This document shows, piece by piece, positions 1 to 64,000 of a DNA stretch of 64,000 bases. The translations under genes and the position numbers were made by a program. Within the stretch, counting starts at the first letter, position 1. The number at the start of each line of letters is the position of its first letter. Source of the DNA: Fomitopsis serialis (Eukaryota; Basidiomycota; Agaricomycetes; Polyporales; Fomitopsidaceae); the NCBI RefSeq assembly GCF_022376445.1, contig NW_025955124.1:1-64000 (forward strand). Reading direction: 5' to 3'. Under the pieces are notes generated by a model that was not told the origin of the DNA, did not search any database, and saw only the letters and a program-made list of their open reading frames with translations.

Positions 1-354
1 CCATGTCCAGATAACTCTGGAAACAATCCAGCTGAGTCCAGACTGGCTGCCGATCGTTGGCTGGCATAGTGGTGTGGACATGTGTTATGGCATGCTCCTC
101 TGGAATCGGCTGGGATTTGCGAAGACAGGTGAGATCGAGTGTTGTAACGGTTTCGTGCTCGTGTCACTGACCTGGAGTCGTGTCGTTGCCGTTACAACAT
201 TTGTTCTCAGGTGCATGTCGTTTCTGAGAGTGGTTCTCCCTCCGTGAGTTGGTATGTCGTCGCGCTCCCACACAGCATTCCAATCGCTCTGCGCCCCGCG
301 TCTCCATATGTCCTTGTTCAGGTCTCGAAAGTACATTCCGTTTGGGGCGAACAT
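1..354 (-). CDS. Cluster family member A (partial, unknown function)
   Basis: This is the first exon (172-354) and the start of the last exon (1-109) of a two-exon gene, cut by the window edge. Exon 1 encodes 61 residues beginning MFAPNG and ending in a Leu-Gln just before the intron. The intron (110-171, 62 nt) starts GTCAGTGAC, exactly as in the other family members, and ends CAG. The visible part of the last exon begins with Pro, as in B and E, but the repeat and tail region lies outside the window. An upstream intron (356-427) ends one base before the ATG, so an N-terminal extension is possible. The family is not recognised; assignment rests on exon structure and on conserved positions such as the Met-His-Leu-Arg near the exon end. 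Confidence 0.6.
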
Positions 355-1103
355 GCTGGCAATCGTGCTATGACGGAACTGATCAGGGATCAGGCGATCA
401 CACGAAGGTAGTCGCGTCGAGACTTACGCAAGAGCGAGGAGCGACGCAACGAGAAACACGACAAGTGCCGATTGTAGAACAACGCAAGAGGCTGCAAGTA
501 CCACGGAAGTATGGTGCGGACGGTGAGAGGCTCGTACCTCAGTCACCTGCTCTCGGATGGAAGCTGATGATGTGGATGTGTGTAGGGAGCAGACGACGAC
601 GACGACGAGCAGAAATGTGCGATAGCCACACGGGCGCTCACGTCCTCGTACGGGTCACGGGGTCTGAATGCACCAGGAGCGCGGGCTTCCTGCAAGGTCG
701 AAGGCGTGTCGAGACGCGAATTCAAATCAAACCTCCTTTGATATGCTTCTGACTGTCCGGGAGGTGCGGCTTTACGATCCTCACATTCGCAGGTGCGGTG
801 TCTTATTCACACTGGGACACAAATTGCAAAATTTGAAGCCCACATCTAGTGCAACGCTATCCGCCGTTCATCCATTATACTTACATTTCCGTATTTGACA
901 TCAGTTCCTAACAGTCTCTGCATTGTACCCCGCTCCACACCCCAGCCCACACCGACTGTTGCCCCTCCTTACCTTTGAGGGTTTGTGAGGAGGCCTACGC
1001 GCTTTGTTCAAACCAAGGATGTCAATTTGTGCTACTGGTCGATGCCTTTGTTATGACCTACCAAACCTAGCGCACGAAGTGCTCCATCCCCGGCGACTGA
1101 CAG
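355..1103. other. Intergenic region between A and A2, leader of A
   Basis: No independent gene is supported. The first part holds the phase-2 leader intron of member A (356-427, donor GTAAGTCTCGACGCG on the minus strand) and its upstream leader, including the family CCCGTGAC element near 654-661. A short GAC-type triplet run lies near 594-610. The remainder to 1103 shows nothing recognisable. Confidence 0.5.
654..661 (-). promoter_or_regulatory. CCCGTGAC leader element of member A
   Basis: On the minus strand the octamer CCCGTGAC is followed about 15 nt later by a GAGCGCCCGTG block. The same order occurs upstream of B, C, D, E and both F units. The partner ACGCRTC that lies 5 nt upstream in other copies is degenerate here (GTGCATT). 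It could be a DNA element or conserved coding sequence. Confidence 0.35.
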
Positions 1104-1839
1104 CTAATACACGGCGGGTCCTGGTTCCTGCCTGGATCCTCGACAGTGGACCAGCCTCACGGTTGCCTGTTCGCCCTCCCACCCTGGGATGCTTTCCAAG
1201 CTAACAGAGCTTGTCGTACTGCCAGACGTTGTGCGGTGATGAGCACCATGTCCAACAGTGCCTGCGTCTTCGCCTACGATCACTTCAGCCACTCACTCTG
1301 ATCGATATGGATGTTTCGAATAGCTCACCATCCATCTGCACGTCTTCGCCCGCGATGATCTGCCACGGTGTAACTCGGGTAAGCATCGTTGCATTGGATT
1401 ACTGCACGGGCTCACCTCTTCGTAGCCCATCGCATGGATGTTGACCTCCATTACGTACACCTCTTCAGGGAACTCACGCTCGAGATTCCCCATTTCATCC
1501 AGAATCTCCAAAGGCGGAAACACGCCGTCCGACACGAGACGAAGTGCGCCTCGAATTGCCCAATAACGAGTCGCAAAGCTGTCCTGCTCAGTCATGATGG
1601 GCTGGCATGCGACCTCAGGTGAGAACAGATCTTGTAACGGTACCATGCATGCGCCAACTGACCTTTTGTGGCTTTGTTGCCGTTTCGAAATCTGTTCTCA
1701 GGCCTGCCGCAGCGTCGGAGGAGTCGTCATTGTTGTATACGACTACACCAGGGCTTTGTGGTGCGTCCAAGTGTAGTGCTGCTTCTGGATCTTGTTCTCC
1801 GCGACAGGATATGAAACACGATTCATCCGATGTGTTCAT
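1104..1839 (-). pseudogene. Cluster family member A2, frameshifted
   Basis: This is a divergent family copy. Exon 1 (1663-1839) encodes 59 residues and ends before the family-type donor GTCAGT. Intron 1 is 1614-1662. Exon 2 (1416-1613) carries 66 codons without an obvious counterpart in other members. After a second intron (1360-1415), exon 3 encodes a motif matching the family repeat (ELFETSIS against EIFETSTT). It then needs a frame change near 1290-1300 to reach the matching AEVIVG segment and the serine-rich SGSTTSSVSLESIP tail. The conserved RTWADVV motif is not recognisable at the end. The frame break, or an unmodelled micro-intron, makes it a probable pseudogene. Confidence 0.55.
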
Positions 1840-2589
1840 TGTGAAATGACTCGTCTATGTTTGTTCAGCAGTGGCCGGTGACTTGGGACTATCGCGTCGA
1901 GACTTACTCAGTGGCGAGGGCACGCTGACGACAATCGCGATTTGGAGGTGTTCAAACTAGGATATGATAAGGCGGTGAGGTCTCAAGTAGCTGTTGTATG
2001 GCTGAGGATGGTTCTTACAGCCCGAGGCCTCTGTCACAGTGGACGATGCTGGTATGCGCAGAGAAGAATGTGGTGGCGAGGAGACTGAGAGAGGGTGCAG
2101 GCGCTTACGCGCCGTTGGCAATCACGAGATCGGGTGAGCTCAGGCTTTGTCGTCTCGTTCCTCGATTATTGCTGACAAGCTGCATAGATTATAGGAACTC
2201 CGTGTACGATGTGTATCGGACATGGGGCGTAATGAATGCAGTACGGTCAGCTTGTCATGATAGCGGTCCCTCGTCGTATTCATAGACTCGCTATGTTGTG
2301 AGCCATTGCTCATCCAGCGGCGTCTTTGTCTCATGGTGTTCAGGCCATGAACTCTCGCAGTGCCGCTCCTTCACAGAACAGAAACCCGCCGGGCGTGCTA
2401 GGGTGGATGTGGCTATCTGATATTACCGGAATGGACAGATAACCCTATGGTGAATGAACACGGAGTGGAGAAGGTTGGCGAGACAATTGATGGTCGAAAG
2501 CGAAGGTCAATAGAGAAGCAAGGGTCATTCCCTATTTTGATTTCTGTACTATTTTTTGCTCATGCTTCGCATCTCTTCGAGTGCAGGTG
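1840..2589. other. Intergenic, leader of A2 and unassigned DNA
   Basis: Near 1898-1917 the minus strand carries GTAAGTCTCGACGCG, the same leader-intron donor context seen in A and, with one change, in C. Beyond that I see no convincing gene; short open frames here lack family similarity and coding character. The left arm of the inverted duplication begins near 2590. Confidence 0.45.
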
Positions 2590-3250
2590 CGGAAGCTCGT
2601 CCGATCGAACAGGCCTTCGTACTCTCAGTACAGCTGTTGAACGGAGGACGGATGGTCAGGCTGGCGACGGACACCGAGATCGCTATGCTTCGACTGCCGT
2701 TGGTAAGTCTCATTCTATATGACTCTGTACATCGGCATAGACTTACCTATAGTCAAAGTGAGTTCTTCATTATGTGCGCGTACCGTTGTTTCGCCTTGCC
2801 CTCCAGTCTTCGACCGAGGCCACACCTGCAGTGCGAGGGCGCAGACCGCGTCGTGTGATCGTGATAGTGCACAACGTGAGCGATCACACTGCCTGCATTT
2901 TATTTGAAGCACCACTTACCTATCACCAGAGCTCCGGCATTACCTCTCCTCAAGAGACAACTACACGCGAAGAACGGCTCCAGTCCGAGCGGATTTCCTG
3001 GCACAGGAGCTTTTTGACCACTATGATCACAAGGCTTGCCATAGCAATTAATTTCAACGTGCTCCGGACCTGACAATCAACGTTGATGAGCTATGAGGCA
3101 GCTTAACACGCACCTTGGTCGCGACAAGACGAGGCGTCCATCCCACGAGCGATGCCACACCACCTTCCGAGGTGTACTGTGCGGCGTCAGATCCCGGATT
3201 AGGTGACGTCTTTTGTCTTCTCGGAGATGCTTGCAATTGATAGCCTCCGG
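2590..3250 (+). pseudogene. Decayed reading frame opposite unit F, left arm
   Basis: On the plus strand this end of the left arm has open stretches matching the minus strand of the right arm: a VQLLNGGRMVRLATDTE-like segment before a conserved GTAAGTCTCATTCTATATG donor context, a DNYTRRTAPVR segment, and a terminal LGDVFCLLGDACN followed by a stop. Between the last two the left copy contains several stops that are absent from the right copy. Whether this strand was ever coding is unclear, because the opposite strand is also open in part. No family was recognised. Confidence 0.3.
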
Positions 3251-3660
3251 CAGCGATAGAGGAAGGAGAACAAGGGACGAGGACGGTCACAAGCAATGAG
3301 CCTCATGTCGATGTGGGCGTCTACGCGCTGTTGAGGCGCGACGCGTTGGTCACGGGGACACGACGCGTTGCGTCTGCGTATCCGAGTCGGGGCCTGCGTC
3401 GTCTGGATGGTTGAACGGGGCGCGCAGTCGAATGTGGTATAAATCGAGTCCCCTCGCATCTACAGATGAACACATAATCCCGTGGATCTGCGTGTGGGCA
3501 GTCGGACCCGGGCGCTGGCGTCGATTTCATTGGTCGTGGCGGCGCACTCGCTTGCAAGAACAAAGAAATGGTATAGGAGCAGAAATGCGAATACAAGACG
3601 ATACATCGCTCGAGCCGTTCGCCGAGCATCCTTTTTTCCACCGTTTTCCGATCCGCCTTG
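3054..3660 (-). pseudogene. Unit F (left arm), decayed family unit
   Basis: Downstream of member B, in the same orientation, lies a second family-like leader: the CCCGTGAC element (3349-3356) with ACGCGTC exactly 5 nt upstream (3362-3368), and an open leader frame containing a SPRRQKTSPNP segment. The leader ends with LVATK and a possible donor GTGCGT. No intact 186-nt exon or ETSTT repeat follows. The right-arm counterpart at 12955-13600 has the same structure, so decay or loss of the coding part preceded the inverted duplication. Confidence 0.4.
3349..3368 (-). promoter_or_regulatory. ACGCGTC-N5-CCCGTGAC element, unit F left
   Basis: On the minus strand ACGCGTC is followed by exactly five bases and then CCCGTGAC. 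The same spacing occurs in C, D, E and the right-arm F unit. ACGCGT is the core known as the MluI cell-cycle box in yeasts; a function here is not shown. Confidence 0.4.
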
Positions 3661-3733
3661 CATTATGCCACTCCATTGCCTCTGTGACAACCCTAACTCG
3701 TACTTCACTGGATGCCTAGGTCGACCGCACGCC

Positions 3734-3789
3734 CTGAAAAGGAGCAGCCCGTCAATGCGCGCCATTCATCGCATATAACTTCGACTTAC
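3734..3789 (-). other. 3' UTR intron of member B
   Basis: Twenty-one nucleotides after the stop codon of B the sequence reads GTAAGTCGAAG and closes with CTTTTCAG, giving a 56-nt intron. The following exon starts GGCGTGCGGTCGACC, which matches the exon after the equivalent intron of E (CGCGTGCAGTCGACC). Confidence 0.55.
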
Positions 3790-3810
3790 CGGCTACGCGG
3801 AGAAGCTCGC

Positions 3811-4471
3811 CTACTTCCTGCCTCCAGTCTGGTTTCGGGGCGTGGCTCTGACCACCTCTGCCCAAGTCCTCACTCGCACGCTAGCATCCGGGATGCTCGC
3901 GAGGGTTGCCGAGCTCTGGGTACTCCCAGAATCTGTACGCTGGTGGGCACTGGGCATCCTAGACCCATAAGCCCTGCGGATCGTGCCGCCAATGATGTGT
4001 TCGGCCTCTTCGATGGTCGTAGAAGTTTCGAAAATCTCGTCGTCCTGCCACGCCAAGGGGTCCGTCGCCCCCCGCAGGGTACCTCCAACCATGGACTCGG
4101 CCTCATCGACAGCTGTCGATGTCTCGATGATCTCCTCGTCGTTCCACACGATATTGTCGGGTGCGCCGGCTGCCCCGCTGGCTCCGTGCTCGACCGCCTG
4201 AATGTCGATATCATCTGTTCCAATTGGCTGTTGTAGGAGAAAAGGTGAGATCAGACGATGTTACGGCTCTTGTTATGTCACTGACCTGGTGTGGCATTGC
4301 TGCCGTAACGTTTGCTGGTCTCAGGTGCATGTCCTGGTCGGAGGAGCCTCCGTCCTGGCATGTCGCTGGCCAATGCACAACCCAGCTACACGGTGCGTCA
4401 GGGTCCCTCCACAAGTTCGCATCTGGGTTTTGATAGAACACCCCGTTTGGCGCCAGCGTACTCCAAGACAT
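3811..4471 (-). CDS. Cluster family member B (unknown function)
   Basis: This two-exon gene predicts 200 residues. Exon 1 is 4286-4471 (186 nt, 62 codons), the intron 4228-4285 begins GTCAGTGAC, and exon 2 is 3811-4227. The last exon has two copies of an acidic repeat, W-N-D-E-E-I-I-E-T-S-T and W-Q-D-D-E-I-F-E-T-S-T, each followed by (V/I)-(D/E)-E-A-E and a GGT-(L/I)-R segment. Then comes a serine/threonine-rich GSTQSSATL stretch and a basic tail with RTWAEVVR. No signal peptide, membrane helix or known domain is visible. An upstream exon in frame (to about 4797) would join through a 59-nt intron (4473-4531) that puts Asn directly before the Met. It is the inverted-duplication partner of E. 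Function unknown. Confidence 0.65.
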
Positions 4472-4765
4472 ACTAATACGATACGATCAGTGATGAAGAG
4501 ACGATCTGTCAGAATATTTTTCAAAACGAACTTGTGGCGAAGTAACGACACGGCCGGCAACGACGGCGATAATTGTCCAGAAGAGAATGCAACGAACGTT
4601 TGTGGGGCAACAGAGGCGCGTGGTGTTGTAGGCAAGGTGAATCTCTTCGATATTCTGCACTTATACGAGGGCTGGCACCGCGTTGGTGGGCAGACAAAGG
4701 AAAGATCGCAGCAGCACGCACGAGTGCGCGACGGTTCGATATGGACGCTACTATGCGAACTATCG

Positions 4766-4785
4766 GTCACGGGATCTGGATGCGT
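4766..4785 (-). promoter_or_regulatory. ACGCATC-N5-CCCGTGAC element of member B
   Basis: On the minus strand ACGCATC, five bases, then CCCGTGAC lie upstream of member B. The reading frame through the element encodes Pro-Val-Thr-Asp-Ser-Ser-His, shared with E, so coding constraint is an alternative explanation. Confidence 0.35.
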
Positions 4786-5165
4786 GCAGAAAATCATGGA
4801 CGACGTTCACAGCAATGCATGAACTTGGATGCTATGGAGTTGGTGGCATTTGCGCTTGCAATGCGATGGTATCAGTGCGATCGGAGGTTCTCTAACAGTA
4901 CAGCATAATACAACACTCAGCGCGGAGGCGTCCATTTTGCGAGATCTTCACCGTCCCCTTAGCCTTGCATCATGCTATCTCTGGTTGCCCACGACAGCTT
5001 CAACCACTGGGTCCCAGCTGACTGTTGGGCTCACCCGAAGACGGTTAAACACCACAAACAACTCGTCAACAAACCTCACGATTCCATTTACCTCAATGTG
5101 TCAGCTACCAGGAAGAGGCAAGCCATGCCTCTTGACGGACGGGCCCCGCCTTCCTATTCTGCGGC

Positions 5166-5588
5166 CATGAATCGTATGTGAGTATTCCTCTTGACTTGAG
5201 GCCCGTGCCTACCTTGCCGCGGCGTCGTTCTTGATCAGATCAGTTAACAGCGTATGTAGATTGTAGGCCACTGGCACGGGTGTCACAATCGTGCGAGACT
5301 GCCAAAGATGCTTTCACAAGCTCTCAGGTGAGAGCAAGGATTATGAGGTTTTCACTATATCGTAGTTGTTACAACTATGCGGCAGCATCGCCGCAGCTAA
5401 ATTCCTCGCGCATGGAGCACTTGCGCCTCGTTGGTCACAATTTGAATGAACGAGCTTCATTTCCTGATACACTGTATGCGCCTCATTCCTATGTGATACA
5501 ATCTCGTCGCCGCGAAGATACATCAAAGTTCGTGAAGGTCATCAAGACACCACAGCCAGCCTTCGTGCTCACACGTGTACACCGCCGG
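5166..5588. other. Intergenic, nothing recognised
   Basis: This stretch lies between the outer end of the left duplication arm and the small two-exon gene on the minus strand. I see no gene, repeat or regulatory feature that I can support. Confidence 0.4.
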
Positions 5589-6118
5589 TCAGTGCGTTTG
5601 TCCCATGCGTCGTAGCACCTCCTCCCGGGCCGTACTGATCCAGACCTGCCGCTCGAGTCTTTTCACTTCCATTTCCACCTCGGATTGGGACGGCGGCTCT
5701 TGCATCACAATGGTTAGTGCGCCTCGGACCATGTTGCAGCACGTCTGGTACTCGTTCTCGGAAGCGGACTATCGTCGTGTTTCCAGGTGAGCATTGTGGA
5801 CGTCTTGGCAATGTCAGCATCGCTCACCGAACTCCGGTTTAGTGTTGTGGATCCCTGATCCCTTGCTCGGCCCGTCTTCGCTGGGATCGGCTGGGGAGCG
5901 TTCCTCAAGTTACATTGTGGCGTCTTCAGATCGTAGGCCGGTCCTCTGTGCTTGTAAATTCCTTTATGCTTGTAGGATCCTTTGCCAGTGTGCCTGTAAG
6001 ATGGAGACATCGCCGATACATTCTTGTTGTCCTGGGCCGGGCGAGGTAACATAGTTCGATGCAGTTCTGAGTGTGTGGCGCAAGCGTAGAAAGACGACAC
6101 AGCGCAACTGTCCCTCAA
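5589..6118 (-). CDS. Small two-exon hypothetical protein
   Basis: Exon 1 (5828-6118, 97 codons) and exon 2 (5589-5768) join in phase 0 across a 59-nt intron with donor GTGAGC and acceptor GATAG, giving 156 residues. The N-terminal half is rich in Ser, Lys, His and Tyr, with a YKHKGIYKHRG-type repeat. The C-terminal half is acidic to amphipathic and likely helical (EVEMEVKRLERQVW), ending in a Glu/Arg-rich segment. An internal Met about 22 codons in is an equally plausible start. No domain was recognised. It sits in the spacer between the duplication arms, and its exon 2 does not carry the cluster family's ETSTT repeat. Confidence 0.45.
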
Positions 6119-6606
6119 CTTCGTCTTATATACACGACGAGCCTTGCTCCCAGTGGCGATGACGGGGTTCTCCCGCCTGGGCTGTACAATAGACGGGGCA
6201 AAGCGCGTGCCAGTGTAATCAAGAAGACAGGGACAAAGGACGCAGTGGCAGGGAGAGACTTGGCGACGAAGTCCCAGGTTGTTATTCGCTACTTCTCAGC
6301 GTCATAATTGGGCGTACCAAGTAGCCATGAGGTGAACCTCGTGGGGTCCACGCATTCGAAGGCAAACTACTGAACCCGATCCAGGTCCGCATACGCGCTT
6401 TGACCGTGAAGATAGCAATATCCAGACCAAATTCCCGATATAGGCGTTCGCATCAATAAATACATCCATGTGCGGTATGCAATACAGTCTACAAACATTG
6501 CGAGTGTATGTGAGGGGGTAACAACAATCCGATCAGTGTACAGCAGCCCCGAAACGCAAGGCCAGGCGTGCCCGATCTCTCCAGTTCGATGGGCTCCTTT
6601 CCAACA
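6119..6606. other. Intergenic between small gene and OXR1 gene
   Basis: This is the upstream region of the small minus-strand gene and the 3' flank of the OXR1 gene. No further gene or repeat is seen. Confidence 0.4.
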
Positions 6607-8421
6607 TCATCCGACGCCCCACACCTCCAGCCCGACGCACTCGAATCTGACGTTCTCCCCCTGCCTCGGCCCCGCGGAGCAGAGCGGCTCGTTCTCAAAC
6701 GTAGGACATCGCGCGGACGAGCCGTCGTTCAGGGTATCGTCGAGGTAGAGGCCGTAGTGGCCATCTCTGCAACGCACGGATCAGCCAAGATTGAATGCAG
6801 ATCAATCGGGTACCCACCCTCCACCGAACGAGAGGTACTCTGGTTCGCAGAGTGCGACGTAGTCGTTTTTGCCCGTCCACTTGTATATCCTCACACGCTG
6901 GCCCGGCAGCAGCCTCCAGAGGAACCTACGAGCAGCAATGAGACACGCACCCAGACGATGCAAGGTCGATTAGACGTACGACTCGCCACTCCCGTAGTAC
7001 GCGCCCTTGCTCAGGTGTATGCCCTGCCCCATCCACACGCCAAACACCGCATCGCCCGAATCACGCATCACGACGAGCGCGCCCCCCGTATGGTTCTCGC
7101 ACCGCCTGTACAGCGTGTTCAGCGAGATCCCATGTTGGTCCAGGCTGTACAGGAGGTTCCACGCCCTTGGCAGTCGCGCCAGCGCCGGAAAATACGGCCT
7201 CAGCTGCCGGTACCTACGCATTAGTCGTGCGCAGACACCAGAAATTGAACACACACGCACCATATCTGCAAGCTCAACCGTCAGTACCGGGGTCGTCATC
7301 TCCTTCCGCCCCACCAGCCGCACGCTCTTCCTCTCCGAGTTGCTCTTCTCGTACGCGTCTGAGAAGCCCTTGTCCCACTTCCTGTCCCCGTCGAAACCCG
7401 GCGCGCCACTCGCAGGCACGAACGGCGCCACGGCGAACGGTGTCCCGTGTGTGATCGCGGAGTCCAGCGCAGCTGACTGGAAGAGGTGCGCGGGTAGAGT
7501 GGATGCGTGCGCAGGCGAGAGCGGCGCGGAGACGGTGCCGTTGTGTGCGAGTGCGGACCCTTCGTCCGTGGAGCGCGTCCGCCCGGAGCGCACGGTGCCG
7601 GAGAGGAGGGAGGACACCCAGCGGGCGGGGCCGTACGCGGGCGGTGAGAAAAACGACTGGCCCTGCGCGCGCTCAGGCTGTATCTCGGGTGGGACGGGGC
7701 GTGGGGGTGTGGGTGGCGGCAGGGAGGGCGAGCGGACGAAGCCGGTTGGGCGCGAGGACGAAGGTGAGAGGTTCAGCTCGGACCGGTTGTCTTGTCGGTG
7801 CAGTTGGCGGGATTGGCGGGTATCGGCGGAAGAGTCTAGAGAAGTAGAGGGCGATGGGGAGGTCACGGGGATGGGCGCGTCGGGCAGGAGGTCGAGGAGG
7901 GAGACCTCGGACTGCGGCTGTGGCGTGCAGTGCCCCGTTGGGAGCGGAGAGGGGATGGGCGTTGTATGCCTGCTCGTACTCGCGGTGGGCTCACCGTTGT
8001 CTAACGAACTCAGGAAGTAGAATGGGTCATTCTCCGCCTTCAACAGCTCGTCGAGCACGTCGTGCTTGCTCTTCTCGTTCGCCGCCTTGGCGTCCTCCGC
8101 GAAGCGATCAAAGAAATCCGCCTGCATTCCTTCAATGGGTGAGAAACCATCTTTCGAACTACCGGAGCCAAGTGGGTCGTCGGTCGCGGGTACCGAAACG
8201 AATGCGCCAAAGTCGGAGTTCGTCGATTGGTTGCGCGTGTGAGCGCCAGGCCGCGACGCAGCGGTGTCCTGCTTGACGGGGGGCGCAGGCGACGCATGAG
8301 GTGTTGGTGGTTGGAATAGTGTCGCAAAGAGGTCATCTTGGGAAGATGCGTCTGAGGTGGTAGCAGCAGAAGGCGGGATTGCGGATTCAGGAGGAAGCGG
8401 GATCAGCGGTGTCGGTAGCAT
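6607..8421 (-). CDS. OXR1: OXR1-like TLDc-domain protein
   Basis: Four exons (7261-8421, 6980-7203, 6818-6925, 6607-6766), with introns of 57, 54 and 51 nt, close into a 550-residue frame. About 370 N-terminal residues are low-complexity, rich in Pro, Ser and Thr. The C-terminal part is a complete TLDc domain: LRPYFPALARLPRAWNLLYS, LDQHGISLNTLYRRC, a FGVWMGQGI strand, GSGESFLWRL, and a final block GDGHYGLYLDD, RCPTFENEPL and GLEVWGVG. TLDc proteins of the OXR1 type protect against oxidative stress and in fungi bind the vacuolar V-ATPase; that role is inferred from the family. An in-frame stop lies just upstream of the chosen Met. The gene sits inside the spacer of the inverted duplication and appears intact. 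Confidence 0.9.
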
Positions 8422-9169
8422 CGTGCTCGCGATCGTCTACCCGAGCTTCCTTAGCGCATCCAGCTTGCGATCGTCCTGCCGTACGAAGAACTCTCGAAAA
8501 GCGGATAGTTGGGCGTAGAGAGGGTACGCGGTCACCTTGAAACCAACGAAATCTGTGCGCCGAAGGCTGAGCGCTGAGCGACCACCGCCCATCCATGTTG
8601 GGTAGATGTGCTCACTTTGATGTCTGTATCACAGTCGAGACTAAGACAGACACAGGTCGTTGACGCACAGATCGTCAGCACGGGATGAGACGAGAGAGGA
8701 TGAGGTCTGGAGGGAGAGTGGTCGACTGAGTCGCGGTCGAACGCGACCGTCGTAACTGCTGACCAGCGCTTAAAGCAACGATGATACACGCACATCCTGG
8801 ACCGGCGCTTAATATACAGTACGTCCGCGTCGTCAGTCCCAAGGCGCGGGCTATTCGCGTTTCTGTGTAGATGTACTGTCTATCACACATCTCTCAGGTA
8901 GAAGAACATCACAGGAAGACACATAGGAGTGGGAGGGAAAATTGCGAGCTCGAAAAAGCGCATTTGGCAGTATCGATTGTTATAAGTAGGGCTTACTATC
9001 TACTTATATGCGCTATGAACTGAACTGAACTGATTAAGAACGACGCCACGGCAAGGTATGCACGGACCTCCTCTATACACCGTCCAGAGAAAGACACGCT
9101 TTCGGTCTCAAACATTGCTCGTGCAACCGTCCATGAACTTCGTGACTTCCGCTTGACTTCCGCGCCCAA
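8422..9169. other. Divergent intergenic region between OXR1 gene and member C
   Basis: This region contains the upstream DNA of the minus-strand OXR1 gene and the start of the member C leader. A short direct repeat (GAACT three times, about 9017-9031) is visible. No gene is supported. Confidence 0.45.
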
Positions 9170-9189
9170 ACGCGTCGAGATCCCGTGAC
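9170..9189 (+). promoter_or_regulatory. ACGCGTC-N5-CCCGTGAC element of member C
   Basis: ACGCGTC, five bases (GAGAT), then CCCGTGAC. The spacing is identical to D, E and both F units. The frame through it encodes Thr-Arg-Arg-Asp-Pro-Val-Thr-Asp, continuous with a leader exon that joins C in phase. Confidence 0.4.
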
Positions 9190-9474
9190 TGACAAACAGA
9201 CGTGTAAGCGCCCGTACTGCACCAAGCCACACTTCTCCGTTTCGCCACTGTCCCCTTTGTACACCGCCACGCCATCGACACCCATCCCAGAGGAGGAGAC
9301 CGTTACATGTCGCCCTTTCTGTCTCCCCATACAGAGTTGTTGCTTTGAAGCCTCTGTTGGTCTTGTACGCTCCGCAATTGTTGCTCCCATCACCTCATTG
9401 CCACTGATATTCGAGTAAGCCTCGACGCGATTAATCTCGCGTCGCACCTTCACCGCTAATCAGATCATCACAGA

Positions 9475-10068
9475 ATGACTTCTGCCGAGCTAGCATCGAA
9501 GAGCTTGTTCTTTCAAAGCGTAGAAGACAACGTCTGGAGGATCGACATACCGAGTAACTGGAACGTGCCACAGCACAACAGCACAACAGCGAATGGAAGC
9601 TCTCCACACCAGGTCGTGCACCTAAAACCAGCCACCAGTACGGCACCGATGCAATGCCAGGTCAGTGACACACACATAAAGCTGTAATGGTGTCTGGTCT
9701 CACTTCTTTGTCCCCAGATCGGTGCTGCCCCGGGCGACGGTGTTCGGAACGACAACGAAATACGAGAGTCGTCACCAAGACTCGACATCGCCGAGTCCTT
9801 GATCAAGAGCTCCCTCTGGAGGGCCGCGAACGATGGCTGGTGGATGGACGACGACGCCGTGGAGACGTCCACAACCATATACGAGGCGCGAAGTGCCTTC
9901 CATAGGACTGTAGGGTCTGGGCGGCCCACTATCCATCGGCGCACGAGCTTTGGGAGCACCCAGAGTTCTTCCAGTCTCGAAAGCCTGCCCAGGGAGGATA
10001 TACAGACTGTCAGCGGACGCTCGAGAACCTGGGCAGACGTAGTGAGGGCCACTTCGCGGAAGGCGTGA
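9475..10068 (+). CDS. Cluster family member C (unknown function)
   Basis: Exon 1 is 9475-9660 (186 nt), intron 9661-9717 (57 nt, GTCAGTGAC...CCCCAG) and exon 2 9718-10068, giving 178 residues. Only one acidic repeat is present (W-M-D-D-D-A-V-E-T-S-T-T-I-Y-E-A), where B and E have two. The tail keeps the family pattern: HRRTSFGSTQSSSSLESLP followed by RTWADVVRATSRKA. An upstream leader exon (about 9185-9414) joins through a 59-nt intron (9415-9473) and would place Glu before the Met in frame. C and D are adjacent tandem copies in the same orientation. Function unknown. Confidence 0.65.
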
Positions 10069-10102
10069 CTTGTCAATTAAGGTCTTCTTGGCCGACGCGA
10101 TG

Positions 10103-10158
10103 GTAAGCCTGAGTCGGGGTTTGCTGTTCATGACACATGTCGACGTGGTGGTGAACAG
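10103..10158 (+). other. 3' UTR intron of member C
   Basis: A 56-nt segment from GTAAGCCTGAG to GTGAACAG begins 34 nt after the stop of C. Equivalent introns follow B, D and E. Confidence 0.5.
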
Positions 10159-10471
10159 CCTGGCTGCCTTCTCCGAACAAATCCGACGGCCAGCTAGGAT
10201 CTGGCTAGAGTTATCACAGGGGGGCGGACGTAGCACAATGCAAGGCGAATTTCGGATTGATGTGTAGTGTTGTACTAGTAGAGCCTCCGATTGCATTTCT
10301 TCACGCTACCCTGAGAGCGAGGCATAGAACTTCGAGCGAGCGACTGGAGTAACAACAGCGTCAGAAATCACCATGACGCAAGAGCGAGACCTGGGCCAAA
10401 GACAGGATTCTAGGCTCATACACCGCTGGCAACATCGTCTACGGATATCGCGAGGCATTTTCGCGCTGCAG

Positions 10472-10491
10472 ACGCGTCAGGGTCCCGTGAC
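10472..10491 (+). promoter_or_regulatory. ACGCGTC-N5-CCCGTGAC element of member D
   Basis: ACGCGTC, AGGGT, CCCGTGAC upstream of D, with the same five-base spacing as C, E and both F units. The leader frame through it reads Thr-Arg-Gln-Gly-Pro-Val-Thr. Confidence 0.4.
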
Positions 10492-10767
10492 CAAAAGTGA
10501 ACATTTAAGCGCCAATACCCAACCATCGCCGCGCACTTGTCTTCGCCACTGCGATTCTTTGTCCATCGCTCTGCACCCTTGGCACCTGTCCGAGTACAAA
10601 AGTCAGAGAAAAACAATGACGCTATACATACCACATGATTCTGGTATTCCACAACCACTATCCTCGTTCTGCACTGCACAGTTGTGGCCGTCGCCATCGG
10701 CCCACGAGTATGTTTCGACGCCATCCTCTATGCCGTGTCGCTTCATCGCTGACCATATCATTATAGC

Positions 10768-11449
10768 ATGCCGTTGAAGGAGCTAGCTGCGAACGGCTTG
10801 TTCTCTCAAAGCACGAAGGACAACATTTGGAACGTCGACATACCAAGTAGCTGGAACGTGACCGAATATCCTAGAGCAACTACAAACCAGAATCCTTCGC
10901 ATCAGGCGACGTCCCTGAAACCAAACCCCCATACGGCAAGCACCCAGAATCAAGTCAGTGATACAGACACGGAGCCGTATTGTGGTTTGGCCTCACCTTT
11001 CTTTTCAGGTAGTCGAAGGCGAACCAACCACTGCCACTACACGAATCGATGAAGCACTCAACAACTTCAGTTGGGATGACAGCGAAATTTTAGCCACATC
11101 GACGGTCGTAGACGAGGCTGATAGCGCGATCGGGGGCTCCCTACAGAGAGCCATGAGCGACAGCGAGTGGAGAGACGACGATGTCTGGGAGACATCAACA
11201 ACCATCTACGAGGCGGCGCTCGTCGCTGGAGTTGTGTTTGAGAGGACCGTGGGGTCTGGACGGGCCGTCACCCACCGGCGAGTGGGCTCTGAGAGTACTC
11301 AGAGCTCTGCTAGTATCGAGACCCTCCACGGAGATGGGGACAGCGTGCGTCCAAGGACTTGGGCAGACGTGGTTCGATTCGGTTCCTTGGGCAAGAATAG
11401 GAAGACGGAGCCTGCCCGTCAAGGGGCATGGCCTGCCTTATTCTGGTAG
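10768..11449 (+). CDS. Cluster family member D (unknown function)
   Basis: Exon 1 is 10768-10953 (186 nt), intron 10954-11008 (55 nt, GTCAGTGAT...TTTCAG) and exon 2 11009-11449, giving 208 residues. The last exon contains two acidic repeats (W-D-D-S-E-I-L-A-T-S-T-V-V-D-E-A and W-R-D-D-D-V-W-E-T-S-T-T-I-Y-E-A), a SESTQSSASIETL stretch and RTWADVVR. It is longer than the others, with a GKNRKTEPARQ-type extension before the stop. That extension also survives at the outer end of the left duplication arm (about 5115-5165). The leader intron 10708-10766 is again 59 nt and phase 2. The first exon is closest to C (FFQS/FSQS, DIPS-NWN/SWN), suggesting C and D are tandem sisters. Confidence 0.65.
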
Positions 11450-11462
11450 CTGATGCATTGAG

Positions 11463-11527
11463 GTGAGCTGGGATCGTTAGGTCTGCTTTGTAATGCGTGT
11501 TGACGAGCCGTTGTTTGTGGTGTTCAG
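11463..11527 (+). other. 3' UTR intron of member D
   Basis: A 65-nt segment from GTGAGCTGGG to TGTTCAG begins 13 nt after the stop of D. Confidence 0.5.
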
Positions 11528-11828
11528 CCGTCGCTGGGCCTCCGTGGCTGGAGTTGTCGTGGGTAACTGAAGATGGTATAATGATAATGCAAGGCCATGG
11601 GAGTAATGATATCGCGCAATGGAGGCTCCGCGCGCTGTTCGAGTGTTGTATTATGCTGTACTGTTAGAGATCCTCCGATCGCATTCGTCCTGACTCTTTC
11701 TTGAGAGTGAGCGATGTGACAGGCACTTGAGACCATCGCGTCGCAAGCGCAGGAGCCAACCAACTCCAGAGCATCCAAGGTCATAGCTTGCTGCCGACGT
11801 CGTCCGAGAGGCATTTCTGCGCCCTCGG

Positions 11829-11848
11829 ACGCGTCCATATCCCGTGAC
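11829..11848 (+). promoter_or_regulatory. ACGCGTC-N5-CCCGTGAC element of member E
   Basis: ACGCGTC, CATAT, CCCGTGAC upstream of E, with five-base spacing as in the other copies; the leader frame reads Thr-Arg-Pro-Tyr-Pro-Val-Thr-Asp. Confidence 0.4.
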
Positions 11849-12142
11849 CGATAGTTCGCATATTAGCGCCCATACCGAACCGTCGCGCACCCGTCCTCGC
11901 CGCTACCATCTTTCCTTTGTCTGTCCACCAACGCGCCGTCAGCCCTCGTATAAGCGCAAAATATCGGAAGGTCTCGCCTTCCTTACAACACTGCGCGCCT
12001 CTGTTGCCCCACAAGCTCTTGCCACATTCTCCTTTGGACGATCCTCGTTGTCGTCGTCGTCCAAGTCGTTACCTCGTCACAAGTAAGTTCTGAGGTATAT
12101 CCCAATAGATCGTCTCTTCATCACTGATCGTATCGTATCAGC

Positions 12143-12809
12143 ATGTCTTGGAGTACGATGGCACCAAACGGAGTGTTCTATCAAAGCCCATATGCGAACT
12201 TGTGGAGGGACCCTGACGCACCGTGTAGCTGGGTTGTGCATTGGCCGACGCTATGCCAGGACGAAGACTCCTCCGACCAGGTCATGCACCTGAGACCAAC
12301 CGAAATTACGGCAGCAATGCCACCGCAGGTCAGTGACATAGCCAGAGCCGTAACATCGTTTGATCTCACTTTTTTTCTTCGCAAACCAGCCGGTCGCCAC
12401 AGCCAACGTCGAGACCCTGGTTGTCGAACATGAACCAGCCGTCGCACCCGATGCACTCGAAAACCTCGTATGGAACGAGGACGAGATCGTCGAAACGTCG
12501 ACGACTATCGACGAAGCCGAGTTTATGGCTGGCGGTACCATCCGAAGGGCGATAGACTCCTTGGCGTGGCGGGAGGATGAGATCCTGGAAACCTCGACGG
12601 CCATTGATGAGGCCGAACGCATCGTTGGGAGTACGCTCCGTAGGGCTTCTAGGTCAGGGCTGCCGACTGCCCGCCACCGCCGCACAGACTCCGGCAGCAC
12701 CCAGAGCTCAGCGACGCTGCAGAGTATCCCGGATGCTAGCGCGCGCGTGAGGACTTGGGCGGACGTGGTCAGAAGCGCGGCCCAGAGACAGAGCGGAAGC
12801 AGGAAGTAG
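12143..12809 (+). CDS. Cluster family member E (unknown function)
   Basis: Exon 1 is 12143-12328 (186 nt), intron 12329-12389 (61 nt, GTCAGTGAC...AAACCAG) and exon 2 12390-12809, giving 201 residues. Two acidic repeats are present (W-N-E-D-E-I-V-E-T-S-T-T-I-D-E-A and W-R-E-D-E-I-L-E-T-S-T-A-I-D-E-A), followed by SGSTQSSATLQSIP and RTWADVVR. It is the duplication partner of B, and the leader exons of E and B (about 12027-12082 and earlier) stay open with equal length and no frame-shifting indel. The leader intron is 12083-12141 (59 nt). Predicted soluble and acidic in the repeats, basic at the end. Function unknown. Confidence 0.65.
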
Positions 12810-12851
12810 GGGTGAATCGACGGGCAGCAGGCAACCTTGTCCTGGCAGCGG

Positions 12852-12914
12852 GTAAGTCGAGGTCCTTATACATGCCATGGGTAGTCTGTATTGACGAGCT
12901 CTTCCTTTTTTCAG
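12852..12914 (+). other. 3' UTR intron of member E
   Basis: A 63-nt segment from GTAAGTCGAGG to TTTTTTCAG begins 42 nt after the stop of E. The next exon starts CGCGTGCAGTCGACC, like that of B. Confidence 0.55.
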
Positions 12915-12954
12915 CGCGTGCAGTCGACCAGGGCATTCAGCAAATTACGAGTTA

Positions 12955-13620
12955 GGGCAGTCGCGTGGGGAAGGGGTGTGGCACAATGCAAGGCCTATCG
13001 GAACGTAGGAAAGGGATGCTCGGCGAACGGCTCGAGCGATGCATTGTCTTGTATTCTCATTTTTGCTCCTATCCCATTTCTTTCTTCTTGCAAGCGAGTG
13101 CGATGCCACGACCAAGGAACGACGTCAGCGCCCGGGTCCGACAGCCCACAGGCTAAACCGCGGGACTACAGGTTCACCTGTAGATATGATGAGACTCGAC
13201 TTATACCACACCATTGAGTGCGCGCCCTGTTCGACCATCCAAACGACGTAGGCCCAGATACGCAGACGCAACGCGTCGTGTCCCCGTGACCAACGCGTCG
13301 CGCCAACAGCGCGTAGACGCCCACATCGACATGAGGCTTGCTGCTTGTGACCGTCCTCGTCCCTTGTTCTCCTTCCTCTACCATTGCCGGGAGACATCAA
13401 TTGCAAGTGTCTCCGAGAAGGCAAACGACGTCACCTAATCCGAGACCAGACGTCAAACAGTACGCCTCGGAAGGTCGTGTTGCATCGCTTGTGGCTCGTG
13501 GCAAGAACGCCACTCGTCTTGTCGCGACCAAGGTGCGTGTTGAGCTGAATTGTAGCTCATTCGCGTTGATTTTCAGGTCCAGATACGTCGGAATGTCTTG
13601 ACATGGCAAGTCTTGTGGTT
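12955..13620 (+). pseudogene. Unit F (right arm), decayed family unit
   Basis: This is the counterpart of the left-arm F unit. It has the family leader element, an open leader frame with SPRRQTTSPNP and LVATK before a possible donor GTGCGT, and a possible acceptor TTTTCAG at about 13571-13577. The ATGTCTTG that follows resembles the ATGTCTTGG start of E, but the frame stops at once (TGA). No ETSTT repeat or RTWADVV tail follows. It is best read as a family unit that kept its leader and lost its body. Confidence 0.4.
13271..13290 (+). promoter_or_regulatory. ACGCGTC-N5-CCCGTGAC element, unit F right
   Basis: ACGCGTC, GTGTC, CCCGTGAC with the same five-base spacing as the intact copies. Confidence 0.4.
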
Positions 13621-13777
13621 TTGTTAGTCGAAACATTCCTTTGCGAAGAAGACCCGAACGGACTGGAGCCGTTCTTCGCGTGTAGTTATCTCTTGAGGAG
13701 AGGCGATCCCAGAGATCTGGCGCCAAATGATAGGTAAGTAGTGCTTGAGATGAACTGCAGGTAATGCGATCGCTCAC
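13397..13777 (-). pseudogene. Unassigned open frame opposite unit F, right arm
   Basis: An open frame of about 110 codons on the minus strand ends LGDVVCLLGDTCN. The left arm retains the same terminal residues and the DNYTRRTAPVR segment but is interrupted by stops between them. The sequence matches no family I can name. It may be a relic gene converging on E or a chance frame opposite unit F. Confidence 0.25.
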
Positions 13778-14070
13778 GCGTGCGCCATCATGATCCCACG
13801 ACGCGGTCTACGCCCTCGCACTGTAGGTGTGGCCTCGGTCGAACACTGGAGGGCAAGGCGAAACAACGCCACGCACACATGACGAAGAACTCACTTCAAG
13901 TCCAGGTCAGTTCATACCGGCACACAAAGCCATATAGAATGAGACTTACCAACGGCAGCCGAGGCACACAGTGCTCTCGATGTCCGTCGCCAGCCTGACC
14001 ATCCGATGTCCGTCCAACAGCTGAACTGAGAGCAGTGTTCGATCAGACAAGCTTCCAACCCTACGCTGGA

Positions 14071-17000
14071 AGAGCTACGGTAGTACACGCGTTGTTTGTC
14101 TGCCAGCGGTTCGCTTGACGGTGAGGGCCAGGGCCCAGTGACCGCGATGGTAAGTCGTCGCCCTCGCGCAAGACATCATTTGTTTCAAGCCTCTAAGAGT
14201 TCTGTGAACTTTTCATTCAGTGACGGGCCGCTGGCGAGTTCATGATGCTCTACTGCACATTCCGCATCGAGCGATCGAACCAAGAAAACCACGTACGCTT
14301 CAGTGTTATGCCCCATTCAAAACCGGATTTCCGGAGATCTCCCCCATACAACTCGTGTTGCAGATCAACCGACGACGAGTGTCAACAGAATCGAGGTCGG
14401 TGGTTGCGCTGAAGGGCGAAGGACAGAAGGGCGGACGATCAAGGTGCGATAGAGGTCTCGTGGATCGGATGTCCCCAAGATGTCCCTTTGCTCACGAGAC
14501 TCCTCCTCCCGGCGCTGCAGACTCTTGAGCAACTTCGAAGTGCGGGGCAGCACGTTGGGCCCTCCGAGGCCTCGAAGGGGTCAGAAAGGGTCAGAAAAAA
14601 TGACTGCTACCCGGTTGACCTGGAATCGACCTGCTGGCGCAGCGCGAGGGCGAGGATGGCTACAGCCGAGCAAGTCGCTGGAGTCTGCTCATAAAAACCG
14701 GACGTGCCAGAGTCAAGAGGTTCAGGGCAGCACAGGTAGTAGGCCACGACCACAGCAGCAGGTTGCATATTAGCAGTGGATGGAGGGCGAGGTGGTCCAG
14801 GGGGGAATAGACGCCCGAAGAGACCCGGGTGGCGTGTTTGAATTGCAACGCGTCTCGCGCGGCCAGTGGCGTCTGCAGCCTTAAGCTTAGTCTGAGACTA
14901 CGACCACGTCTACTCAACGCCTACTGCTCCCAGTCAGCCCGGAATCATGTGCTTAGTGCACTGCTGGTAAAGAACTTCGAACGATCATAAACATGATCAC
15001 AAATGGCGGTACACGATCTCGGTACAATAACTCGATTGGAGCTGGGGTCAACGCATCAGTGCAGGTTTCAACGAAGACACACTGGCCGTCGAACTGCCAA
15101 AGCATCCCGGCATTGAAACCAGGTCAGCTCACCGACTCTCAGGATCTTGGTTATGGGGAATCAACGTGATAGCCTATACGAGAGGCGAGCCAGCACGTCG
15201 GATGCTGAGCCTTGTAGCGATGTCTACTTACCTCCCATGAGTGATGCGACAGGGCGGTGAGTTTTTAATATTACGCCTCAACAGGTGGAGCTACAGGCAA
15301 TTTCTGGAAACGCTGATAGTCTTCTTCCCGCTAGCTTCCACTGACGCACCTCGAGAATCGCCTCTTTCACGAAGAAAACAATGTCACGTACGCCCCGTTG
15401 ACGCTGTCCCCTTGAGATTGTTTAACTTGAAGCGAGATCATGTCCGCACGGATGATGATCCTGCTGCATGCTACTCACTATCAGATGCCCACTGTTTCTT
15501 GTCGCGGCCTTCACGTAAGTTGTCAGGGCTCGTGCTGCGGACACACGGACAACTTTCTAAGCGGCCACGCCCGAAATGACATAAGACTGGAAGCAAACGC
15601 TCCGGTAGCGTGCCCACCGGTGTCACGGTTGACGACTTCCAGTGCAACCTTCCGGCGACGATCCTGCAAGTGTGATATCAAGACGCCCGCGGCCAATTGG
15701 AATCAGCGTGAAGATCGACTGAGGAATTGAATCTTGCGCCGGATTCTTGCCGCCCGTGTCTGTCTGGTTGGACGCACATTGACGTCGACGATCCAATGCA
15801 ATAAGGTTCGGCCATACAATAGGTCGGACGTCCCTTCAAGGCGGGCTGATCGCGGGCAGTGTGGAATACGGTGCGCACTGTTGTTGTGCTACACGCGTTG
15901 TGCTGACGTTCGGTGATTCAAGTGGTACTGTCGGACAAGGCGAGTGAGTGTTAAGCAATGCTGTCAAGATGATGAGTGTCTTTATTACTATTCTTGTTAT
16001 AGACGCTGTTCGACATTCGTCTACAGTTCACACAAAATGGCAACACGGTAGTGTGCGATTCCGTGACCCATGATGTGATCTTGGTGGGGATTAGGACGGT
16101 CAAGGACTACGGTAGTAGCAACATTATAAGTACTTAGACAGTATTCTGTTCTCTTCCATTAGTTCCAGAGATATAAGGTACCCCACAAAGCGATAGTTTT
16201 CGAGATGCTCAAAGATGCTCAATGTGTGCGAAGGACCCAAGGAGACAACGACATCGTGTCTATTTCCAAATGCGGTTCATTGAACTTTTGAACTCCGCCC
16301 GCGCGAGCCAATCACAAAATGAGCGCAGCGCACAAATGCCTCGCCTGCCTGGCGTGTGCGGTGTCACAGTTCGTCAGCGCGTCAGCTCGCTCGTTCAAGT
16401 TGCCGTCTACCATCTCGTCGCCGCTCTCACCGCGTTCTCGACCAACGTCCGCCTCCGTCCCTCAGCCACCTTGCTCGTGGAGTGCCAGCGAGACGCATTG
16501 ACCTGAAACATGCGGAACATCATGCTCACCGCCACGATGATCAATACGACGGTGGACATTGGGCGCATATAGTCTGTCCTCGAAGCCACTCTCCCACTCG
16601 GAGATAACGACGCTCTTCATTTAGTCTTCCCTCTGAGATCTGGAACAAGCTACGACCGTCACAAGGCCTCGACACTAATACGACTATGCGTATTGGACGA
16701 ACGGTGGGGCATTGCCATGATATCTAGGTTTTGGGTGGCAGTCGAGATTCACGAAGCATAGTCTGCTGTCGACAGGGTGAGGGATAAAGAGTGTAACGGA
16801 GACACAGGTATGTCTCCCTTCTCGCACGATTGCCCACTGACCTGTCGAGTGGGAGGACACCCTCACGAAGCTCGACCGCACGGTAAGTCATTTTACAGCA
16901 TATACGGCGCGTCTGTCCGGAGCTCTGGCTCTGCAGCGCCTATATCCGAACATGCTAGCCGCCTCGGAGGCGTATCGAGTGGGGGTTTACCTCACGAAGC

Positions 17001-18006
17001 TCGATATGTCCTCATTGCTCTACTGTTTCTGTGGCACCTGCACGAACGGCCGGTTTTCCCTGGCTCAAGAAATGACGACAAATCTGCGACTTCTGTATGT
17101 TGCTCTATCGATGCCTCTCGGACTCTGTGGACATCTAGTCATCCCTGACGGCACTCGACTATTTTCTTTGCTTCGTCGACGCCCAGATGAATTAACCCCG
17201 ACTGTCTTTCTTCTGCTTCTCCTTCGTGGCTGCTCAGCGTGGCCATTTTTGCTACCAGTCTTCAACTACCACCGGCGCCATTCAGTGTACACATGCTCTC
17301 TTATCGCAGGCCTCACCTCTGGATCAACGTACTGCTCCATGCTCGCGCCTATCTTTTGGTCTCTGGACCACTCGCCGGCCGGGGGCTTCGGCTTGCTATT
17401 CTGAGCAACTGGCTTGCACTTGCTACGGGGTGCATCGCAGGCCCTTCACAACTTGGTACCCATCGATACCACCGTCACCGATGCGCCCGCTGTCCATGGT
17501 GCGTGCCCTGTCGCGGGCTTCGTTCTCCGATATACTCCTCCCGGGGCGCCCCTCCTGACGTGCGTCGTGCACCCTACATACTCGGGGACGTACTACAGCC
17601 CTGACTCGGGAACTGCGTGCTACGTTCCGACCGATGTCGATGGCGAATGCCATGCCGCCGTTTTGACTACGCGCCCGGATGCGGTCCGCGCGCACCCACA
17701 GGCCCTGGATACCATCCGGTGAAGAGTTCAAGCCGAATCGGCGACACCCCCTTGCAGCGTTCTCGCATCACACTTCTGTGCGAAGACAGGGAAGATCCAC
17801 TAGAGAAATCCACTTGCATGCGTCGGAACCGCAGGACTTGGCGAACACCGACGGCGACTGACCATCGTCTTCGGCGCCTACCGTATCCGGTGTTTGTTTT
17901 GCTTTGCTCGGATTACGTAAGCGCCTAGCTCGACTTCTCGCTTAAACAGCCTCGCATCTCGTCGTCTTCGCTCTAGCGGCAACTGTATCGCCCTCCTCCC
18001 TCAACG
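14071..18006. other. Gene-poor 3.9 kb stretch
   Basis: I cannot support a complete gene here. Two parts look less random. Around 16840-17400 (plus) intron-like GT-AG pairs and hydrophobic stretches could come from a decayed membrane protein; the phrase CTCACGAAGCTCGA occurs twice (about 16862 and 16991). At 17443-17722 (plus) an open frame has strongly GC-ending codons and Cys-rich content (CVVHPTYSGTYYSPDSG) but no start or domain I recognise. The rest shows nothing. Confidence 0.35.
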
Positions 18007-18771
18007 ATGTGCTGCTGTCGCTCTGTGATGCCCTCCTGCATGTGCTACCTCGTTTGTCTGTGCGCACTTTTCGCTCCAGTTGCGCAGGCGGCGAGCAACG
18101 GCATGGACATGTCCATGGACGGCGCGATGGACCTCGCCTCGGCCAACATGTTGACGTATCTGCATTTCACGCCGGGAGACATTTTGTGGTTCCAGGGATG
18201 GGTGCCAGGGAGCGCGGGCGCGATGGTGGGAGCGTGTATCGGGCTATTCCTGCTTGCGATGGTAGAGAGGTGGATCGCCGCGGCGAGGGCGGTTATGCAG
18301 GCGCATTGGGCGCAACGGTACGTCGGTTCTGCAAAGCGTTGTGTGGAAGGTGCTCATCTATCTGAAGGGCTCGCGTTGTCGAGCTCAATACGGGTAGCAA
18401 TGCTAGCCTACCGACGACTAGATCATCCGCTGTCGATGAGAAGAGGTCTACCTCCTCTCTCAGCGTGCCCGTCCTGCATTCGACTCTCCCCAGAACTATC
18501 GGCCTTCGCTCCGCTGCGCCGTTCATCCTCAAGCACGAGCTGCCGCGTGGCATTCTGCTGATGGTGCAAGTCGCGCTGAACTACGCGTTCATGCTCGCTG
18601 TGATGTATGTCGTTTTATCGTCGTCTCTCGAGGACAGTTGCTGATAGTCTGCTTCGCCGTTCTTGCAGGACGTTCCAATTGGGCTTCATCTTCTCGCTTA
18701 TCGTTGGGCTCGGTGTCGGAGAGATGCTTTTTGGGCGGTTCGCGTCCCACATTGAGCTCGTGCATCTGTGA
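18007..18771 (+). CDS. Ctr-family copper transporter
   Basis: Three exons (18007-18317, 18368-18604, 18669-18771) close into 216 residues. A hydrophobic N-terminal segment could be a signal peptide (a second Met lies 8 codons in). A Met-rich MDMSMDGAMD motif, typical of the extracellular copper-capturing tail, follows. Helix 1 is the segment after W-F-Q-G-W, and a Ser/Thr-rich cytosolic loop follows. Helices 2 and 3 contain M-L-A-V-M, the MxxxM selectivity motif, and GLGVGEMLFG, the GxxxG packing motif. Ctr proteins act as trimers importing Cu(I) at the plasma or vacuolar membrane. The ferric reductase gene 620 nt downstream on the same strand could reduce Cu(II) or Fe(III) for uptake. No Cys-rich C-terminal tail is present. 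Confidence 0.88.
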
Positions 18772-19392
18772 AGAGCTTCTGAATTGTAATGGAGTTATGT
18801 ACTATAGGCTGTTGGTTCCTTCGACGTGCATCCTGCGCTATCTCTCGCTCTTCCCTTCTCGTTGTCCAGCTATTCTTACGCCTTTCGAACGAAAAGATGT
18901 TTCGCATCATGACTATCGGATGTATCATAATGACTGCTCTATCATTCGCCGTGTCAACGTGTTAGCCATCCTAGCTTCAGATGTCGGTCCGGAACTTGAA
19001 CGTGCTCTGGTTGTGCTGGTAGAGAATTGTGCCTTTCGGTCCTCGCGGCGGCGCAATCTGATGTGGACGTTCTCCTGCTGCGCCGCCGTTCCTCGTCGCC
19101 GTCACCGTCGCTGTCGGCCGCGTAGCGCGCAGTCATAGCAATGAGGGGCGGGCGCACAAACCAGAACTTCTAGACCGAAGATCGCAACAGGGAGGAGTCA
19201 ATTGCAAACTGATAAGATTGAAATGCGGGATCAGTCACCCCCGATTGGCAGGAGGAAAAAGTCTTTCACCAAGCTTTGGCCCGAACAAACTCACCTCCGC
19301 CACACTTGTAGGCAGTAGCCACTCGGACTAGGCAACCCAACTCCCCTTCATCCTCATCATCCTTGGATCGCAAGAGGGTGTGTAGGGCAGCC
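18772..19392. other. Intergenic between copper transporter and ferric reductase
   Basis: This is the 3' flank of the transporter and promoter region of the reductase. No additional gene is seen. Confidence 0.45.
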
Positions 19393-21487
19393 ATGTCTTC
19401 GTACGGTACACCGCCGTCTATCCCGTCTGCGCTGCAGCAGTACAAGTGAGTGCTCAGCCACCGCGTTGAGGCGTGGAAGACTTGGGAAAATCGGTGCTCA
19501 CGGTCATGCTCCCCCAGCTCTTACGTCGAGGACCCGAAATGGCAGAGGAAGTTCTCAGCCATTTGGGCGGCCGTCGCGGGCGTCGCGATATTGCTCTCGC
19601 TTCCCCATCTTATTCGATCGCTCAGACATGGAGGGGCCTTGCGTGGTTTATTCGGCGTTTCCGAGAGTATCGCTGCACAGCGCTATGCGACTATCGGGGA
19701 CGCAGACGTGAAACCTAGAACAAGGAGACGGACATTCTATGGGCTAGTCGAGACTGTCTCATCACTGTTCTGGTGGACTGTCCCCGCTGTTGGTCTGACC
19801 CTTGGCCAGCGTAGGGTTTCATCTCGCCAAATTATAACCCGCTCGCTGATCTCTATCACTTCCACAGTCCTTCTCGTGGCAGGATACCTTGTTGCGGTGA
19901 TCGTCTGCATTACGACCGATGCTCCTCTAGTGACGAATCCAAACCGAGCAGGTGTGTTATTACTGGTCTTTGACCTCGACAAAGTGTACTAATTCTGTAC
20001 TCAGGGTTCCTCGCCCTGGCACAATTCCCGGTTGTCTATCTGCTCGGGACCAAGAACTCCGTCCTCTCATTACTTCTCGGTCCTGGGAACGGCTATGAGA
20101 AATTGAACTTCTTGCACCGATGGGCCGGCCGCGGCATGCTTATTGGCGGCGTGATCCACGGGGCGCTCTGGATCCGCAATCACCTGGAATTCGGCCTGCC
20201 CATTCTTGGCCAGCAGAAGGAGACGTCGGGCGTGGCATCGCTCGGTGTCCTCTGCGGTATCACGCTCTTCTCGCTGAAACCCGTGCGGCACTACTTCTAC
20301 CAGTTCTTCTTCATCTCCCAGTAAGTATGCCTTTGCCTGTTCGTATCTGACGTATATTGACGTTCACGTTAGCGTCCTTGGCTACGTTTCGTTCACGATC
20401 TCTATCTGCTACCACACAGAGTACGCATGGACGTGGGTATACCCTCCGCTTGCGTTCTACGGCCTCGACATGCTCTTGAGGCTGTTCAAGTACCGTATCA
20501 AGGACGCGACGCTGGTACCCATGGACCAGAACATGACCATTGTGCGTGACGCAGGCCCTCCCCAAAAGCAGTGCTAACCACCTCTTAGATCCACGTCCAT
20601 GACTGCACGAAGGGCTGGCAACCGGGCCAGCATGTCCGTCTGCGGGTCTTTTTCGATGGACGCATCTTCGAGTCGCACCCACTCACGATCATGAACGCAC
20701 CCTCGCCCGTCTCGTGTGTTCCCTCGCAAACCCTCTCGCTCGCCGCAAAGGCAAAGGGTGATTGGACACGTGCGCTGAACGCTTACGCCGTAGAAGAACA
20801 AGCGCGTTTGCTAGGAAGCGAGAAAGGCGAGCAACCTGGCATCCCTGTACAGGTTATGTTGGATGGGCCGTACGGCGGGTGCAGCATCGATTTGGGTCGA
20901 TACGAGAGCGCGTTGCTGATTGCCGGCGGTTCGGGTGCGACGTTCACACTCTCGCTACTGGACGATATCATTGCGCGCTGCGTGAAGTTCGGCCGCCCAG
21001 GCAACGAGAGGACGAGACGCATAGAGTTTGTTTGGTGTATCCAATCGTACGGTAAGCTGGTTTGCACACATCCCTCGTGACACTCTTTTGACATCGTCGC
21101 TTTCTAGGGTGCATCAACTGGCACGCACAAATGCTCACCGACCTCGCGACCGCCGTCGCTGGCACATCACTAGACCTCCACATCTCCATCTTCGTAACCT
21201 GCCTCTGCAACCCCGACGCCGTCCCCACCATCCCTAACTCCGACGTCGTCCTCTTGCGTCCCACCATCGGCAACCTGCTCCACCAGTTCATCACCCCACC
21301 GACGGAAGAGGAGATTGCTGAACAGCCGAAGCTATCTTGGGTCGGTTTGGGCGGTGGAGTGGCCGTGTGTGCTGCAGGGCCAGAGTCGCTCACGACGGAG
21401 ACGCGTAATGCCGCGGCGAAGTTAAGTCTGACCAAAGGACTGGAGCTGGGCGGTTTGGGGCTGCACACCGAGACTTACGCCTTATGA
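19393..21487 (+). CDS. FRE-type ferric/cupric reductase
   Basis: Six exons (19393-19445, 19518-19951, 20005-20320, 20373-20541, 20589-21051, 21108-21487) give 604 residues. The N-terminal half has several membrane helices. The ferric-reductase transmembrane domain carries two bis-heme histidine pairs, one around HRWAGRGMLIGGVIH and one spanning VRHYFYQ to YHTEY. The C-terminal half has the FAD-binding ESHPLTI motif, then DGPYGG and the NADPH-binding GGSGATFTLSLL, and ends with the AGPESLTTETRNA motif. It would transfer electrons from NADPH through FAD and two hemes to extracytosolic Fe(III) or Cu(II). The first exon of 53 nt encodes the start; all joins are in frame. Its neighbour is the Ctr transporter on the same strand. 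Confidence 0.9.
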
Positions 21488-22067
21488 TCATGACACCCTG
21501 GGCGTTCGAAATTGCTGCTCATGTATTATATGTCATCATGAATTCCAAACATTTGTACTTCGGATGCACGGTGAGCAATGTCTGATCTGCTTCTCAATCG
21601 AATACCGGCACTGGCAAAGTGTACCACCAGAATCCGAGTCGAACGAGTGCACCAGGAGCTGAAGAAAATATTGTGCTCATGCGTGGGTTCAATTGCGAGA
21701 GTCAGCTCATCCGGAACGACTCATCTCGACTCGCAACTCAATGGTGCTATTATTAGCAGTACAGCACGTGAGCTACCATTCCCACCGTCCAGATTTGGTC
21801 CAGATGGCAGAATTCCAACGTGTCCTCGTACGTCCATCGACAGAGAGACCTGGAGTCGTCAATATTCCAATGTCGAGCCTGAAAGCCTAAAAAAGGGTTC
21901 ACAATTATCTTCGCAGCGTCATGTTCACTCTGATCAATATGCTAAGCATATGGTACATGCTATTACAGAGTCAATCATCTTGGTATGTGGTCTAGCCTTG
22001 GTATTGGCTGACGGTTTCTGACTTCTGCATGGCCCAGTGTATCGAGTACTCCGAGCGCAAACAAAGT
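21488..22067. other. Convergent intergenic region
   Basis: This lies between the reductase stop and the stop of the small minus-strand gene. The sequence becomes AT-richer than the flanking exons. No feature is recognised. Confidence 0.4.
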
Positions 22068-22686
22068 CTAAATCTTCCAGTAGTCTAACGCATTCTCTCC
22101 CTGCTCGAACAGGTAACCGCCCACCCCAGATACCACTACCATCCTGTTCTCCTTGACAGCAGCGCGCAATTCATTCACCGCCGCCCTCCCGAATGCCAAA
22201 TTTGTCACTCTCCCACTGTCCGCCTCTTCCTTGCAGCTCTGTATGGCCTGACTGATGTCCACGTCGATCGCCGCAAGCAGCGTCTCCAACTCGCTTCCTT
22301 CCATCCACTTTATGCCCTCCGCCGCCTTTACGATCACCGCGAGGATCTTGAGACTCGCGAATCCGAGTCCGGCTCCGTAGAGAGCTCGGACCCGTGACAG
22401 AACTTGTCGCAGTTTATCGGTAGGTGCACTTAAACCGCGCGATGTATCGGAAATGAATAGGCCGTCCGGTGAAGGAACGCTCGGGGCTCCAGTTTGTACT
22501 AGCCTGCGTCGCGCCAGTGAAGCAAGGCTCGATGCCGATGCCGGGGGGCTGGTCGCGATCATCCCTCGTACGATCGCACGGAGACTGTAGAACGTTGTTC
22601 GCCGAGGTGAGCTTCAGCACTCCACTGTTTCGTGAATGGGGGACTCACTCTTCCGCGTTAGCGTTAGCGATGAATGTATCCATCAT
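22068..22686 (-). CDS. Conserved fungal protein of unknown function
   Basis: Exon 1 (22649-22686, 38 nt) joins exon 2 (22068-22584) across a 64-nt intron (22585-22648), giving 184 residues. The sequence begins MMDTFIANANAED and continues LRAIVRGMIATSPPASASS. In my recollection this N-terminal pattern occurs in many uncharacterised basidiomycete proteins. The C-terminal half is mostly helical, with ALYGAGLGFASL, an IDVDISQAIQSCKEE segment and a terminal ALDYWKI. No catalytic motif or membrane segment is visible. The short first exon is supported by in-frame joining to the RGM segment. Function unknown. Confidence 0.65.
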
Positions 22687-24010
22687 GAGGTTCCTGTGTG
22701 GGGCACGTTATAGAATGCTAAGGTTTTGTAAGTCTTTCTTATCATAGCAGGGGACTAACACATGGCCGAGCACTGAAGATGCCGTGCGAGAGGAGAGGTC
22801 AGAGGAGGGCGCTGGCATTCAGGCCCAGACAGTTTGCACAAGGATGAAGGGAAGATTCCCTGATTGAGCGGTAACCTGTGCTTTAATACTGTCAAGAGAT
22901 GTCCTACAGTCTCCGCGCGGAAATGCTGATGCTACATGTTTGCGCGCCACGCGTACGGACTGTGAACACGGCTGTGTTGAACAAGGGATGGGCCCCTGAG
23001 CGTTGCAGAGAGCAACTCGATGGTATCGCCGGACTTCCGCCGTCACTGTATGGCCGACATGCACTTTGTTCGGGCTTGTTTTCCGCGGACGCGGTGGATG
23101 CCAATGCAGACACTGATGTGGTCGCAACGTATGAGGTGCGTACGAAACTCGCGTAATCGATTGTGCGCGACCTCACTCCCAGGACTCATAGGCAATGATC
23201 TCCAGGTGAGTTAGTCCATACGTTATGGTATCCGTGGACTTGTCTGTCACTTGGCATCGTATGCCTGGTCTCCGTTCTCGCATGGTCCTACAGATGGCTC
23301 TGAATGGGCAGACCCACTCGAGAAGCAGTGTAAGGATCATTGTGATTGCACTGGCTACATGGAGATGCGCCACATTTCATCGAAACACTGACAATCAGGT
23401 AGGTCGACAGATGAGATAGAAGGAGGCCGTTCCATTGGAGACTGCTCTGAGGATGGCAGCCAGCGCAGCGCCGTGGTTGAGACGAGCAAGCTCAGTGGGT
23501 CATGGTGTTCTTCCATACCTGTCTGCAACACGTACATCAAAGGATCTGGGATACTGACTCGGTATATTGAGCGCCAGATCTGCTCCCAGGCTAGCAATGT
23601 CTTGGGTCGGTGAATCCAGTCGCGATTCATGTTCCATACCTCGGCCAATCATGGTGACCGGCCAGGGTTGCTGGTCATTCAAACTCTTTGGTTGCCGCGA
23701 CATCGCCATCTCAGCCATCGCCCGTGTTCATGGCTCTTATCAAAGTGATCTCCACGTTTATGATAGTAGATCTATGACGGATGGGGGAATGACCGACGTG
23801 CATAATTGCCTTCGATCCATGCGAGCGTCTTAGAATGTGTAAATCACTGGATTTATGCAAATGACGAGGAAAGAAACATTAGACACCGTGTATAGCAATA
23901 TCATCATCGGCGTATGTAACCTGTGCTCTAGCTGTACAACAATTGATACCGTGAGGAGATGCAGCATGTCCGCGATGCAAATACGAGAGAAAATGCGACA
24001 ATGGAGTTCA
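22687..24010. other. Intergenic, nothing recognised
   Basis: About 1.3 kb lie between the small conserved gene and the 3' end of the YML020W-like gene. Open frames are short, without domain or coding bias that I can support. Confidence 0.4.
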
Positions 24011-27000
24011 TTATAATTTGCTGTTGGACGGAGTGAAAGAGTTCAGGCGTTGGATTGGCTGCAGTTTCTTCTTGACTTCCCGCAGGATGGTCGTCTTCGG
24101 CTGCCAGTCATCAAATGCGTCTCGCAGCTGGGCAAACTCTCGCGCAAATAAATGGGCGACTCGCTCGTCGGCGATCATATCACGAAGTGACCAAGGAATC
24201 TATGGAATGTTCGACCACAGTCACTATTTGATATGTCTAATAACCACAAGATGGACGCACCTCATAGTCGTTCTGTTCCTCCACAGCATTGAAAGAATCT
24301 ATGTTGAGGTCCGCATGCTCTGTATCACCATCGTTGGTTAGGAAGAAGTACTTCACTGCCAAGCTGCCGTGATTCATCAGTACCGGATGCCTGCTGGCAC
24401 GAGACATAGACTAACGAGAATGTGGCGAGCTCCTCGTACACGGTTGAGTGGCCGATGCCACTCAATGTGCCAGCTGTAGCTTCGGACAAATGTAACAGCA
24501 GGCCACCATCGGACAGGCCCGCGTTCAAGATCCGGATAAGCAGGACAAGCAAATTGGTCAGAAAGTCGGAAGAACTAGACGTATGACATCCGTAAGCAGC
24601 CAGACGGCAAATGTGAACTACAAGGACGCACTGATATGCATCACCGTCGATGTACAAAGCGCGCAAAATTCGAGGGTGCGAAGCTGCTGTGAATAGACCA
24701 GAATAGATAGGGACAACTTGGTCGTTCAGAGAAGCGATATACACTATCTTGGCCTACGAGGGATGAGAATCAAATATCCTGTGCTTGATAGCCCCACTTA
24801 CACCGTGATCAACAACATTCTTGAGCGCTTTGACGTAGTTCTTCGATAAACGGGACTGAGTGTTCTGACAAGCAGTGAGTTGAGGCCGTATGTGGATCCA
24901 ATCAGTTATAGTACCTGGAATTCGAACAGCTCCCGTGCCGAGGCATGTTCGAAATACTGAATTAGTCCTTGTGTCAGTCCTCTTCGCCGCCACGAACGAC
25001 GAGATGCACACCTGAATATATGGCTGTAATAGCGAGCTTATCCCGAGGTACCTCAATGGTCCAAGGTGAATCCCACACAGCGCCAGGAAGCCGATTCGCT
25101 GAGCTTGAGTCACTGGCTGAGCAGCACCGCCCGGAACCACTGCAGCGGCTGTCTTCGTCAAAGTGTCCACGCTCCGCGACGTGAGAATGTGACCATCGCG
25201 GACCAAACGATCAAGCAGATGTGTGGCGACGATGCATCCTTGTGAGTGCGCAGCCACAAAGATGACATCTGCCGCATGAAGATCTTCCATCCAGTCCTCA
25301 TTTGACAGCAACTGGTCGTGCACCCTGAGACACGTGGAAGACGGCGCGATGAGACTAACACGCGGGATACCATCGATCTTCAGACTTACTTCGACACCTT
25401 GCGCTCGATGGTTCCGTCGCCTTCCAGTGGTACCCTAGTGATCTTCTTGAACTTGAAACCGTGTTCCTGCTCAAACTGATCCAGTGCTTGACAGGTCATG
25501 TCCACGAACTTGGTACTAGACGATGGTAGCTGTACGGATCTAGGTCAGACAGATTCTTACAGCACCATATGAGGTGGAGGCTCACTCCACCAGCCAGCGT
25601 CCTAGTCACCGCCCCTACAAACAGAGCATCAGCATCAGCAAATCATCAAGAATTCGACAACGGACCAGGAGACCACCCAGCCACACCGATCACGACTACC
25701 CTACAGCCTCCGTTGAGCATGTATGGGTTGAGGGTCTCCCCAATTACGTCCAGCGCCTTCGGGAGCTCCTTGCCCAGGTGAATGAACTTCGCCTCCCGCT
25801 CCCGTTCCCTGGCCTTCCCCTTGCCTTTGCCCTCGACCTCGTCGTCCCTACTGAAGAGCACATCGCTCACGAGTGAGAACGTCTTCGAAACCTTTGCGAG
25901 TTTCGACTTTCCCCGAGGCTTCGGCGGGACGAGCGAGCGCGGCGGCGATAGGAAGATCTGCTCCCAAGTCGGAAGCACTAAGTTCTTGAGAGACGGTGGC
26001 CGGGGCACTGTCGCATCCGCGACACTGGACGCTCTGGACGGCGCCGGAGAAGGCGACCGAGCAGTACCTTGTTTCAAGTCACTCCTCCGTCCTTCCACGG
26101 CGGAGACAGAGCCAATGGACTTCTTGTGGGCGTGCTCGCGCCTCGCGGAAGGCAGAGACGCCTTCGAAGAGGGAGACGCTGGCCGCGGCTGCAGATGGTC
26201 GTTGCCTGACGCGATAGCTACGGGAGCGGAAGGTCCCTCTTGTTTGTCTTCTTCCTCCTCGTCGACATTCATCACCTCCATGCCGTTCTCATCCTTCTCC
26301 TGTCCATCGTCCGATATGGTCTTCGTGAGCAAGGCTTTGGACATGAAGAACGACACCCAGCTAGAGCGACTCGCGGTGATTGACGATTCGATAGGGTTCT
26401 GTGATTCCGTCGACGGAGACGTCGTGCTGTCGGCGGGCGGTGGCGGATCGGAGGCGACCGCTATGACAGGAGGCTCGGTTATGTCTGTCTTGTCGTCAGA
26501 CGAATCTTCACGAGCGAGTGCCTCTTCTTTGACCATCTCGGACTCTGACTTGACGCGTCCGCTTGAGCCACGCTCGTCTTCCGTCGCTTCAGTGACCTGG
26601 ACCGTAGATGGGCCCGCATCCGCGGGGTTGGGAGACATGTTGTACCAACCCCACGGTGAATACCAAACTGAGTTATGGCTCTTGGCAGTCTCAGCAGACA
26701 GTATCGATGCCGGTTTCCGGCTGGTAGGAGATGGACCCTCCCGGATACCATCGGCACTCGTGCTCTTCTGCATGTCAGGTGGCGCCTCCTGGGCCGGAGA
26801 CCTCGCTACAGCAGCAGGTGCAGAAGCCGTAGAAGCCGTTTGGGCCATTTCCGGGGCAGGGGATGTAGGAGATGTCAGCTCCGGTTCGGCATTTGCTTTC
26901 ACCGTGTCAATCATGAGAGCCTCCGGCTTCGTAGGTCTGTCCGAAGTAGGCTGAGTGCCCGAACCCCAGGCTACATAATCCCACCAGGACGACGTATGTG

Positions 27001-28623
27001 CCTGCTGATCAGTAGCCTTCGGCGTCTCGTCATCAGAAGGTGGCCTCGGCGATGTCGATGGCCCATCCGCAGACAATTCCGGAGTGGGCGCCTCAGATAC
27101 TGGTGACCGCGCGGGAGTGGATTCGGTAGCCGAAGCGCCAGACGAAGGTGGCTCAGGATCTGGTGCAGTGATTGAGCTCATCATTGCCCGCTCAATCTTT
27201 GTTGGAAGAGGTGTACCAGGTGGTGGCTGAGACTCTTCAGCTGGTGGTACAGAGCCATTGTTATCTATACTAGCGCTAGGCACGGAGTGCCGTGAGGTAA
27301 CTCACTTTGAACTGAGTCACCATTGCTCTCCCCAACTTTGTGCTCGCCGGCGCATGTCGAAGACTGTAATTGACCTGACGGACAGATGTCATCAGCTGTG
27401 CTTTCGGTGCGCATTGCACTACGTACCCGCAGCATCCTTCACTCCATCCTTCGCGACCTCAATTCTCCCAGACGTCGCTCCATCCAGCTGTGCACTCACT
27501 TCCGCACTCTTCACAGCCTGCTGCAACGGGACCTTCGGACGTCCAAGCAAAGGTATTCGCAGCGTGAAACGGCTCGTCGACGGGTTCAAGTCAGACATGG
27601 AAGGCTTGCGCCCCATCGATGGGTCATCCTGAGGCTGCACCTGTGCACGCAACATCTCCATGGGCGGGCTGTCTGTGGCAAGTCTCGCCCGAGGGACTTC
27701 CTCGTCGACTGACATGAGGGAAGGAGACGCGCCGATGCGGGAAGCGGCAATCGTCGGCAGTCCCGGGGAGGATGGACTAGGCGTAGCCTGTGACGCCTGA
27801 ACAGGCGGCCGGGGCATTGTAATGGATTGCGGTCGGGCTGTGTCGGATTCCGCACTCGGGTCCTTGTGTCCGCCTTGGCTCGAGACGGGCTCCGTTCTCG
27901 GTTGTTCACTGACCTTATCAAGGTCGAGTTTGAGAGCATCTTCCGCGGTCGGCCTGCTTTGCGTTTCCTCACTTCTCACTGTGTCTTTTCCTCTAGAGCG
28001 AGACAAGGATCCGAACCACGACGAACGAGTTGACAGTCGCTTCGGCTCGCGCTCGGAGCTTGGAAACGGCACCGCCTCTGTGGACACTGCAGCCGTTTCC
28101 GTTGATAGTCCGGTTGTCGGTGGTGGCGATGTCAACGCGTCAGAGGGTGCTGTAGCTATCCAATCATGCCGATCAGAACCGAGGACTTGTATAGCGAGCA
28201 TGCACGTTGCCATTACTTACGACTGTCTGCGTCGTCTATGGGCAAACTTTGTACAGCCTCTTCCTCAGGTGGTGGGATCAACGCTGGACTAAGATGTTGC
28301 GCAGCCGCGGACTGAGTTCGGGTGCGTTTGCGGTCCACATCGCCCTCCCCGATATCCGTTTCTCTCCCAGCTGTAGAGGTCGATGACAAGCGCTCCCGCT
28401 TCTTCGACATGATACTCGACGAGCTCGAGTTGTCGTCCAGCGCATGGGCGGGTAGCTGGTCAATTGCGGAGCGCAGCTTCGAACCTTGCTCGGGCTGCGC
28501 GTAGACTAGCGAAATACTGGCTGGCTGCTGGCTCTTTGTCGCGGAGATGGTTCGTCGCCAGCGAGGAGGATGTGTTGAATGTGATGCACGACGACTAGAA
28601 GGACTGGATGGGCTCGCGGACAT
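24011..28623 (-). CDS. YML020W-like alpha/beta-hydrolase-fold protein
   Basis: This is a long multi-exon gene. Exon 1 is about 28221-28623. A Ser/Pro-rich exon ends near 27427, followed by a 43-nt exon (27321-27363) and a large exon (25666-27275). Six or more short exons run to a stop at 24011. Roughly 700 N-terminal residues are disordered (Ser, Pro, acidic), with a WWDYVAWGSG motif. The conserved part starts LPTWEQIFLSPPRSLVPP and VVVIGVAGWSPGAVTRTL. It contains the nucleophile-like AAHSQGC motif, LCGIHLGPLRYLG, a YFEHASARELFEFQ exon, YIASLNDQVVPIYSGLF, LSEATAGTLSGIGHST and WSLRDMIADERVA. This matches the uncharacterised fungal YML020W family, which has a lipase-like fold; a substrate is not known. 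Exact 5' acceptors are uncertain. Confidence 0.75.
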
Positions 28624-29116
28624 GGAGGTCTCGGATGAGCAGCGAGTCGCCGCGACCTGCGATGTTCAGAGACTGACGTATTCGGGATTATAACACGTTG
28701 GCAGATAAGATAAGATTGGCGCCATGTCCTAACCTCAGACAGAAAGCAATGATCTCGACTCACGACGGGAAGGAGGAGGAGGAGGAGGAGGAGGAGGAGG
28801 AAGAGGGGGAGAAGAGGGGAAGCGGGAGAAAAGTAGAGGGAGCGGGACGTAGATGAGTTCTAGCACAGTTGCCGAATTTCAAGGTCAGAAACACTGACAT
28901 TAATCACCATCGTCCAAGTTGTCATGGCTCAGTTACCGAGTCCCGGTAACGATGCACTGGCGATGTTTCGAGACTATGAGGCTAAGTCAGAAATACCTCC
29001 AACCAATAGTGTCGCAAGTAAAGCTCCCAGTCTCTGATTGATGCTCGCAGACTCAACATTATAATACATAACAACCCGCAAGACTATCTACCCTTAGGCC
29101 GACATCGTCATAGAGG
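28624..29116. other. Intergenic with GGA microsatellite
   Basis: This is the upstream region of the YML020W-like gene and 3' flank of the membrane-protein gene. It includes a purine-rich GGA/GAGG tract (28761-28830). Confidence 0.5.
28761..28815 (+). repeat. (GGA)n microsatellite
   Basis: Nearly perfect AGG/GGA triplets from about 28767 merge into an AGAGGGGGAGAAG purine tract. Confidence 0.8.
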
Positions 29117-30433
29117 CTACACCGGAGATGGTTCACTCTCACCCGCAGAAGACGAGCTCTGTAACAGCGCAGGATGATTCGTCGCCAAGTGAGTACCAAA
29201 GTCCTTCTCGGTGCTGTGAAACGTCGCCGGCGCAAAGACGACCGATTCCAAAGGGGTGCTATCCGACCCGCCGCTCGTAGAATTTGATCGCCTGCTCAAG
29301 CCGATGCGGATGAAGATAGTGTTGAAAATGACAGATATGAGTGCCGGTATCTGAGAGCAATGGAGTTACAATGCGGTAGGACACAGATTTGAACAGACGG
29401 GGATACACTTACGAAGCTGTTGATGACATATTCGACCTGGAGAGCGTGTATGGCGGTCACCAGCGCAACGATGAGGATGGCCGTGTACAACGCTCCAGAT
29501 TCGACGACCACTAGTATGACGGGCCAGAGACTGCCGTGACCCCGTTTGACGCCGCTTTTCCTGGCGTGGCGCTCCACAGTCCAGATCTTGTATGCAAGGA
29601 GAGCTATAGATAGATCAATATCCGACGTGCGCTCTGAGAAGCAAGACATGTGTACCGGTTGCAGAACCGTTCGCGACGAAGGTGAAGATATAGATTAGGA
29701 GGCCACGCTCGCCGTTGATGACCCCGCTCGCGAACATATACAAGATGTACATCATACTCCCTACACGAACATAGGATTAGCTGAGCACAGCGCAAACACA
29801 GACGTGCACTGATGACATACCCAGACCACCTACCCATGCAATGCACGGTAGCACAATGACCCACCAGGTCTGCCAGACAACGTAACAGCGGTATATCTAC
29901 ACAAGTAAGGGTCATTCAGTGGTTGCGCTGGATCGACGCGCGAACACTTGTGACTCACCACAACAGCATCACCTATGAGTGTCTGTAGTCCGTAAATCGC
30001 GTTGTCTGTAAGAGACACCGGGGTAGAGAACGTAGAGAGGTATTTCTGCGGTCCGAGCTGCCCTTCATCGATGTGGTCGACGAATGCTGTGACCGTAAGG
30101 TTGATGTCGATGCATAGTCGCTATATTGCAATATCAGCACGAGCACGAAGAGTAGTATAGAACAGACTGACGACGGTTGGTAAGGCCCACAACAGGAACG
30201 CGGTCGCGAGCATGATATGACTTCCCCGCAGGCCGCGCTGTACCCCGAGTATCCACACTGTCATGCCGAACATGCAGCACGAGAAGCCTACGAGGGGTCA
30301 TCGATTTGTCGGCGTCGGCGTCCGAACCACACTTCAATGTGTTCGCGAAGGAGAACTCACCATAGATGAGCGACTGCAGAGCGATCGAAGTGATGGGCGT
30401 CCTCGCATTTGTGCCTGCGATGTAGACGGGCAT
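29117..30433 (-). CDS. Seven-helix membrane protein, agaricomycete orphan type
   Basis: Seven exons (30361-30433, 30172-30287, 29959-30120, 29821-29896, 29656-29760, 29413-29603, 29117-29350) close into 318 residues. There are about seven hydrophobic segments. The centre contains GDAVVIYRCYVVW followed by Q-T-W-W-V-I. This resembles the conserved core, as I recall it, of a large basidiomycete family of receptor-like membrane proteins of unknown ligand. The loop before helix 6 is basic (VERHARKSGVKRGHG). The cytosolic tail of about 65 residues is Ser/Thr-rich. Six introns of 51-73 nt, all GT-AG, place exon edges near helix boundaries. A G-protein-coupled role is often proposed for such proteins but nothing here proves it. 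Confidence 0.75.
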
Positions 30434-32268
30434 GTTCAGTATTGTGCCGCGCGCACAGGTGAAAAGGGAAACAGAGTTGGGAGGTGAAAGCCGCGCCGAT
30501 GAGTTGTCAAGCGGTCACATATATGTCTGAGGAGCATTTGACAAGGTTCGAGAGACGCATTGTCGGACGCAGAGGACCCGGGGGACTTGCGAGATCGTCT
30601 CAGTGCCGAAGCTTCTGATCAACAGAGGAGGCATATGGAGGCATTGATTCTGTCAGAGAGATCGCGGCCTGACGACAACGGAGCCGAGCGTGCGATCGAT
30701 CAGGAGTACATTAGTATGCGGTGGCGTCCCATGACGCATTCTTCGGGCCAGTTGCATCAGTACCTACTATTAATGCACTACTGGCAGCCCGTGAGACGTT
30801 GGGATTGCGTTGAGACGTCAAACGCTCTATTGCATGCTCCTATTGATGACATGCCAGTGTCAGAGATTATTCACAACAGTTAAGTGAAGTGCATACGGAC
30901 CACGGTCACTGCGCAGCCGGAAGATTGAAGAAATCAGTCGAGGTTACTTATCAGAGTGCCTTTCGGAGCATCAATGGAAGCCTGATGCCAGTCTCCTCTC
31001 CTTCCGCTTGACATTGTACAGTGAAGGGACACGGGGCCCCCTACCTCCCGAAGACGGCTGGAGAGGAGACTCCTTTGATGCATGAGCAGTTACTAGACGG
31101 AATGTCAGCATCGTATCACTCAGTCAGCGTCTCCAGCACAATCTATCTGTGGCCGAGAAGAGGCCCTGAGGGTACGTTGAGGTGGAAGTCGGGGCCACTG
31201 GATGTCGATGTCCAGACTCTTGACAGAAAGTTCTATCATGCCATGTTCACCGCTATGATCGCCGGGGAACGCCGTCTAGGCACTGCATTGCTCTCTGCTC
31301 AAGCGTGGGGAACACCCTGTGATGGAGATTTGGGGCCCTTCTGCTCTGTGTCTGCGGAAAGTACTGGTTAGTGTTTCTTGTAACGCATGGGTGAAGAAGA
31401 GTGCCATATATACAGTACACGTCGCCTCACGTTCAACCTCCACACCGCTAGATGTGGCCGAGGCAGAGAAAAGCGCACCGAGTGGGAGAGGTGAATAGGC
31501 TCAACGGATCGGCCTCGATTGACTGTTCAACGAGTGTCTTGGGTGTGTCCAACACATCCCGTATCTTGGATGGAGAACGACCTAACACAAACCTAGCACA
31601 AGTCCTCATCAGCATCTGTCAGGAAGTAGTGTGTGCTCTCGCCCTCCGTTTATAAACAGCTTCTGGCTTCTATTAGTAGATGAGCTCACATGTTTCGCAT
31701 GGCAGCAATCTCGATGACAGCCCTTGCACTCACATGCTCACATGGGACATTTCATGCGGCAGAGTGACGACGTTCTGCTGAGGCTTGCAAACATAGCTTG
31801 CTGATATCTGAGCGCGTTCGGAACCGTATGTGACAAGAAAAGACAAGTACCAGCGATGCGCCCGGTGCGCGGTGAGAGGACTCGGAGCGGGCGCCAAATA
31901 TCACGAAGTTCATACTTATGTGCCAGCATCTTACGTAATACACGTACCGTTTCCACTGCTCGCTTCGGCCGCCTAAACGCTGCGAGTTCTCACTGGCAGA
32001 TTGTTCTCAGGTGCTAAAGTTTAGACTCATCTACGCCTGGATCGCGCGTGGATGACCCTCATATCGTCCACGTTAGAGGCTGCTGATTCTGCTCGCGGCA
32101 CTCATCCATAAGGCTATTTCTCACTCGGAAGTATTTGCTATTGTGCATGTCGAACGGCTGATAAGTACCACTGTACGCAGCCACTGCACTTGTAACGTTC
32201 ACTACCAGTAGCTCTACCGTCTTGTCCTACCACTGCGGATTACAAGCTGCATTGGAGGATCTCGAGAC
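30434..32268. other. Intergenic 1.8 kb, possible gene relics
   Basis: Between 30560 and 31371 several open stretches on the plus strand look partly coding. One example is an acidic segment starting SDAEDPGDLRDRLSAEASDQ near 30560; another, near 30911-31080, reads RKIEEISRGYLSEC. I could not join them into one frame or name a family. They may be a decayed gene. Nothing is seen from 31660 to 32268. Confidence 0.3.
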
Positions 32269-34382
32269 ATGCCCTCCCTTGAAATTCTCGGAGGTGCCCT
32301 CACAGCTGCATTGCTCGGATACGTGAGCATCATCATCTCCTCTTCCTGAGCGGGTGAGCTGATTTGCAACAGGCTGTTCACCGGACGGTGCTCCAACCAC
32401 ACGAATCTCTGGCTAAAAATGCTGAGTGGTTGGCTGCGCTTTTGCTACTTGTCCCAGCACTCCCCGCGGCTGTCTTGCGGGCACAAATAGGCTCGACTCT
32501 GCTAGCTTCGCTGGTGGCGTATTCCGCATACTACTGCTCCATCCTACTAGCTACCATAGCATACCGCCTATCATCAACGCACCCTCTCACTATCTATCCG
32601 GGACCTCTGCTTTGCAAAGTGACGAAGCTATGGATGGTCTACACAGCAAACACGGGGAAGTTGCACGAGTACACGCGGCAACTGCATGCTACATATGGAC
32701 CCATCGTTCGCATCGGTTCGTTGCATGAGCGGATCTACTGTTGAAATGTCTCATCTGCCTGTAGGTCCCAACGAGCTGTCCGTGGTAGATGTAGACCTGC
32801 TGTCCCGTATCTTGGGTTCCGAAGGCATGCCCAAAGGACCTCGTATGTACTCCTCAGGTAACCTGTCGCTGAGTTTCCGCTGATGAGCTTGAACAGTTTG
32901 GGAGGGCCGCCGGATCTCCGGAAAGAGGGGCGCAGGCGCGAAGAACAATCGCGGAAACCTCATCGGCAACCGGTACAAGGATCGCCACGCAGAAGCCCGA
33001 AAGACATGGAATCGCGCGTTCACGCCAGCTGCTATGAAGGACTACGAACCCATCCTGGCGCGCAGAGCGGCACAGCTAATCGACGAACTAAAGCAAAAAG
33101 GTGCAACCGGATCGGTGGATCTGTCGTTATGGTTGAGTTACTGCATGTGAGACTCCCCATCTTCGCTGCTTGTGTTCGATTCTCTTACCCACTGCCCGAA
33201 GCTTTGACTTCATGGGCGATATGGTGTACGTGGTTAATTGTATCATTCCATGGCGAAGTGGCTAATTGACTAGCAGGTTCGGAGGTGGATTCGAGCTCAT
33301 GCACGACGGCGACAGAGATGGCATCTACCGTACCATGGTTGCAGGTCTGCAGTAAGCCGTCCTATGCGCAGCTCCTCTGGCTCAAGATAACTGATTGGTA
33401 GATTGCGCGCATAACAGCCTACCTGCACTTACGCAGCAGATTCCTTGGGTGGCGCCTGTACTACCATACCTGCCTTGGGTCGGCAAGCACATGAAGGCTT
33501 TAGGCCAGTTCGCGTTCAAGTGTGTCACCAAGAGGCTACAGGAGGGCTCAGTAACGAATGATCTCTTCTACCACCTAGTCCGTCCCATTGTCACCTTACT
33601 AATGGCATCGTACTTACATGATGTCCAAGCTCGACGAAGTGCCCAACCCGGAAAAGCAGACACCATTCCCGGTAATCATGACAAACGCAGTCACAGCGAT
33701 GCTCGCAGGCTCGGACACGACTGCGGTCGCACTGTGCAACACCTTCTATTGCGTCCTCGCCCATCCAGACGTCTATCAACACCTTCGTGAGGAGGTCGAC
33801 GTGGCATTCCCGCCTGGCGCCGGTGATCCCGTCGACGCAGCCAAGCTTTCGAGCCTCGAATACCTCAATGCCGTGATGTAAGTCATCATCGATGTACCAT
33901 GACCGTCTGCGTGCCCTTACTTGCGATGTAGTAATGAGAGCCTCCGCCTCTACCCCTCCATCCCTACATCCTTGCAGCGTGCACCCCAGCCGGGCACCGG
34001 GACACACCAGATCAGCCCCACCCTCGTCATCGACGAACGCACTTCTATCCTCGTCCCTCCATATGTCCTACACCGCGACTCGCGCTACTTCTCACCAGAC
34101 CCCGACCGGTTCTGGCCCGAGCGTTGGCTGCGCAAGGATGATCCCGACGTCGTCACGAACACGAGCGCGTTCGTCCCGTTCTCGAGTGGCCCGCCTAATT
34201 GCGTAGGGCGCCCAGTTGCGTTGCTTTCGATGCGGATGATATTAGCGTGGATGGTGCGGAGCTTTGAGATGCGGTTGGTGGAGGGCTATGATGTAAAACA
34301 GTGGGAGAGGGACCTGAGGGATTATTTTGCGTTGCAAAAGGGCCCGCTGCCTGTGGTTCTGAGATCGCGGGGTAATATGTAG
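32269..34382 (+). CDS. Cytochrome P450 monooxygenase
   Basis: Nine exons (32269-32322, 32373-32715, 32765-32842, 32897-33146, 33202-33225, 33277-33344, 33402-33577, 33630-33877, 33932-34382) close into 563 residues. Two or three hydrophobic N-terminal helices anchor it in the ER membrane. Motifs in order: the helix C region with WNRAFTP, the I-helix AGSDTT oxygen-activation motif, the K-helix ESLR (ExxR), DRFWPERW (PERF region), and the heme-binding loop PFSSGPPNCVGRP with the axial Cys. Exon 5 is a 24-nt micro-exon. Two donors are weak (GTCTGC at 33345, GTCCGT at 33578) but are needed to keep the frame. Substrate unknown; no biosynthetic neighbour genes are evident, so it is not part of a visible cluster. 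Confidence 0.85.
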
Positions 34383-34672
34383 TACCAGTTGTTGAGTTAT
34401 GGGGTTTTCTTGCCAGCAGCGGGATGAAGTTGAGCCTCACAATGAGCGTGGTTTAGACGTTGAAGCTATATTGGACCCTTAGAGATGCGCGGCATATACC
34501 GCGGATACACGGATGATAAGTTACGACAGCGAAAGCAGCAGCAACAATTACGAACGACAAGACAGTCCAGATCGCGGTCTATATACCCGGGCTAAGTGCA
34601 GAGATGTCGTATATATCATGTCATATATAGGTCCGATGTGTGACAGCATGATCGTCAATAACCTAAAGTCGG

Positions 34673-37233
34673 TCCTTACGATCCAACGCCTCGAGCGCGG
34701 CGTGTGTACGGACGTGAAGCGCATTCTGGTAGTAAGAGGATCAGTCAGAGCAGGTCGTTGTAGACAAAAGATAGGTACAAACCTCCATGCTGTACTTGCC
34801 CTTTCTGTGTACTCCAGGGCCCTCGAGAGATTTTCCTGACCGTTGTTCAGCATCGATTCTACAAGACACATGGGAGGCATACCAGACATGACGAGCTCCA
34901 GATGTTCCCTGGCGCTCGTTTTGTCGCCCTTGCACGCCATAAGGCGACCGTACTCGAAGTCTGATGTAGTGAGCGGTCGGAACACGACACGCATCATGCG
35001 AAGAGCGACACATACGAGCGTAATAGTTCAAATAATGGTCGAGCGTTATCTTGTCGCCGTCCTTGAAGATCTCCTCGAAAGCCAAGACAGAATCACGTTC
35101 CGCGTCAGCTTGTGACATGCCGAGCTTCTCCTCCGGGTCCACCACCGTATCCGCATCCTGCGCGAGTTGCACAGATGAGCATGCAGTACAATGTGACTCA
35201 ATGATAGAGGATGTACCGGATATGCAATATACCGCAGAGACACGCCTCTCAGGAACTGCGCGAGACACCAATCATCCCAGAAGCACCCGTCATACGCTGC
35301 GGGTTTGCCGCAGTAGCCCTGGAGCTCCGCGAGGAGCGCGTTAGTCTGGGGAGTATATGCGCGAGAATGACGCTTCGCGGTGCATGCTGGATGCAAAGGA
35401 AGAGGTAGCTGAATTCGAGCGCGGCAAGCGCGAGCCGGCCCTTCTGCTCGTGAAACTTGCGCGCTTTGCGGGCGACAAATTTCTAGAGGAAGCGCTTGAT
35501 GAGTGCTATGAACAGGGATGAAGAGAAAGGAAAGCTGACCTCGATAGGGATGGACTTGCCCGCGATGCGTTGGCGCAGGTTCGGGACTTGGTTCATTGCC
35601 TTGTCCGCCTCCTCTTTCTGCTTCTCGTCACCGAGCTCAAGCAAACAGACAGCGACGCCATATGTATACGTAGCCTTGGACCACTAGTTGATATGTAGTC
35701 AGTACAATATCCACAGGAGACGCTCTGAATCGCCTACAGTCGCGTCCTTAGCAAGCGCGCGCCAGTTTGTGAGCGATGCAGCGACGTCCCAGAGCGAGAG
35801 ATTCGCGACGGCGATCTCCCAGTGCGAGATGTGGTGCATGTTCTTGTACTGATCCTGCACAGCCACCGCACGCCGGTAGTACTCTATCGCCTGCGCGGGC
35901 TGACCCCGGCAGATACTCAGTCGGCCCTGGCCGAAGAGGAAGAAGACGCCTGAAATATGACAGCTTCAGTGTAAGGCAGAGAAGCGGGGGTAGAACGCAC
36001 AAACCATTCGGATACTGCTTCTGATGGTAGTCGAGGAGCTTCTGCGCCATGGAGATGTCGACACCGTCGTAAGTGAAGCTCGAGAAGACAAGGTGGAAGA
36101 GAAGCAGCGCCATGTCGCAGATAGGACGGCGAATTCCTTCCACCTCTGTCACACAGCGTTAGATGTACTCCCAGCTAAAGCCAGGAGGAGCCCTCGCACC
36201 GATACCAACGGCCGGTTCCGGCGCGTCCTTCGACCACCCTCCAGGCCTCATCAGGTACGCAAGGCCCGCATGGCGGTCGCCCTTGTACCCAAACAGCTCA
36301 ATCACCGTGAGTACCTTCGATGGCATCAGCGACAGTATCACGTTTGACATGCCCACGCCGAGGCAGACACCCGAGCGAAAGTGCGCATCAATGGACGCAT
36401 CCTCTGGTCCGTCCCCGCGCGCCTGCGCCTCCGCGTCGGCCACCTCGACGAACTGTCCGAGTTGGCGGTAGATATTGATCGTCGTGCGGAGGTTCAGTCT
36501 GGCCGACGGGGATCAAGGCGGGTTATGTGCGCAGAGGTACAAGTACTCACGCTTCTTTGATGAAGGCGAGCCAATCTCCGGAGTAGACAATGCCGAGTAA
36601 CGCCTTACTCAAGCTAAGGGAGGTGTTCAAAGGATTATAAATGATGCTCACCTTCTCAAATAGGCTTTCTGCGTAGACCAGTTCCGCGTGACGCTCGACG
36701 AGTGTCATGCTCTTAATCCATCCAACGCCAGACGTATTCAAGGAACCTAAAACGAGACCTGCTAGTCGCGTTGGCAAGGATGCAACTCGCTTCCGATGCT
36801 GACTCGCGACAGCATTGCCATTCTTGACGTGGTTCAAACCGGCAAGGAGATCCTACAGAATAGGGGTAGATGATCAGCTCTCGGACCTCCTGCGCGCGCA
36901 AAGGCGTACTTCGTCCTCGAAGGACATCAGGCCCTTGAAGCACTGAATCAGGCCGTAGCCCGTTGCAAAGTAGAGGTGCTCGCTATTTGGCTGTGTGAAG
37001 CACAGTCAATATGTATACGATGAATCGCACCTCTTGGGATCGCACTCCTCACAATACTGCTCGGATTCTACCATCTGTGACGACAGGAACAGGTGCAGCG
37101 CATAGTTCAGGCCAGGGATGTCCTCAAGCACTCTCTCCGGTGAGTACGGTTTCCTCGGCGGGGCTGGGGGAGCGACTCCCCATGGTAATGTTGGGAACCG
37201 CGAGGTCTTCGACCCTGAGTTCAGAGCTGTCAT
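34673..37233 (-). CDS. IML2: TTC39/Iml2-like TPR protein
   Basis: This is a multi-exon minus-strand gene. The first recognised exon (37020-37233) encodes a Pro-rich start, then LEDIPGLNYALHLFLSSQM. The following exons give HLYFATGYGLIQCFKGLMSF, GLNHVKNGNAVASQHRKRV, AELVYAESLFEKALLGIV and YSGDWLAFIKEALNLRTT. Later exons include FGYKGDRHAGLAYLMRPGG, GVFFLFGQGRLSICRGQPAQ, WEIAVANLSLWDVAA and GVAVCLLELGDE. It ends in YSMENALHVRTHAALEAL. This order matches the TTC39/Iml2 family of tetratricopeptide proteins; yeast Iml2 acts in clearing inclusion bodies and associates with lipid droplets and mitochondria. The reading frame stays open about 40 codons upstream of the chosen Met, and a hydrophobic open frame lies further upstream at 37389-37625, so the true N-terminus may be longer. 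Confidence 0.8.
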
Positions 37234-38038
37234 TTCTCCTTGGTTGCTCCTTGGGCGAAGAAAGAAGGACTTGGTCCAAGCTTCAGATGCCCTTCTGCGT
37301 TCGCGCTTCGGAGGGGGAATGTAAGCAGAACCCGGAGTGACCAGCGCTGGATCAATGAACTCTCCTGAGCAGGAAGTCGGTCTGCTGGTCAGTATAGCGC
37401 AGCGAGGACCTCTTCTAACAAGACCGGAGCTGCTATCGAGAAACAGGCATAGAAAGCAAGAAAGCTCAGGAGGAAGAGGTAGTCAAGAGATAGATTTGCT
37501 GTTCCGTTCAGCTTGGCCGGCGGGTCCCACCCCGCCACCGCCGGCACGTCGATTACTCGATCCGGAGGCCGTGGCGTCGGTGCTGCTTGGGTGGTCTGAG
37601 AGTATGTTTGATCTGAGCGCGACATTCAGCTTGAAGCTTGAGCTTGAAATCGGAGGGCATTGACAAGTTGGTTACGGGAAGGTAATCGTTGCGAAATGAA
37701 GTCAACGTGGATCAGAGTCGGCCCGACGTCTGTGATGAGTCGATACCGCTTGAAAGCAGATCGGTGGCTGAGTGCCGTCACTGTCGCTACACTTGCTACT
37801 ACACTTGCGCCACACTCGCGCGCGCGCGAAAGAATTGGATGGTCCGCTTCGAAGTACTGGTACTAAGAGATTCCGCAATTGAGACTGCAACAGGGCTTTT
37901 TACATGTAAATAGGTATCATGGAAGATGTGAATAGTCGTTTCAGTCGTATTCTCCGGATTAATTCATGCGAGTCGTGGATCCAAACGTGGACTCGGCAGT
38001 ACTACATAGTAGCGGCGCCCACAGTGTTATAGGGGGTG
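37234..38038. other. Intergenic, possible extra 5' exon of the TTC39-like gene
   Basis: On the minus strand 37389-37625 is open, with a hydrophobic end (LDYLFLLSFLAFYACFS). A CTGAC branch site and CTCAG acceptor follow, but I could not find a donor that joins it in frame. Otherwise nothing is recognised. Confidence 0.35.
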
Positions 38039-41000
38039 TTAAGTGTCTGAGGGACTAACCAGCTTCTCAATGTCATCTGAAATGCTTCGGCCAAGCCGCT
38101 GGTGCACTGGCAGGTTAGGCCGCTGCAGAGGACTAAGCGTCAGCCTTCAATTCGCCCTACACTTGGCGGCAACTTGAAATGGAACTCACCAGTTCATAAG
38201 TCTCGGCTTGCGGACTCTGCAGATCGCCAGGCGCATAGTCGTCCAACACTTCCGTGTCACGATCAGCGCCATCCACGTCAATCCCGTACCGCAATCCTTT
38301 TCCGTCTGTAGCGTCTTCCCACCATCCCAGCTTGAACCACGTCCCTTGCAGCCGTTTCTCGAGCATATTGGTCGACACCTGCTGTGAGCCAGGTTCCTTT
38401 AGCTCTGGTAGGTTAAGCAGTTCGCTCCCCGCTAGAAGACTCATGCGCGATGCGATGGAGTAGGGTGGACGCGGAAGAACGCCCGTAGTTTTCAGCGTGA
38501 ACGAGACCGTCACGACACAGACGAATATCCCCGCCAGTAGTCCTTCTAGGATGCGTGCAGGTTTGGGCTCGATGAAGATGCGCTGCTGCGGAGCTGCCAA
38601 GACGCTTGACACTGCCGTTTTCCCGTCCGCAGGGACTCGCATGTAAAAGTCGGCGAGGCGCGCGAAGTATTGCGACCATTGGGACTGGACAGCAGTGATC
38701 AGAGAGTCTTGGTCGAGCAGGGAGTCCATGTCTGACATGTTGGCAGTGATGGCGGTGAACAGATAGTCGAACGGGCCGCTGTGGAAGAGTTCATACGGTA
38801 CGTCGCCGGAGAATGCCTCGTTGGCACTGTTGTTGCGAGTATAGGCCAAGTCGGTAATAGAGTCCAGTGAGGGCAAGCCACTGAAGATGAGTGGCATTTG
38901 GCTGAACTCATCAATCGTTGTGATGTCTTGCTCCGAAGCTCGGTTGACCGCCAAGACGTGGTAACCCGTGGGGGAGTCTATAGCCAAGTCCACCTCCATC
39001 GTAGATCTGCAACAGTTCATCCGTGAGCTAATCAAATCGAATGTCACGGGGAGACGACCCACTGAGTCATGGTATAGTTGCATGCAATGAGATTTATATC
39101 GTCGCTGCGCACGAAAAGAAAGAAGATAGTTGAGCAGTTGAGCTGTACGTCATTACCATCACTGCGTCCGGGGACAGGAAAAACAGCGCCTGCATAGCTG
39201 GTTTCGTCCAAGGTGACGACGTAGTCCAAGCCGCTAGTTCCCGCTCCTCCATAGTCGGCTACACAGGGGATCTGCGGTAGAACGACGAAAGTACCAGTGC
39301 TAGCGTTGCCGCCGCGCTTGATATATGGTGGAGCAGTGCAGTTGACGAGGTCGCTGTGCAGGACGGGAAGGCGCGCCGTCAATCTCGAACTAGCCGGCAG
39401 ATACTGGAAGTTAGGATCCGCGGAGAGCGCACCCACGGCAATCTTGGGGGCCGTCCAGTTGGGTGTCTGCAGGCCCGCATTGACGATGAGCTGTAGTGGG
39501 GGAACCTCGTAGCTGTCGTCACCCGACTCGTAGCCAGGAATGTTGGGGTTAAGGAGGGGCGCGGTGATGCCTGTAGCCATGGTATCGGCGAGGGCGGTAT
39601 TGTTCCAGGCGAACGTGGTATTCAGACCGACCTGCACACTCGTGACGCGCGTTACCTGATCAATGGTAAACAGACCAGCAACCGCGATCTTCGCGACGAG
39701 CAGGAGGAGCACAGCCAAGGTGCTTATGAGCACCATAGGCTGTCGATGCCGGAGCGCGTGGAAAGGTAATGTAATCACCGATTGGTGAAGCGGGTCGTAC
39801 GTCAGTCGGTTTCCTGATTGAGGAGCGCGGCGCAGGAGCACAAAGGGGTGCATCGCTCGAACCGCAGAGTCGAAGATCTCTATGCCTAGACCCACCAGGA
39901 AGAGTATGACCGGCCCAGCGTATGACCATGCATATCTCTGGGCACGGTGTCCGTTGAAATCAACCAGGCCGCTGCGCTTGGAACTGAGCTGCACTAGCAG
40001 CTCCAGGACCGCAATGAGGGCTAGAACGATGACTGCCAAAGCGAGTTTCGCTACTGGATATAATACGGGTGGTGTCCAGTCGAATCGATGCTCCGAGCCG
40101 TTGGGTGGAACCAACGATGCTGAGGCCGAAGAGTCGGCATCCTATAGCTCGGAGGTAAGAAACGTCTTACTTAAATTCACTTTTGTGAAGACCACGTACC
40201 GTCTCATTGGACACGACCATGATGCCCACTGTGCCATTAGGGTCGACTGCCAATTGGTATTTCGAATCGCGTACATGACTGTCTAAGGCATCGGGCTTAG
40301 CGGCGCCCGTGCCTTCCAGTCTGCGGGCCAAGCCCTCGCTCTCCGCAAGAATTAGGGCGATGGAGCCCAAGGATGACGGGTCTCGAGGAAGGCAGGCACG
40401 CGGCCTCCAGAGGACGACGAAGACGGCGATCACAGCCAGAACACAAAGACAAACTTGGATGGCTCTGACAGAGCCGACTCGGCTACTAAGGCGTTGGTCC
40501 GCGACCGCGGCCGTGCCCTGAAACAGGCCAGATGCGGACGTTGGTTGAATGACGTTCCGCCATATATCGCTAAAGATCTTCTGCGAGCCCTGTGCGATGG
40601 CTTCGGCATCCATGAGCTGCTGCGGGTCTAGAAGGAGAAGATGCCGGAGAAGGTGGAACCAAGGACTGTAGTTTCCCACTTCCTTTATGTCAGGAGGAGA
40701 AGTTGACCACGGTATGTAGGCAAAAGGGTCGTCGTTGTCGGCGTGTCCTTGCGCCTCGGAGTTCCAAGGCGAGCCAGTCACTCCGTTGTTGTTGTCGATG
40801 GTCTGTAAAAGGTATCCACCTCCGGGAAATGATACACTGGAGGCTGTGCCCGCCGCGCGTGGCGTGCGGTTGAAGGCTGCGGTCTCAGCGTCAACAGAGA
40901 CGACCACGTCCCTGACCGTGTAGCTCGCGACACAGCCGACAGCGGTCGCATAAGCGCAGTTGTTCGGAGGAAGTAGCTGGGTCGCTAGGAGTACAGCAGG

Positions 41001-42068
41001 GGTGCTAGACCCGACCGTCCAGTTGTACACTTTTCCCGTATAGACTGTGGTACAAACGGCGACATTAGCATGGTCAGACAATGATAACGCGGCTCAAAAG
41101 ACATACGATAGGGATCCGCAGTGTATGTCCAGTTTCCGGGCTCGTCGACAAACACATCACACGGCACCATTTGCGACACTCCAGCGTATGTGATCGTAAC
41201 ATTCGTGCCATTGTTGGAGAGTGAAACATCGGCCTTCTCGCACGTGAGGTTGGCATTATAGCCTTGCGTCGTCCCCGAAAGAATCATCCCTGGCTCTATG
41301 CTACTTGAGTTGAAAGGAGAAATCACGTAGTCATCGGTTATCCATGAGGGTGTCGGGAGCTGTAGTACTGTCCGTGCGAGGTAGCGGCTGAGAGAGTGAG
41401 CAATGTCCGCGGTGCCCTCGAGGGATGAACCGTTGTAGGTGCCACTGCGCTGCAAACTAGCGGGGAGGACACGGGGAGTGGGTTCTATGTCCCAGATGCT
41501 TGCGGCGACGATCGAGCACACAGCGACGGCCAACGTCCCTAGGGTGGAAACCAGTATGCTGTAGTGTCGCTTGCGTATAGCTAATGCCATTGCTACCAAT
41601 GGATTTGCACCGGTATAGTCCAGCTGGACGGAGGCATCTGAAGGTACTGGACCTGCGGACATTGATGCCCACGGAGCAAGTTTCTTCACCTCCACTGCGT
41701 AGGCCTGCCAAACCCACCCTATCACAATAACGGATGCGATAGGCAGATAAGTGGCTAGATTCTGCAATGTGGTGGTCGGTACTGGGAAGCCCGTGTGCAA
41801 GTCTGATAGCCGGACGAAGACCTCTAGCCCTGCCACAGCTCCTAGCAGAACGAGGCCGAAAATCAGCGATGGCCCTAACGACAGAACGAATGGATGCCAT
41901 AGTGGGGGTGAAGATGTTTTCCTGTCTATGTACAAGGCAAATCATTGTAAATTAGTGATTTCATCAATATACAGGCGAATACAGCAATCTACCGTGTGGT
42001 CGGCTGCCTCCGAGCTGGTATGGGAGCATCGAATAGATGACTTTCGAGGTAGAAATACTGTGATGCAT
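38039..42068 (-). CDS. Double DUF3433 multi-pass membrane protein
   Basis: The gene has about six exons. Exon 1 starts MHHSISTSKVIYS and joins across a 73-nt intron to RKTSSPPLWHPFVLSLG. The first half has three or four helices and a long extracytosolic region with many Asn-x-Ser/Thr sites. A join near 40130-40190 (DADSSASASLVPPNG) leads into the second half, which repeats the layout starting WTPPVLYPVAKLALAV. Each half pairs a membrane-proximal helix set with a glycosylated loop and a closing helix (ILEGLLAGIFVCVVTVSF in the second). The final exon joins after TYEL and reads RPNLPVHQRLGRS to a stop at 38039. This two-fold arrangement fits fungal proteins with tandem DUF3433 domains, whose function is unknown. 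Some exon edges are approximate. Confidence 0.7.
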
Positions 42069-43244
42069 AGTTCTGGAGTCGACCGATGTGGTTCAACTCG
42101 AGGGTCCTGCGTGCCGCCAGATAGTTGAGAGACCTTTTGAAGGATGGGGATTCGGGAACGATAGTGGGTAGGCAACCTAGAGCAGCACCGCCACCCGACC
42201 AGGCTCCTTAACTTGATGACTACGCGACACAACGTGCGGTTCAAGGCGGTTGAGGCATGCATCAAATATTATAGCCGTTGTTCCCACGTGCGGTTCACCT
42301 ATGCTCGTCAGAGTAGACAGTACTTACCTGTTGCGCTCGATGCGGACTCGAGAGAGGGGGTCGTACCAAGGGGGAAGCAATCCAAATAATCAAAGGCAAT
42401 CGATCACTGTTTGACGGTAAATCCGATGCCGGGATAAGCATGGCTTTGTGAACAAATTTTACAGTAACACTGCATTCTCACCGTGGTCGGATTGGTGTTT
42501 GATGGAGATCGGCAACGTTCGCTTGACATTTCGGCTGACATAGTGGTTGTTTCGCAACTCATACTACACGGATGGGGCTGCGCCGCTGCGTTCCAATACT
42601 TGCTCTCATGAACTACCGCTTTTGATGGTATTGCCCGCATTACTTCTTCAAGACGGCTGAATGTTTATACCTGACATGCGCAGCATTCAACGTCAGTCCG
42701 AGTTGCCATGCTACGAAGGTACGCCAACAAACCGCATTTTATGTTCCTCAAACTGGTTGTGCTGACGCCGTTGAGTCAGCAGCTCGCCCATCGATTCATC
42801 CACAGGTATGTATGGACGTCATAAGTAGCACTTGGAGGCATGCCTTTCCATCTGACCGCTGAACACAGCTGCATCAGTGTAAGCCAAGCCTATCAAGCAC
42901 GAATCAGGGCGATTCAAGAAGCCCAGTGCGTATGCTATTGGTAGATTCACGCTTGAGAGCGTAGAACATCAGTCAGTAGCTAGTTGTTGAGATACGCAGA
43001 AAGTCTGATTGTACACACAAGAAACTCCATACAAAGCCGCTTGACCGGTAATGTCCTCTGTTTTACAAGATACAAAGATGGGCAAGCCGCTAGATCGACG
43101 CAAAGGGATCAGTGCGAGGTATGATGGGCATCATCATGCTTGCTTAGACCGAGGACGGTTTGTCGATTGTGATCCAGTTATCGGGGCCTTCACTGACACT
43201 ACATAACTGTGAGCGAGGACAGCCACTTCATCAGGTCAGTGAAC
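42069..43244. other. Intergenic, nothing recognised
   Basis: About 1.2 kb lie between the start of the DUF3433 gene and the stop of the alpha-mannosidase gene. I see no gene, RNA or repeat that I can support. Confidence 0.4.
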
Positions 43245-46200
43245 TCACGTATGGGTGTCAGATCGGCCCAGGACAATCTTGATCGTCTTGACCTCGAAGC
43301 CGTGAAAGTTGAGCTTCACGGCATGGTGTGCGTGATCTTCAGCGTCAAAGAAGGACAGCTCTGCTTCCTCGTCCTCAAGCAAGTTAGTCGCCAAAGCTTT
43401 GGACACTGGGATGTTTTTAGCAATCTTCAACCATGCTTGGGCATGACCACCGAATGCCTCGTAAATCCGCAGAACCACCGTCGTCGGCCCGCTCTTAGAA
43501 TCGAATTGATCGTCTAATCCGCGCTTCACGGTCTCCAGGAAAACGTTCCGAGCCCCCTCCACTGCGAAGGGCGGTGTTTTGAGAAGCATCGGGGATTGAA
43601 CTCCACTCTCTGCCACGAAGCGCACTACGATGCAAAGTAAGGTGCGAAGCCGTTCATGCAACTGTTTGGACTTACTGTGTAAAGGTGAATTGAACAACTG
43701 CGCTGCTTGCGGGACATCTGACTCCAGGAAGTGACCAGCATGTGGCATGACGGCCCACGAGAACTCATGTATCCCTATGACTAGATTAGCATGCAAGTTC
43801 GTTTGAAGTAAGGATTGCCTACCTTGGTCCTGGTTCTCGTCAGGAGCCGTAGACGCTCGCAGAAGAGAGATGCGGAGGACGTTTCCACGGCAAGAGAAAC
43901 CATACTTAGATTCAGACAGGATAGCGACGCCATAACCGAATTCGCTCAGGTCGGCGTACTGAAGCTTTGTCAGTAGCGTACATAGGGGCATGTCTCGCGC
44001 ACAGACCTTATGACCACACACTTCAAACTTCGCCATATCCCAAGTCGTGTTGTTGTGCGTAGGCCTCTGCACATATCCAAACTGCATCTCATAGGTCGCC
44101 ATGTCATTGTGAAGGTTGAGCGGGAGCTCGACTATTGATTGTGAGCCCACGATTGCAGCTGATAGAGATGTATACTTACATTTCAGGAACTCGTGCTTCT
44201 CATGCCAATCCACGACGGCATCAAATACGAACGTCGAACGCGAGTCTTTCTTCATCGATGCTGACGACATGGTTTGAGCCTCGACAATTGCTGGAGTGAA
44301 ACATGGTACTCACCAGTGATAGCGTCGAGGGAGATCTGTAACGGAGTAGTCAGACCTGCGTTTTACAATGATCATGGCGCGATGTGCAACCTACCGTCAC
44401 ATTGATGGTACTCTGGCGGTACTTGATCTCAGACTTGATCGAAGCTCGCAGAGGACCCTCTGCAACGACAGAGATGTTGGAGAACTCAAGCGGTTGAACA
44501 GTCTCAAGGTGGTGAATCTCGACATCTATCCGTAAAAAACGAGTCAGTCGGTAGTCAGTCACAAGTTGGTTGGACTATCGCACCCCATGCGTCCCAGTAG
44601 TTCGGTCTGTCGTGGAAAATGACGAGTCCACCAGTCTGACCCGAGGTCAGGAGCTCACGGCTATCCCGCGACCGTCAGTGCGCTCTACAGATCATCGGAA
44701 TTTGAGTAATCACCCGAGTTCGACATCTAGCAAGCTGGAGATCCTGCCCTCTGAGATGGTAAGCTGCACACTGGAGTTCCGCAACACGAAATGACCCGAT
44801 CCATTCGTGAAGACTGATCGTGATAAATAAGCTCAGCGACAGGTGTCGGATGAAGAGGAGATGCACTCACCGGAGACTGGCATGCAGTCGGCGAACAGGC
44901 CTGACGACGCCGCCAACTGGCCTCCCTCCGAGCAGTCCATCAGTGCATAGCCATAGCTTCCGTCCTTCGAAGCTTGAACGACTTGCGCTTTCAGCTTGGC
45001 CGCACCAGAGGTGAGAGGGACCTTGACGACGTCGCGCCGAGCAAGATGCGTAGTGTTGAAACCCATGAGGGTCCCACGTCTGCTCAGAGCAGCGGTCTTG
45101 GATAATGGGTACGACTCGGGGAAGATGGCCGACCATGCCTCCTCGAGGAGCTGCGTGCCTTCCTTCCGGACTTCGGCATACAGCTTCTCGGCGTCCTCAT
45201 AGGCCATTCCACTGACGATCCAGTGAGAAATGATGAGGCGCTACGTTAAACATGCTTACATGGCAGAACCCGGGAGCACTGTAGTCGGTCATTTCAGAGA
45301 GGCTGCCATACGCAAGCGAGAGCACCACGCACCATCATGGACTGTGATGGAGCGAGTCAGCTACCGGCTGGCTGAAAGGAACGCATGGAACGTACATTGG
45401 TTCAACAAGACCTTCTCCCAACAATCGTTGATCTTCTCATTCGGGTAGACGTAGTCACGCTTGTGGAACTTGTACAGCGACGCAAGTGTCGTCAGCAACT
45501 ATGTCAATAGTCAGACCTCTGATTCTGAACGAGACCTCGCCTAACAGGCTTACTTCGACGTCCTTCAACAAGATTTCGGACTTGCGGTTGCCCTTCTTGA
45601 TAGAGCCTACACCGATACTTAGACCATATCCCCAGATTATACTGCAGTACGTACCGTGTGAGGTGTAGGTCCCCCGATGGAACTACCACAAATGGTTGAG
45701 CGTCATACGAAGTAACATCGATTTGTGGAAATCTCACTTCAAGGTACAACTCTCCGTTCCTGGAATACGACATCAGTTACCAACCACCTAACCAGCATAT
45801 CGAACAACTCACCAGTTGGGCAGCTTCTTTCCGGCATCGGACTTCTTCGCAACGACGTCGAAGAACTCATCAACCGAGTGCCCCATGTTGACAGGCGGAA
45901 TTTCGCGCGAGTTGTTTGAGGTTGCACGCATGCGACGGAGCTAAAATGTTACTGTGAGCAGCTATATAATACTTCAGGAAAGGCAACGTACATTCTCCAA
46001 CATCTTGGCGAGCGGGCCTCCTCCACCGTCGCCATTACCGAAAACGAGCAGCGAGACATCCGAGGATTCGAGGTTCTGACAGATAAGAAGTCTGTCTGTC
46101 TGTTGCATATATGGAGCAAAGCGTATAACTGACCTTATGGTTGGTGACACCCTTGTTGACATCGCCTACAGTGGCTTGAGCTGTATACGTATCTACGAAC

Positions 46201-48281
46201 ACGCTCATCAGTTGGTCTGAGCAACTGCCAGTGATGTGATAGTGGTACTGACCGACGGGTGTCATGTGACAAAGGACCTGCGTTCCATCAATGCCGACCC
46301 AGTTGAACGTCGAATGCGGGAATGTGTTGCTGAAAACTCAATGCTTAAACATACGTGTACCGGGCTCGTAATGGGGTTGCTCACATGTTATTCCTGAAAA
46401 GAACACCTCAATCATCGCCCTCTTGCACTCATCAGAAATTTGTATCACTTACCAGCTCAGCTTCTGCGTGAAGAAGTACTTCATGCCAGCCTGGCGGATC
46501 AACTGCGGTAGCGCGCCCGTCAAACCGAACGAGTCTGGCAACCACGCCGTCTCACACCTCTTCCCGAACTTGCTCTCGAAATACCTTTGGCCGAGTATGA
46601 ACTGGCGCGCAAGAGCCTCGCCGCTCGGCATGTTCGAGTCATTCTCGACCCACGATCCGCCGACGGGATGGAAGCGCCCCGCGAGGACCTGCGTCTTGAC
46701 ACGTTCGAACAGCGGCGGGTAGAGCTGCTCGAGCCACTTGTACTGCTGCGCCTGCGAGCAGGTAAAGCGGTGCTCGGGGTATCGCTCCATTAGATCGACC
46801 TGTGTGGACCAGGAACGCGCAACCTTCTGTTGCGTCACTCGGTAAGGCCAGAGCCTGTGGCAGGTCAGTACTCGAAGGATGGTCCAACGGAGAGAGGACT
46901 GACCAAGCAGTATCGATGTGGCAATGGCCAATGCCCCAAATGGTCGCTTCCTCCGCGCCTTCCTCGTATATCTTGTCGCCCTTATTGGCCCATCCCTCGC
47001 CAAACACCGCTTCTGCGAGCTTACGCGAACTAGCAATGCTCCCGAGATCGTCCTTGTCGAATGTGTTCATGATCGTGTTCGCGGTGACGAGGGCCTTGTT
47101 CTGCAAGGATGTATTGCCGGGCAGCGTCTCGGAGATCTCGCGCAAGGTCGTGAAGTCCCATAGGAGCTGCCACGCGTCTTGGTTTGGCACTACCAGGTCG
47201 GCCGTCGCGAGCCGGAAGTACCTGTTCATCTGCAATTGTGCGCAGGCTGTCAGCAAGACGCTGGGAATATACTGCGGAAAACGTACGTCGGGATGCTCGA
47301 TGGTGTCGCCGTTCCAGGGAATACCAAACATGCCGTTGCAGGACGACTCGACGATGAAGTCGAGCTTCCGGGCCTTGCGCGCTTCGGACGGAAGGATGAA
47401 TTCGACGCGACGATCGCCGCCCCATCCGCCTGTGATGCCCTGCAGGGGTGTGCCATCGGTGGTGAAGATCATCGCCTCACAGTCGGGGTCAAACTCGACT
47501 ACAACAGTGCGATTAGCTAGGCCTAAATGCCTGATAGGCCGAAGACACCTACATTGGACCACTTCATACTGGTCCCAGTACGCTGGCAGAGTCACGGAGA
47601 CCTTCCACCAGTGGTTTGTCTGTTTCCTTCATTAGCGTCTGTTCGATTGGAACCATTCTAAAAGAGGAAGTAATATGTAGGCCTCGCCTCGCAGGTGAGT
47701 ATGCATCCTGCATAAATATCTGACGCTTGTGAGCTGACTGGCTCCCATCCGAGCGCTTTCCACTGTGGGCAGGAGGTCCTATGCTGCTACTGGCGGGATA
47801 AGGGTGCAATATTCGCTTTCCAATCATGGTAGATGCTGCGTGTGTTACACCCATGCCCTCATGCTCACAAGCGTAGCGAGACACGATGCTAATGAGACAT
47901 TCCCGTTGACAAAGTTACCGACTTACCCCTGACCAAACCGTCAAACTTATGTGATGCAGAGTACAAGATGTAGGACGTACACGATGGTCCAAATGAATCT
48001 CCCTTCTTGGCCGGCTTGAACTTCTGCTTCATAGCCTCCTCGAACGACGGCTTCGACAGGCCCGGCGCGCTCCAGACCTGAAGCTTGATGTAGGCAGAAT
48101 CATCGACGCGATGGTGGTACAGGACTTGCGAAAGGTTGACATCCGCGTAGTGACCGCCGTTGAAAGTGCCCAAACGGCCTTGGGTCAAGTGTTTGATCCA
48201 CTTCGCTCCCGTACCATAGTTGGTCTGGGGATAGTCGACACTGGCAGGAGCATGACATCCATGCCCGTGGTGGTGGGACAT
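43245..48281 (-). CDS. AMS1: GH38 alpha-mannosidase (vacuolar/cytosolic type)
   Basis: This is a many-exon gene of roughly 1,100 residues. It begins with a His-rich MSHHHGHGCHAP and KWIKHLTQGRLGTFNGG. No signal peptide is seen, consistent with the class that includes yeast Ams1, which reaches the vacuole by a cytoplasm-to-vacuole route. The catalytic GH38 core contains IWGIGHCHIDTAW joined across an intron to LWPYRVTQQK (zinc-binding His and catalytic Asp), then HPVGGSWVENDSNMPSGE and TAWLPDSFGLTGALPQLI. Later exons carry the mannosidase C-terminal beta domains up to a stop at 43245. The first intron (47627-47982, 356 nt) is far longer than its neighbours. The enzyme trims alpha-mannose from free oligosaccharides and glycoproteins. 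Confidence 0.88.
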
Positions 48282-48669
48282 CTTGCTTGGCTGAACGTAG
48301 TTTGTTCACTCAGCACCGTAGCGGTCGATGTTGAGCAAGAAATGAATAGTACGCCTGCGCCGGGGCAACGAACGTAACCACGCGGTTACTATACGGATAG
48401 TGAGATAAGCGGAACTGGCGACCTAGATACCAGGTGAACATACGTATCTGTTTTCAGTGTCGTAGACAAAGGGGCTGCAGCGACACAAGCTCCAGGTATG
48501 GGTTGGCACAGTCGGAAGAGAGTCGTACGTGTGGGGCAACGTGGGCGTTCTACGTTCAACGTTCAGCGCTCAGCACATTGGTGCAGGGTACATATACTAC
48601 CTGCTATATATGGTGATTGAACATCCCAACAGGCGCCATATCGGGCCGGGATCTCGGTCAGCTGCTCAG

Positions 48670-48673
<4 letters not shown>
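48282..48673. other. Intergenic between alpha-mannosidase and truncated LINE
   Basis: This is the upstream region of the alpha-mannosidase gene, ending at the poly(T) tract of the LINE insertion. Nothing else is recognised. Confidence 0.4.
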
Positions 48674-48700
<27 letters not shown>

Positions 48701-49640
48701 GGAGGGCTGTGATGGTTTGTGGCACTGGCCAATCGGACCAGCCCAGTCAACCAGCCTGCAAGCGGGTTCCCCCGCCATGCTTCCAGGGCGAAATGCAGTT
48801 TACGCACGGCGTGTTACGGCCAGTGTGGGGCTCGTTTAACCGGGGTCGAAAGGAGGATCCCCCGGCTCAATACCCACTAAAACCCGAGAGCGAGTCCAAT
48901 CGCTCGGTAGATCTTGTTCTTTTGCTAGAATACCTTTCCAAGTGGCAATGACCTGGTCACGATTCAGGGCGTCTCGTCCGAACCTTGGGTGCGTCATGGC
49001 TCGGTCTAGCCAGATTCTCATGTCCATCGTATGTGTCCACTGATTCCTCACCGACGCCTCAGATTGGCTCCATCCGTCTTCGTCTCCGTGGCCAATGACT
49101 CGCTCACACCTGAGCTTCCAGATGAGGTAGACCGACTCGGAGAGGAGGATTCTCCATAGTCGTATTGCTCCCTGGTCTTTTCCGGGGGGTGCGGTCCCTG
49201 TCTTCCAAACTCGAATGTTCGTTCCAAGTGCTTCTTCCATACACGGCCGGTTCCACGGGAGACCTCTCTTGGTCCAGACGGCTTCTGCCAGCCGCCATAC
49301 TATTGACTGCCCCGTTGCTTGGCAGTGGAACAGGATATGGTCCATGGATTCAAGGTCTCCACACCACGAGCAACTGGCACGTTCCTCGTACCCGGGGATG
49401 TTAGCCCAGTATTCTCCGACGCGCACTGCGCCATGCATTATCTTCCAGAGGAAATCGGAGATTGGCCGGCGAGTTTCCTTGCTTCGGAGGTTACGCCACA
49501 AGGTTTGTTGGTCAACCTCGATTCCGTGATTTGTGCTGAAGTGCCTCCGGACCAGTTCAAGGTTATCTATTGCCCGCCTCTTCTGCGGCTTCGTTCGTCC
49601 TAGCATCATCAGGAAACCCCCCTGCGCGAATGTGGCGCGA
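48674..49640 (-). mobile_element. 5'-truncated LINE retrotransposon copy
   Basis: On the minus strand a coding remnant ends at 48836, followed by about 135 nt of 3' UTR and then a pure run of 27 A (27 T at 48674-48700, plus strand). The poly(A) end and absence of the 5' part are typical of target-primed LINE insertion. Reading upstream, similarity to reverse-transcriptase C-termini fades near 49640. I could not find a convincing target-site duplication around the poly(A) and that edge. Confidence 0.75.
48836..49640 (-). pseudogene. C-terminal remnant of LINE ORF2 (zf-RVT)
   Basis: The open frame covers only the end of a LINE polyprotein. It includes LWRNLRSKETRRPISDFLWK, a region typical after RNase H in agaricomycete LINEs. 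A zinc-binding CSWCGDLESMDHILFHC follows, the reverse-transcriptase zinc-finger pattern C-x2-C-x7-H-x4-C. The tail is Trp-rich and ends DPPFDPG before the stop. The endonuclease and reverse transcriptase are missing. The sequence is clearly different from the C-terminus of the LINE at 54661-59073, so at least two LINE families are present. Confidence 0.75.
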
Positions 49641-49753
49641 ATCGGCGCCAAATCGGTCCGGCGCGACCTCCCGTGTAAACGGCTTCCAAATCGGTGCAAA
49701 CAGCTCGTAAACGCCTTCTGAAAAAGCTGGCGGCGTGAACTTACTAAAATCAC

Positions 49754-49893
49754 CGAGCGACTTACTAGTACCTGGCTTTACACACTTAATGTTGCAAGCC
49801 GTAGTGGACACTGACTCGCACCAGGCCACGTAGCTAGCACTATATCAGTTCCCAGTCTCAGGAGTATCATGTATTGTAATCAAACTGCTACTA
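49754..49893. other. Short spacer between LINE remnant and coiled-coil gene
   Basis: No feature is recognised. The last exon of the neighbouring gene may extend into it, to a stop at 49845. Confidence 0.3.
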
Positions 49894-51620
49894 TCATCGA
49901 AACACATGTTTATATCGACCAGTAAGGATCGCCTCCACCGATGGCGAGCGTGCCAACCTGAGCTCACCCGCCCGACATGATGCTCTTCGCCTTGTGCACC
50001 GTCGAACTTGGGAGAGTTCTGCTCCAACACACATGATCAGCAAACCCAGTGTACACCCATAAACCAAGCTCGAAACACGCACCGACTTGCGCTCTTTGTG
50101 TCCTGGAAACGTCCGGTCCTTGTCGCGCTCCCGGTGTTCCTTCTCCTTCGGGCTCGTCCGCCCGCTGCGCTTGGGTGATGTGTGCCCGCGCTCCTCGGCC
50201 ACAGGCGACGACCGACGACTGCCTCGGTCGCGGTCCTTCCCCTTCTTCTCTTCTCTCTGCTTCTCCTTTTCCTTCCCCTTCTTCTCCTCCTTCTCGCGTT
50301 CCGCAGCGACATACCGCACGTGGTCCTCGTCGCGCTCGCGATGCGCTGCGACGAGCCCCGCAATATGCTTCTTCTCTGCCTGGCGCTGCTCCCGCTGTTC
50401 GTAATGGTGCCGCTCCTTCACCTTCTCCACCTCATCCGCCCGCTGGAGCTCCTCCAGCGCCCTCTTGACTTCAGTAGCTGCCTCGACCACTGCATTCGCA
50501 GCCGCGAGGGCCTCCTTGACCTCCGAGTCCATCGGCACCTCCTCCTCTTCCTCCTCCTTCCCAAGCTCGATACCCCGTCTCCGCGCACCCAGTGCAGGCA
50601 TGAACATATCCATGTTCGTCATCGTCCACGCGAACCCAGGCTCGTACAACTCCGCGAAGCTCAGCGCGTGCGTGTCCTTCGCTGCCCGCGCGTGGTGCTG
50701 CACGACGTGCGCGTCCGGCCGGGCATGCGCGGAGATGTTCAGGCGTTCCTGCGTGCGTTCCACGAGGAGGCCCGCGATCCGGTCGTCCGTGCGCTTCTCG
50801 CGGTCCTTGTCCTTCGCGCGGATCTTGGGCTTCGTCGATCGCGCGTTCCGCGCAGCGTTGCTCGACAGCTCGGGCGAGTCGTCCCTGCTCGAGTGTGCGC
50901 TGGCAACCCTCGACGAGTCCGGCGTGCGGCTGCTCAGCGAGGATGGTGTCCGTGGGAACGGATACTCGGCCAGCATCTCGGACGCGTTGCGCTCGCGGTC
51001 CTTGCCCTTCTCCAGTGCGTGCCGTGCCTCGGGGGAGGAGGCGAAGCTCGTGGTCGAGAGCGACATCGACCGGGACGGCACGATGGACGGGGCGGTGGAT
51101 ATCACTGTCGAATCGGACGAGCTGAACAGTGGTGGGGAGAGCGACGATCGGCTTGTGGAGGAAACACCGAGTCCCACTGCCGCCGCTGCGTCGCCCTCGC
51201 TCATGCTCCTGCCCTGCAAGCTGCTGATGCCTGTAGGGACGTTCGAGTGGGCGGCGAGGGGAGAGGTCGGCGAGGGTTTCTGGCCGTGCGGCCACTTCTG
51301 GTACTCCCACATGCTGAGTTTCTGGACGGCGCTCGGGGGGACGAAGACGATCGGCGGGAAGGGCGGCGGGTCCGTGGGCGTGAGCTGGGCAGCCCAGTTA
51401 GAGAGCGATGCGCACGGAGATCCGGCACGGCGACTGCGGCGGGTGGGTGATTGACGATGTCGAGCTGCTCGCAGTACTCGTACACCTGATCAAGCGCGAG
51501 GCGGACGAGTGGCGATACGAGAACCTTGGAGGTCAGGCAGAGCCGGGGTGGGGGAGGATGCTCGGCAAGTGATTGACTGTGTAGTCGTCCAGACCCGCGA
51601 GCGATCCGCCCGCAGACCAT
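49894..51620 (-). CDS. Charged coiled-coil protein, unknown function
   Basis: An N-terminal exon (to about 51437) with VSPLVRLALDQVYEYCEQLD joins in frame across a 44-nt intron. That intron has the branch site CTCTAAC and acceptor CCCAG. The join leads to LTPTDPPPFPPIVFVPPSAV and MWEYQKWPHGQK. A long Ser-rich region follows, then a more conserved-looking core (AKDTHALSFAELYEP, TMTNMDMFMPALGARRRG). An acidic run and a Lys/Glu/Arg-rich coiled coil of about 150 residues come next. The last exon after the 50087-50027 intron begins NSPKFDGAQGEEHHVG; the stop may be at 49845 by splicing or at 49894 by read-through. No domain was recognised and the start is uncertain. The 5' end overlaps the first copy of the GC-rich dispersed repeat. 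Confidence 0.55.
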
Positions 51621-52622
51621 TCGTCGGCCGTGTCTGTACGCAGGGCATCAGTGGCCCTGCGCGCTCGCGGTCGTCGTGCGTGCCGTGCTGCACGTCGGCG
51701 CCTCCTGTCCCTGCAGTGAGCGAACTCGCTCGCTCGGGCTTGCACTCACCTGTGGGCACCCGCCCTCGCCCGTCCCCGCTGCCCGTTCACCCTTCTCCAC
51801 TGTCCACTCATCGTCCGCACCTACCGTCCACTCGCCGTTGTGCCCAAGCCCACGGTCTGTTCATCTGCCAGTGCTGCGTCTGCACGCGGGGTGCTTGCCG
51901 TGGGTGCCCGCTCCTGGATGCGAGTGTCTTGATACAGCGACTCGGAATCGCCTGGCAGGCTCCAGAGCAGGCAGTCAGATGGCTGCGCGGGCGATTCGGA
52001 AGATGACCAAGCGGACAGACGAAAAGGCGGACACAGAGAAAGAAAGCAGACGCAGCGAAATAAAGCGGATACCAGGCGAGAAAGAAGAAGGGCGGACAGG
52101 GAACGCAAGGAGATGGGCGGGGAGTGGGCGAGTGTTGCAAGTGCGAAGCGCTCGGCGAATGCCGATTGCAGCCACAACTGCCACGACGGTGACGACGCAC
52201 TTGTTGCTCTCAGTCTTCCTAGACTGCAAGGCCCTTCCGTCGGGACCGCTACCCTCTGCCTCCTGTGCTACATCTCTCACTCTGTCTCGCCCTTGACTGA
52301 CTGCTGCGGATCTCCAGGAGACACACCGACGGCCTCGTCCGCAAGAGATGGGGTGTGCGCCAATTGCGCCGCGACACCCTTCAGCGATGCATCACGAGCA
52401 TCGCCAGAGGCTTCCGCAGGATGAGGATGGACGCAGGTCACGGCTAGCAGGGCCAACAGTCCAGGTGAGTGACCTGCTTGTCACCTCAACCTCGCAGACT
52501 GCCCTGACACGTCAGCTTGACCGGCCCGCCGCGCGTACGCACGACGCACGACAAGCATGAAGCCAACCAATTGACATGGCCAGGCACAGCGAGTCAGGTG
52601 CTAAGGTGAGTGTGAGTCCACG

Positions 52623-52755
52623 CCGCCGATCGAGTTCTTCCTCGTGTCTGACGCATTGGCGATCATCGAGCACACGAAGTGTGTGCTCTTCATCGAGGAC
52701 GACGACATCACACACATCGCCGAGGGCGAGCTGCACATCCACCGGCTGCGAATCA
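52623..52755 (+). pseudogene. GFAT (glutamine:fructose-6-phosphate amidotransferase) fragment
   Basis: One frame of 44 codons reads PPIEFFLVSDALAIIEHT followed by KCVLFIEDDDITHIAEG and ELHIHRLRI. It corresponds to the stretch of GFAT enzymes between the amidotransferase and isomerase domains (the SDASAIIEHT...LEDDDIA...HIHR pattern). No other part of the enzyme lies next to it, and the frame runs straight into the dispersed repeat at 52751. It is a gene fragment, not a working gene. The functional GFAT gene should be elsewhere in the genome. Confidence 0.65.
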
Positions 52756-53543
52756 GGGCCAATGCTCTGCGTGCAGGCACGGCCGACGGACAGACGGCGG
52801 GCGGACGAGTGGACGAGGGGGCGGGAGAGTGAGCGGGCGGGCGGGAAGTCAAACGGGTGAGTGGGTGAGTAGGTGGGTGAGCGGGTTAACGGGTTGACGA
52901 GTGCACTAGCGGGCGTGTGGTTAGGTGGACGGGTGGACGAATGGCAGACGACAGCATACGCCACCCGCGACTGTGCTGGGTGATTGCCCAGGACGCACGC
53001 ACGCGAATGGACAGGCCGACGAACGGGTACTGGGCAAGCAGACAAGCGGGCTGGAAGACGGGCAGACCGGCGGGCAATAGGGTGCGTGAGCGGATGCGTA
53101 GGTGAGCAGGAAGACGGGTGGGTGCGCGAGCGGGCGGGCGAGAGGGTGAGAGGACGAGCGGGCGGGCGAGAGGGTGAGAGGACGAGCACACGGACACAGT
53201 GTGCGGACGACCACCACGCGCATGGTGACCGCGAGCGCGCTGGGCAAATGCCCAGCACGCAGACACGGCCGACGAACACGTGCCCGAGCGGGCATGCGGA
53301 CGGGTGGACGGACGGGTGGACGGACGGGCGGGCGGACGACGAGCGTACCTACTGACAATTTCCGTGTCCACACCTTCTCGCCCATCCGCTTGCACTGTCG
53401 CGATGGCGGGCGCGGACAACGAGCAGGGACAACGAGCAGACGTCGGGCGCGGAAGACAAGCGGGGATGACGAGCGGATGACAAACGGACGACAGGGAAGG
53501 GTGTGGCTGCCGAGGGCGAGCGAGGACGAGAGTCCACCGGTGA

Positions 53544-54128
53544 GTGAAGATGCACGCGAACGAGTCCACTAACGTAGACACAGAACACAGCAACGTGCAG
53601 TGCGACGACCGCGAGCACTCAAGGCCAATGCCCTGCGTGCAGGCACAGCCGACGGACAGACGGTGGGAGTACCTCGCCGCCGTCCAGCAGGACCGAGTGC
53701 AAGGTGTACGTGACGATGCCGAGGACGAGTTGAGCGACACCGAGAAGGTCTTCTCTGACGATCCGTCGGAACATGGGTCGGACGAGTCAGTGTCGCTCGA
53801 CGACGAGCATGTCTTCGAGTTCGGTCACACGGACGACGAGGTCGAGGACGATAAGGACGACGGGTAGATACACTACGTCGAGGATGACGTGAACTACGAC
53901 GCCACAGACCCAGAGTTCCACACCTCGTTCAAGGATGTGGCGTGGTACGATCCGAAGAAGCCCAGGCGGGTCGCAGACGAAGAAGACCTGCGTGAGACGC
54001 AGGGCGCGTGGGACGACATCGCGCTCGGGCGCGGGGCGCTCGAGAGCAGGCAGAAGCTCGTCGAGGTGTACGAGAGCCTGATGCGCGCGCTGAACAACCT
54101 GGACAATGAGGTCACCTGGGGTTCGTGA
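53544..54128 (+). pseudogene. Acidic reading frame interrupted by one TAG
   Basis: Two open stretches lie in the same frame, 53544-53867 and 53868-54128, separated only by a TAG at 53865-53867. The first is strongly acidic (DDAEDELSDTEKVFSDDPSE). The second continues VEDDVNYDATDPEFHTSFKD and WYDPKKPRRVADEEDLRET, ending near a GTGAG that could be a splice donor. Codon use looks coding and unlike the surrounding repeats. I do not recognise the protein. Like the GFAT piece it is probably a captured or duplicated host-gene fragment. Confidence 0.4.
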
Positions 54129-54660
54129 GTATTGACAGGAAGTTTGTTGGGGCATGCTCAACATGAGCCGATATACCCTTCTCGATCTCCTCGGGCGTAC
54201 ATGTGATATCCATGTACACCTGCAGCGGATGAGTAGGTGAGCAGGAAGATGGGTGGGTGCGCGAGCAGGCGGGCGAGAGCGCGAGAGGGTGAGCACACGG
54301 ACACAGGGCGTGGTCGACCACCATGCGTACGGTGACTGCGAGTGTGCTGGGCAAATGCCCAGCAAGCAGACACGGCCAACGAACATGTGCCCGAGTGGGC
54401 TTGCAGACGGATGGATGGACAGGCGGGCGGATGGGCAGACGGGCAGACAGATGGGCAAGCAAGCAACCAGGTGAGCGGACGATGGGGTGGGCACAGCAAC
54501 AGCGAGTGCTCTGGGCAAATGCCTAGCTGTAGGTATCCGTAGAGTAGGGTGGATGTAGTGGTTATGCGTGTAAATACATGCAAAACAATGTGAATTGAAG
54601 TACCCAAATTGTATGGCTGAGCTAGTATTTCCTTGCAATTGACAGCCATTGGATGTGAAT

Positions 54661-57600
54661 TCACGCAAATTCGAGCGAGGGAATCCGGGGGGTCAAGTAA
54701 ATGGGGTCTCCAGGAAATTTGTGCGAATTTGTGCAGATTTCCACAAATTCGTGTGGGGTAGGTTTCCTGATGATGATACCTCTATATGCTATCGATTGCG
54801 TGATAGTGCTTAGCCTAGCCCCAGAAAGTAAGAACTTTCGTATGATGTTAGGTTCAACGGGTGTTGTTGCTCCCTGGCTGACTGCCGTTTTTGCTGCCGT
54901 TTTAGCTAGCGTTACCAGTTTCTTGTCGTTCTCCAAAGTTGCCGGTCCGGTGGTCGTTACTGCACATCTCGTTCTGAGGTGGTTTACTAGTGCTCGAAGA
55001 TGTATCGCGTTTGGTACGTCGATCCAGCCTCTATTTTCCCATTTTACTAGGTTGACAGTGAGCGCTTCGCGCATGTAGCTTGAGGTGGTCACGAGATGTA
55101 GCGGCGCATCTCCTGGCAGTGTTTTGACGGCATGTAGTGCGGCCATAACTCCTCCAAGTGCGTCGCCCGAGTTTGCTTCGGACTGCACTTGAGTGACTAC
55201 GGAGTTGCGCGGGTCGTTCTCTCCGAAGAAGACGAAGCCCGCATGTCGGTTTGTCGGACGTCTTGTTCCGCGTGGCACCGGGACGTCCCTCGTACCTAGG
55301 ATGACCACCGTGGATGCCTCTTCTTGCACTTGCTGTCCTGGGCGGCGTCGTATTGCTGGTGGGGCGTTATGTACCTCGGGGTCTACGAAAGTCCGGAAGG
55401 CCTCTGTGACAGTCCCTCGTGCTGTTACCGACGGGTCGAAGGTCACACAGTCTTCGGCTAATAGGGCGGCGTCGTTCAGCTCGGTCCTTCGTCTTGACAG
55501 CGACAGGCCATCTAGTGGGGCAGTGAAGCTTGGATGCCACTTGGGTCTGACTGTACTTAGGATGCGCCTCCCAGCGGCTATGCAGGCGCTCGGGTCTCGA
55601 CAGCCGTTCATGGACGCTTCCTCACATAAGTGGCACGGGCATGGCTCTTCTCTTGGGTCAATACCCGGGTCGTGTCCGGCCAGTAGTTCAGTCAAGTCGG
55701 TGAGCTTGCGGACGCCGTGGGCTAGTCTCAGGCAGTCACTGAGGGCCGTATTATTTAATCGACGGAGGCGGGGGGTGGCCCCGAGGTGGTACCAGATGGG
55801 TAGATCACCTTTGAGCGTCTTGTCCAGTTTAATGGCTGCGAAGCTGACGTTGTGTTTCTTTGCAGACTTAAGGATGCCCTTGATCTGCTTGGATAGTGTT
55901 GAGCGACTTGACGTCGTGGGTTCCCAACTTTGCAAGAAACTGTTTATCTGGGCTTCTGGTCGTATCGCTCCGGCGTCTCTCGAGGCGTGAAAGTTCAGGA
56001 TTTCATCAAGGACAAAGGCCCACTTCGGTCGTGCTTCCGTTAGGTCAAGATACCTCCTGATCCAGGTGAGGTGTATAGCTTCATTCCGGGCCTCAATATC
56101 TAGGATGCCAAATCCACCGAGGTCGCGCGGTTTCTGGAGTACGTCAAGGCTTACCAAGGGTCTCGTTTCTCCCCAGACGAAATCACGGATCATCTTGGTG
56201 AGTTCGATCTCGACCGATTTTGGCATGCCTTGGACCTTTGCGAGGTACTGAGTCATTCCGCCGGGTCCCATCTGAATTATGTGTTTCTTGCCTTGCAGGG
56301 ACGGACAGCATTTGCCCCAACGATCGAGGAAGCTTTTCACTTTAGCGAGTGTGGGCGTCCATATGGCGATCTCATCAACTTTGTTTCCCACCCAAGCCCC
56401 CAGGATTCGGACTGCCTCACCATCCTGGGCGATGTGTATATCCTCTGGTATGCGTTCTGTGTTTTGGGGGTCGATTTTCCTCGTGTTGAGTACTTCTGTC
56501 CGATACGCCTCGCTTCCGATCGGGATGACCTCTGTTTTATGACCATTGAAACGGGCCCTCGACGCCTTGCACCACGTGTGGAGGATGTCCCAGAGGTGCG
56601 ACCACTTATCTTCCTTGGACAAGAAGGCTGATGTGTCATCAGCAAACAGGGATGTCATCAGTCTCTGAGCCATTCCAGGGATTTTGATACCTCGGAGGGA
56701 GGATCTACGTAGCATGCAGGCCAGCGGCTCGATTGCTATGTCAAACAGGAGACATGAGAGCGGGTCGCCCTGCCGCACTCCCCGGATCACTAGGAAAGTC
56801 CCACTCGTCTCTCCGTTTAGGATTACTATCGTGGTGGCGTTCTTGTATAGGTTCTGGATCTTCTTTATGTAGCTCGGTGGGAAATTGAAGGCTGCTAGGA
56901 CCTTCCAAAGATACTCGTGGTCTATCTTGTCGTAAGCCTTCTCCTGGTCTAGGGCAATTATGACACCGTCGACCTCATATGCTTCCGCGAACTCGACCAC
57001 CGATTTGCAGAGCTGCGTCTGATCTTCTATGTGTCGACCAGGGACAAAACCGGCTTGGTCCGGGTGGACTATGGAGGTCGCGACACGACCCAGTCTGGTG
57101 GCCAGTATCCTGGTGTACAATTTATAGTCGGTGTTTAGTAGCGTTATTGGACGGTAGTTCGCAATTTCCCTCCTGTCTCCCTTCTTATAAAGAGGACACA
57201 TCCATCCCTCTGCGAAGGTGGATTGAGCGGTGGGGCCATGCCGTTCGAGGTCGTTATATGCTTGGCGTAGGAGGAGCACAACATCGAAGGATGGTGCGTT
57301 AGTGTCCTGTTTTTGTTTGCGTTTGTGCTCAGCGCTTAGTGCTTTCCAGAGTTCGTAGGGTATCCCGTCTAGACCGGCTGCCCGTCCTGTGCCTGCTTTT
57401 TCGAGTGCTTCTTCAACGTCATCGTTGGTGATCCATGCTGACAGCTCCAGTCCTTGCATTTCAGTTAGTGTTGTCGCTATCGCATCTAGGACCGTTCGTT
57501 CAGCCCTTCTCGTCAGTTCGGGGTCTTCAGGCGGGTCTGCGGCTTGTAGTGCCTCATGATAGTCCCTGGCTATGCATGCCATCTTATCCGATCGTTTCTC

Positions 57601-59073
57601 GTATTTTGCGGGTTCCGAGCCAGGGATGTGCAGGGAGTACATGATGTCTCTTGGTTTCCGGTCTTTATTTATGCTTGACCAATACTTGCTCGGCTTTTCA
57701 GCGTTCATTGCGTACCGTGCTGAGGATGCTTCTCTGGTGTCTGAGTACCGTTTGCGTTGGAGTTCCGTCAATTTGTCCTGTTGCGTGCTCAATTCGGCCC
57801 TCGCGTTGGCGTTATCATTCAGATCCGGGGTTTGTAGGATGCGTTTGATTTCATCTTCCGCTTTCCTAATTGCGGCCTTTATCTTAGGTATTTTTGACTT
57901 CAGCCTGGTGCGTGCCACGGTCCTCACGTCGTCTTTGAATCTCGATAGTATAGATTGGGCATCTGTCGGCAGCGGGCGAGGGTCCTCAGGTAAGGGGGGG
58001 GCTCCTTTCTGGATGTTTAAGCCCATTTTAACGACTTCTTTCAGGAATTCTTTATCTTGGATGATATGGAGCGGCATTGTCCAACGGCCCTTGCCGGTGT
58101 ATGGCGCGTTTTCGGAGCTAAGTTGGGCTGATACCAGTTTGTGGTCTGTCGGAATGCCGGTCGTTTCAATCGTCCAATTGCACGATGCTTGAACGAGGGC
58201 TCGTGTCGCATATATCCTGTCTAGTCTGGATTGCGAGTGGGCGCCTCTCTGTGGAAAGGAGAATTGCTTTTCTGACGGCATCGTCGAACGCCATCCGTCT
58301 TCGATGCCGAGCTTCCTGGTCAGATCTTTCAGCGCGAGTACTGCGGGTTGATGGTCGTCCCTCATGGGGATCCTGTCAACCGCCTCTTCTACTAAGTTGA
58401 AATCGCCTAGCATCACATCCGGTTTCGGTATGTTGGTTTGGTTGAGGCACGTAGATATCGTATTCCAGAACGTGGCATTTTCCCCTGGGTCGTTCGGTGC
58501 ATAGACATTGAGGATTGTTATGTATCTATCTAGGTGCCATCTTGTTTTAAGTAATATTGCACACCCCGCGATGAGGACGTGAGTTTCCGTGTTCGCGACA
58601 TCTACTAACTCTCTGTTTAGGACGAAGGCTACTCCTTGAGTTGTGGTTGCACGGGTGGCGGCGGAATTTGTTATCTTCATTCTACGTCCGTACAACCTAT
58701 GTAAGCTTTCTACCCATCTGTCGTCAAGGTGCGTTTCTTGTAGGGCTATGATGCCTATTCGTTCTTCTCGCATTGCAATATTGAGCGCATTCCATTTGTT
58801 TCTTTGTTCAGTCGCAATCTCTCCTTGTCCGCTTATGTTTAGCGTACTCAGCTTTATTGATGCTTTTGTTCGTCGACCTTTCGGTCTGTGTGTTGTGAGA
58901 GGTGTAGGGCCAGATGGGATCCGCTGGTTGGCGGACTCTTGCGCTTCTTGCGATCTCGTATCCCGGCTGCCATCCGATGCGGTTGTCCTTGGTGGCGACT
59001 CAGCACGTTCAGCAGTCGCCCTGCCACCGAGTTCCTCCGCCTGGTCGTTGAGTCCTTCACGGACAGGGGGCAT
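54661..59073 (-). CDS. LINE ORF2: endonuclease, reverse transcriptase, RNase H-like
   Basis: A single exon of 1,470 residues with an ATG start. The N-terminal AP-endonuclease-like domain shows LNISGQGE, the QETHLD glutamate, GDFNLVEEAVDR, SRLDRIYA and TDHKLV. The reverse transcriptase has the finger region around AAGLDGIPYELWK, ANYRPITLLNTDYKLYTRIL, PDQAGFVPGRHI, ALDQEKAYDKIDHEYLW, RGVRQGDPLSCLLF and the catalytic FADDT. A CPCHLC-x9-C-x4-C zinc-binding cluster follows. The last 230 residues align with RNase H of related elements (LVKWENRGWIDVPNA), but the usual acidic catalytic residues are not found. The protein would nick target DNA and reverse transcribe its RNA there. Confidence 0.88.
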   Translation of the reverse strand: MPPVREGLNDQAEELGGRATAERAESPPRTTASDGSRDTRSQEAQESANQRIPSGPTPLTTHRPKGRRTKASIKLSTLNISGQGEIATEQRNKWNALNIAMREERIGIIALQETHLDDRWVESLHRLYGRRMKITNSAATRATTTQGVAFVLNRELVDVANTETHVLIAGCAILLKTRWHLDRYITILNVYAPNDPGENATFWNTISTCLNQTNIPKPDVMLGDFNLVEEAVDRIPMRDDHQPAVLALKDLTRKLGIEDGWRSTMPSEKQFSFPQRGAHSQSRLDRIYATRALVQASCNWTIETTGIPTDHKLVSAQLSSENAPYTGKGRWTMPLHIIQDKEFLKEVVKMGLNIQKGAPPLPEDPRPLPTDAQSILSRFKDDVRTVARTRLKSKIPKIKAAIRKAEDEIKRILQTPDLNDNANARAELSTQQDKLTELQRKRYSDTREASSARYAMNAEKPSKYWSSINKDRKPRDIMYSLHIPGSEPAKYEKRSDKMACIARDYHEALQAADPPEDPELTRRAERTVLDAIATTLTEMQGLELSAWITNDDVEEALEKAGTGRAAGLDGIPYELWKALSAEHKRKQKQDTNAPSFDVVLLLRQAYNDLERHGPTAQSTFAEGWMCPLYKKGDRREIANYRPITLLNTDYKLYTRILATRLGRVATSIVHPDQAGFVPGRHIEDQTQLCKSVVEFAEAYEVDGVIIALDQEKAYDKIDHEYLWKVLAAFNFPPSYIKKIQNLYKNATTIVILNGETSGTFLVIRGVRQGDPLSCLLFDIAIEPLACMLRRSSLRGIKIPGMAQRLMTSLFADDTSAFLSKEDKWSHLWDILHTWCKASRARFNGHKTEVIPIGSEAYRTEVLNTRKIDPQNTERIPEDIHIAQDGEAVRILGAWVGNKVDEIAIWTPTLAKVKSFLDRWGKCCPSLQGKKHIIQMGPGGMTQYLAKVQGMPKSVEIELTKMIRDFVWGETRPLVSLDVLQKPRDLGGFGILDIEARNEAIHLTWIRRYLDLTEARPKWAFVLDEILNFHASRDAGAIRPEAQINSFLQSWEPTTSSRSTLSKQIKGILKSAKKHNVSFAAIKLDKTLKGDLPIWYHLGATPRLRRLNNTALSDCLRLAHGVRKLTDLTELLAGHDPGIDPREEPCPCHLCEEASMNGCRDPSACIAAGRRILSTVRPKWHPSFTAPLDGLSLSRRRTELNDAALLAEDCVTFDPSVTARGTVTEAFRTFVDPEVHNAPPAIRRRPGQQVQEEASTVVILGTRDVPVPRGTRRPTNRHAGFVFFGENDPRNSVVTQVQSEANSGDALGGVMAALHAVKTLPGDAPLHLVTTSSYMREALTVNLVKWENRGWIDVPNAIHLRALVNHLRTRCAVTTTGPATLENDKKLVTLAKTAAKTAVSQGATTPVEPNIIRKFLLSGARLSTITQSIAYRGIIIRKPTPHEFVEICTNSHKFPGDPIYLTPRIPSLEFA

Positions 59074-59521
59074 GTTGGTCTCTCTCTGGCGAAGGAGAGG
59101 TTGGCCGTTGCCTGTATTCCGTACCGTAGGTGTGTTTCTTATGTTTGTAGTTGCCGTTGCTTTCAGACCTCACGCTACAACGATCCGCGTGAGGTGGAGG
59201 CCGCTCCTGGACCTCTCAGGCGACATGCTAGGGTCGATTCGTCGGCCGTCGCTTAAGTCTCTCGACCGGGCAAGTCTACAAGTGCCCGTCGCTAAGGAGA
59301 AAAGGTTTGCGTCTATGAGGGCTTTCCTGTCCCGACTCGCGGTCAGTATATTTGGGCCGACGTTTGGCGCATCCCTTGGTTAGTGACTCATTTCTTTCCG
59401 GTCGTGTGCTTAGGATGAGACCGTATTACGGTGTCGGAAGTAAGACCTTGTTCATACATACATGCGACTGCGCGGTCGTTACATGAGGATGATGGTGTCT
59501 AGATTGTACGTTACGAGTTTC

Positions 59522-62089
59522 TTAGTAGCTTCGGCCACGACGACCACGGTCTGCGTTGTATCCACCTCTGCCCCTAGCACCGCCGCGGTCGCTCGACGTG
59601 TTGTTACGGGACTTCTGAGGCTGATGCTTCACCGCAGTTGGTTCGTCGGAGGACTTGTCAGGTTCCGGGCCATGCCAGTGCTTGACTCCCGGAAGGTAGC
59701 ACAGGCCGGTTGGGTGGTCAACCGTGTGGCAGTAGGAGCATCGGACCTTCATGTCGACGGGCATGGGTGACTTCGCGCCGGGCCTGCTCAGGCGGCACGC
59801 TTGGAGGTCGCGACGGAAATCGACCCACTCGGTGAGCGTCGACGTGGGTGGTTCGCAATACAGTCGAACCAGGGTGTTCGGGCGACGTTGCGGACCGAAG
59901 CATTCGAGTAGGTCGACGTAGACAGACTCCCGTATGTAGGCGAAAGCGTAGTCGACTGTCTGGCCGCGCCATCGACCCATGGTGTCTATGTCGTGCTGGA
60001 TGATGTCGCGTAGGTTACCTTCAGCGAGAAGCCGGTCGAGCGCCTTGCGGAAAGCTGCGCGCATACCCTCCAAGCTCATGTCATCGAAGTATTCGAGGCC
60101 GCCCCAGAATCCGACGAAGTGTGATGTGTCGAAGGAGTACTCAACTATCCCGAAGGTGGCGTCCGAGGTAGACACCCATCGCTTGGCGACGAGTTGACGG
60201 CACTGTTCTGCGGTAGGGCCGAAGGCTACGCACCAGTGCGGCGGCTTGTTGTCCGCCTTCTTTTCGTTCTCCGGGTCGGGGAACTCGATTTCCGGTTGAG
60301 GGATGCCTAGCCGGCGTAGGGTGCGTTCCATCGCGAGGCGACATTCGTAGCCACCTGCGTCGAGCGTGCTTCGTTGCGGCATTGTGAGGAAGACAGCAGG
60401 TTGGTTGCGCGCGTTCCAGTCGTCAATCTGGGTCCTCGATACGCCTTCGACCTTCCAGAATGGGTCGAAGCCGCCTGCGATGATGCGCCATCCGCCAGGT
60501 GGTGCGGGGGTTTCGTCCGACAGGGTCATCGGTAACGAGTTTAGGTTGATCGGGGCTCTCGGACCAACGAGGATCGGTTGTGGGCCGTGGTTCCTGTTTT
60601 CGCTCACTGGTCTCTGATCATGGTAAGGTGGGCCCGCGCGCACGTCGAAGATGGGCATCGGGGGTGGTTCATAGTTCTGAGCGAACGGCGGGAGCACGTG
60701 GGCTTCCTCCATCACAACGTCCTGGGGCTCGAAAGTGGGCGGGCGACGTGGTGCAGGAGCGGCAACCGGGATTCTCGCGGGTCCTGGAGTCGCGTTATGA
60801 CGGGCCGGTGGGGGCGGTAGGGGCACGTACGGCGGGAAGACCACCTCAGCAGGATGATGAAAGAGGGCGCGAGGGTCTCCGGGGGAGAGTGGGCGCCCGA
60901 TCGCTCTTTCCGGCTCAAAGGCGGTCCTTGTGAGGGGTGTTCGCCAAAAGACGGGCTCCAGAGGCTGTGGGAATAGTGGTGCGGGAGTGCGAGGAGGCTG
61001 CTGAGGTGGGTGTGGAGTGTTCGGGAGCCAGAACACATCGTGGGCACGCGTAGGAGGGGGGAAAATCCTCTCGGCCATAGGCGTTCTTTGGCGTTGCTGG
61101 GCTGCGAAGGGGGAGTCTACTCTCGGCGGGTTGGCAACGTGGGATACAGCTCGTGGCCCACCGGCGTGCTGGCGGGTTGCCGGCCTGGAGGCGTTCGCGG
61201 GTCGTGTGCGAGCCGTGCTAGTGTGCGGTCGAGCAGGTGCTACGCGGTTGCCTGATGGCTCGTTCTGCTGCGTCAGGGCATCGGGGGGTGGGTAGGGCCT
61301 GGCCTGGGGGATCCATGGCTCGAGAGTGTCCCCGTTTCGGACGTCCATGTGTGGGGCCGCATCGCGCCTTGGGCCCGTGTGTGACGGTCCCGCCGGCGCC
61401 CTGAAGGGAGTGCGAGGGGGTAGAGGAGCCGGGTGTGGGCGGTGGTTCTCGGTTATCAGGGACGCATCGATGCCGTTGTAGTAGATGAAGTGGGATGCTG
61501 ATGGGCGTACATCGTCACCTTCCGGTGGCTCGACATTCATCGCTGTTTCGCTATCGGCCACCCTCTCGGCCTCAGCCATCTCTTCCAGGCGACGTACAGT
61601 ACTTGGGGACGGTTGCACACGGGCAGGGTCTCCTATGCTACCTTCGTCGCCGTTGTCGCCCGTGACTCGGCGGCGCTTTCGGGCGTCGCTGACAACGCGA
61701 GTTTCCTGAGCGGCGGTCGACGGTGGAGGGCCCATGCCGATGGAGGAGGTAGCGGCCTCGTGCGCCCTCTTGGGCGCGGCCTTTTTCTTCCCCTTGTCCT
61801 TCTTCCTGCGAGCCGCAAGGGCGAGCGGGCTACCGGGAGACGACATGGGGGCTGGGGGCTCGATAGCTGGCGTGGTCCCGGCGTTCTCGGGTCTGTTGGC
61901 TGCGGGTTCGCCCGCTGCTGGTATGACGGGGGTCTGCTCTAGGTCGAGGTGCGGTATGTCGCCGTCCGCGTGGACCGGGCGGAGGACCGGCGTCTGGGGC
62001 AGAGGGTGGTTCGCTGGTATGGCCGCGGCCGTACTAGCCTCTGGGAGTGTTGGGGTTACACGGCTAGGAGAGGCATTGCGGGACACCAC
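59522..62089 (-). CDS. LINE ORF1: nucleic-acid-binding Gag-like protein
   Basis: This open frame reaches 855 codons. The first codon in the open stretch is GTG, and the first ATG lies near 61845, so the protein may be about 775 residues or begin in an upstream exon. The N-terminal 500 residues are Pro/Ala/Arg-rich and disordered, with a KKDKGKKKAAPKR basic patch. A folded region follows from about SDETPAPPGGWRII, with WKVEGVSRTQIDDWN and TFGIVEYSFDTSHF. A CCHC zinc knuckle CSYCHTVDHPTGLC (C-x2-C-x4-H-x4-C) and an Arg/Gly-rich end complete it. Such proteins package LINE RNA. Confidence 0.8.
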   Translation of the reverse strand: MVSRNASPSRVTPTLPEASTAAAIPANHPLPQTPVLRPVHADGDIPHLDLEQTPVIPAAGEPAANRPENAGTTPAIEPPAPMSSPGSPLALAARRKKDKGKKKAAPKRAHEAATSSIGMGPPPSTAAQETRVVSDARKRRRVTGDNGDEGSIGDPARVQPSPSTVRRLEEMAEAERVADSETAMNVEPPEGDDVRPSASHFIYYNGIDASLITENHRPHPAPLPPRTPFRAPAGPSHTGPRRDAAPHMDVRNGDTLEPWIPQARPYPPPDALTQQNEPSGNRVAPARPHTSTARTRPANASRPATRQHAGGPRAVSHVANPPRVDSPFAAQQRQRTPMAERIFPPPTRAHDVFWLPNTPHPPQQPPRTPAPLFPQPLEPVFWRTPLTRTAFEPERAIGRPLSPGDPRALFHHPAEVVFPPYVPLPPPPARHNATPGPARIPVAAPAPRRPPTFEPQDVVMEEAHVLPPFAQNYEPPPMPIFDVRAGPPYHDQRPVSENRNHGPQPILVGPRAPINLNSLPMTLSDETPAPPGGWRIIAGGFDPFWKVEGVSRTQIDDWNARNQPAVFLTMPQRSTLDAGGYECRLAMERTLRRLGIPQPEIEFPDPENEKKADNKPPHWCVAFGPTAEQCRQLVAKRWVSTSDATFGIVEYSFDTSHFVGFWGGLEYFDDMSLEGMRAAFRKALDRLLAEGNLRDIIQHDIDTMGRWRGQTVDYAFAYIRESVYVDLLECFGPQRRPNTLVRLYCEPPTSTLTEWVDFRRDLQACRLSRPGAKSPMPVDMKVRCSYCHTVDHPTGLCYLPGVKHWHGPEPDKSSDEPTAVKHQPQKSRNNTSSDRGGARGRGGYNADRGRRGRSY

Positions 62090-63121
62090 CGCTGCGTATG
62101 CTGGGACTAGTCAGTCTTCGCTCGTGTGTTGGTCGGTTCTGCTTACAAGGAGACCAACGTCCGTCTGCGGTCATGGAAGCATTCCATGGGTTCTTCGATG
62201 GCGACGTCGGCGACGGGGATATACCACGTCCTTGACTCACAACTCCGCGAGGTATAGCGGTCTACATTCGGTAGGTGTGAGGTGAGTGTGTAGGAGCAAG
62301 TTTGTGTACTCACGTTGAGCGTCGCGGCTTTGGTCGGTGCTTTTTTCGCGGGCATTGTTCTGTTCTGCTGGGTGCGGGATGGCGGTAGCAGTGTCGATCC
62401 GAGACTTTGGCTTGTTGTTTATATCTCAGTGTCTCTCAGTTACGGGAGTCACCCACGTGGGTATTCCACATGGCTATATTGTCTCGAGGTTACGCACCTT
62501 TCTGCGTGTTAGCGTATTAACGTCGATATTCTCGGATATTTGGTTGCTTTCTGTGGAGGCGGGATGTTTGCGGCGCTTCAGTCCACACCCTCGGGGCCCA
62601 TCGTGCCCTAGATTTGCAGTATTCGGTGGCCTATGTTGGCTGTTCCCATGTTGGTCTCGTTGTTTCTCCTGGGTTTCCTGGTGAGCTGGTAATCTCCTTC
62701 GCGTTTCCTTCACGTGCCTTCGGCACGCGCGGCCTGGCGTTTGGTAGCTCGATTTTGGCCTTCTCGGTGTAGGCGCTCCCATTCTCTATTTTATTCTGTC
62801 TTTGATGACATGTCGCGTGAGCCTTGACGTGTCTTGGATTTGGTGAGGGTCCTTTACGTTCGTTTGACGTGGCGCTTGTCGGGCGCGAGTTTCATCGTGA
62901 CTTTATTCCCGTTTCCATGGTTCGTTCTTCAGGGTTATCGTTCTAGGCTTAGGTATGCGCAGTCCTGCTGTCCGACGGACGCGGCAGAGGGTGCGATGTT
63001 TAGGTTGTACCTTGAGCTAGGACTGTCAAGTTCCTTAGATTGTCAAACATGTTATCGAATGATGTGGGGATAGGGCGGTGCTCGCCGGATTAGTGGGACG
63101 GGATTTACAACATCATTTCTG
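62090..63121. other. Spacer upstream of LINE ORF1
   Basis: A short exon-like frame on the minus strand (about 62314-62355, MPAKKAPTKAATLN) is followed by a donor-like GTGAGT, and CCCAG acceptors lie before ORF1. I could not close the frame into ORF1. Otherwise T-rich non-coding sequence, possibly the LINE 5' UTR. Confidence 0.35.
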
Positions 63122-63790
63122 TCAGACCGTTCCCGATTTACTCGCCCCTCCGATGCCCTCGCCCTCTCTTTCTGCTTCCGCGTTCCAGTCGTTCGTAATT
63201 CTCCGGAGGCGGCGGTTTAGCTGTTTCAGCTCGATCTCCGGGATTTCGAACTCGTACGGGTTGACTTTGTCGTTCCTGAAGGGTGGGAGATGGCGGAAGT
63301 CCGGGTGTGGACGAGGCAAGCTGGGGAGGGTTGCGTAGTTCGAGGCGTGGGTCATGCCCTCGAGGTTGTCTAGCGCTACCCATGGGACAGGGACACGTAG
63401 CGTGCATTTCGGGCGGGCGCCCGTGATCTCGAACGTGATCCAGTGACGTCTAAGAGTCACGACCCGTGACAGTCTTCCTACTCCGGATCGTTGTGACTCG
63501 GTTTGCAGGCGTACGAGCTGCTGTTTAGCCAGCTGCCTGTGCGGTCTGTCCTTCACGATCCACGTAAGGCCACTCCTTTCCTCCATCGTCGGCTGTTCGT
63601 TGACGTCCACCTCCGTTACGGGGAGGTTAGAGTGCTGGAGGGTGAGTTGGGGAAGAGGGGTAGGGATGGGGATCGGTGCATGACGTTTCCTCTTCTGTTC
63701 CTTCTCAGGTACATTTTCTGTTGTGGCCAGCTGTGGTTCTGCTGACATGCTCGGGTGTAGCGCGGCGGGGAGGATTCGGCGAGTTTTCAT
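63122..63790 (-). CDS. 222-residue hypothetical protein upstream of LINE
   Basis: A single uninterrupted frame with an ATG start encodes 222 residues. The N-terminal 60 residues are Pro/Lys-rich. The middle is basic (HRQLAKQQLVRLQ, SRVVTLRRHW) and carries a beta-rich ITFEITGARPKCTLRVPVPW segment. The C-terminal part is rich in charged helices (EIELKQLNRRLRRI). No domain was recognised. It has the same orientation as the LINE ORFs and lies about 1 kb upstream of ORF1, so it could be an accessory LINE reading frame, part of an older nested element, or an independent gene. Confidence 0.5.
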   Translation of the reverse strand: MKTRRILPAALHPSMSAEPQLATTENVPEKEQKRKRHAPIPIPTPLPQLTLQHSNLPVTEVDVNEQPTMEERSGLTWIVKDRPHRQLAKQQLVRLQTESQRSGVGRLSRVVTLRRHWITFEITGARPKCTLRVPVPWVALDNLEGMTHASNYATLPSLPRPHPDFRHLPPFRNDKVNPYEFEIPEIELKQLNRRLRRITNDWNAEAEREGEGIGGASKSGTV

Positions 63791-64000
63791 GGTTATAGAC
63801 TTGGGATTTTCCTGACGTTATAGCTGTTCGTTGAGCGTTTCTTTTGAGCGTTTGTGGCGTTGCCTAATCTTCCTTCTAGGGCTTCTTCAGCGCCTGGACA
63901 TGGCATGACGGCTAGATATGCCGTTTACTTATGCTTATGAGAGGAGTAGCTTCCATAGCGGGTGTTTATGCATGAGTTGTCTTGGTTCCAGTCCCATCAT
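63791..64000. other. Window end, nothing recognised
   Basis: T-rich sequence upstream of the 222-residue frame. No feature can be supported. Confidence 0.3.

What the first reader, a model, noticed from the sequence alone, without database searches (positions are those of the whole stretch)
1..13620. Unrecognised multi-copy protein family with rigid exon architecture
Six copies (A, A2, B, C, D, E) and two decayed units lie within 13.6 kb. Four have a first exon of exactly 186 nt, a first intron beginning GTCAGTGA in phase 0 at the same codon, and a last exon ending with RTWA(D/E)VVR and a basic tail. Protein sequences have diverged widely while the gene frame stayed fixed and open, which suggests selected function rather than junk. 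I know of no described family with this motif set.
Basis: partly seen in the sequence, partly recalled or inferred. Interest (0 to 1): 0.75.

Follow-up and report, generated by a model that had tools for sequence, protein, structure and literature searches.

The report
Undescribed fungal small-protein gene family
A cluster of small genes in a brown-rot bracket fungus belongs to an undescribed protein family, found so far only in close relatives, whose copies keep the same gene layout, promoter core and reading frame although their proteins have drifted far apart.

Summary
The window is Fomitopsis serialis DNA: copy A's spliced product equals a deposited protein. Four copies (A, B, C, D) are open in both haplotypes, each with a 186-nt first exon and a phase-0 GTCAGTGA intron, 8 of 8. 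A fifth, A2, is cut by the contig end and seems to continue on contigs C542/C499, which hold two more genes. E is not a convincing gene; two further units look decayed.

The genes are real: paralog dN/dS is 0.23-0.39 (10 pairs of 5 genes); shifted sense frames give 0.86-1.29 (2 pairs). All 7 paralogs tested have a CCCGTGAY box about 300 nt upstream and an intron-end signal one base before the ATG. A two-box pattern occurs 12 times in 66 Mb, 10 of them at these genes.

No significant Pfam or PDB match; homologs came only from Fomitopsis, Rhodofomes and Daedalea, plus two unnamed contigs. The proteins look mostly disordered, with conserved short motifs and, in some, a three-helix segment. Function is unknown; phospho-regulated adaptors are my best guess.

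The parts
1..354 (-). Copy A2: exon 1 354-172 (183 nt), intron 171-110, exon 2 from 109, cut by the contig end; last exon appears to lie at the right end of contigs C542/C499
   Evidence: the C545 homolog aligns to both contig ends at adjacent bases
633..661 (-). Two-box promoter block of A2
1149..1850 (-). Decayed-looking unit: middle-exon segment 1601-1425 (E 7.5e-26, but it helped build that profile), exon-3 relic 1298-1149 (E 1.6e-6), exon-1 relic very weak (E 2)
2573..3368 (-). E' unit: promoter-like block at 3368-3349, no frame conserved with E
3811..4471 (-). Copy A: exon 1 4471-4286 (186 nt), intron 4285-4228, exon 2 4227-3811; 200 aa, identical to P0001 (B0H18DRAFT_1145524)
4766..4785 (-). 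Promoter block of A (one mismatch to the 20-nt form)
5610..5768 (-). Middle-exon relic of a second decayed unit (E 2.2e-5)
5120..5140 (-). Copy-C-like C-terminal tail (RQEAW) of the same decayed unit
6970..8436 (-). TLDc-domain (OXR1-like) gene in the middle of the cluster; neighbour, not a family member
   Evidence: PF07534, E 3.2e-13
9170..9189 (+). Promoter block of B
9475..10068 (+). Copy B: exon 1 9475-9660, intron 9661-9717, exon 2 9718-10068; 178 aa
10472..10491 (+). Promoter block of C
10768..11449 (+). Copy C: exon 1 10768-10953, intron 10954-11008, exon 2 11009-11449; 208 aa
11829..11848 (+). Promoter block of D
12143..12809 (+). Copy D: exon 1 12143-12328, intron 12329-12389, exon 2 12390-12809; 201 aa (204 in the other haplotype)
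13271..14230 (+). E unit: promoter-like block and transcript-like layout, but no frame conserved between haplotypes or with E'
2573..5160 (-). One arm of an inverted segmental duplication (77% identical to 11394-14074) carrying A and E'
11394..14074 (+). Other arm of the inverted duplication carrying D and E

Best explanation
A protein-coding multigene family, so far seen only in Fomitopsidaceae, that evolves by tandem and inverted duplication, decay of some copies and probably gene conversion. It encodes small proteins (178-278 aa by my models), probably intracellular and mostly disordered, with conserved short motifs (consensus; single copies depart): an N-terminal NG-x-[FY]-x2-[SN]-x3-[ND]-[IVL]-W element, one or two W-x-D-D-E-[IV]-x-E-T-S-T-T repeats, a Ser/Thr patch around R-T-x-S-G-S-T-Q-S-S, and a C-terminal W-x-x-[VI] helix. 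Some members add a three-helix segment encoded by a middle exon. The 7 copies tested share a promoter core, so they are probably expressed together. Shown: coding status, purifying selection, shared promoter core, intron signals kept in place, restricted distribution in the searches made. Inferred: transcription and splicing, co-expression, conversion. Guess: they act as phospho-regulated motif adaptors or inhibitors in which the Ser/Thr patch gates binding by the Trp elements. My probabilities: real selected gene family 0.95; restricted to this fungal family 0.75; adaptor or inhibitor by linear motifs 0.2.
For: Paralog dN/dS 0.23-0.39 in 10 of 10 pairs of A, B, C, D and C542a (A2 and C542b not run), upper bootstrap limits at most 0.63. 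Control for 2 of these pairs: shifted sense frames 0.86-1.29, true frame 0.34 and 0.31. Pooled alleles of the 5 genes 0.37 (0.24-0.56) over 1056 codons. A/D coding indels: 3 of 3 multiples of three, against 6 of 30 outside, Fisher p 0.015, or 8 of 32 and p 0.025 if the intron and stop-codon indels count as outside. CCCGTGAY 281-312 nt upstream in 14 of 14 haplotype copies; leave-one-out matrices over the 20-nt block find it as the top site in 7 of 7 paralogs. Two-box pattern: 12 sites in 66.2 Mb, 10 at family genes (5 genes in 2 haplotypes), 6 for the reversed control. AG one base before the ATG in 14 of 14; donor exactly at -60 in 8 of 8 copies of A-D. 3'UTR donor 13-42 nt past the stop in 4 of 4. 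Homologs only in F. serialis, R. roseus, D. quercina and two unnamed contigs. Cys 0-5 and highest 19-residue hydropathy mean 1.53 in 13 products. Model mean pLDDT 54; 64 of 285 residues at 70 or above.
Against: No expression data. Single-gene allele values are noisy: B 1.8 (7 changes), D 0.67, C542a 0.65; without C the pooled value is 0.48 (0.27-0.92). Exon 1 of A/D and A/B gives 0.83 and 0.77 (B/C 0.31, C/D 0.43), so constraint there is weak or blurred by conversion. The promoter block was picked by eye and anchored on its core, A and D are recent duplicates, box 1 (ACGCRTC) is present in only 5 of 7 paralogs, and AGCGCC in 5 of 7; A's other allele has AGGGCC. A's 5'UTR donor is the unusual GTTCGT, added to my pattern after I had seen it. 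Low pLDDT may reflect alignments of only 9 and 6 sequences rather than disorder; the three-helix segment scored 65-84 in one model but 54-61 in the other. 1.53 in C542a is close to the usual membrane-helix cut-off (1.6, recalled). Nothing tests the adaptor idea. The protein search needs shared 5-residue words and reached its candidate cap, so distant homologs may be missed.
Confidence: 0.55

Rival explanations
1. A selfish or self-recognition gene family (meiotic drive or allorecognition) whose copies diverge because they conflict with each other or with the host.
For: Tandem birth and decay within a narrow clade; one allele of C542b carries a stop; haplotypes differ by 6-17% per 500-base bin at 10-12 and 13-15.5 kb against 0-7% in the other bins of the first 20 kb, and gene C lies in this tract (exon 1 13.4%, exon 2 7.9%); one shared promoter core.
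Against: At most one near-threshold hydrophobic stretch; no significant Pfam match; purifying rather than diversifying signal, gene C's alleles included (0.28); exons of A, B and D differ by only 0-3.6% between haplotypes and the highest bins are E and its flank.
Confidence: 0.1
2. A remnant of a transposon-encoded protein (gag or LINE ORF1) spreading as a repeat.
For: The short W-A-x-V-V motif recalls some LINE ORF1 proteins (from memory); a LINE lies in the same window.
Against: No similarity to the window's two LINE proteins; DNA of the D unit finds 13 places, all in the cluster contigs or C545; intron, UTR-intron signals and promoter core are conserved.
Confidence: 0.03
3. Neutral or young orphan ORFs: duplicated DNA whose open frames are chance.
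For: Several units are broken or decayed-looking; exon-1 dN/dS is near 0.8 in two of four comparisons; single-allele values are noisy.
Against: In-frame indels, dN/dS 0.23-0.39 with shifted-frame controls near 1; homologs with the same motifs in two other genera.
Confidence: 0.05
4. Derived from a known regulator whose sequence has drifted beyond detection, the middle exon being its old folded domain.
For: The middle-exon segment is the part predicted with most confidence and is shared by F. serialis, R. roseus and D. quercina proteins.
Confidence: 0.25

Closest known systems
Uncharacterized proteins B0H18DRAFT_1145524, _963832 and _520878 (Fomitopsis serialis)
   Same: The first is copy A itself, letter for letter; the second matches the C499a product over 251 residues with other ends; the third is read from C499 near 23.0 kb, where I place A2's last exon
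   Different: No name, domain or function given; my three searches returned no deposited product for B, C or D
EVJ58_g7094, EVJ58_g1390, C8Q71DRAFT_753548 (Rhodofomes roseus)
   Same: Same motif order; 37-44% identity to P0006; two carry the middle-exon segment, one of them in part
   Different: Closest F. serialis matches are C542a/C499a, not window copies A-D
DAEQUDRAFT_766767 and _766789 (Daedalea quercina)
   Same: Same kind of motifs, best identities 36% and 30%; contigs of equal length, so probably one contig
   Different: _766767 has, by my reading, a doubled exon-1-like segment and STASS in place of STQSS
wtf spore-killer genes of fission yeast (recalled)
   Same: Works-like comparison only: clade-restricted, multi-copy, several exons, decayed copies
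   Different: No set of membrane-spanning stretches here; no drive evidence

Membership tests
Family defined here (Fomitopsidaceae ETSTT/STQSS family) | ETSTT-type repeat, STQSS patch and C-terminal W-x-x-[VI] element in one protein | tested here: met
   A, B, C, D, C542b (DTSTT), three R. roseus proteins and P0009. Not fully met: C542a keeps repeat and patch but reads TGADV at the W position; P0007 reads STASS
Family defined here (Fomitopsidaceae ETSTT/STQSS family) | Phase-0 intron after a Gln codon closing exon 1 | tested here: met
   14 of 14 F. serialis haplotype copies examined; not testable in the other species, where only proteins were seen
Any Pfam, NCBIfam or PDB family | Significant profile or sequence match | tested here: not met
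   Pfam: 5 members of A1 (best E 0.013, below its cut-off) and 9 of A3 (best E 0.035); NCBIfam best E 0.012 in 1 of 9; PDB 0 matches at E 10 for A1
Known fold for the middle-exon segment | Clear structural match | tested here: inconclusive
LINE or gag proteins | Sequence similarity to the element's proteins | tested here: not met
   Only this window's LINE was compared: P0001 against the gag-like ORF, best E 3.2; P0006 against the reverse transcriptase ORF, best E 0.94
wtf-type spore killers | Several transmembrane helices | tested here: not met
   Hydropathy only: highest 19-residue mean 1.53 (C542a), the other genes at most 1.09
wtf-type spore killers | Biased transmission | not testable with these tools
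   Needs crosses
Fungal lipopeptide pheromone precursors | C-terminal CaaX box | tested here: not met
   Tails end GGRK, SRKA, ALFW, GSRK in A-D
Small secreted effector-like proteins | N-terminal signal peptide and Cys-rich body | tested here: inconclusive
   0-5 Cys, and the most hydrophobic 19-residue stretch is not N-terminal in any of 13 products; no signal-peptide program was run

The most novel reading that the evidence does not exclude
A clade-restricted family of co-regulated disordered proteins that takes part in nonself or drive-like conflict: copies are duplicated, converted and lost, while one private promoter core fires them all together, so that a wood-rot fungus carries a fast-turning set of intracellular motif proteins with no counterpart described elsewhere.
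Probability: 0.08. Interest if true: 0.75.

Novelty: new member of a known kind. Interest (0 to 1): 0.42.

Why it matters
Clade-restricted multigene families are a known kind; this one can be shown from sequence to be selected rather than noise. It comes with a promoter pattern found almost nowhere else in the genome, intron signals held in place in the coding and untranslated parts, and a series of intact, diverging and decayed copies in two haplotypes. That makes it a good case for asking how a young fungal family keeps its regulation while its proteins change, and a clear target for a deletion experiment.

Tried and rejected
Rejected: transposon protein; chance ORFs; pheromone precursor and membrane-bound driver; secreted effector thought unlikely but not excluded. 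The E-type units were checked as a second gene type: they are duplicated with the genes (C542a_dn against C542b_dn 82% over 1.7 kb) but the frames break where I looked; left as decayed or non-coding. The promoter block was followed to other sites: 3 of 10 zero-mismatch sites of the 20-nt form lie elsewhere (C112, C223, C527); ORF lists near two of them showed no family member to my eye, and the profiles found nothing in the 8 stretches fetched. Fold searches gave no usable relative: all 35 Foldseek matches had E of 0.94 or more, and no chain stood clear of the helical-bundle background. Papers: the locus tags gave 0 papers; 'Polyporales' with 'orphan genes' and 'tandem' 1 listing, not opened; 'Neoantrodia serialis' with 'genome' 8 listings, none opened.

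Statements on CaaX, wtf, LINE termini, the 1.6 hydropathy cut-off and Daedalea's family are recalled, from no call.
Full report
Source. The window is contig C73 of a 66.2 Mb, 806-contig assembly; C114 is taken as its allelic contig, 93% identical over the first 15.3 kb and 98.6% beyond about 16 kb. Copy A's product equals P0001, B0H18DRAFT_1145524 of Fomitopsis serialis, letter for letter, and P0006 of the same species sits on a contig as long as C499, 23,166 bases. F. serialis and R. roseus are Fomitopsidaceae; Daedalea's place there is recalled.

Inventory. From left to right: A2 (-, cut by the contig end), a decayed-looking unit (-), E' (-), A (-), a second decayed unit (-), a TLDc-domain gene (-), then B, C, D and E (+). 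A-E' and D-E are arms of one inverted duplication at 77%. A2 appears to continue on C542/C499: a homolog on C545 aligns to the C73 start and the C542 end at adjacent bases, and to C114 and C499 likewise, to within one base. The deposited protein P0010 is read from C499 at about 23.07 kb downward, the place of that last exon. C542/C499 add C542a (three exons, open in both haplotypes) and C542b (three exons, open in C542, stopped in C499). C545 holds further units, one with, by my reading, a broken exon 1.

Coding evidence. NG86 dN/dS for all 10 pairs of A, B, C, D and C542a is 0.23-0.39, upper bootstrap limits at most 0.63. For A/D and B/C the other two sense frames give 1.09, 1.29 and 0.86, 1.09; antisense frames give 0.40-1.44, the lowest in each pair being the one that shares third positions. 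Alleles singly: A 0.15, B 1.8, C 0.28, D 0.67, C542a 0.65, several with few changes; pooled 0.37, without C 0.48. Between A and D the 3 indels inside coding sequence are multiples of three, against 6 of 30 outside; this leaves out the indels at the stop codon, in the intron and at the alignment ends. With the first two counted as outside it is 8 of 32, p 0.025. A/D exon 1 has dS 0.13 against 0.76 for exon 2, which suggests conversion of exon 1.

Architecture. Exon 1 is 186 nt in A-D (8 of 8 haplotype copies), 183 in A2 and C542b, 177 in C542a. The donor is GTCAGTGA in 12 and GTTAGTGA in 2 (C542a, C499a) of 14 copies, phase 0, after Gln in 14 of 14. A 5'UTR donor lies exactly at -60 in A-D (8 of 8; A's is the unusual GTTCGT, which I added to the pattern after seeing it), at -73, -56 and -79 in A2, C542a and C542b, and an AG ends one base before the ATG in 14 of 14. 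A 3'UTR donor lies 13-42 nt past the stop in the window's A-D. These are sequence signals, not observed splicing. Copies A-D lack the middle exon found in C542a, in the decayed units and in R. roseus and D. quercina proteins; A2 and C542b have a short middle exon of other sequence.

Promoter. A core CCCGTGAY starts 281-312 nt upstream of the ATG in 14 of 14 copies of 7 paralogs. Five bases before it stands ACGCRTC in 5 of 7 paralogs (not in A2 or C542a), and 15-17 bases after it AGCGCC in 5 of 7, with one-base variants in A and C542b. Leave-one-out matrices of the 20-nt block recover it in 7 of 7, with the caveat that the block was picked by eye and A and D are recent duplicates. The pattern CCCGTGAY-N13-17-AGCGCC occurs 12 times in the genome, 10 at A2, B, C, D and C542a in both haplotypes; the reversed control gives 6. 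A 20-nt form of box 1 and core with up to two mismatches is far less specific: 106 sites against 39 for the control.

Protein. Three database searches returned 10 proteins: 3 F. serialis, 3 R. roseus, 2 D. quercina, 2 from unnamed contigs of JGI sources. No significant Pfam, NCBIfam or PDB match. AlphaFold2 on P0006 (9 sequences) gives mean pLDDT 54.1, with block means of 65-84 over residues 61-130 (three helices); a second run on P0005 (6 sequences) predicts three helices there at 54-61. Low scores elsewhere fit disorder but may also come from the thin alignments. Fold searches are inconclusive. Intact F. serialis products are 178-278 aa, pI 4.5-6.5, highest 19-residue hydropathy mean 1.53 (the stop-bearing allele's short product left out of the length and pI ranges).

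Haplotypes. Divergence per 500-base bin is 6-17% at 10-12 and 13-15.5 kb, 0-7% in the other bins of the first 20 kb, and near zero in the TLDc gene. Gene C lies in the divergent tract; A, B and D do not. This gives the conflict reading some support.

Reading. The family is real and selected, undescribed in the papers and libraries searched, and narrow in distribution. How it works is not shown. The conserved parts are short motifs in what looks like disordered chain, which fits motif-based adaptors or inhibitors gated by phosphorylation; I put that at 0.2. Drive or self-recognition remains possible at about 0.1, with little direct support.

Noticed in passing
window 10001-12000 and 13001-15500: Haplotypes differ by 6-17% per 500 bases here, against 0-0.2% over 7001-9000 (most of the TLDc gene) and 0-2% from 16 to 20 kb.
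   Followed up: partly
window 7274-8436: 0 substitutions in 1163 aligned bases between haplotypes in the TLDc gene, in the middle of a divergent region.
   Followed up: no
window 13271-13290, 3368-3349; C542:11335, 18669; C545:64828, 138398: E-type promoter-like block on the same strand downstream of family genes or relics; the unit seems to travel with the gene but I found no conserved frame.
   Followed up: partly
window 54664-62110 (-): LINE-like element: reverse transcriptase and endonuclease ORF, with a gag-like ORF upstream (that label is my reading).
   Followed up: no
C73 and C114 starts, C542 and C499 ends: Both haplotypes' contigs break at the same codon of A2, so the assembly splits one cluster and P0010 is deposited as a separate short protein.
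   Followed up: yes
window 3811-4471 and 12143-12809: A and D: synonymous divergence 0.13 in exon 1 but 0.76 in exon 2, as if exon 1 had been converted.
   Followed up: no
L024 1534-2328 (-): A homeodomain-like reading near a stray 20-nt block on C112; the label is my reading, not tested.
   Followed up: no
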